32,420 nt of DNA from positions 1-32,420 of IMG/VR virus record IMGVR_UViG_3300022935_000070; one strand, given 5' to 3'. Positions 1-32,420 of the stretch are shown one piece after another; the stretch's first letter is position 1; every line of letters starts with the position of its first letter. Below the pieces are notes generated by a model. The model searched no databases and had not been told where the DNA came from. It saw only the letters and a list, made by a program, of their open reading frames with translations. The position numbers were made by a program, and so were the translations under genes. Origin of the DNA: a virus.

Positions 1-1
1 A

Positions 2-3000
2 CAACCTACAGTTTTAAGTCCCGAACTAACATTTGCTTATCTAAACAGAACAGATCATGTTGTTGATGACATTTGGAATGGTTGGATTGAAATTAATCTT
101 ACTAACTTTGATAACAGCGGATCACCGACTGAAGGCGACCAAGATTATAACCCTAATTATGGTAATCCATATATTCCTGTTGTAGGAGATATTGTTAGAG
201 ATAATGATACACTAGCAACAGCAGAAGTTACATATGTTGAAAAGGTGTTTAACGATTTAAGACTATGGCTTAAAAATGTTTCAGGAACCTTTAAGAAGGG
301 AAGCGAATTCGGTAATATCTCAAGTATTAGTATTGTTGAAGGTTCACAAGGTGCAGGAGTCATTAGACTTGTAGGTACAACTAAAGCACGTTACTTTAAC
401 AGTAACAGCCTAGGACCGATTATTGTAGTAAACAGAGGTGAAAACCTAACTGTAGGTACTGCTAGAACTTTACAAAACTTTGAATATTGGGTTTATAAGA
501 CAGATATATTACAAGGTATTCCACGTAGTGCAAATCCGCCTTCGGCAACAAATAATGATTGGGCTCGTGTTTATAATGTTACCGCTACTTCAGTGGGAAC
601 AGCAAGTAATTACACACGTCAAGGTGCAGTTGCAATTTATGAAAAGAATAACAGTAATTTTTATAATTTGTTAGAAGTTTTAATTACTCCTGATGCAGAT
701 AACTACAGACATTTTGGTAGCAAAATTGATCTAGTTACAAATGCAGACGGAACATATTCTGCTTATATTTCAAGCAGAGGAAACAGCACGTTTGTTCAAC
801 CAGGACGAATTAACACATACAATTATAGTAGTTCAAAAGGTTGGGTATTAGGTGTTGATGAAAATTATAGAGGTGATTTTAATACTACAGTTTCTTATTT
901 TGAAGGAGAGTACACAAAATATGCTGATAAGATTTATCAAGCCAATACTAACTTAATCCCCGGAGCATTTGACTCAAATGATTGGACAGAAATTCAAACA
1001 GGTGTAGACCTCAACGGATTTATTCCTAACAATACTGGATTTATTGTTGGGGAAGATAGTGCTATTGATTCGACAAACTTATATGAGTTTGGCGTAAACT
1101 ACGATGTAAGTGATAATGGTCAAGTATTAGCAACTATTGTAAAATATGGAGATACAATTGATAGTTCCATTGCTACACCTAAATTAGCAATATACAGAAA
1201 GTTAAACGGACATTTCTTGTTTGATCAATTAATTGATGCTCCAAATGCTGGAATCGGTTTTGGTGAGTGTGTAAGTGTTTCTAAAAATGGAAGATGGGTT
1301 GTTGTTGGTGCACCTAGATATAGTGAAGAATATACCAACCAAGGCGCTGTTTTTGTTTATCAATCAATCAATGGTAGATTCCAACAAGTTCAAATATTAA
1401 CTGGTCCGAAAGGCTTATCTAATGAGAAGTTTGGATCAACAGTTGTATACGATACAGACAGATTAGTTATTAGTTCTGCAGGCGGTGATTTAACAAGTGT
1501 AACAGAGTTTGACGACAATACCACTGTATTTGATAATGGAACAACTTTGTTTAACACAACATTAACTGATACTGGAGAAGTGTTTGTATTTGAATTAACT
1601 GGTGATAGATATGTTTACGGCGACAAATTAGAATTATCTGATCCGAGAGCATTATATTTTGGTAAGATTCTTTATGCTAAAGGAAATCACATATATGCAG
1701 GACTTCCTAGTTATGTAAGAGCAGAAACTACAGTTCCTGGCAGTGTAATTGATTTTAGATCAAGTCCAAATGCAAGATTGTGGGAAAAGATTAGACAAGA
1801 TAGACAGGTTGTAGATCTAGACAAGTTTAAGGGTATTCTTCTTTATGACGAAACTACTAAACAAACAGATGAATATATTGACTTTATTGATCCATTACAA
1901 GGAAAAATTGCAGGTCCTGCAGAAGTTGAATTATCGTTTAAAACAACATACGACCCTGCATCATATAATGTTGCGACAACAAATGCTGTTGTTAAAGACG
2001 TAACAACATACAATACTACTAACTTAGTTGGAAAATTATGGTGGGACATTGATGCTGTTAGATTTATTAATCCTTATGCAAATACAGGAAGTATCTTTAG
2101 CGTAAGTAACACCTTTAACACAGTTTTCCCAGGAACAGAAGTAGAAATTTATGAATGGGTAGAAACAGAACTAACACCTGAGCAATGGGACGAACAAGCA
2201 GATTCCGAAGAAGGATTAACACAAGGAATCAGCGGCAAGTCTAAGTATGGAATGGAAGCATATTCAACTAGACGTGTTTATGACGAACCAGCACAAAAGT
2301 TTACAACTTATAATTATTTCTGGGTAAGAAATAAAGTTACAGTGCCAAATGTTCCTGGAAGAACATTAAGCGCCGCAAGTGTACAACAATTAATCAGTAA
2401 TCCTTCCGGTGCTGGATATAAGTTTGCTACAATGTTGAAAAACAACGAGTGGACACTACATAATTTACAAAGTTCTATTAAAGGTGACAGTACTATTCTT
2501 AAATTTAGTTACTGGACAATTCCATACACAGATAGAAACGTCCATAACCAATATAGGATTCTTACAGATGGTTTAGAAACTAGCAGACCTAAGTCAGATT
2601 TAGAACTTAAATGGTTTGACAGTTTAATTGGTTTTGACGGCCAAGGCCGTGAAGTTCCAGATAGATTCCTAAGTCTTAAAGACAAATACGGTATTTTGAA
2701 TAATCCAAGACAAGGAATGTTTGTAAACAGAATTGAAGCATTAAAGCAGTTTATTGAAAGAGTAAACTCTGTAATGTTAAAATACATTTTAATTGATGAA
2801 TTTGATTTATCACCATTAACATCTAGTGATCCTAAACCAACACTAGCATCAAGAAGATATGATCTTGAAATCGACTCTGAAAAAGAATTAGATTATGTTT
2901 CAGTAGGTAAAGTTCAACCTGCTGTACTAAGTGCAACAATTCAAGACGGCAGAGTTTTACGAGTTGATATTATTAGTAGTGGTAGAGGATATAAAACAGT

Positions 3001-6000
3001 ACCTACAGTAGAACTTGTATCTGCAACTGGCGAGGGTGCTGATATTAGATTAACTATTAATAATGTTGGTGCTGTAACAGAAGCAGAAGTTATTAATCAA
3101 GGACAAAATTATCTTCAAACAGATAGAATTTCAGTAAGGAAATTTACAGTCTTAGTAACATCAGATTCAACATATTCTAACAGATGGTCTTTATATGAAT
3201 ATGTAGGAGGAACTATTCCTTGGAACAGAATTGTAAGTCAAAGTTTCGACGTAGATCCTTATTGGTATTATACTGATTGGTATGCAGAAAATTGGAATGC
3301 ACTTACAAAAACAGACTTTGTAATTGATAATCCTTACGAACTAGAATCAATAAATGATACTTTTGGTGATATTGTTAAGATTAATAATGTTGGATCGGGC
3401 GGTTGGTTAATGTTGCGTAAAATAGATGATCAACCTAATGTTGATTATACTGTTAACTATCAAACAATTGGTAGAGAAAATGCAACTATTCAATTTAGTA
3501 AAGCATTATATGATTTTAGTGAAGACCTAGTTGGTTATGATTCGTTTGGTTATGACGATAGTGCGTTTGATTTAATACCTGTACAAGAATTAAGAATTAT
3601 CCTTCAAACTATTAGAGATAATATTTTTATTGATAATCTAGCAATTCATTATAACGAATTGTTCTTTGCTCAAATGCGTTATGTTTTAACTGAGCAAAAC
3701 TTTGTTGATTGGATGTTTAAAACAAGTTTCATCAAGGCAAAACATAATGTTGGAAAGTTAAGAAAAGATATTACATTTAACAATGACTGGTTACCAAGTT
3801 ATGAAGCATACGTTGAAGAAGTTAAACCTTACAAAACTAAGATTAGAGAATACCTATCAACATACGAAAGTTTGGAAGAAACAGGTACTACTGTAACTGA
3901 CTTTGATCTTGCACCATTTTACAGTGATGTTAAAGGAAGAATTATTCCAAGAACTGAAAAAGTAATTGATGATACTATTCAAGGAACAGCAATTACTGAT
4001 TACCCTGCTAAACATTGGTTAGATAATGCAAGTTTCAAGATTAAAGATATCGACATTGCTGATGCAGGCAGTGGCTACGAAAATGCTCCAGGTGTTGAAT
4101 TTGTCGGCGGCGGTGGATCAGGAGCAAAAGCAATAGCATATGTTGGCGGCGGAAAAATTACTGAAATTAAAATTACAAATCCAGGAACAGGTTATTTAAG
4201 TGCTCCAGAGATTATTCTAAATGGCAGTGTTGCAGATGGCGGCAAAGTAGGTAGAGCAGTAGCAATTATTGGCGACACTAATCTACGTACAACTCATATG
4301 ACTGTTAAGTTTGATAGAGTTACCGGAACGTTCTTTATTACATCGTTAGAAGAAACAGAATCATTTGTAGGCACAGGCGGCAAGTACAGTTTTAAACTTA
4401 AATGGCCTATTGATGTAAGAACAGACAAGGTCACAGTAACAGTGGCTGGCGATGAAGTATTATCAGGCGAATATAATGTTACTAACATTGACGACAGTAA
4501 CGGAAGAACACACTCTCGTAAAATTGGACAACTTACATTTGATGCTCCTCCAGCAAACAATAAATCAATTGTAATTGAATACCGTAAAGATATTAACCTA
4601 TTAACAGCCGCAGATAGAATTAATTTATTCTACGATCCACAAACAGGCCAACTTGCCAATGATTTAGGTCAGTTATTAGATGGTATTGATTATGGTGGTG
4701 TACAAGTTAAGAGTTTTGACTTTGGTGGCGGCTCTGGTTGGAGTGCAGATGCTTGGTTTACGTCAGCATACGACACATACGATAATACATTCGAAGACGA
4801 AGTATTCCGTATTGGCGATGATAGCACTAGAGTTTACGACTTTTCTAACCCATTAGAAACTGGTATTGAATACAATGTTTATCTAAATGGAACACGTATT
4901 GACGATCCAAACTTTAACACAGTTAATCAAACTAATCCTAATGCACTTATTCCAAGTATTACTGGAGCAGGACAAACCGGATTTATTTTAATAGATGACG
5001 GAACACAAGTTGAGTCAACTGTTATTAAATTTGACGAAGAAATCGTTACAGTTCAAAGCAGTGATGTACTAGTTATTCGTAAAAATACATCAGATGGTTC
5101 TTTTGTTCCTGATCCAAGAGCATATGATACTATTATAACAGGCGGCGATTTAGCATACTCAACTGCAAGTGGTATTAATCCAGAAGATATTAATATTGAC
5201 GGTGACGGTTTTGTTACTCCAACAACTTCTAAAGGTCCTGAGGAATTAATTCCAGGACAGGTGTTAGACACACTTGATATTAAAGTATTTGATAGAGTCG
5301 GTGAAGGTGGTAGTATTATTGAAAGTGTTTCCTACGTAGGAAACGGAACTAAGAAAGTTTATGACTTTTTAGGCTTGCCACAAAGCAAGGATGCTGTTTT
5401 TGTAAAAGTTAATAACATTATAATTTACAACTATACAGTAGATTATAAAAACAAACAAATTACATTTGCAACTGCACCTGCATTGAACGACGAAGTTAAT
5501 ATCGTTACAATGAGTGGTAACGGTAACTTAATTCTTGATATGGATGTGTTTGAGGGCGACGGATCAACTATTCAGTTTGTAACAAGGGTTGATTGGAAAG
5601 AAAATCTTAATAGTATAGTAACTGTTAATGGCGAAAGAGTCAACTATGTATTAGAAACAACAGACAGTTCTTATGATACTGCAAATAAAGTTGTTATTAG
5701 TTTTGGTGCGCCACCTGCAGAAGGTTCGGTAATTAATTACGCTGTTTATGCAAGTAACGCACAAACATTTAGTGAAATTAAAACTGATGTTCTTGAAGCA
5801 GACGGTAGTACAGCAACTTATAATCTAAGTATTACTCCGTTTAGTTCTTTACCATCAAGTCATAACTTAATTGTTAAAGTTGGTGATAAAATTCTTAACG
5901 CAGGATATAACGAATCATTTATTGTTGATAATAGAGTTGAATATCCATTACGTAACTGGCAACAGCCAGGTGGTACATTAGGTGCTAACGATATCTTAGT

Positions 6001-7204
6001 ATTACTTAACGGTGTAGAACTTACATACACTTCAGACTATATTTTCCGTCCAGCAAACTCTAGTATTGAAATTTTTGAAAATGTTAAGATACCTGGAGCA
6101 AAATTAGATATCTATGTAACTACAGATGGCGAATACACTGTAAGTGGAAATGCAGTTACACTCAACGATGTACCTGCAGAGTTTACACCTATTAGAGTTA
6201 CGCATTTTAGTAAACATGATGTACAACAGATTAATCGTAAAAATTATGATATTGTAACAAGAACTACACTTAACTTTGAAAGTGCAGGAGAAATTGAGTA
6301 TAATCATTTACTAGCAGGTTTAATTAGACTTGAAAGACAAACAATTGATGCTGAATATGTTTGGATTGTTGTAAATGGTGTACTACAAACTCCGAGTGTT
6401 GATTACAAAGTTACTAATGACAGACTATTTGTACGTATGGCTCAACCATTAAACGAAAATGATGTAGTTGAAGTTATCCAATTTGCAGAAGATGGTCCAA
6501 CGGTTGCTAAGTTTGGATTTAGACAATTTAAAGATATGTTAAATAGAGTAGTTTACAAGCGTTTAGGCGATGTTAACAAATACAGATTACTAAGAGATCT
6601 TGCACCATTGGACAAAGAAATTATTGTAGAAAATGGTGATAGTATGTTTATTCCTGATAAAACTAACAATGTTCCAGGGGTAGTGTTTATTAATGGCGAG
6701 CGTATTGAATATCTTGTAAAAGATGGCAATTCTCTACAGCAATTACGTAGAGGAACGTTAGGTACTGGTGTTAAGGACATTCATAATATAGGTGATGAGT
6801 TATTTGACCAAGGATTCCAACAGACAGTGCCATATCAAGATAAGACTCTTGTTAACACATTTAATGGTGATGGCGTAACAACAGACTTTAACTTAGATTG
6901 GATGCCACGATCAGTAAATGAATTTGAAGTGTTTGTGGGCGGTAAACGATTAAGAAAAGCGGCAATACCAATGTTTGATGCTACACTTAATCAAGACTCG
7001 CCAGAAGGTGACGTAACAGCACCGGCAGAATTTAGTGTCAGCACAGGTGTATTGACACTAGTAACAGCACCAAGTGACGGTGTAAGAATAACAGTGGTTA
7101 GAAGGGTTGGTAAAGTATGGAATGACCCTGGAAAAACACTAGGTAAGACAGAAAATGCTATTGCACAGTTCTTAAGAGCAGAAGAGGTTGACTTACCTAA
7201 ATAA
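2..7204 (+). CDS. Giant modular virion structural protein, 5' end outside the window
   Basis: The reading frame is open from base 2 with no stop, so the gene starts upstream. GTG at 245 is merely an internal codon. The visible part is 2400 residues, ending in TAA at 7202-7204. Three kinds of repeat are visible: FG-GAP-like blades near nt 713-1720, glycine-rich GxGY units near nt 2965-3140 and 4050-4260, and about seven related beta modules from nt 4377 to 7140 that contain phrases such as VNGERV, LNGTRI and VGGKRL. There is no catalytic motif and no membrane segment. It precedes tail-fibre-like genes on the same strand, so a baseplate, tail-fibre or fibre-linker role is likely. Giant beta-repeat virion proteins occur in marine T4-like phages; the exact family was not identified. 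Confidence is high for the gene and moderate for a structural role. Confidence 0.85.
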   Translation, partial: QPTVLSPELTFAYLNRTDHVVDDIWNGWIEINLTNFDNSGSPTEGDQDYNPNYGNPYIPVVGDIVRDNDTLATAEVTYVEKVFNDLRLWLKNVSGTFKKGSEFGNISSISIVEGSQGAGVIRLVGTTKARYFNSNSLGPIIVVNRGENLTVGTARTLQNFEYWVYKTDILQGIPRSANPPSATNNDWARVYNVTATSVGTASNYTRQGAVAIYEKNNSNFYNLLEVLITPDADNYRHFGSKIDLVTNADGTYSAYISSRGNSTFVQPGRINTYNYSSSKGWVLGVDENYRGDFNTTVSYFEGEYTKYADKIYQANTNLIPGAFDSNDWTEIQTGVDLNGFIPNNTGFIVGEDSAIDSTNLYEFGVNYDVSDNGQVLATIVKYGDTIDSSIATPKLAIYRKLNGHFLFDQLIDAPNAGIGFGECVSVSKNGRWVVVGAPRYSEEYTNQGAVFVYQSINGRFQQVQILTGPKGLSNEKFGSTVVYDTDRLVISSAGGDLTSVTEFDDNTTVFDNGTTLFNTTLTDTGEVFVFELTGDRYVYGDKLELSDPRALYFGKILYAKGNHIYAGLPSYVRAETTVPGSVIDFRSSPNARLWEKIRQDRQVVDLDKFKGILLYDETTKQTDEYIDFIDPLQGKIAGPAEVELSFKTTYDPASYNVATTNAVVKDVTTYNTTNLVGKLWWDIDAVRFINPYANTGSIFSVSNTFNTVFPGTEVEIYEWVETELTPEQWDEQADSEEGLTQGISGKSKYGMEAYSTRRVYDEPAQKFTTYNYFWVRNKVTVPNVPGRTLSAASVQQLISNPSGAGYKFATMLKNNEWTLHNLQSSIKGDSTILKFSYWTIPYTDRNVHNQYRILTDGLETSRPKSDLELKWFDSLIGFDGQGREVPDRFLSLKDKYGILNNPRQGMFVNRIEALKQFIERVNSVMLKYILIDEFDLSPLTSSDPKPTLASRRYDLEIDSEKELDYVSVGKVQPAVLSATIQDGRVLRVDIISSGRGYKTVPTVELVSATGEGADIRLTINNVGAVTEAEVINQGQNYLQTDRISVRKFTVLVTSDSTYSNRWSLYEYVGGTIPWNRIVSQSFDVDPYWYYTDWYAENWNALTKTDFVIDNPYELESINDTFGDIVKINNVGSGGWLMLRKIDDQPNVDYTVNYQTIGRENATIQFSKALYDFSEDLVGYDSFGYDDSAFDLIPVQELRIILQTIRDNIFIDNLAIHYNELFFAQMRYVLTEQNFVDWMFKTSFIKAKHNVGKLRKDITFNNDWLPSYEAYVEEVKPYKTKIREYLSTYESLEETGTTVTDFDLAPFYSDVKGRIIPRTEKVIDDTIQGTAITDYPAKHWLDNASFKIKDIDIADAGSGYENAPGVEFVGGGGSGAKAIAYVGGGKITEIKITNPGTGYLSAPEIILNGSVADGGKVGRAVAIIGDTNLRTTHMTVKFDRVTGTFFITSLEETESFVGTGGKYSFKLKWPIDVRTDKVTVTVAGDEVLSGEYNVTNIDDSNGRTHSRKIGQLTFDAPPANNKSIVIEYRKDINLLTAADRINLFYDPQTGQLANDLGQLLDGIDYGGVQVKSFDFGGGSGWSADAWFTSAYDTYDNTFEDEVFRIGDDSTRVYDFSNPLETGIEYNVYLNGTRIDDPNFNTVNQTNPNALIPSITGAGQTGFILIDDGTQVESTVIKFDEEIVTVQSSDVLVIRKNTSDGSFVPDPRAYDTIITGGDLAYSTASGINPEDINIDGDGFVTPTTSKGPEELIPGQVLDTLDIKVFDRVGEGGSIIESVSYVGNGTKKVYDFLGLPQSKDAVFVKVNNIIIYNYTVDYKNKQITFATAPALNDEVNIVTMSGNGNLILDMDVFEGDGSTIQFVTRVDWKENLNSIVTVNGERVNYVLETTDSSYDTANKVVISFGAPPAEGSVINYAVYASNAQTFSEIKTDVLEADGSTATYNLSITPFSSLPSSHNLIVKVGDKILNAGYNESFIVDNRVEYPLRNWQQPGGTLGANDILVLLNGVELTYTSDYIFRPANSSIEIFENVKIPGAKLDIYVTTDGEYTVSGNAVTLNDVPAEFTPIRVTHFSKHDVQQINRKNYDIVTRTTLNFESAGEIEYNHLLAGLIRLERQTIDAEYVWIVVNGVLQTPSVDYKVTNDRLFVRMAQPLNENDVVEVIQFAEDGPTVAKFGFRQFKDMLNRVVYKRLGDVNKYRLLRDLAPLDKEIIVENGDSMFIPDKTNNVPGVVFINGERIEYLVKDGNSLQQLRRGTLGTGVKDIHNIGDELFDQGFQQTVPYQDKTLVNTFNGDGVTTDFNLDWMPRSVNEFEVFVGGKRLRKAAIPMFDATLNQDSPEGDVTAPAEFSVSTGVLTLVTAPSDGVRITVVRRVGKVWNDPGKTLGKTENAIAQFLRAEEVDLPK
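713..1720 (+). repeat. FG-GAP-like repeat block in the giant protein
   Basis: Four segments begin with Phe-Gly and continue into a hydrophobic strand ending in Gly, near nt 713, 1258, 1431 and 1660. The clearest one has FGECVSV followed by VVVGAPRY. Spacers contain phrases like GAVFVYQ and GEVFVFEL, as in the blades of integrin-type beta-propellers. I infer a partial or complete propeller. The copies are diverged, and the number of blades cannot be fixed by eye. Confidence 0.5.
4377..7140 (+). repeat. Tandem beta modules (about seven) in the giant protein
   Basis: Each module has a short start such as GDGST, GNGTK or ADGST, then an aromatic strand (VYDF, IQFV, TYNL, DFNL). A strand containing V-x-V-N-G or a close variant follows, then a tyrosine strand, and then a closing strand after an AP-x-x-x-x segment. 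Copies start near nt 4377, 4821, 5335, 5557, 5798, 6300 and 6858. They are protein-level repeats with little DNA identity. They probably form a stack of small beta domains in a fibre or linker. Confidence 0.6.
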
Positions 7205-7210
7205 ATACAA
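7200..7210 (+). promoter_or_regulatory. T4-type late promoter box
   Basis: AATAAATACAA overlaps the stop codon of the giant gene and lies 19 bases before the ATG at 7226. Its first eight bases differ from the T4 late consensus TATAAATA at one position. The ten bases ATAAATACAA recur exactly before the gene at 12072. A ribosome-binding site, TAGGAAAA, follows it. The promoter role is inferred. Confidence 0.5.
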
Positions 7211-7225
7211 TGTAGGAAAACAAAA

Positions 7226-7840
7226 ATGACAGATAATTTACTAGACAAAAACGGAGTGTTAGTGCAAGGGCATATTAAGATTTTTAACCCCGAAACTAAC
7301 GAAGTTTATATTGATAAACGCAATGCTATTCATTATGAGAATATGAGTATTGCTCTTGCTGAATCGCTAGCCAATGCAGGCCAGGGATTTGTGTACGAAA
7401 TGGCTTTTGGTAACGGGGGTACTAGTGTTGATCCTACAGGCATTATTACTTACTTGACACCAAACAGCACAGGTACAAACGCTAGTTTATACAACCAAAC
7501 TTACAAAAAGATCGTTGATGATCAGTCAGTAAATAACGTCGATCCTAACAGAAACAAAATTGAAACACGCCACGTAAGTGGTACTAACTACACAGATATT
7601 TTAGTACAGTGTTTGCTAGATTACGGCGAGCCAAATGGCCAAGAAGCAAACGATACTGCTACTGATACAGAAAGTGCATTTGTGTTTGACGAACTAGGAC
7701 TTTTAAGTTATTCACCTACAGGGCAAGGCAGACTACTTACACACGTTATTTTCCACCCTGTACAGAAATCTTTAAACAGACTTATTCAAATTGATTACAC
7801 AGTAAGAGTACAAAGTTTAACAGGTTTTAACGAGGGGTAA
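7226..7840 (+). CDS. Virion structural protein of unknown role, 204 aa
   Basis: ATG at 7226 follows the ribosome-binding site TAGGAAAA. The product is a soluble 204-residue protein with no signal peptide, membrane segment or catalytic motif. The N-terminus has a strand-rich region around HIKIFNPETNEVYIDKRN, and the end has VIFHPVQKSLNRLIQIDYTVRV, so a beta-rich fold is likely. It lies between the giant structural gene and the first tail-fibre-like gene, four bases before the latter. Position and composition suggest a small baseplate or fibre-attachment protein of the kind seen in marine T4-like phages. I do not recognise a named family. Confidence 0.75.
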   Translation: MTDNLLDKNGVLVQGHIKIFNPETNEVYIDKRNAIHYENMSIALAESLANAGQGFVYEMAFGNGGTSVDPTGIITYLTPNSTGTNASLYNQTYKKIVDDQSVNNVDPNRNKIETRHVSGTNYTDILVQCLLDYGEPNGQEANDTATDTESAFVFDELGLLSYSPTGQGRLLTHVIFHPVQKSLNRLIQIDYTVRVQSLTGFNEG

Positions 7841-7844
7841 TTAG

Positions 7845-9920
7845 ATGGCATATACTATTAATTACACGGATATAACTAACAAGGGTAGTATTGTCATTGA
7901 AGATAACACAGTTGACACTACAACAAGTTTAAATATTCCGGGTAGATTTACAACAGATTACGGAACTCTAATAGGACAAAACTTTTTACAACTATTAGAA
8001 AATTTCGCTAACAGTTCAGCACCCCCAAGACCAATTGAAGGTCAGTTATGGTATGATACAAACGTTGGTGTTAACTTACTTAAATTATATGATGGCACCA
8101 ACTGGATCGAAGCCGGCGGCTTAAAGCGTGGAGATGTTGCTCCTAATGTTGCTAATTCAGTAGCAGGTGACCTTTGGGCAGATACTGATAACCAACAACT
8201 TTATTTGTTTACTGGTTCGGGTTGGATTTTAGTAGGACCAGAATTTAGTGAAGGACTAGCGGCTGGTGTTAAACCTACAACATTGACAGGCACTGACAAC
8301 GTAAACTATACTGCATTACAAGTTGAGATTGGTGGTAAAGTTCTTGCAATTTATACTTCAAGTGCGTTTACACCTAAAGCAACTATTCAAGGATTTAGTT
8401 CATTAAAACCAGGTTTTAACATGAGCACCGTAAACATTACAGGTGCAGGTGTTCCTAAGTATTATGGTATTGCAGAGAAAGCAGAATCACTAATTGTTTC
8501 AGGTGAATCAGAGCCTGTACTTGCTTCTAACTTTTTAAGAGGCGACAAAGCATCAACATCAAATCAATCTTTAACAATTAAAAATAATACAGGTGTATTA
8601 GTTGGTAGTGATGCCGTTATGCAAATTGGTATCGAAGGCCAGAACGCTATTATTTCAAATAACACTTCGGGTGCAAATATTGATTTAAGAGTTAATAATG
8701 CAGGCGACTTACAGCCGGTAGTTAGAATTGACTCAACACAAAAAGTTGGTATTAACAATTTATCACCAGCAGAAGCACTTGATGTTAATGGTAATGCTAT
8801 TATTTCAAACAATTTAATTGTTAATGGTATTGCAGAAGCAGTAAACATCGGAACAGGTTCTATTATTGCTAAAGGTGGTTTAGGTGTTGCCAAGAGTGTT
8901 AGAATTGGAAACGCATTAGAAGTTAATGGACCAACAACTATTGGTGATAATGTATTGCCAGATGTTACAAACTCTATTAGTATTGGCTCAACAGATTTTA
9001 AATTTGCAGAAATTAACGCAAACACATTTAGAGGTAACCTAGTTGGTAACGTAACAGGTACAGTTACAGGACGTTCAGGTAGTTCAGATAAACTAGCAAG
9101 TAGAACAACATTTACGGTTAGTGGTGATGTTACAGCACCAAACATTATTTTTGATGGTCAATATACAGCACCAGGCGAAACAACACTTGTAAAGAATTTT
9201 GAAATTAGTGTAAACAGTACTTTTGTTACAAATAAACCTAGTGTTCCAACATCAAGATTTGATGACGAATTTTTAATTAACAGACTTAATGACGAAAATG
9301 GTAGCGGTACAGGTCTTAAAAAGATTTCACGCAGTAACTTGTTTTCAGCATTACCAGTTAATCCGGTAGGTATTATTACACCTTACGCAGGTGATGTATC
9401 AAACGAAGATACACTTGAAATTGCAGGTTGGTTATTCTGCGATGGTAGAGAATTGTTTATTACAGAATGGCCTGAATTATATGCTGTCATTGGTACTAAG
9501 TATAAAGCAAACCCTGCATTAGGTAAATTTGCTTTACCCGACTTGCGTGGTAGATTCCCACTAGGTCAAGATAACATGGGTACAACCCAAGGACCGGCAA
9601 ATAGAGTAACAGACGAAAACGCTGATACACTAGGCGGTACAGCAGGTGTTGAAGCAAAACCAATTGAAGTTAAAAACTTACCAGAACACGAACACGATTT
9701 ACGTGGACCAAGCGGAACACAATATTATGTTTCACGAGATGTATCAGGTGCAACACAAGATGCAGATGCAACAGTTTCAGATGCACCAACTGGTACTAAT
9801 GCAGGACAGAAATTCCCATTCTCAGGCGGCGTGGTAAGTAACACAGCAGTAGGACAAGATTTTAATATTATGAATCCTTACTTGGCTGTTAACTATCTAA
9901 TTTACGCGGGGGCAAAATAA
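7845..9920 (+). CDS. Tail fibre-like protein with C-terminal tail-collar domain
   Basis: This 691-residue protein starts at ATG 7845 after the strong site GAGGGG. Residues 1 to about 230 form a module shared with the next two genes (N-terminus MAYTINYTD, then LLENFAN, GQLWYDT, GDLWADT). The middle is a repetitive fibre-type region (ALDVNGNAII, TIGDNVLPD). From about residue 505 it matches a phage tail-collar domain: a GWLFCDG strand, the segment LPDLRGRFPLGQD, a His-x-His pair at 615 and 617 in LPEHEHDL, and the ending NPYLAVNYLIYAG. T4 gp12 (short tail fibre) binds metal through a comparable His-x-His. It is probably a receptor-binding or short-tail-fibre protein. The stop overlaps the next ATG (TAATG). 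Confidence 0.88.
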   Translation: MAYTINYTDITNKGSIVIEDNTVDTTTSLNIPGRFTTDYGTLIGQNFLQLLENFANSSAPPRPIEGQLWYDTNVGVNLLKLYDGTNWIEAGGLKRGDVAPNVANSVAGDLWADTDNQQLYLFTGSGWILVGPEFSEGLAAGVKPTTLTGTDNVNYTALQVEIGGKVLAIYTSSAFTPKATIQGFSSLKPGFNMSTVNITGAGVPKYYGIAEKAESLIVSGESEPVLASNFLRGDKASTSNQSLTIKNNTGVLVGSDAVMQIGIEGQNAIISNNTSGANIDLRVNNAGDLQPVVRIDSTQKVGINNLSPAEALDVNGNAIISNNLIVNGIAEAVNIGTGSIIAKGGLGVAKSVRIGNALEVNGPTTIGDNVLPDVTNSISIGSTDFKFAEINANTFRGNLVGNVTGTVTGRSGSSDKLASRTTFTVSGDVTAPNIIFDGQYTAPGETTLVKNFEISVNSTFVTNKPSVPTSRFDDEFLINRLNDENGSGTGLKKISRSNLFSALPVNPVGIITPYAGDVSNEDTLEIAGWLFCDGRELFITEWPELYAVIGTKYKANPALGKFALPDLRGRFPLGQDNMGTTQGPANRVTDENADTLGGTAGVEAKPIEVKNLPEHEHDLRGPSGTQYYVSRDVSGATQDADATVSDAPTGTNAGQKFPFSGGVVSNTAVGQDFNIMNPYLAVNYLIYAGAK

Positions 9921-12037
9921 TGGCATATCAGATTAATAAGACAGACGGCGACTTACTAGTAGAATTAGTTGATGGACAACTTAATACACAAACTACTGAC
10001 ATTTCACTAATTGGTCGTAACTACTCTGGTTTTGGTGAGCCTATTAATGAAAACTTTGTTAAAATATTAGAAAACTTTTCTAATTCACAAGCACCTGCTA
10101 ATCCACTTACAGGTCAACTTTGGTATGACACAGGTGAAGCAAGACTTAAAATTTTTAACGGTAGCCAATTTAAAAGTGCAGGCGGACCAATTGTTAGTCC
10201 AACACAACCTCAATTAGTTGCTGGAGACCTTTGGATTGACAATCAAAACAACAAATTATATTTTTACGATGGAACTGATTTAGTATTAGTTGGTCCGGAC
10301 TTTGCAACTTCTGAAGGCACAAGTGGTTTCACAACAGAAACAATTTTAGATACTACACAAACTAACAGAACTATTGTTAAATTAAATGTTGGCGGACAAG
10401 TAGAAGCAGTCCTTTCTAATATTAGATTTACACCAAACACAAGTAATCCTATTAACGGTATTACTGGTGTTGTAGAAAAAGGTATTAATATCCTTGATAG
10501 TGATTTTAAATTACACGGTACAGCAACATCGGCAGATACAATTATTAACGCACAAGGCGTTAAGAAAAATGCATCACAGTTTATGGCCACTGATGCTAAC
10601 TCAACTACCAATGGTACTATCACTACAATTAACAATGGCGGTATTACAGTAGGACCAGAAGACAACGTTGCTCTTAAGATTGTAAACAACCAAACAGTGT
10701 TATCAAATGCTGTACGTGATAGAAACTTTGAATTAACAGTAAGAAAATCAAGCGGTACAACAAGTGCAATTAAAGTTAATACTGCTCAAAGTTACTTAGG
10801 TATTTTTAATTCAAGTCCACAAGCAACACTAGATGTTGGTGGTGATGTTATTATTTCAGGTAACTTGTCAGTACAAGGTGAAACATTTAATACAGATGTT
10901 GAAAACTTAAGAATTAAAGATATTAATATTGAACTTGCACTAGCATCTGATAGTACATTGTTAACAGATGCTCAAGTTGATAACGCAGGTATTATTGTTC
11001 GTTCAACACCTAATGATAAAGAGTTTTTATGGAAGAATGCAACAAACGCATTTACAACAAATACATATTATGATTCAACACAAGGTTACAAGTTTAACGG
11101 TAACACAATGGTTTCAATGGCAGGTAGTCCTGCTGTTCCAACACTTAATCATATTATTGACGCACCTGATTTACAAACAGTTGGAACACTAACAGAACTA
11201 CAAGTTGACAATGTTAATATTAACGGACCAACAATTAGTACAACTACTAATGAACTTCAATTAACAAGTTCAACAAATGAAATTAGTGTATTAAACAATA
11301 GAATTACAAATCTAGGCACACCAACAGTTGATGCTGATGCGGCAACTAAAAAATATGTTGACGATTCGATTGATAACGAAGGTGTTGTTATGGCATTGAA
11401 TATCACTGGATTAGGTTATGATCCTAATCAAAATGGTGGTACCACATTTGCAAATAATATTACTACATTGCTAGAAGAAATTGTTCCAGCAAGTACTAAG
11501 AAAAATGGAAGCCAAGCAAAGATTCATGCTACAGACCAAACGGCGGCAGTAGCAACTCTATCGGCGGCAGACATGAATAATGCACTAGAAGAAAGTACAG
11601 TATCAGTTGATAAAACTGTTACAGTATCAACAAGAACAATTATAGGTGTAACAACAGGTGTTACAACTATTTTACAATTAGATGCAGTTCACGGATATGA
11701 TGCAGGCCGTAGCGTAATTATCGCAGGAGCAACATATAATACAGGAACAGCATGGGCAAACTTAAATGGAACATGGAATATTGACAGAATTGTTAGTTCA
11801 ACTGAAATAGAAGTGTCAGCAAACACTAGTACTGATGGTGCATTTGCTTACGATGCTTCAAGTGGTACTACGCAACGTGTTACAGAAGTCGGCCAAGAAA
11901 ACGAAGATGTGCTAAAAGACGTAGAATTTAGTGATGTAACTGGATCGGTAACACTAACAGTTAACAGATATGTCGTTACTTGCACAGTAAACGGGGGTGC
12001 TTGGACATTTACAAGCGGTGCAAACTCAGCGGTATGA
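9920..12037 (+). CDS. Tail fibre-like protein, second of three paralogues
   Basis: This 705-residue protein starts at ATG 9920, overlapping the previous stop by one base, with GGGGG upstream. The N-terminal region has the shared module (MAYQINKTDG, NFVKILENFSN, GQLWYDT, GDLWIDNQNNKLYFYDG). The middle has fibre-like segments, including ATLDVGGDVIISGNLSV and a motif ending DADAATKKYVDDSI that is common in phage tail fibres. The C-terminal 200 residues are rich in Thr, Val and Asn, with no collar or peptidase motif seen. The likely role is a virion fibre or adhesin whose distal end differs from its neighbours. Its stop at 12035-12037 is followed by a late-promoter-like box, so a transcription unit may end or restart here. 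Confidence 0.82.
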   Translation: MAYQINKTDGDLLVELVDGQLNTQTTDISLIGRNYSGFGEPINENFVKILENFSNSQAPANPLTGQLWYDTGEARLKIFNGSQFKSAGGPIVSPTQPQLVAGDLWIDNQNNKLYFYDGTDLVLVGPDFATSEGTSGFTTETILDTTQTNRTIVKLNVGGQVEAVLSNIRFTPNTSNPINGITGVVEKGINILDSDFKLHGTATSADTIINAQGVKKNASQFMATDANSTTNGTITTINNGGITVGPEDNVALKIVNNQTVLSNAVRDRNFELTVRKSSGTTSAIKVNTAQSYLGIFNSSPQATLDVGGDVIISGNLSVQGETFNTDVENLRIKDINIELALASDSTLLTDAQVDNAGIIVRSTPNDKEFLWKNATNAFTTNTYYDSTQGYKFNGNTMVSMAGSPAVPTLNHIIDAPDLQTVGTLTELQVDNVNINGPTISTTTNELQLTSSTNEISVLNNRITNLGTPTVDADAATKKYVDDSIDNEGVVMALNITGLGYDPNQNGGTTFANNITTLLEEIVPASTKKNGSQAKIHATDQTAAVATLSAADMNNALEESTVSVDKTVTVSTRTIIGVTTGVTTILQLDAVHGYDAGRSVIIAGATYNTGTAWANLNGTWNIDRIVSSTEIEVSANTSTDGAFAYDASSGTTQRVTEVGQENEDVLKDVEFSDVTGSVTLTVNRYVVTCTVNGGAWTFTSGANSAV

Positions 12038-12038
12038 C

Positions 12039-12049
12039 GATAAATACAA
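12039..12049 (+). promoter_or_regulatory. T4-type late promoter box
   Basis: GATAAATACAA begins two bases after the stop of the second fibre gene, in a 34-base gap. It shares ATAAATACAA exactly with the box at 7201-7210. The ATG at 12072 follows 26 bases after the final A of the box, behind the ribosome-binding site AAGGGG. The late-promoter function is inferred from the T4/cyanophage consensus. Confidence 0.55.
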
Positions 12050-12071
12050 ACAATAAAAGGGGTTTTTAACT

Positions 12072-13550
12072 ATGGCATACATTATTAACAAAACCGACGG
12101 TTCGCAGATTTCAGTAGTCGAAGACGGTACTATCGACCAGACTACCGACCTTAAACTAGTTGGTAAAAACTACGCTGGTTACGGTGAAATACAAAACGAA
12201 AACTTTGTTCACCTACTAGAAAACTTTTCTAGTGCTAATCAGCCAAGCAGAGCAATCCGAGGTCAAATTTGGTTTGACGCCGGTACTAGCAAATTAAAAT
12301 TTTATGACGGTACTAAGTTCCGTACAACAGGTGGTGCAGAAGTAAGTGCTACACAGCCTTCGGGTTTAACAGAAGGTGATTTTTGGTGGGATAATCAAAA
12401 CAATCAGTTGTATGCAAACACTGGTGCAGGATTTATATTAATTGGTCCACAATCTCAAGGTAGCACAGTTACATCGTGGATCACTGATACTATTAGAGAT
12501 ATTGCTCAAACGCAAAGAACAGTTATCAAAGGTACTGTTAACGACGAAGTAGTTGTTGTACTTTCGGCTTCAGACTTTACTATTGACTCATCCGACCCCG
12601 ACAATGCCATTACAGGATTTGACGTAGTACATAGAGGTATGACCCTAAAGAATACAACTAATGCACAGCAAGGTGTTACATCCACTGCACACAGATGGTG
12701 GGGTACTGCTACAGACTCTGATAAACTTGGTGGTAGAGATGCTAGTGAGTATGTTGTATCAATTCCAGGACAAGAATCATCATTTACTGAAATTGTAAGA
12801 TTTTCAGATGCAGGCTTTACAGTTGGTAACTCAAACGATTTAAAAGTTGCTATTGAAAACGACAACCAAGCAGTTATTTCAAACGAAGTTGGTACAGTAA
12901 TTAGATTTAAAGTTGATAATGCACAAGCACAATCAACAGAGTCAGTACAAATTAAAGCAGAAGGTATTTTACCAGGTGCTAACAATACCTACAATTTAGG
13001 TAGTGCAAACACTAAATGGGCAAATATTCATGCTACTACATTTAACGGTACAGCAACATCAGCCAACGCAATGGTTGTTGGACAAAACAATAGAACTGCA
13101 AGTACAAGTGCTACTAATGACACAGTAGCAGTTCGTGACAGTTCAGGTAACTTATCGGCAAACCTATTCCAAGGTGTTGCTACAGAAGCACGTTACGCTG
13201 ACTTAGCAGAAAAATATACTACTGGCGAAGAATTACCAGTTGGTACTATTGTTTCAGTTTGCAATCACGATGCACACGAAGTTGATGCTTGTGGTATTGA
13301 TGACACACCAATTGGTGTTATTTCTGGCAAACCTGCATTCTTAATGAATGCTGAGGCAGAAGGCCAAGCAGTTGCACTAAAAGGTCGAGTTCCTGTAAGA
13401 GTAATTGGTCCAGTTAATAAAGGTGACAAGTTATATGCAGGTCCTAATGGTACAGCACAAAAAGCCAATGAAGGTGATTTAATTGGTGTTGCATTAGAGT
13501 CAAACGATAGACATGAAGAAAAACTAGTAGAAGCAGTTCTAAAAGTATAA
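12072..13550 (+). CDS. Tail fibre-like protein, third paralogue, with processing-type C-terminus
   Basis: This 492-residue protein begins at ATG 12072 after AAGGGG. Residues 1 to about 220 are the shared module (MAYIINKTDG, NFVHLLENFSS, GQIWFDAG, GDFWWDNQNNQLYANTG). A linker with NTYNLGSANTKWANIHATTF resembles segments that precede chaperone-type ends in tailspikes. The last 120 residues start at ARYADLAEKYTT and include TPIGVISGKPAFLMN and GRVPVRVIGPVNKGD. The layout recalls the C-terminal domain of phage neck-appendage proteins that can self-cleave (Peptidase_G2 type). That comparison is from memory, and no catalytic residue could be assigned. It may act in fibre folding or release. Confidence 0.8.
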   Translation: MAYIINKTDGSQISVVEDGTIDQTTDLKLVGKNYAGYGEIQNENFVHLLENFSSANQPSRAIRGQIWFDAGTSKLKFYDGTKFRTTGGAEVSATQPSGLTEGDFWWDNQNNQLYANTGAGFILIGPQSQGSTVTSWITDTIRDIAQTQRTVIKGTVNDEVVVVLSASDFTIDSSDPDNAITGFDVVHRGMTLKNTTNAQQGVTSTAHRWWGTATDSDKLGGRDASEYVVSIPGQESSFTEIVRFSDAGFTVGNSNDLKVAIENDNQAVISNEVGTVIRFKVDNAQAQSTESVQIKAEGILPGANNTYNLGSANTKWANIHATTFNGTATSANAMVVGQNNRTASTSATNDTVAVRDSSGNLSANLFQGVATEARYADLAEKYTTGEELPVGTIVSVCNHDAHEVDACGIDDTPIGVISGKPAFLMNAEAEGQAVALKGRVPVRVIGPVNKGDKLYAGPNGTAQKANEGDLIGVALESNDRHEEKLVEAVLKV

Positions 13551-13564
13551 GGAAGAAGTAGAAA

Positions 13565-14497
13565 ATGGCAATTATTACAGCGGCAAGATATAACGATTTA
13601 CAAGCCAAAGTTGCTAATATTTTAGGCAACGGTAGTGGCGAACAAGGTTATGGACAAACTTTAACAAGTTCTCAAGTAGCCGCTGAAACTGTTATTGACT
13701 CTCAACATATGTCAGACTTATATACTGACATGGTCAAATGTAGAGTACACCAAGTTGGTAGTGTTCCTCAATCAATTGCTACTGTTTCTGTAGGTAACGT
13801 AATTGAAGAAGACAGTTCCGATACAGGTACAGCACGTGGTATTGTACAGTACGAAGCACTTGCTGATACTATTGTTGACGACAAAGACTTAATTTATACT
13901 GCTGATACATCACAGAGCACAATTACTGCTTCAAAAGTAGCATCAACAAGAACTGCATCATGGGCAGGTGTTGTTGACCATATTGTTACAGTAACATGGC
14001 CAAGTGCAGATGCACGTAGACACTTTTTTAATGCCGGCGGCGAAATTCGTTTTACAGCAGATTTAGATCCAGATGTTTCAAACGGTAAAAACAATGACTG
14101 GAATAACTTACTTTCTCAAATGGGAGTAGTAAGTTTTAAAGCACAAACTTGTACATCAAATGGTACTTCACCAGGCACAAGTTTCAATCTTGGAAATTTT
14201 GATATAACTAGTACAGATCAATTAGTATTCCAAAAAGACGGTTCGGGCGTATATGCAGAAAACGATTACAACATTAAAGTTAAAGAACTTAGTGCCCTAC
14301 AACTACAATTTACAATTCAATTCCGTGATGATGACGCAGGCGATGACGCAGGCGACTCAAACAATGACGGTGCAATTAACCCAATTGACGAAAGCGTAAC
14401 AGGTACACTAGAAAGTGTTGTAGGCGAAAGACTGCCTACTGGTGCTAATGTTTCTCTTTCTACTCCAGCATACGCAACCACAAACAACCTAGCATAA
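13565..14497 (+). CDS. Virion structural protein with calcium-loop-like motif, 310 aa
   Basis: ATG at 13565 follows AAGGAAGAAG. The protein is 310 residues, acidic and soluble. The N-terminus (MAIITAARYNDLQAKVANIL) looks helical, and the rest appears beta-rich. Near residues 258-275 there is a run of acidic residues followed by DSNNDGAINPID, which fits the DxNxDGxxxxxD loop of dockerin- or EF-hand-like calcium sites. It is the last gene of the structural block. Homologous-looking proteins follow fibre genes in marine T4-like phages, though I cannot name the family. A structural role is inferred from position. Confidence 0.75.
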   Translation: MAIITAARYNDLQAKVANILGNGSGEQGYGQTLTSSQVAAETVIDSQHMSDLYTDMVKCRVHQVGSVPQSIATVSVGNVIEEDSSDTGTARGIVQYEALADTIVDDKDLIYTADTSQSTITASKVASTRTASWAGVVDHIVTVTWPSADARRHFFNAGGEIRFTADLDPDVSNGKNNDWNNLLSQMGVVSFKAQTCTSNGTSPGTSFNLGNFDITSTDQLVFQKDGSGVYAENDYNIKVKELSALQLQFTIQFRDDDAGDDAGDSNNDGAINPIDESVTGTLESVVGERLPTGANVSLSTPAYATTNNLA

Positions 14498-14507
14498 CTT
14501 AAAACAT

Positions 14508-14515
14508 AGTAAATA
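14508..14515 (+). promoter_or_regulatory. Weak late-promoter-like box before the glycosyltransferase block
   Basis: AGTAAATA matches the late consensus TATAAATA at six of eight bases. Its last A is six bases before the ATG at 14521, so a transcript starting at the usual distance would be nearly or fully leaderless. No ribosome-binding site is visible in the 23-base gap. Support is weak. Confidence 0.25.
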
Positions 14516-14520
14516 TTGCT

Positions 14521-14865
14521 ATGGATGAGAAGTTAGAAAAAGCCTTGGAATTTGGCAATTATTCTGCCACGTTAGATAACCAAAAACGTATGTTACACGA
14601 AAAGTTTGTAACAGACTCTATCTATTTTACCAACGGCGGCCAATTCACTATATCAAAAGAACTTATTAACTATGTTAACATTTTGGTTAACACTGGGCAA
14701 GAGTCATCTGTTTTGATTGACGACAACGATATTCCGATTGAGATAGCAGATGTTGAAGACTTCTATTCAAACATCACAAACAAATACTTTGTTGCTCTAA
14801 ACGATTATCATATAGCATATAAAAAGTTAGAGTCAAGCAGAACGGTTGACGGCTTAGTAGAATGA
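14521..14865 (+). CDS. Small phage protein of unknown function, 114 aa
   Basis: This 114-residue acidic soluble protein starts at ATG 14521, with no ribosome-binding site that I can see. It has helical N- and C-terminal segments (EKALEFGNYSATLDNQKRML; DYHIAYKKLESSR) around a short strand region with NGGQFTISKEL and SVLIDDNDIPIEI. There is no catalytic motif. Small proteins of this type occur in cyanophage structural regions as hypotheticals, from memory. The stop overlaps the next start as ATGA, so it is translationally coupled to the glycosyltransferase-like gene. Its function is unknown. Confidence 0.75.
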   Translation: MDEKLEKALEFGNYSATLDNQKRMLHEKFVTDSIYFTNGGQFTISKELINYVNILVNTGQESSVLIDDNDIPIEIADVEDFYSNITNKYFVALNDYHIAYKKLESSRTVDGLVE

Positions 14866-15680
14866 CAAATGGTGTACTTTTATTTGCATACAACAATGCT
14901 CAAATAGATTATGTTGCACAGGCTTGCTTTTTAGCAAAGCGTGTAACACAGTACCTTAACCTTCCTACAACTCTTGTTACTGACGATAAAAAACGTGTAG
15001 AAGAATACTACGACTCTAGTGTATTTGACAATATTGTTGTACTAGATAACAAACGCTGGAATAAAAAAACATATGCTGATGGTAGTTTATCTAAAAAAAC
15101 ACTAGACTTTAAAAATTATAATCGTACAGATGCATACGATGTAACACCATATGATAATACGCTAATACTTGATACAGATTATATTATTTCAAACAGTTTA
15201 TTAGCAAACTGTTTTGACAGTGTAAACGATTTAATGATGTATTCAAGTGCAGTTGATATTACAGGCTGGCGAAATACAGACGAATTTAAATTAATTAGTG
15301 AAACAAGTATAAAATTTTATTGGGCAACTTGTGTATTTTTTAGAAAAAACAACAAAAATAAGATTTTCTTTAACTTATTAAAACACATTAAAGAAAACTA
15401 TCAACACTATCGTAACCTATATCAAATTACAAGCACAGTGTATCGCAATGACTATGCGTTTAGTATTGCGGCACACATTGTTGGTGGTGTAAAAGAGTTA
15501 CCAGGAAGAATGATTTATAGTACACATAACGATGTACTGAATAAAATTGATAACGAAAACATAAAGTTGCTTGTTGAAAAACAAAATAGAACAGGCGAAT
15601 ATACATTATTAAAAACAAGTGGCATTAATATTCACGTTATGAACAAGTTTAGTTTAAACAGGGAAATAGCCAATGCCTAA
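14862..15680 (+). CDS. Glycosyltransferase-like protein (GT-A, DTD motif)
   Basis: This 272-residue soluble protein starts at the ATGA overlap with the preceding gene. The N-terminal half has alternating strands and helices (VLLFAYNN, LPTTLVTDD, NIVVLD), as in nucleotide-sugar transferases. A DTD motif at residues 104-106 in LILDTDYI would bind the metal and the sugar nucleotide. Further on are NDYAFSIAAHI, which resembles the acceptor-side region of GT-A enzymes, and a late His in INIHVMNKF. Length and layout fit GT8-like or related bacteriophage transferases. Donor and acceptor are unknown. It is paired with a second DTD transferase that overlaps its end by eight bases. Confidence 0.7.
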   Translation: MTNGVLLFAYNNAQIDYVAQACFLAKRVTQYLNLPTTLVTDDKKRVEEYYDSSVFDNIVVLDNKRWNKKTYADGSLSKKTLDFKNYNRTDAYDVTPYDNTLILDTDYIISNSLLANCFDSVNDLMMYSSAVDITGWRNTDEFKLISETSIKFYWATCVFFRKNNKNKIFFNLLKHIKENYQHYRNLYQITSTVYRNDYAFSIAAHIVGGVKELPGRMIYSTHNDVLNKIDNENIKLLVEKQNRTGEYTLLKTSGINIHVMNKFSLNREIANA

Positions 15681-16491
15681 TTTTACAGTCCTTGCACAAA
15701 ATAACGAAGACAATTACATACGTCAAGCAGAATTACTAGCAATGAGTATTAGGAATACTAACCCTAAAAGTAAAATATGCCTAATTACAAATGATGTAGT
15801 AGAAAACAAAGAACTGTTTGACGACATTGTACCTATTCCTTGGGAAGATGCCGGCGAAGAACACAAATGGAAAGTACAAAACCGTTGGAAGATATATCAT
15901 GCTTGTCCATATGACGCAACTTTTGTGCTAGATACTGATATGTTAGTACAACAAGATCTGTCAAACTGGTGGAACTTGATGCAAAATTATGATGTGTTCT
16001 ATACAACAGCAGTTACAGACTACAAGTTTGAAAAACCTGACACAAGTTACTATAGAAAAATGTTTATAGAAAACAAATTACCAGACACTTATGTAGCATT
16101 GCACTACTTTAAGAAGTCAGACTTTGCAAAAAAGTTTTATACTTGCTTAGAAGAAGTAATGAAGAACTGGGAATACTATTATGAAAAGTATGCTCCTAAG
16201 AAAATGCAAAAGTTTTTAAGTGTAGATGTATGTACAGCAATTACTATTAGAGTTTTAGACTGTGAACATTTAGTTACTAACAAAAAGTTACCGTTTCCTA
16301 CTTTTGTACACATGAAGCCATACTTACAAAGTTGGAAAACACAAACAAAGAAATGGCAAGACAGAATTACTTGTTTTGTTGATGACGATTTAAATTTAAG
16401 AGTTGGTGGTTGGTTACAAAACACAGTGTTCCACTATACAGAAAAAGATTTTACAGGAAAGTTTTATGACAGATTTAAAAGATTGGACTGA
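15673..16491 (+). CDS. Glycosyltransferase-like protein (GT8-like, DTD motif)
   Basis: This 272-residue protein starts at ATG 15673 behind AGGGAA. The N-terminus PNFTVLAQNNEDNYIRQA and the segment ICLITND fit a GT-A nucleotide-binding fold. DTD at residues 87-89 in FVLDTDMLVQQDL is the expected metal site, and its followers resemble GT8 family members. A late FVHMK and FHYTEKDF could supply a third metal ligand. Sequence similarity to the previous gene is limited to the fold and motif. It sits in an overlapping series of + strand genes, suggesting coordinated expression. The acceptor could be a virion protein, a lipid-linked sugar or a host glycan; the sequence does not decide. Confidence 0.75.
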   Translation: MPNFTVLAQNNEDNYIRQAELLAMSIRNTNPKSKICLITNDVVENKELFDDIVPIPWEDAGEEHKWKVQNRWKIYHACPYDATFVLDTDMLVQQDLSNWWNLMQNYDVFYTTAVTDYKFEKPDTSYYRKMFIENKLPDTYVALHYFKKSDFAKKFYTCLEEVMKNWEYYYEKYAPKKMQKFLSVDVCTAITIRVLDCEHLVTNKKLPFPTFVHMKPYLQSWKTQTKKWQDRITCFVDDDLNLRVGGWLQNTVFHYTEKDFTGKFYDRFKRLD

Positions 16492-17047
16492 AGTTCCTAT
16501 AAAACCAGCACCAACATATGCTAACTTTAATGTAACTACTGGTTACATTGATAGTTTTAGCGACTCGCCTCTTGGCGAACATAGTATTGAAGTTGAATAC
16601 GATAGTGTTAGAGATATTATCGAAGGCAAAGCATTTTACAAACACTACAAAGTATTGTTTAATCCTGCATCAACTATGTATGAACTTGTAAATGTACACG
16701 AAGAAAAAGCATACGAGTACAATGTTAATAATAGTTTTTACAAAGTACAAGAAAATGATAGTGCAGATATTATTTTAGTTAAAAATTACATAACGCAACA
16801 ATGGGAATTAACATTTGGTAAATTGTTTCAAAAAACACTAGATAAAAACAATGTAACATTACAAACTAAAAAACAATTTAGTATTGTAAAGAAAAATGAC
16901 CCATATGTTCTATATAGAGAATTAAATTTTGATTTAAGTTCAAACGATTTAGTCTTGCAATTTAATGAAAATGATAGTATAATAGAGTTTGACGTTTACA
17001 CTACTAAAGTCTTTAACAGTTACGGAGTACAAGTTGTCAAAAATTAA
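16466..17047 (+). CDS. Beta-rich hypothetical protein, 193 aa
   Basis: I place the start at ATG 16466 behind ACAGGAAAG rather than at the longer opening at 16403, because the longer form only adds sequence inside the preceding gene. The product is 193 residues and soluble, with many short beta strands (IEVEYDSV, HYKVLFNP, MYELVNVHEEKAYEYNV, LVLQFNEND). There are no cysteine clusters, no DxD motif and no signal peptide. It overlaps both neighbours and lies between glycosyltransferase-like genes. It could be a virion decoration or a carbohydrate-binding protein, but I do not recognise the family. Confidence 0.65.
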   Translation: MTDLKDWTEVPIKPAPTYANFNVTTGYIDSFSDSPLGEHSIEVEYDSVRDIIEGKAFYKHYKVLFNPASTMYELVNVHEEKAYEYNVNNSFYKVQENDSADIILVKNYITQQWELTFGKLFQKTLDKNNVTLQTKKQFSIVKKNDPYVLYRELNFDLSSNDLVLQFNENDSIIEFDVYTTKVFNSYGVQVVKN

Positions 17048-17924
17048 AATACAAGATGTTGATATTATCTTTTTAAGTTATGACGAGCCTAATGCTGAAG
17101 AAAATTGGGCAGACTTAAAACGTAAAGTGCCTTGGGCAAAAAGAGTACACGGTGTTGAAGGCAGTGATGCCGCACATAAAGCCTGTGCCGATTTATCAGA
17201 TACAAAACATTTTGTAACAGTTGACGGTGACACTATTGTTGATCCTCGATTTATGCAAGTTGAATTAGACTTAGACAAACTAGGTGTAGATGACGACTAT
17301 CAATTTAGTTGGTGCGGTAAAATTGATGTTAACGGACTTATGTACGGTAACGGAAGTTTGAAGATGTGGACAAAAGAGTTTGTAAAGAATATGCGTACAC
17401 ACGAAAATACAGACGGTACAAACGAAACTAGTATTGAGTTTTGTTATTTTGACAACTATTATCAACTAAACGAAAACTATAGTAGCAGTATTATTACAGG
17501 CAGTCCTTTACAAGCATGGAGAGCAGGCTTTCGTGAAGGTGTAAAGATGTCATTAGATAGGGGTACTAAGGTAACTGATATTGAAGAACAGTTATGGTGG
17601 CAAAATAGACATAGACTTTACATATGGCAAATGGTAGGTTGTGATGTGCCAGACGGCATATGGGCAATCTACGGAGCAAGACTAGGCTGTTATAAAACAA
17701 TGTGTACTGATTGGGATCATACACAAACACGTGACTTTGAATATCTTAAAGAATTATGGAAAGAACATGAAACTGTTAATCCAGCAGAAGAAGCAAAAGA
17801 AGTTGGTAAAAAATTAATTAACGAATTAGACTTACCTATTGCAGTTGTTCCATACGATAGTTTGCAAAGTAAATTTTTTAAAACTGTTTATGTAAATAGT
17901 GATAGGGTTATTAGACGTAAATGA
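17034..17924 (+). CDS. Glycosyltransferase-like protein with DGD motif, 296 aa
   Basis: The start is taken as TTG 17034, seven bases after ACGGAG. This leaves a 14-base overlap and matches the N-terminus of the paralogue at 26319. Both begin with a strand of type DI(I/V)F(L/I)SY-x-EP. The DGD motif at residues 64-66 (TVDGDTIVD) is placed like the metal-binding DxD of GT-A enzymes. The C-terminal half shares with the paralogue a W-x-x-(A/G)FRE segment and a GxxAIxGAxxG-like segment. Family is inferred from fold and motif only. The stop overlaps the next start (ATGA). Confidence 0.65.
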   Translation: MSKIKIQDVDIIFLSYDEPNAEENWADLKRKVPWAKRVHGVEGSDAAHKACADLSDTKHFVTVDGDTIVDPRFMQVELDLDKLGVDDDYQFSWCGKIDVNGLMYGNGSLKMWTKEFVKNMRTHENTDGTNETSIEFCYFDNYYQLNENYSSSIITGSPLQAWRAGFREGVKMSLDRGTKVTDIEEQLWWQNRHRLYIWQMVGCDVPDGIWAIYGARLGCYKTMCTDWDHTQTRDFEYLKELWKEHETVNPAEEAKEVGKKLINELDLPIAVVPYDSLQSKFFKTVYVNSDRVIRRK

Positions 17925-18172
17925 AAATTAGATACTATCATAACATAGATGGCTGGCGTTGGCTAGGATTCGTCTTGGCTATGGTAGGTGCTTTTATACT
18001 TAGTGGCGGTAATGCCAAACTGCAATGGATAGGTTGGGCAGTTGCTTGCCTAAGTTGTACAATATGGATTTGGATGGGAATTAAGGACAAGGATGTGCCG
18101 AGAGCACTCATGGAATTGTTTTATTTGCTGTTAGCAATACGTGGTATATTTAACTGGATAGAATATGAGTGA
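17921..18172 (+). CDS. Small membrane protein, three predicted TM segments
   Basis: This 83-residue protein starts at the ATGA overlap. Three hydrophobic stretches are visible at about residues 14-29, 35-53 and 61-78, separated by short loops with Lys and Asp. Tryptophan is frequent. The third segment (FYLLLAIRGIFNW) faintly recalls membrane segments of PnuC-type transporters, but the protein is far too short to be one. It lies between a glycosyltransferase-like gene and a radical SAM gene, and overlaps the latter by eight bases. It may anchor the pathway at the inner membrane or move a substrate. That is inference; no named family was recognised. Confidence 0.65.
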   Translation: MKIRYYHNIDGWRWLGFVLAMVGAFILSGGNAKLQWIGWAVACLSCTIWIWMGIKDKDVPRALMELFYLLLAIRGIFNWIEYE

Positions 18173-19532
18173 AGTACAGCGAATAAAATCTATTATGCCA
18201 GAGATTGATGAAATCTCGCCTACCTTTTGTTTGGCTAAATGGCATCATGTTACTATCTATTTACAAACTGGTGAAACACACAGTTGTTATCATCCGGCTC
18301 CACATAAAATTCCCTTAGAAGGATTACAAGATAATCCTAGTCAATTACACAACACACCTGAAAAGAAACGTGAACGCGGTTTAATGTTGCAAGGTGAAAA
18401 ACCTAGTGGTTGTCAGTACTGTTGGAATATTGAGTGTATGGGCAAAGATTACATTAGCGATAGACATATTAAAACAGCGAGTATATACACCCCGGAACGT
18501 ATAGAAGAAATTAAAAGTAATCCTTGGGATTATGATATTAATCCAGAGTATATTGAAATTAATTTTAGTAACCAGTGTAACTTTAAATGCGGTTACTGTC
18601 ATCCTAAGTTTAGTAGCAGATATTATAACGAGATCAAAAAGCATGGTCCTTATAAAGACAGTACAGCACATCGCAATGATATTGATTATTTTGAATTATA
18701 CAAAGAAGAAACTAACCCATATGTAGAAGCATGGTGGAAGTGGTGGCCTGAAGTAAGTAAGACACTAAACATTTTACGTGTTACCGGAGGCGAACCGTTA
18801 ATGCACAATAGTACCTGGAGATTGTTTGACGAATTAGAAGCAAATCCTAAACCACATCTCAATATAGAACTTAATAGCAATATGGGTGTTAAGCCAGAAC
18901 GTATAGTAAAACTTGTAGAACGTTTAAAAGTATTAAAAGATAAAAACTGTATTAACAGTTTTAAATTATATACAAGTATCGATACCTGGGGTCCTCGTGC
19001 AGAGTATACACGTACAGGATTAGATTTAAAATTATGGGAATCAAACTTAGATTATTATCTAACTAAAACAGGTTGGCCTGTAACATTTATGGTTACATTT
19101 AATTTATTTGTTGTTACAAGTTTTGATGATTTATTACATAAAATATTAGAGTGGCGCAAGAAGTATAATACAGATGAACAAACTAAATGGCAACGTATTA
19201 GATTTGATACACCTTATTTAAAAGAGCCTATTCAGTTTGATATGAACATACTTCCTAAAGATGAATTTATGCCATACATGATGAATCATTTATTGTTTAT
19301 GCAAAACAATGTAGACGATAAGGATAGAACAAAATTTAGTAGTTTGGAATATGAACGTCTAAGACGTGTAGTTGATTATATGCGTAAAACAGAGTATGAC
19401 GAAAAGAAACTATTAAATGGTAGGCGTAATTTTGCTAGTTGGTTTAAAGAATATGATAGAAGAAGAGGAACCAACCTAGTAGAAACATTTCCCGAGTTTA
19501 AAGAGTTTTATCGTTTTTGTGAAAGTTGCTAA
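18165..19532 (+). CDS. Radical SAM protein, twitch/SPASM-like, 455 aa
   Basis: ATG 18165 overlaps the previous gene. The radical SAM cluster motif CxxxCxxC is C138, C142 and C145 (CNFKCGYC), followed by GGEP in RVTGGEPLM. Upstream, an N-terminal domain has cysteines in FCLAKWHH, HSCYHP and CQYCW, like the paired-cysteine module in front of the core of the protein at 29511. The C-terminus ends in CESC. Enzymes of this build generate a 5'-deoxyadenosyl radical and often carry extra Fe-S clusters. Substrates in the class include peptides and sugars, and neither can be assigned here. Its end overlaps the convergent gene by 35 bases. Confidence 0.85.
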   Translation: MSEVQRIKSIMPEIDEISPTFCLAKWHHVTIYLQTGETHSCYHPAPHKIPLEGLQDNPSQLHNTPEKKRERGLMLQGEKPSGCQYCWNIECMGKDYISDRHIKTASIYTPERIEEIKSNPWDYDINPEYIEINFSNQCNFKCGYCHPKFSSRYYNEIKKHGPYKDSTAHRNDIDYFELYKEETNPYVEAWWKWWPEVSKTLNILRVTGGEPLMHNSTWRLFDELEANPKPHLNIELNSNMGVKPERIVKLVERLKVLKDKNCINSFKLYTSIDTWGPRAEYTRTGLDLKLWESNLDYYLTKTGWPVTFMVTFNLFVVTSFDDLLHKILEWRKKYNTDEQTKWQRIRFDTPYLKEPIQFDMNILPKDEFMPYMMNHLLFMQNNVDDKDRTKFSSLEYERLRRVVDYMRKTEYDEKKLLNGRRNFASWFKEYDRRRGTNLVETFPEFKEFYRFCESC

Positions 19533-20631
19533 CCATTGCTTGGTTATGTAATATTGTTGCTTTAATATCTTCTAAATTGTAATTTTCTTTTTCAACAGTT
19601 TCAATCAACTCAAATATAGCATTCATACGTTCTGTATGATTTTCAATTGAATCGTATTCTTCACTCCATAACTCGTTAAATGTTTTAAATCCTAATTCTT
19701 GTAGATACTTTAGTGTGTGAGGTGGGCCGACCATAATAAAAGGTCGTCCATATAACATAGCGTTAAAAGTTTTTTCACTAAAGTTAGCAGTTGGTTGAGC
19801 AAAGCGTGTTTCATTAACAATAGCACACATACTGTCTATATAAAATCCCTCTAGTCCTTTACCTTCAGGAGCAAACATAGGCCAATGTTTCATACCAGCG
19901 TCGGTTGTTTCTGCATTGTTGTAATCTAACACATACGGGGTATTTTTATTAAGTATATTAATATTTTTTTTAATTATATTTTCATACTTCCACGCATCTA
20001 AATCAATCCAAGTACCATCCATTAACAACTCGTAGTTAGTTCTAAAGTTCCAACTTAAATGACAATCTTTATCAACTAAAAATGCAGAAACTAAATGTCT
20101 ATGTTTAGTGTAACGCCAATTAGGACAAATAAACTTTTTATTGTATTTGAAGTTTAATTGGCTTCCGCTACCGCAAAAAAAATCACGTAGGAAAATATCT
20201 AAGCAGTGTAGATTTAAACTAGGATAATTTTTAGAATAGTATTTTTGTACATCATAATCGCCTGTGTACACATTAACGTTTTTAATATCGTATTTTTCTT
20301 GCCATTCAACTATGCTGTCTAATTCATCTGCACATAAATTGTCATTAGAATTGAATTCGCTATAAAAATGATTATTATGTTTAGTTCCTTTTATGTAAGG
20401 ACTAACAGGTTCGTACAAGTAAATGTCAACACCGCGTCTTTTTAACTTGTTAATAGTTTTAATACTAAATTCTAACTCATTAAACTGTTTAATATGGTTA
20501 GTGCCTGTGTAAACAAACGTAGGACGGGTTGAATCTTTTAGAAAACTTTTTAAGAATAATTCTGCTAACATTCCTCTATTTTTATCTCGCATACTAGGAA
20601 TGTTTTGCCAAAACAAATCTTGTACAAACAT
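19498..20631 (-). CDS. Glycosyltransferase-like protein with SEKTF motif, 377 aa
   Basis: This is the last gene of the - strand operon. Its ATG at 20629-20631 overlaps the preceding stop as TAATG. The C-terminal third contains FSEKTFNAMLYGRPFIMVGP (starting near residue 282), followed by KYLQELGFKTFNELW. This EK-x-x-x-A-(x)n-G-x-P-(F/V) pattern recalls the nucleotide-sugar-binding end of GT10 fucosyltransferases, and the protein at 23373 has the same motif. The N-terminal part has alternating strands and helices (PTFVYTGTNH, GVDIYLYEP). I infer a GT-B-type transferase of unknown donor. Its 3' end overlaps the + strand radical SAM gene tail to tail. Confidence 0.65.
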   Translation of the reverse strand: MFVQDLFWQNIPSMRDKNRGMLAELFLKSFLKDSTRPTFVYTGTNHIKQFNELEFSIKTINKLKRRGVDIYLYEPVSPYIKGTKHNNHFYSEFNSNDNLCADELDSIVEWQEKYDIKNVNVYTGDYDVQKYYSKNYPSLNLHCLDIFLRDFFCGSGSQLNFKYNKKFICPNWRYTKHRHLVSAFLVDKDCHLSWNFRTNYELLMDGTWIDLDAWKYENIIKKNINILNKNTPYVLDYNNAETTDAGMKHWPMFAPEGKGLEGFYIDSMCAIVNETRFAQPTANFSEKTFNAMLYGRPFIMVGPPHTLKYLQELGFKTFNELWSEEYDSIENHTERMNAIFELIETVEKENYNLEDIKATILHNQAMVSNFHKNDKTL

Positions 20632-21125
20632 TAGAAAAATGTGCCTGTAATTTGTAGTGTATATCTTGGATCAACGCCTATGTTACTAGCCGCGTGTGGT
20701 ACATCTGGATTCCATAATACATATTCACCTGCTTTATAATTTACAACAGCAGTGCCGTCTATTTCAAAGTAATGTCCTGGCTTCCAGTCTTCTAAAAATA
20801 CAATAGCACGTCTTACATCATTACGTTCTTGATTAAACACACGACAGTAGGTATTAAAATGATCTACGTGTGTTGGCATAATGTCTAGAGTATCCATACG
20901 GTAAAACACAAAGCCTGTATTTTTTAAGTTAATACGTTTAGCAACATCGTTGACCCACTCAGGCATTGGGTTTCGACTGTCGTACATTTTGCCTGTTGTT
21001 GTGTTGTGAGTGTAACCTTGTTCACGCCACATATCCGATTCTTCACCTGTAATAGGTTGTCTAATATAATCAAAGTCTTTGTAACTTTCGTCCCATAAGA
21101 CTGGTAAAAATCCTCTACTCCACAT
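20631..21125 (-). CDS. 2-oxoglutarate/Fe(II) dioxygenase-like protein, 164 aa
   Basis: This 164-residue soluble protein starts at ATG 21123-21125 and overlaps the amidinotransferase gene by 11 bases. The double-stranded beta-helix iron triad is visible: H86-V-D88 in PTHVDHF and H144 in DVPHAASNIG. R154 in DPRYTLQI is in place to bind 2-oxoglutarate. The intervening strands (RRAIVFLEDW, AGEYVLWNPDVPH) fit a short prolyl-4-hydroxylase or phytanoyl-like fold. The length is at the low end for the family. It could hydroxylate a sugar, an amino acid or the operon's guanidino product. The substrate is unknown. Confidence 0.72.
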   Translation of the reverse strand: MWSRGFLPVLWDESYKDFDYIRQPITGEESDMWREQGYTHNTTTGKMYDSRNPMPEWVNDVAKRINLKNTGFVFYRMDTLDIMPTHVDHFNTYCRVFNQERNDVRRAIVFLEDWKPGHYFEIDGTAVVNYKAGEYVLWNPDVPHAASNIGVDPRYTLQITGTFF

Positions 21126-22083
21126 CTCGTTCTATATCCAATGTTACGCAGTGAAAACCACCGCCTAATGTTCTTTGATGCCTCATTGGCAACATAGCAC
21201 ATTCAATACCTTGTGCTTCTAGTGCTTTACGTAGTGGCTCTTGATGTTTTTCAAGTGCTACTAATTTAGTATTTACACTAAACAAGTTCATGTTTATCCA
21301 CGTACTTGCATTACACCAACCTGGATAATGTCCAATGTCAACAGGTTCGGGACACCATAAAATATCCCAATTTCTAAAAGGCATTGGCAAGTCTTCTTTG
21401 CTTTTAATTCTACTAGGATTAGCAAGTAATAATCCATCACGTAAAAAAGCAACAGTACTGTCAATGTGCATATAACTATAAACATCTTGTAATAAATGCA
21501 CTTGTGCTGTATCACCTAGTGCATCTTGCAATAGTGTTGCACCGAGTTTGTTTCCGCTATTACTTACAAGATATAAAACGTGTTCGTTAGCACGAATAAT
21601 ATTTGCGGCATCAAACGCAGGCTCAAACTCATTTAGTGCTAGTATGTCCTTATTGCCTATGCAATCTGTATTATACAATTTACTTTCGTGATAGCACGGA
21701 ACTTGAACAGGACTTTTTAGGTGATGTTCAAATGCCTTCCATTCGTGCTTCCTTGCTCTAATAGGCATTGGTGTTGCAAGTGTTAAATCCCCGTGTACAA
21801 ATACCGAGTCTCGAGGGCAATAATTATAATAGTTACAATCATTAGTATTAGGACGTACAACTTCAATTGATTCTCCTTCTAAAAAATCTACAAAGGTTTG
21901 TAAATCTTCGTTTGCTTCGTCTATTACTTGTTGTGGGTAAGGCCCTTTTTGTATTTCACTATCATCTCGTACGTCTGCAAAATTTACACAACGCAAACTA
22001 ATATCAATATCAGTAGGAATTTTTGCATGATCTGCAACGCCAACAATTACTTTACGAAGTTGTCCCCATTCATTACTAGACAT
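21115..22083 (-). CDS. Amidinotransferase (AGAT/StrB1 family)
   Basis: This 322-residue protein moves an amidino group from arginine to an amine through a covalent amidino-cysteine. The fold's key residues are present in the right order: D92 in YCPRDSVF, D158 in EPAFDAANII, H206 in YMHIDSTVAF and C312 in GGGFHCVTLD. The D158-H206 and H206-C312 distances (48 and 106) are close to those in human glycine amidinotransferase (D254, H303, C407, recalled from the literature). The length is near that of bacterial inosamine-phosphate amidinotransferase. The acceptor is not shown by the sequence. The adjacent aminotransferase suggests an amino sugar or cyclitol, but glycine or another amine remains possible. 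It overlaps both neighbours. Confidence 0.88.
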   Translation of the reverse strand: MSSNEWGQLRKVIVGVADHAKIPTDIDISLRCVNFADVRDDSEIQKGPYPQQVIDEANEDLQTFVDFLEGESIEVVRPNTNDCNYYNYCPRDSVFVHGDLTLATPMPIRARKHEWKAFEHHLKSPVQVPCYHESKLYNTDCIGNKDILALNEFEPAFDAANIIRANEHVLYLVSNSGNKLGATLLQDALGDTAQVHLLQDVYSYMHIDSTVAFLRDGLLLANPSRIKSKEDLPMPFRNWDILWCPEPVDIGHYPGWCNASTWINMNLFSVNTKLVALEKHQEPLRKALEAQGIECAMLPMRHQRTLGGGFHCVTLDIERDVE

Positions 22084-22756
22084 ATGAAACCCTTCCAGGC
22101 CAGTGTTTTAAAATTAAATCTTCTAAATCAAGATTACTCATTCTAGAATTTTCACCTTTGATTTGTTGTACGATTATCTCCATTTCATTACACCAGTCTT
22201 TAGTTGTTTGTTTTAGTGTATATCCGAGGTACGGATAAATTGTATTTTCTACATAACGCATATGTTCTAATATACTTGGGTGCGAGTCGGTAACATAAAC
22301 GTTTTTTGTTCTAGGAAATACGTTTTCAGCACCTGGCAAATTTTCATCAACTTTATCTTTGTGTCCTTGAAATAAATCTACATGAAAAGATTTTAAGTAT
22401 GCATTTGTTTGCAATATTGCTGTTTTGTTTCTAATTATATCGTTTTCTTCACTCCAGTGGTTACTTAGATATTCGTCGCTGTAATAGTCACTGTTTAAAA
22501 TATTACCTTCAGTTACCCATTTGCCTTCTTTAAGTAAATCAACTCTTTGCCAACTGCTCCATAAAATACAAACAAGATCATTTTGATTAAAATTATGTTT
22601 TTCATTTGCTTCTATAGTGCGGCAAGCAATACCTTGATTGCCCATGCCTGCTTTTGCATAATTATGATTTTCGCAGTCTAAATCTTTTGCAATTATATCA
22701 CTCCATGTCGGCCAAATGTATTCGGTGTACGAACATCCAAAGGTAAACAATCTCAT
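22076..22756 (-). CDS. SGNH/GDSL hydrolase-like protein, 226 aa
   Basis: The gene begins at ATG 22754-22756, overlapping the aminotransferase stop as ATGA, and ends eight bases inside the amidinotransferase gene. Block I is FGCSYTEY with S9 as nucleophile. The oxyanion Gly and Asn blocks fit AGMGN (37-40). D157-S-H159 in VTDSHPS matches the terminal Asp-x-His of the family. SGNH enzymes are esterases or acyltransferases, so it may add or remove an acyl group on the operon's product. No signal peptide is seen, so it should act in the cytoplasm. A second SGNH-like gene lies at 25513. Confidence 0.72.
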   Translation of the reverse strand: MRLFTFGCSYTEYIWPTWSDIIAKDLDCENHNYAKAGMGNQGIACRTIEANEKHNFNQNDLVCILWSSWQRVDLLKEGKWVTEGNILNSDYYSDEYLSNHWSEENDIIRNKTAILQTNAYLKSFHVDLFQGHKDKVDENLPGAENVFPRTKNVYVTDSHPSILEHMRYVENTIYPYLGYTLKQTTKDWCNEMEIIVQQIKGENSRMSNLDLEDLILKHWPGRVSYV

Positions 22757-23343
22757 TTAAAAACCTCCATGTCTGGCAAGTAAGGATAGTCTTGACTAGT
22801 CCATAATTTACCGGTTTCTAAATCTTTAATTTTTTCTAATCCTAGTTGTGCAGTTTCAGGAGTCATGTAATAATGATATCCAATGTATTTGATATTTTGT
22901 TCTGCCCAAGGTTTGTCATCTGTTCTTCCGTCATATGCCATTTGTTTTAATGTTTCATAATCGCGTTCATTAGAACAAAGTATAGCACCGCCTCTACCTA
23001 AACTTAGTGCTTTCTTGTATTGGAAACTTAAACACATAAAAGAGTTATTAACATAAGAATCTTTTTCAAATAGTGTTGCGGCATCGATAATATTAGTGCC
23101 ACCTAAGTTATATGCTTTACTCCATTCAACATCTGCAAACTCCCACGCAAGACCGAGTTTCTCAAGTGTGAACGGGATACTAATATATGTTCGACTAGGT
23201 ATAGTAATTTTGTGTGTTGGATTCAAATAACGTAAGCATAATTCAATAGCATGGGTACAACTATCAACAGCAACAGCATATGGAGCACCATAATACTCTG
23301 CTATTGCTTTTTCAAATTTTTTCACAGTTTCAAACATATACAT
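22753..23343 (-). CDS. Short DegT/DnrJ/EryC1/StrS-type aminotransferase
   Basis: This is the first gene of the - strand operon. The product resembles the large PLP domain of sugar aminotransferases: SCTHA (28-32) for phosphate binding, D87 in NIIDAATLF to pair with the PLP ring, and K111 in SFQYKKALSLGRGGA as the PLP lysine. A late YMTPETAQLGLEKIKDLE matches the family's subunit-contact helix. It is only 196 residues, about half the usual 370-400, because the C-terminal small domain is absent with no disabling stop inside the motifs. The usual GEGG is GRGG here. The start could be ATG 23343 or ATG 23337; the promoter box favours 23337. Confidence 0.8.
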   Translation of the reverse strand: MYMFETVKKFEKAIAEYYGAPYAVAVDSCTHAIELCLRYLNPTHKITIPSRTYISIPFTLEKLGLAWEFADVEWSKAYNLGGTNIIDAATLFEKDSYVNNSFMCLSFQYKKALSLGRGGAILCSNERDYETLKQMAYDGRTDDKPWAEQNIKYIGYHYYMTPETAQLGLEKIKDLETGKLWTSQDYPYLPDMEVFK

Positions 23344-23350
23344 ATTTATA
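23343..23350 (-). promoter_or_regulatory. T4 late promoter box TATAAATA for the - strand operon
   Basis: Read on the - strand, positions 23350 to 23343 give TATAAATA exactly, the T4 late consensus. Its last A is the A of the first possible ATG (23343). The second ATG (23337) lies six bases on, about where a late transcript would begin, so the message may be leaderless. It lies in the 29-base divergent gap before the + strand gene. Promoter function is inferred. Confidence 0.5.
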
Positions 23351-23372
23351 TACGCAGATAATAAGTATAATT

Positions 23373-24332
23373 GTGAGTGAGTTTGAGAAAATAATCAATT
23401 TAGTGTTATGGCATAGGTCCTGGAGTCTTGAAAGGCTTTTGAGCACAATCCAAAATAACACCGATAGTCTTATACGAGTATTAGGTGCAGAAGAATTTGC
23501 AATTATGGGTTGGGACAGTCCAGAAAATTCCAATCTGTTGCAAGAAATTAAACAAGCCATTAGTAATAGTTCAAACACTGTAGAATTTGTGTGTGGAGGG
23601 TTTCCTACCGATAAAGTTTTCCATCCAGGTAACAACGTTGTCTATTGGAAGACTTTTTGGCCTGTAAAAACTTATTATGAACTAACAAGATTTGGGCATA
23701 CTGCAAACAATAAAGATTTTACACAGGCGTATGTATCATTAAACAACAAGCCGTGGCAACACAGATGTCAAATGATGGATATGCTTTCTCGAGAAAATTT
23801 GTTACCTTATGGTGCAATTAGTTGGAATGAAACAAATAAAGATTATCCTTTTAAACATTGGAAGCAGAAACGATTAATCATTGACTCAGAATATGCAAAA
23901 ACAACAGAACAATATGGATCATTTCCGCAGGCCTTTTTTCAAAGTTTTATGAGTTTAGTTAATGAGTCTACTATGGACACAATATTTCCAACTGAAAAAA
24001 CATACACACCAATTTATTTTAAAAAACCTTTTTTAGTTTGGAGTGTACCTGGCTTTCATAAAGCATTAACAGAACACGGTTTTGAATTATATGACGAAAT
24101 TTTTGATTACAGTTTTGACAATATCTTAGATGACCAACTAAGATTACAAAAACTTGTCGAACAGGTTAAGAAAATTACAAATTTGGATTATAATGAGTTA
24201 TATAAAAAGGTTGCAAAAAAAGCAGAAAGAAACTATAATATACTAGTGTCTATTAGTCAAGACAAAAGTTTAGTACCAAACAGTGTTTTAAAGTTTGGCG
24301 GTTACGAGAATTTAATTAAGGAGATGAAATGA
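23373..24332 (+). CDS. Glycosyltransferase-like protein with TEKTY motif, 319 aa
   Basis: The frame is open from 23280, but that would run through the divergent gene's start. The most plausible start is GTG 23373, giving 319 residues; GTG 23403 is also possible, and no good ribosome-binding site helps. Near residue 206 it has FPTEKTYTPIYFKKPFLVWS followed by KALTEHGFELYDEIF, which parallels the EKTF region of the - strand gene at 19498. The N-terminal half has SLIRVLGAEEFAIMGWD and TVEFVCGGFPTD, suggesting a nucleotide-binding alpha/beta fold. I infer a GT-B-like transferase related to the 19498 gene. Its stop overlaps the dehydrogenase start (ATGA). Confidence 0.65.
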   Translation: MSEFEKIINLVLWHRSWSLERLLSTIQNNTDSLIRVLGAEEFAIMGWDSPENSNLLQEIKQAISNSSNTVEFVCGGFPTDKVFHPGNNVVYWKTFWPVKTYYELTRFGHTANNKDFTQAYVSLNNKPWQHRCQMMDMLSRENLLPYGAISWNETNKDYPFKHWKQKRLIIDSEYAKTTEQYGSFPQAFFQSFMSLVNESTMDTIFPTEKTYTPIYFKKPFLVWSVPGFHKALTEHGFELYDEIFDYSFDNILDDQLRLQKLVEQVKKITNLDYNELYKKVAKKAERNYNILVSISQDKSLVPNSVLKFGGYENLIKEMK

Positions 24333-25516
24333 GTGTAATTGGTTACATTGGCGTAGGTAAACTAGGTGTGCCTTGTGCTGAAGAAATTATTAAAAAAGGA
24401 CATACAGTCAATGGATATGACGTTACTACTATTTCCTCTGATTTAATCAATCAGAAAGATACTATCGAGGAAACGGTTAAAGGAGCAGATATTGTATTTG
24501 TTGCAGTACCAACACCACATCATCCAGACTATGACGGTAGACGTCCTACAAGTCATTTAGAGCCTAAAGACTTTAACTACTCTATTGTGATCGATGTATT
24601 AAAAGAAGCAAACAAATATATGAACAAAAAACAGTTGCTTGTTTTAATATCAACTGTATTGCCTGGAACAACACGTAGAGAATTTGTTCCGCTTGTAACT
24701 AATACACGATTTGTTTATAATCCTTATCTAATTGCTATGGGAACTGTAGGTTGGGATATGGTAAATCCTGAAATGATTATGATTGGTACTGACGACGGTA
24801 GCGAAACAGGTGACGCAAAACAGTTGCGTGATTTTTACGACACAGTAATGGAAAACGATCCACGTTACGTTATAGGAACATATGACGAATGCGAATGTAT
24901 TAAAGTTTTTTACAATACGTTTATTAGTACAAAACTAAGTCTTGTTAATATGATGCAAGATGTAGCACAAAAACAAGGCAACATTAATGTTGATGTAGTT
25001 ACTAAAGCACTTGCTGATTCAACAATGCGTATTATGAGTGATCGTTATATGACAGCAGGCATGGGAGACGGTGGCAGTTGTCATCCAAGAGATAATATTG
25101 CATTGCGATATATGGCAAAAGAATTAGACTTGCAGTATGATATCTTTGATAGTATTATGACAGCAAGAGAAGTACAAGCAAAAAATCTTGCAAAATTTGT
25201 TATTGAAACAAAAGAAAAATTCGGCGGCAATATTATATTAAATGGAATATCATATAAACCGGGTGTAAATTATATCGACGGAAGTTATGCACTTCTTGTT
25301 GATCATTATATTAAAGAGTTAGGACACTCGGCAATTTATATCGATCCATTAGCAAGTGAAATGCCAAGTAGTGCGGCATCAATAGGAGGCATTGTTTTAA
25401 TGTGCCATCCTGAAATGTATTTAGACTATTCAACTGACAGTATTATTATTGATCCTTGGAGACAAGTAGAGAAGGATCCAAGGTATATGGTAATACATTA
25501 CGGAAATACTAGATGA
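24329..25516 (+). CDS. UDP-glucose/GDP-mannose dehydrogenase family protein
   Basis: This 395-residue enzyme starts at the ATGA overlap. The N-terminal Rossmann motif is G8-V-G10-KL-G13. The substrate region has STVLPGTTR and VYNPYLIAMG. A Lys/Asn helix is visible in KVFYNTFISTKLS. The catalytic cysteine is C251 in the motif GDGGSCHPRDN. The C-terminal domain begins around NIILNGISYKPG. The family oxidises a UDP- or GDP-sugar at C6 to the uronic acid with two NAD+; some members act on N-acetylhexosamines. It is slightly shorter than the usual 430-450 residues. It would supply a nucleotide uronic acid for the neighbouring transferases. The exact sugar is not readable from the sequence. Confidence 0.85.
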   Translation: MSVIGYIGVGKLGVPCAEEIIKKGHTVNGYDVTTISSDLINQKDTIEETVKGADIVFVAVPTPHHPDYDGRRPTSHLEPKDFNYSIVIDVLKEANKYMNKKQLLVLISTVLPGTTRREFVPLVTNTRFVYNPYLIAMGTVGWDMVNPEMIMIGTDDGSETGDAKQLRDFYDTVMENDPRYVIGTYDECECIKVFYNTFISTKLSLVNMMQDVAQKQGNINVDVVTKALADSTMRIMSDRYMTAGMGDGGSCHPRDNIALRYMAKELDLQYDIFDSIMTAREVQAKNLAKFVIETKEKFGGNIILNGISYKPGVNYIDGSYALLVDHYIKELGHSAIYIDPLASEMPSSAASIGGIVLMCHPEMYLDYSTDSIIIDPWRQVEKDPRYMVIHYGNTR

Positions 25517-26331
25517 TTTATTCTAAAACAAAACCACTGTTGTATTTTTCAGAAGTAGCAGGAAAGTCTTTCAATTGGTATTGTGGTGATGACTTTGAAA
25601 ACTTTGTCGCCAGCAATAAACCTGATTGGAGATATTTTAAAACAGCGGCAAGTTTAGAATACAAGTTTAATAGTTTAGGATATAGAACAAAAGAATTAGA
25701 TAACTTAGGAGATTATATTTTAGTCTTTGGGTGTAGTTATACTGAAGGTGTTGGGTTGTTTGATGACGAAATTTGGTGTAATGTACTAGGTAAAGATTTA
25801 GACATAGAAGTTGTTAATTTAGCAAAGGCCGGAACAGGACCCGATATCATTAATATCAATACACAGTTGTTTGTTAAAAATAAGTTTGTTAAACCACGAG
25901 CAGTTGTTGTACAATGGCCCCAATCATCGAGAAAAAGTTTTGGTTATATAGAACGTGAAGGTTTATTTAAAAAAGCAATTAGATTAGAAGATAGAAATAT
26001 TCAATGGGATAATGTTTTAGACGAACCTGCTGATACTTACGAAATGAGAGATTCACAATGGTATTTTAAGCGTTGGGCAGTAGAAGACGGACAAATGATG
26101 TTTGAAAATAGTTTACATATTAATAGTGTAAACAATTTATGGAATGCATTAGGCGTTCCTATTTTTCATTGGACTTTTCAAGGCGACTATGTTACTTCTT
26201 ATGATAAAGATATGTTTGCCAAAATTAATTTAGATAATAAAGATAGAGCACGAGACAACGCACATGACGGTCCGTTAATTCATCAGGAAGTAGTAGATAA
26301 AATTAGGGATAACGTAAGATGTATGATATAG
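25513..26331 (+). CDS. SGNH/GDSL hydrolase-like protein, 272 aa
   Basis: The ATG at 25513 overlaps the dehydrogenase stop (ATGA). The SGNH core begins at about residue 67: FGCSYTEGVGL with S75 as nucleophile, then LAKAGTGPD as the Gly/Asn region, and DNAHDGPLIHQEV near the end, which can supply the Asp and His. A leading region of about 65 residues is not present in the paralogue at 22076. QWPQSSR lies between, similar to LWSSWQR in that paralogue. An acyl hydrolase or acyltransferase is likely. The gene is between a sugar dehydrogenase and a glycosyltransferase-like gene, which suggests glycan acylation. Confidence 0.68.
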   Translation: MIYSKTKPLLYFSEVAGKSFNWYCGDDFENFVASNKPDWRYFKTAASLEYKFNSLGYRTKELDNLGDYILVFGCSYTEGVGLFDDEIWCNVLGKDLDIEVVNLAKAGTGPDIININTQLFVKNKFVKPRAVVVQWPQSSRKSFGYIEREGLFKKAIRLEDRNIQWDNVLDEPADTYEMRDSQWYFKRWAVEDGQMMFENSLHINSVNNLWNALGVPIFHWTFQGDYVTSYDKDMFAKINLDNKDRARDNAHDGPLIHQEVVDKIRDNVRCMI

Positions 26332-27005
26332 TTTTTATTAGTTATGGAGAACCCCACGCTGACCAAAACTTTGAAATGTTAAAAAGTAAATTTCCTATGG
26401 TCAAGCGTGTAAAAGATGTAGACGGAATCCATCAAGCACACGTACTTGCGGCTAAAAAATGTTTTACTAAAATGTTTTGGGTAGTTGATGGCGATGCAGT
26501 ACTTCAAAACGATTTTAATTTTGATTACGAGGTTTCCGAGTGGGATTTAGAGACAGTTCATGTATGGAGAAGTCTAAATCCTGTAAACAACTTGGAATAT
26601 GGATACGGTGGTGTTAAACTTCTCCCTAGATCACTCACACTGAACATGGACACCACCGTACCCGACATGACAACTAGTATTAGTAGTAAATTTAAAGCAA
26701 TGCCTGAAGTAAGCAACATGACTGTTTTTGATACTGATGAATTTTCAACTTGGAAGAGTGCATTTAGAGAATGTGCAAAATTAGCAAGTAGAACTATTAA
26801 AGGTCAAGTAGACGAAGAAACAGAAAAACGTTTAGAAACTTGGTGTACAGTAGGAAACGGACCGTACGGCAAATATGCTATTCATGGTGCTCTAATAGGA
26901 AAGCACTGGGGCGAACAATATAAAGACAATAAAGAAATGTTATATAAGATTAATGACTTTAAATGGTTAAAGGAACAATTTGACGATTATGCAGATTCCA
27001 TTTAA
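26319..27005 (+). CDS. Glycosyltransferase-like protein with DGD motif, 228 aa
   Basis: ATG 26319 overlaps the previous stop by 13 bases. The protein is a shorter paralogue of the 17034 gene. It has the same opening (YDIVFISYGEP) and D57-G-D59 in VVDGDAVLQ, and the C-terminal TWKSAFRECAK and YAIHGALIGKHW match segments in the longer protein. It lacks about 70 residues present in the paralogue, and it has an insert region with a locally different codon choice near nt 26630-26690. GT-A type is inferred from the DGD motif and the strand pattern; the donor is unknown. Its 3' end overlaps the radical SAM gene. Confidence 0.65.
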   Translation: MYDIVFISYGEPHADQNFEMLKSKFPMVKRVKDVDGIHQAHVLAAKKCFTKMFWVVDGDAVLQNDFNFDYEVSEWDLETVHVWRSLNPVNNLEYGYGGVKLLPRSLTLNMDTTVPDMTTSISSKFKAMPEVSNMTVFDTDEFSTWKSAFRECAKLASRTIKGQVDEETEKRLETWCTVGNGPYGKYAIHGALIGKHWGEQYKDNKEMLYKINDFKWLKEQFDDYADSI

Positions 27006-27957
27006 AGACATAGTTAAGTTCGGACAAAAAACAATGTTAGACACTAAGTTGTTTAACGTTAGTTGGATCCTTGGACGTTTTTGTAATTACAAATGTAGTT
27101 ACTGTTGGCCTTATGCTAATACTGATAAGCCAGATCATCAACCTTTTGAAATTTATACTAAGACGATTGATGAAATTAAACGCCAAGCAAGAGCAAACGG
27201 ATTTACAGATTTTCATTTCAGTTTTTCAGGCGGCGAGCCAACCGCATACAAAAATTTTGGCGAACTCGTAGAGTATTACTGTAGCGATACAGAAGCACCT
27301 TACCAAAGTTTACATATGACAACAAACTTGTCGCCTGGATCTAAATGGTGGGGTAGGTTTATTGATGCAACAGCAAATCTATCACGCAGAAGCGTAACAG
27401 CAAGTTATCATGCCGAATTTGCAAATGAACAAGAGTTTGGTGATAAGTGCTTACAACTCATGAAAGGTGGTGTATATGTTACAATTAATCAAGTCATGGT
27501 TCCAACGCTTTTCGAAACACTATTCGAACGTTGTGAACGATTTGCCGCCAGAGGTATTAATGTCACTCTCAAGCCTCAATCCGACCCAACTGCCTCCTAC
27601 GTGGTGGAAGGATATACCAAAGAGCAAATCAAAATCATGCAAGAAGGATTCCCCCAAAAAGTCGAAGACGAAGAAGTCTACCAAATAAAACTTACGGACG
27701 GAATTCAGGATTACTATATGGACCAAGCAGAGCGTTTCAATGCTTTTGACTTTAATCGTTTTAAAGGATGGAACTGCTCTGCAGGATATCAAAGTTGTAT
27801 TATACGCGGCGAAGAAGTTAAGAGGGCATACAGTTGTGCGGAAGAGCCTTTAGGCACGCTGTACGACGGTTTTACGCTGTTTAAAGCACCATCTAAATGC
27901 ATTACTGATACCTGTGTAAGCAGTGCAGACAGCAAAATACCAAAGGTAAAGTTATGA
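26989..27957 (+). CDS. Radical SAM protein with SPASM-like C-terminus, 322 aa
   Basis: I use ATG 26989. TTG 26980 is an alternative with better spacing to AAAGGA. Both begin inside the previous gene. From ATG the cluster motif is C32, C36 and C39 (CNYKCSYC), with SGGEPTAY downstream. The C-terminal part has WNCSAGYQSC, YSCAEEPLGTL and CITDTC, a spacing that suits one or two auxiliary Fe-S clusters (SPASM-like). It is a radical enzyme of unknown substrate. It resembles the gene at 31482 in length, in the N-terminal SWxL...CNY-x-CSYCxP region and in the G-WxC end. Codon choice is unusual near nt 27560-27710. Confidence 0.83.
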   Translation: MQIPFKDIVKFGQKTMLDTKLFNVSWILGRFCNYKCSYCWPYANTDKPDHQPFEIYTKTIDEIKRQARANGFTDFHFSFSGGEPTAYKNFGELVEYYCSDTEAPYQSLHMTTNLSPGSKWWGRFIDATANLSRRSVTASYHAEFANEQEFGDKCLQLMKGGVYVTINQVMVPTLFETLFERCERFAARGINVTLKPQSDPTASYVVEGYTKEQIKIMQEGFPQKVEDEEVYQIKLTDGIQDYYMDQAERFNAFDFNRFKGWNCSAGYQSCIIRGEEVKRAYSCAEEPLGTLYDGFTLFKAPSKCITDTCVSSADSKIPKVKL

Positions 27958-28553
27958 GAATTGAATTAGAAGATATTATGTTTTGGATGGACGCTATTAG
28001 GAATAGCGAGGACAAGTATCGAACATTAGAAAGTTTTTGGAAAGGACAACTACGTAGTAAGCGTTGGTTAGTTGAACAATTAGAAGAGTCTGCTTTGCCT
28101 ACTAAAAATAAAATTGTAATACACGGTGGTTGGAACGGAGTACTTGCTAGTCTTATTTTTAACAGTAAAGTAAATGTTAGTCATATTACATCAGTTGATG
28201 TTGATCCTGAATGCCAACAAATTGCTAGTACAATAAACAAACGTCAAGAAATGTCCGGAGCATTTACAGCCGTTACAGCAGATATGTGTGATTATAAGTA
28301 CGAAGCAGACATTGTTATTAACACGAGTTGTGAACATATCACACAGGAACAATATGAGAAGTGGTTAAACAATGTACCTGACAATGCTACTATTATATTA
28401 CAAAGTAATAATTACGATGAACTTGATGAACATATTAGATGTGCAAAAGGTATCAACCACTTTACAACACAAAGTCAAATTAAACCTTTCTTTAGAGGAA
28501 CATTCCCTCAACAGAAATACGAACGTTATATGATTATAGGTAAGAAGCAGTAA
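27954..28553 (+). CDS. Class I SAM-dependent methyltransferase-like protein, 199 aa
   Basis: The ATG at 27954 overlaps the radical SAM stop (ATGA). The product is a soluble 199-residue alpha/beta protein. The central part follows a SAM-binding Rossmann layout: a first strand and loop in IVIHGGWNGVLA (the glycine loop is less regular than usual), an acidic residue after strand 2 in ITSVDVDPE, an acidic residue in TADMCDYKYEADIV, and the strand-4 region INTSCEH. The N-terminal 45 residues are helical. The likely job is to methylate a small molecule or a sugar. Stop and next start overlap as TAATG. Confidence 0.68.
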   Translation: MRIELEDIMFWMDAIRNSEDKYRTLESFWKGQLRSKRWLVEQLEESALPTKNKIVIHGGWNGVLASLIFNSKVNVSHITSVDVDPECQQIASTINKRQEMSGAFTAVTADMCDYKYEADIVINTSCEHITQEQYEKWLNNVPDNATIILQSNNYDELDEHIRCAKGINHFTTQSQIKPFFRGTFPQQKYERYMIIGKKQ

Positions 28554-29539
28554 TGTATAAACTAGACGAGATAAGAGCAATACATTTAGAAGTCACTTCA
28601 AAGTGTCAAGCCTCTTGTCCTATGTGTGCAAGAAATTTACAAGGCGGCCCATTAAATCCTTTTCTTAAATTAAATGAAGTTGACCTAGGAACTTTTGTTA
28701 ACTGGATACCGAGAAACATTGTACGACAACTAGATCGTTTGTATATGTGTGGTAACTTTGGTGATCCTATTATTGCAAAAGACACACTTGAAATATTTGA
28801 ATATCTACGTGAAACAAATTCATCAATTAGCCTAAGTATGAATACAAACGGAAGTGCTAGAGATACAAAGTGGTTTGAAAAACTTGCTAAATTAAATGTG
28901 CGTGTTCGTTTTGGTATTGACGGATTAGAAGATACACACAGCAAATATCGTATTGGTACAGACTGGAATAAAATTTTAGAAAATGCAAGAGCATTTATTA
29001 ATGCTGGCGGATACGCTATATGGGATATGTTGATCTTCAGTCATAATTCTCATCAAGTTGATCGTTGTAGAGATATGGCAGGTGATATGGGGTTTAAAGA
29101 ATTCTATAGTAAAAACACAAGCAGATTTAGAGATGATGCGTTACCTGTACTTGACAAAAACGGAAAACAAGTTGATGTGCTATACCCGACAGAAAAAAGT
29201 ACACAACAGAAAGAAAAAATTAAACAAGTAAAAGCATCTGAAGAGGTGTGTACTATTAAATGTAAAGTAAAAGAAGAACGTGCAATTTATATAGGTGCTA
29301 ATGGAAATCTATTACCTTGTTGCTGGCTGGATCATGATTATATACAACCTACATCAACAAGTAGAATTGACTTTTTAAATCATTTTGGAAATTACCCTAA
29401 TTTGCATAGTAATACTATGCAAGAAATATTCGATGACGGATTTTTTGATACAATAGAACGTGGTTGGAAAACTAATCCATTAAAAGAATGTAAAAAACAG
29501 TGCGGAACATATGACAGATTCAAAGAACAATTCAACTAA
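28553..29539 (+). CDS. Radical SAM protein with SPASM-like C-terminus, 328 aa
   Basis: This 328-residue enzyme begins at ATG 28553, overlapping the previous stop. The radical SAM motif is C18, C22 and C25 (CQASCPMC). The usual GGEP is not obvious; GNFGDPI in YMCGNFGDPI takes its place. The C-terminal cysteines in CTIKC, LPCCWLDHD and ECKKQC suit auxiliary Fe-S clusters of the SPASM type. The LxVTSKCQASC opening is a form common in phage and marine bacterial radical SAM proteins, as I recall. The substrate is unknown. It differs enough from the other four radical SAM genes to be a separate subfamily. Confidence 0.83.
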   Translation: MYKLDEIRAIHLEVTSKCQASCPMCARNLQGGPLNPFLKLNEVDLGTFVNWIPRNIVRQLDRLYMCGNFGDPIIAKDTLEIFEYLRETNSSISLSMNTNGSARDTKWFEKLAKLNVRVRFGIDGLEDTHSKYRIGTDWNKILENARAFINAGGYAIWDMLIFSHNSHQVDRCRDMAGDMGFKEFYSKNTSRFRDDALPVLDKNGKQVDVLYPTEKSTQQKEKIKQVKASEEVCTIKCKVKEERAIYIGANGNLLPCCWLDHDYIQPTSTSRIDFLNHFGNYPNLHSNTMQEIFDDGFFDTIERGWKTNPLKECKKQCGTYDRFKEQFN

Positions 29540-30836
29540 GACATTTTGTCCTTTACCGTGGATACATTTAGCAACTCGTCCTAACGGCGATGTGCGTGTA
29601 TGCTGTACCGCTAATGCTAGTGGCGCAGGTGTAACTGACGACAAAGAAGTTGGACTTGTAAAACGCGACGGCGTTGCAATGAACGTTCGAGATCATACTA
29701 TTGAAGAAGTGTGGAACTCAGAGCATATGCGTAACACAAGATTACAAATGTTAAACGGTGAAGTGCCTGCAAGTTGTCGTAAATGTTTTGAAGAAGAATC
29801 AAAAGGAATTAAAAGTAAACGTAATTGGGAAACAGAAGTTTGGAAGGAACGAATTGATGTTGACAGTATAGTAGCACAAACTAACGATGACGGAAGTTTA
29901 CCTGTAAACATTCCATACTTTGATTTACGATTAGGTAATATGTGTAATTTAAAATGTGTTATGTGTAGTCCGCACGATAGTTCTAGTTGGATTAAAGATT
30001 GGAAATTACAATATCCACTGTACACAAATCCTCAATTAAAAGAAGATCAGGGTTGGAATCCTAATTTTGATTACACTTGGTACAAGAAAGGCAGTTTCCT
30101 TGACACAATGAAAAGTCAAGCACAGCATATTAAAGAATTATATTTTGCTGGTGGTGAGCCTTTAATGATTCCAGAGCATTATGCTATTCTTACATATATG
30201 GTTGAACAAGGGTATGCGAAGAATTGTATTTTACGTTACAACTCAAACGGCACAGAAATTAACAACGAATTATTAGAACTATGGAATAACTTTAAACACG
30301 TTAAATTTAATTTTAGTATTGATGCTATAAACGAACGTAATGACTATATAAGATATCCTAGCAAGTTTACACAAATTGAACAAAACTTAAAAGTCTTGGA
30401 CAATACCCCAGATAACGTTACTGTTAACATTGCTTGTGCAGTACAAGCATTGAACGTACACCATATTGTTGATTTAGCCGAATGGAAACTAGCACAGAAT
30501 TTTAAAAAGATTAATCAAATTCCTTATGGTGCTGGAGTTATAGGATTACATTTAGTCTACTTGCCTAGTTATATGAATGTAAGAGTACTACCCAAAGACA
30601 TTAAACAAGAGGTAAGTGCAAAGATAACTAACTTTGCAACACATTTTTTACGTGATTTTGAATTTAATACAAATCCTTATGGTAAAGAACGTTGGTTAGG
30701 ACTTGTTGATTATATGAATGCTGAAGATTGGAGTCACAAACTTCCTGCATTGCAAGAGTATTTAAAGATTAGTGACAAAACTAGGGAACAAGATTTTGTT
30801 AGTGTGTTTCCGGAATTGGAGAGTATATATGTATAG
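29511..30836 (+). CDS. Radical SAM protein, twitch/SPASM-like, 441 aa
   Basis: ATG 29511 starts 29 bases inside the previous gene. An N-terminal cysteine module is visible (C13 in FCPLPWIHL, C31-C32 in VRVCCTA, then CRKCFEEE). It is followed by the radical SAM motif C145, C149 and C152 (CNLKCVMC) and FAGGEPLMI. The C-terminal half is an alpha/beta barrel remainder ending FPELESIYV. The overall plan is that of the 18165 gene: a cysteine-rich leader, the core, and a similar EPLM. The two are likely paralogues. Such N-terminal modules usually hold one or two extra Fe-S clusters. The substrate is unknown. Confidence 0.83.
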   Translation: MTDSKNNSTKTFCPLPWIHLATRPNGDVRVCCTANASGAGVTDDKEVGLVKRDGVAMNVRDHTIEEVWNSEHMRNTRLQMLNGEVPASCRKCFEEESKGIKSKRNWETEVWKERIDVDSIVAQTNDDGSLPVNIPYFDLRLGNMCNLKCVMCSPHDSSSWIKDWKLQYPLYTNPQLKEDQGWNPNFDYTWYKKGSFLDTMKSQAQHIKELYFAGGEPLMIPEHYAILTYMVEQGYAKNCILRYNSNGTEINNELLELWNNFKHVKFNFSIDAINERNDYIRYPSKFTQIEQNLKVLDNTPDNVTVNIACAVQALNVHHIVDLAEWKLAQNFKKINQIPYGAGVIGLHLVYLPSYMNVRVLPKDIKQEVSAKITNFATHFLRDFEFNTNPYGKERWLGLVDYMNAEDWSHKLPALQEYLKISDKTREQDFVSVFPELESIYV

Positions 30837-31485
30837 CCCAGAAATTGAAAGAGCATTGCGTTGGCAAAGTTTAGTAAACCTTGGAAACCAAGTAAAACTT
30901 AAATGGCATATTGATCATAATCAAGTTGAACAACAGTTAGAACAGTTTAAAGATAACTGGTGTCCTTACAATGTTAAAAAAGACAAATACAATAATCGTT
31001 GGGGTCTTCCGGTAACTAGTCATACTGGTGATGTTATGGACAACTATCATTTAAACAGTTTTGGGTATATGCAAAAGTATCACGATGTTGAGATGAAAGA
31101 AGAAAACTTTAACACACCTACAGAAGTTTATCATAAAATTCCAGAGATTGCAAAACTAGTAGATATATTTTCTCCAGACATTGGGCGTGTACATTTACTA
31201 CGTATTGACCAAGGTGGATTTTTTCCACCTCATAGGGATTTTCACGGAACTAGTCCAGAGTACTTTAGATTGCTAGTTGTGTTTGGTAGATGTAGTCCTG
31301 AAAACTATGTCCAGATGATAGACGGACAGCCTCGATACCCCGAACCTGGTTATGTGTATTTTACAAACTTTCAACTAGATCACAGTGTGTTTAGTTTTAG
31401 TGATAATTTATACAGTTTAATTTTAACAGTTAAACTAAATGACCGTACACAGAAACTTATACTAGACAACACAATGGCAGAATGA
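30829..31485 (+). CDS. 2OG-Fe(II) oxygenase-like protein, 218 aa
   Basis: The frame opens at 30772, but ATG 30829 behind TTGGAGAG is preferred and leaves an eight-base overlap. The protein is 218 residues and soluble. The iron-binding pattern is H135-R-D137 in FFPPHRDFHG and H185 in FQLDHSVFSF. The strands RVHLLRIDQGG and RLLVVFGR flank the core as in aspartyl/asparaginyl beta-hydroxylase-like enzymes. No arginine is seen soon after the second His, so the 2-oxoglutarate contact may differ. It lies between two radical SAM genes with ATGA coupling to the next. The likely role is hydroxylation of a cluster intermediate. Confidence 0.7.
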   Translation: MYSPEIERALRWQSLVNLGNQVKLKWHIDHNQVEQQLEQFKDNWCPYNVKKDKYNNRWGLPVTSHTGDVMDNYHLNSFGYMQKYHDVEMKEENFNTPTEVYHKIPEIAKLVDIFSPDIGRVHLLRIDQGGFFPPHRDFHGTSPEYFRLLVVFGRCSPENYVQMIDGQPRYPEPGYVYFTNFQLDHSVFSFSDNLYSLILTVKLNDRTQKLILDNTMAE

Positions 31486-32387
31486 AGTTAACATATCAAA
31501 ATCCTGAAAAAGAAAACTGGTTCCTTGTTAGTTGGACACTTTCTAACAAGTGCAACTATCGTTGTTCTTATTGTCCTGACCATTTGCATAATGGTAGTAC
31601 AGGACAACCTCAATGGGAAACTGTAAAACGTTTTGTTGAAAATTTTAATGTACCAGGAAAAGATATTTGTTATAGACTAAGTGGTGGCGAGCCTACACAT
31701 TGGAAACATTTTCTTGACTTGGCTAAACTTGTTAAAGATAGAGGACACACATTTAGTTTTTTAACTAACGGTAGCAAGAGTGCAGAATATTACAAAACAA
31801 TATCTCAATACACAGATGGCTATATAATTTCATACCACCCTGAATATGCAGAACTAGATCATATTAAAGAAGTAATACAAGAAAGTTATTGTCCTGTATT
31901 TGTTAATCTAATGTTATCGCCAGAAAACTTTAATGAAATGTTTAACATTGCAGAAGAATTATATTCAAGCAGTGATAACGTTAGTATATGGCCTAAAATT
32001 ATTTTAGATAAGTCTAACATAGATGCAATTACAAATAAACCAGCAAACTATACACAAGATCAATTAGACACAATTAAAAATTGGCCTTTCTTTACAAACC
32101 TTCCTGACACACATTTACACAGAGGAGAATTGCTGTTAGATGAAGTACCTGTAACTGCTAATGATCTAATTGCTAAAAATCAAAATACATTCTATGGTTG
32201 GAAATGTTGGGCCGGACTACATATGATTAATGTTGATATGTGGGGTAACATATATAGAGCAGATTGTAAAGAAGGCGGCGCATTAGGAAACATTGAGCGT
32301 TATAAGTTACCAACTGAAACAGTACAATGCGGAAAAGGTGTATGTGCTTGTTTAAGCGATATCTATTTAAGAAAAGAGAGTGTCTAG
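31482..32387 (+). CDS. Radical SAM protein with C-terminal cysteines, 301 aa
   Basis: ATG 31482 overlaps the previous stop (ATGA). The motif C24, C28 and C31 (CNYRCSYC) is followed by LSGGEPTHW. The C-terminus has WKCWAGLHM, RADCKEGG, VQCGKGVCAC and then SDIYLRKESV, a cysteine set suited to auxiliary Fe-S binding. It is the closest relative in this window of the radical SAM gene at 26989. It is probably a tailoring enzyme of the same pathway with an unknown substrate. Its end may overlap a convergent gene at the right edge. Confidence 0.83.
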   Translation: MKLTYQNPEKENWFLVSWTLSNKCNYRCSYCPDHLHNGSTGQPQWETVKRFVENFNVPGKDICYRLSGGEPTHWKHFLDLAKLVKDRGHTFSFLTNGSKSAEYYKTISQYTDGYIISYHPEYAELDHIKEVIQESYCPVFVNLMLSPENFNEMFNIAEELYSSSDNVSIWPKIILDKSNIDAITNKPANYTQDQLDTIKNWPFFTNLPDTHLHRGELLLDEVPVTANDLIAKNQNTFYGWKCWAGLHMINVDMWGNIYRADCKEGGALGNIERYKLPTETVQCGKGVCACLSDIYLRKESV

Positions 32388-32420
32388 TTCAGGACAAACA
32401 TCTAGTACGTTTGTACCTCT
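32367..32420 (-). CDS. Possible 3' end of a - strand gene cut by the right edge
   Basis: Only one of the three - strand frames is open through the last 54 bases. It reads RGTNVLDVCPELDTLFS, then TAA at 32369-32367. If real, the gene runs in from the right and overlaps the + strand radical SAM gene tail to tail by 21 bases, much like the convergent overlap at 19498-19532. Seventeen codons are too few to be sure. No function can be given. Confidence 0.3.
   Translation of the reverse strand, partial: RGTNVLDVCPELDTLFS

Follow-up and report, generated by a model that had tools for sequence, protein, structure and literature searches.

In streptomycin biosynthesis, the streptidine branch uses a DegT-family enzyme (StsC/StrS) to install an amine, after which StrB1 transfers an amidino group. 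Phage glycan islands are also already known, and the account of their chemistry often stops at 'LPS modification'. In the available text of PMC7029224, tail fibres, glycosyltransferases, radical SAM cassettes and UDP-glucose 6-dehydrogenase are described in T4-like pelagimyophages and cyanomyophages, largely within one hypervariable region, a host-recognition cluster, and the portion available of PMC2853527 reports a radical-SAM module with an amidinotransferase in the Campylobacter phages CP220 and CPt10. A phage guanidino-sugar pathway was undescribed among the matches listed by a literature search outside which most subscription journals lie.

The window, by which we mean the whole 32,420-nucleotide stretch of viral DNA analysed (IMG/VR record IMGVR_UViG_3300022935_000070), contains at 19498–23343 five minus-strand genes, each overlapping its neighbour: in reading order a half-size DegT/StrS-type aminotransferase (22753–23343, 196 aa), an SGNH-like protein (22076–22756, 226 aa), a StrB1-like amidinotransferase (21115–22083, 322 aa), a Fe(II)/2-oxoglutarate-type dioxygenase-like protein (20631–21125, 164 aa) and a glycosyltransferase-like protein of predicted GT-B fold (19498–20631, 377 aa). 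The earlier note on this DNA had described an operon in this order with overlaps of 1–11 bases; the ORF coordinates agree, and the overlaps count 4, 8, 11 and 1 bases. Since the gene set and order recur in related viral contigs and dN/dS is 0.08–0.39 across the five genes (3 to 5 relatives per gene), the operon is not a chance arrangement, and its genes are under purifying selection. As in the streptidine branch, DegT-family amination would lead to amidino transfer, and StrB1 is the nearest solved enzyme to the window's own; unlike that branch, the aminotransferase is half-size, phage-borne and set among glycosyltransferases and tail-fibre genes, and Pfam found none of the branch's cyclitol-forming, dehydrogenase or kinase families among the 28 window proteins.

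The phage systems also differ from the window. For the host-recognition cluster, the word aminotransferase is absent from the main text of PMC7029224, as far as that text is available, and by its structural protein the window stands closer to jumbo phages; its assignment to a pelagimyophage was rejected because this protein and a relative's capsid have their nearest matches in large phages of other hosts. The Campylobacter phages CP220 and CPt10 resemble the window in placing an amidinotransferase beside a radical SAM gene (CP220 also has nucleotide-diphospho-sugar-transferase-like genes), but their amidinotransferase is about 24–25% identical to the window's, and the mini-aminotransferase matched seven phage records with no Campylobacter phage among them. 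Among 50,697 phage records, S-SCSM2R alone combines a close amidinotransferase, aminotransferase and dioxygenase in one island with glycosyltransferases. By GenBank annotation (PQ898602, genes 302–310) it holds together, like the window, a mini-aminotransferase (annotated 3-amino-5-hydroxybenzoic acid synthase), a dioxygenase (annotated 2OG-Fe(II) oxygenase), an amidinotransferase (64% identical to the window's; annotated inosamine amidinotransferase) and glycosyltransferases; it differs in a radical SAM gene and several additional glycosyltransferases, and its UDP-glucose dehydrogenase (UGDH) lies outside the island, elsewhere in the genome. The radical SAM gene adjoins the mini-aminotransferase, three genes ahead of the amidinotransferase, and its top PDB match is 7wzv (E 5.7e-7), which we take to be spectinomycin dehydrogenase SpeY.

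We suggest, with a probability of roughly 0.55, that the operon is a portable phage module for oxidation, amination and guanidinylation, whose product, a guanidino sugar, is destined for a phage-directed glycan. The Fe/2OG dioxygenase is the most likely enzyme to convert a sugar hydroxyl to a ketone, although in some relatives a neighbouring radical SAM enzyme may do so instead. From this ketone the compact PLP-dependent DegT-type aminotransferase would make an amine, onto which the StrB1-like amidinotransferase would transfer the amidino group of arginine, yielding ornithine alongside the guanidino sugar. Attachment of the sugar to the glycan, whether tailoring comes first or later, would fall to the GT-B protein (in relatives, GT25-like and other transferases), and the likeliest site is the surface of the host or the appendages of the virion. 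The gene identities, catalytic residues, selection, mini-aminotransferase fold and co-occurrence are what the analysis shows; we infer the reaction order, the ketone-making enzyme, the sugar as acceptor and the target of the glycan.

The co-occurrence was assessed in two sets of loci, both made up of best-scoring relatives and not of a random sample. In the amidinotransferase-anchored set (the 80 best-scoring of 189 relatives), the mini-aminotransferase lies within 6 kb of the amidinotransferase at 77/80 viral loci, a dioxygenase at 74/80, a glycosyltransferase at 77/80 and the UGDH family at 42/80; dereplication at 90% left 26 loci, of which 26 have the aminotransferase, 24 the dioxygenase and 24 a glycosyltransferase. 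In the aminotransferase-anchored set (the 80 best-scoring of at least 592, less three that the first set already contained, giving 77), an amidinotransferase is present at 59/77. The pairing of the two enzymes is therefore real, and looser in reverse; since 29/77 reverse loci share their contigs with the first set, independent reverse support comes from the other contigs (30/48). Against the module reading, 18/77 aminotransferase loci have no amidinotransferase in view (10 cut short, 8 with full flanks), and six of these 18 also lack a glycosyltransferase of the clustered families (including L142, L147 and L155, whose flanks are complete); the amine may thus meet other fates. Similarly, the related loci L049 and L054 have an amidinotransferase without the aminotransferase, and no mini-aminotransferase occurs anywhere in the 24 kb record of L049. 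Carriers of the module include the Synechococcus phage S-SCSM2R and contigs with Gp23 capsids. A sugar context, which favours the module reading, is seen in the UGDH family, in a carbamoyltransferase near the amidinotransferase at 20/80 loci (Pfam-confirmed for one), and in a sulfotransferase in L055.

The aminotransferase family named in the earlier note is borne out by a match to Pfam PF01041 (73.5 bits, cut-off 19.8, 2.4e-20), but its half-normal length had been overlooked: the 196 listed residues become 194 with a start two codons downstream, compared with about 360–440 usual for DegT/DnrJ/EryC1/StrS aminotransferases. Its AF2 model (pLDDT 94.1, pTM 0.90) confidently predicts a DegT fold, and since 184 of the 194 residues align (VIA Z 19.6) to residues 32–317 of 5u21, a 362-residue sugar aminotransferase, the protein is a compact variant, an atypical DegT/StrS member. 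Most of its top structural matches are to sugar aminotransferases, and its profile also matches the 2-deoxy-scyllo-inosose aminotransferase 2c7t (E 3.6e-6). The Schiff-base lysine K109, which aligns with the SFxxxK lysine of 7b0m, the PLP aspartate D85, assigned from the IIDAA motif and not from an alignment column, and the phosphate-site threonine T28 are present in 45/45 aligned rows. A cellular origin of this protein was rejected, given its occurrence in 0/292 genomes from the phylum of the Planktothrix locus and 0/299 from that of the Halioglobus locus (E 1e-15); the control search recovered the query in 3/4 records, one of the control records being a Chloroflexi MAG in which the gene lies on a phage-like contig (L185).

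For the amidinotransferase, also named correctly in the earlier note, residues 3–319 of 322 align, full length, to residues 7–339 of the StrB1 structure 1bwd (E 3.7e-60). It scores 207 bits with StrB1 versus 121 with HsvA, 116 with AGAT and 107 with SxtG; profiles give 260 bits for StrB1 versus 196 for the glycine type, and identity is 37.6% to StrB1 and 28.5% to AGAT. Judged by score and identity, then, the enzyme is StrB1-like rather than glycine-type. The catalytic D158, H206 and C312 are kept in 23/23 rows, as are R91, D92, R111, D208 and H311, and in every phage row except that of one Campylobacter locus (L083) StrB1 outscores AGAT. The flap of the phage enzymes ends in Met in 17/23 rows; AGAT and AmtA also have Met, and StrB1 Thr. 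Phylogeny had been proposed earlier as the check, with grouping among glycine enzymes as the contrary outcome. A tree built after leaving out 4/81 rows (L108_p3697, L083, L115 and L133) had been taken to settle a StrB1 grouping. In a tree from which 38/81 rows were left out (near-copies and long branches, L084, L190 and L108_p2666 among them), with no lysine-specific reference included, a 100/100 branch sets the AGAT-type rows apart and the phage rows fall on the StrB1 side, so that grouping with glycine enzymes was not what was found. However, the AU test on these rows did not reject a topology joining the phage clade and the AGAT group (p-AU 0.388). With this value, the phage amidinotransferases have no firm placement inside the StrB1 group, the phylogeny does not fix the acceptor, and the view that the tree alone settles a StrB1 grouping was withdrawn.

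The other three operon genes carry the motifs or fold implied by their earlier names, but match nothing in Pfam. The dioxygenase-like protein has the metal triad H86-x-D88 ... H144 in 20/20 aligned rows, and position 154 is R in 18 rows and K in the other 2; neither the window protein nor three relatives matched in a Pfam scan, and a PDB profile search gave nothing significant (AtsK, at E 0.15, was the sole match). Pfam, PHROG, NCBIfam and PDB sequence searches gave zero matches for the glycosyltransferase-like protein; its AF2 model (pLDDT 85.6, pTM 0.88) matches T4 BGT in Foldseek (E 1.1e-5) and, in VIA, a phage HY126 glycosyltransferase (Z 11.5, the best; 4.4 Å over 258 residues) and T4 BGT (Z 11.0). 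The likeness to BGT is at fold level, with 5–10% identity; as these best matches are glycosyltransferases of the GT-B fold class, this fold is predicted for the protein. In the SGNH-like product, we take GCSYT ... DSHP to be the SGNH motif; its gene directly precedes the amidinotransferase in only 14/80 loci, and is therefore an optional operon member outside the conserved core of the module.

Three plus-strand genes flank the operon. A UDP-glucose dehydrogenase-like nucleotide-sugar dehydrogenase (24329–25516; PF00984 and PF03721 over cut-off, phrog_9148 5.2e-95) is a possible sugar supplier. The product of 23280–24332 resembles glycosyltransferases in a C-terminal motif and has no Pfam match; its homologues (cluster 17, 28 members) have a median of 312 aa versus 350 here, and the true start probably lies inside the listed ORF. 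Convergent to the operon, a Twitch-domain radical SAM protein (18165–19532; NCBIfam NF033640, 314 bits, cut-off 170) is a possible candidate for the ketone source; a PDB search with it gave no significant match, and a relationship to SpeY was dropped for this reason.

Considering the nature of the product, a streptidine-like route, with an inosamine acceptor as for StrB1 and a true aminocyclitol product, would agree with StrB1 being the nearest characterised enzyme, with the 2c7t match and with the 7wzv-like radical SAM gene near the module genes of S-SCSM2R. We regard it as unlikely, given that the inositol-phosphate synthase, inositol dehydrogenase and cyclitol kinase families are missing from the 28 window proteins, that the usual company is UGDH and glycosyltransferases, and that the structural matches of the aminotransferase are mostly to sugar enzymes. 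Thus the amine-then-amidine part of the streptidine logic put forward earlier stands (StrB1-like enzyme, residues in 45/45 rows, pairing at 77/80 and 59/77 loci), whereas its cyclitol option has no evidence of its own; a sugar is favoured over a cyclitol as the product core because Pfam found no cyclitol-forming or inositol-handling family in the window, from a record that is probably a fragment. Quite unlikely, in our estimate, is arginine/creatine-type metabolism, in which the amidinotransferase would use glycine or lysine and the aminotransferase beside it would serve another purpose. It draws on the 'glycine amidinotransferase' label of the Campylobacter phages (PMC2853527, in its available part), on K00613 as tabulated in the available part of a lake-virus paper (PMC8226683), on the description of amidinotransferases as mostly flexible in the text at hand of PMC4887976, and on the AU test; it was lowered by the StrB1-favouring scores, identities and tree, with AGAT-type rows in their own group, and it leaves the aminotransferase pairing at 77/80 loci without a role.

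Alternatively, the genes could serve DNA hypermodification, adding a sugar or guanidine to phage bases, with the GT-B protein glycosylating DNA and with bases as the substrate of the dioxygenase or carbamoyltransferase. T4 DNA beta-glucosyltransferase is among the top matches of the model, albeit at fold level; the available text of PMC8670742 ascribes to a phage a carbamoyltransferase that has the same Pfam pair and produces 5-carbamoyloxymethylcytosine; and S-SCSM2R has genes named methylcarbamoylase mom and DNA-adenine methylase. Yet PF00303 (thymidylate-synthase/hydroxymethylase-type) and PF00145 (C5-methylase) occur in 0/10 records, Tet_JBP gave one match in the ten, below cut-off, though in a search that gave a hit in 0/14 controls, and the same portion of PMC8670742 has carbamoyltransferases of unmodified contigs flanked by, for example, glycosyltransferases. 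We consider this decidedly improbable and keep it as a rival because the ten records are the complete S-SCSM2R and nine viral contigs of unclear completeness. Least probable of all is a half-size aminotransferase that has lost catalysis and acts as scaffold or partner for the amidinotransferase, as the absence of about half the usual chain and its company at 77/80 loci might suggest: lysine, aspartate and threonine are intact in all 45 rows, and 18/77 of its loci have no amidinotransferase in view.

Returning to the guanidino-sugar module, a conserved set of phage enzymes here points to one specific and rare chemical group, and the prediction is testable, since S-SCSM2R, with the recorded host Synechococcus WH7803, carries the module. 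If it is true, phages equip a surface with a sugar of permanent positive charge, which is relevant to receptor blocking, superinfection exclusion or adsorption. A more specific version, in which the mini-aminotransferase acts on a glycan-held sugar rather than a nucleotide sugar and the cationic guanidino sugar, in several phage lineages, coats tail fibres or recharges the host surface, is speculative and, taken as a whole, doubtful. Finally, the compact aminotransferase may rank among the smallest enzymes of its fold, and would reveal which parts of the fold are needed.

Considering the five minus-strand genes at 19498-23343, which overlap by 4, 8, 11 and 1 bases as previously described, we suggest that they most likely encode a pathway in which an alcohol would be oxidized to a ketone by an Fe/2OG enzyme (or by a radical SAM enzyme in a few relatives), the ketone converted to an amine by a half-size DegT aminotransferase (mini-aminotransferase) with PLP, the amine converted to a guanidine by a StrB1-like amidinotransferase with arginine as donor, and the product attached by the glycosyltransferase. 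The earlier note left the guanidino product as a sugar or cyclitol; its sequence context makes a sugar acceptor the preferred candidate, since the UDP-glucose dehydrogenase-like gene (UGDH; 24329-25516, + strand) and glycosyltransferases are common company and family search found no cyclitol family among the 28 window proteins.

We counted which genes lie within 6 kb of the amidinotransferase in the best 80 of 189 related viral loci: 77 have a mini-aminotransferase, 77 a glycosyltransferase from one of the clustered families, 74 a dioxygenase, 42 UGDH, 20 a carbamoyltransferase and three a member of one radical SAM cluster. The three loci without the mini-aminotransferase are L033, whose contig begins inside the gene, L049, whose whole record lacks it, and L054. 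Dereplication at 90% identity left 26 loci (aminotransferase in 26, dioxygenase in 24, glycosyltransferase in 24). Taking the mini-aminotransferase as anchor instead gives 77 loci, the best of at least 592, not counting three already in the first set; the amidinotransferase is present in 59, both it and the dioxygenase in 57, a glycosyltransferase in 68 and UGDH in 33. Since the sets overlap, with 29 of these 77 loci on first-set contigs, the independent support is 30 of 48 loci. In 18 of the 77, eight of them with full flanks, no amidinotransferase was seen; here the amine may be used in a different way, or the partner may lie farther away. Gene order and intervening genes vary among groups of loci, and thus the gene set moves and reshuffles, yet mostly stays together.

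The mini-aminotransferase had been assigned to the StrS/StsC type; it does exceed the Pfam DegT cut-off, but has 194 residues compared with about 360-440 in solved relatives. Its AlphaFold2 model (pLDDT 94.1, pTM 0.90), compared with PDB chains, aligns over 184 of the 194 residues with the sugar aminotransferase 5u21 (Z 19.6, 2.4 Å), and since the alignment extends across 5u21 residues 32-317, the modelled protein is a compacted version of the whole enzyme and not a truncated N-terminal half. All 45 rows share T28, D85 and K109, with the adjoining K108 variable, and dN/dS is 0.09-0.20 (four comparisons). A search of 50,697 phage records matched seven, among them Synechococcus phage S-SCSM2R, the one that also has a close amidinotransferase. 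In Flavobacterium phage immuto a glycosyltransferase cluster includes a short DegT gene (L194:8989-9633; 36% identical) and a second, longer DegT gene (5280-6479); no amidinotransferase match was found in this phage.

Residues 3-319 of the amidinotransferase match StrB1, the inosamine-type enzyme of streptomycin synthesis (1bwd; E 3.7e-60, 207 bits), and more weakly HsvA (121 bits), the glycine amidinotransferase AGAT (116) and SxtG (107); a profile built from 23 phage rows gave 260, 197, 196 and 172 bits, respectively. The active-site residues (Asp, Arg, Asp, His, Asp, His and Cys) are identical in 23/23 rows, among them two distantly related enzymes from Campylobacter phages; the Asp/His/Cys triad is named in an excerpt of PMC3684758. 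The five residues preceding the catalytic histidine are VYSYM or near it in 21 of the 23 rows, LYAST in StrB1 and DPNPM in AGAT, so that the first three resemble StrB1, whereas in 17 the segment ends in Met, which AGAT shares. A tree of 43 rows unites the phage enzymes (100/100) and places the AGAT-type rows in a separate group behind a 100/100 branch. The proposed phylogenetic check therefore sets them apart from the glycine type, but a constrained tree joining the two was just 1.75 log units worse and is not rejected (p-AU 0.388), so the acceptor is not readable from the tree.

One or two further amidinotransferase-like proteins accompany the main one in each of four records (L199:38353-39246, S-SCSM2R gene 266; L097:666-1685 and 4950-6032; L108:2666-3709 and 3712-4806; G597:147928-148428). 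SSCSM2R_266, which adjoins KdsA, L097:4950 and L108:3712 form one family (mutual identity 26-33%). By analogy, the extra proteins may recall StrB1 plus StrB2, or a second amidination. A bacterial StrB1-like group from several phyla (L162-L165, L168, L170, L171, L174, L193) is 47-51% identical to StrB1; the mini-aminotransferase was unmatched in the DNA examined around these loci.

The 164-residue protein had no Pfam match and no significant match in a PDB profile search; its putative dioxygenase assignment comes from the motif H86-x-D88...H144, present in 20/20 rows spanning three sequence clusters, and from how its relative in S-SCSM2R is annotated. The radical SAM gene adjoining the S-SCSM2R mini-aminotransferase matches PDB 7wzv (E 5.7e-7), named '4Fe-4S cluster-binding domain-containing protein' and presumably SpeY, the sugar dehydrogenase in spectinomycin synthesis. 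For the 377-residue protein the model (pLDDT 85.6) predicts a glycosyltransferase fold; its top VIA matches, at 4.4-4.8 Å and 5-6% identity, are phage HY126 glycosyltransferase (Z 11.5) and T4 beta-glucosyltransferase (Z 11.0).

As the target we prefer the host surface or virion, because the module lies near tail-fibre-type genes (Pfam Collar and PHROG tail families, upstream of the operon) and such glycosyltransferases are interpreted as O-chain modifiers in a study of T4-like pelagimyophages (PMC7029224). Modification of DNA is less likely, given that hydroxymethylase or C5-methylase families were found in 0/10 records, nine of them contigs of unknown completeness. Published work already covers glycan islands of phages and individual viral amidinotransferases (excerpts of PMC7029224, PMC2853527 and PMC8226683); among the papers listed by literature searches that reached few subscription journals, none appeared that describes the conserved set of three enzymes, the compact aminotransferase or the predicted guanidino sugar.

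For the Gp23 capsid gene on a related contig, L008, the best matches are large phages, among them Vibrio phage 2.275.O (349 kb), Pseudomonas phage PA5oct (287 kb) and Sinorhizobium phage Phosso (469 kb). A structural protein of the window is likewise closest to Phosso, and also to Agrobacterium phage Atu_ph07 (490 kb); Gp23 is present in 4/10 records tested. S-SCSM2R is a second setting, with 13 glycosyltransferase-named genes, KdsA, KdsB, UGDH, two nucleoside-diphosphate-sugar epimerases and a sulfotransferase-named gene. KdsA and KdsB act in Kdo synthesis, and the proteins so named (L199:36918-38339; PF00793 and PF02348) suggest a phage-made Kdo-containing glycan. In a phage record of 642 kb, about 4 kb separates the mini-aminotransferase from UGDH, and no amidinotransferase was found at E 1e-5. 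L185, a contig binned as Chloroflexi (MAG), combines mini-aminotransferase, amidinotransferase and carbamoyltransferase-like genes with phage-like genes and is probably a mis-binned phage.

The window, a complete record of 32,420 bases, is probably itself a fragment. The operon runs opposite to the surrounding genes, GC skew becomes negative at 20-23 kb, and UGDH and several radical SAM genes lie downstream. Five radical SAM genes occur within 14 kb around the operon (18165-19532, 26980-27957, 28553-29539, 29511-30836 and 31482-32387). The listed start of the ORF at 23280-24332 overlaps the aminotransferase gene start; since the median length of its homologues is 38 residues less, the true start is probably near 23394.
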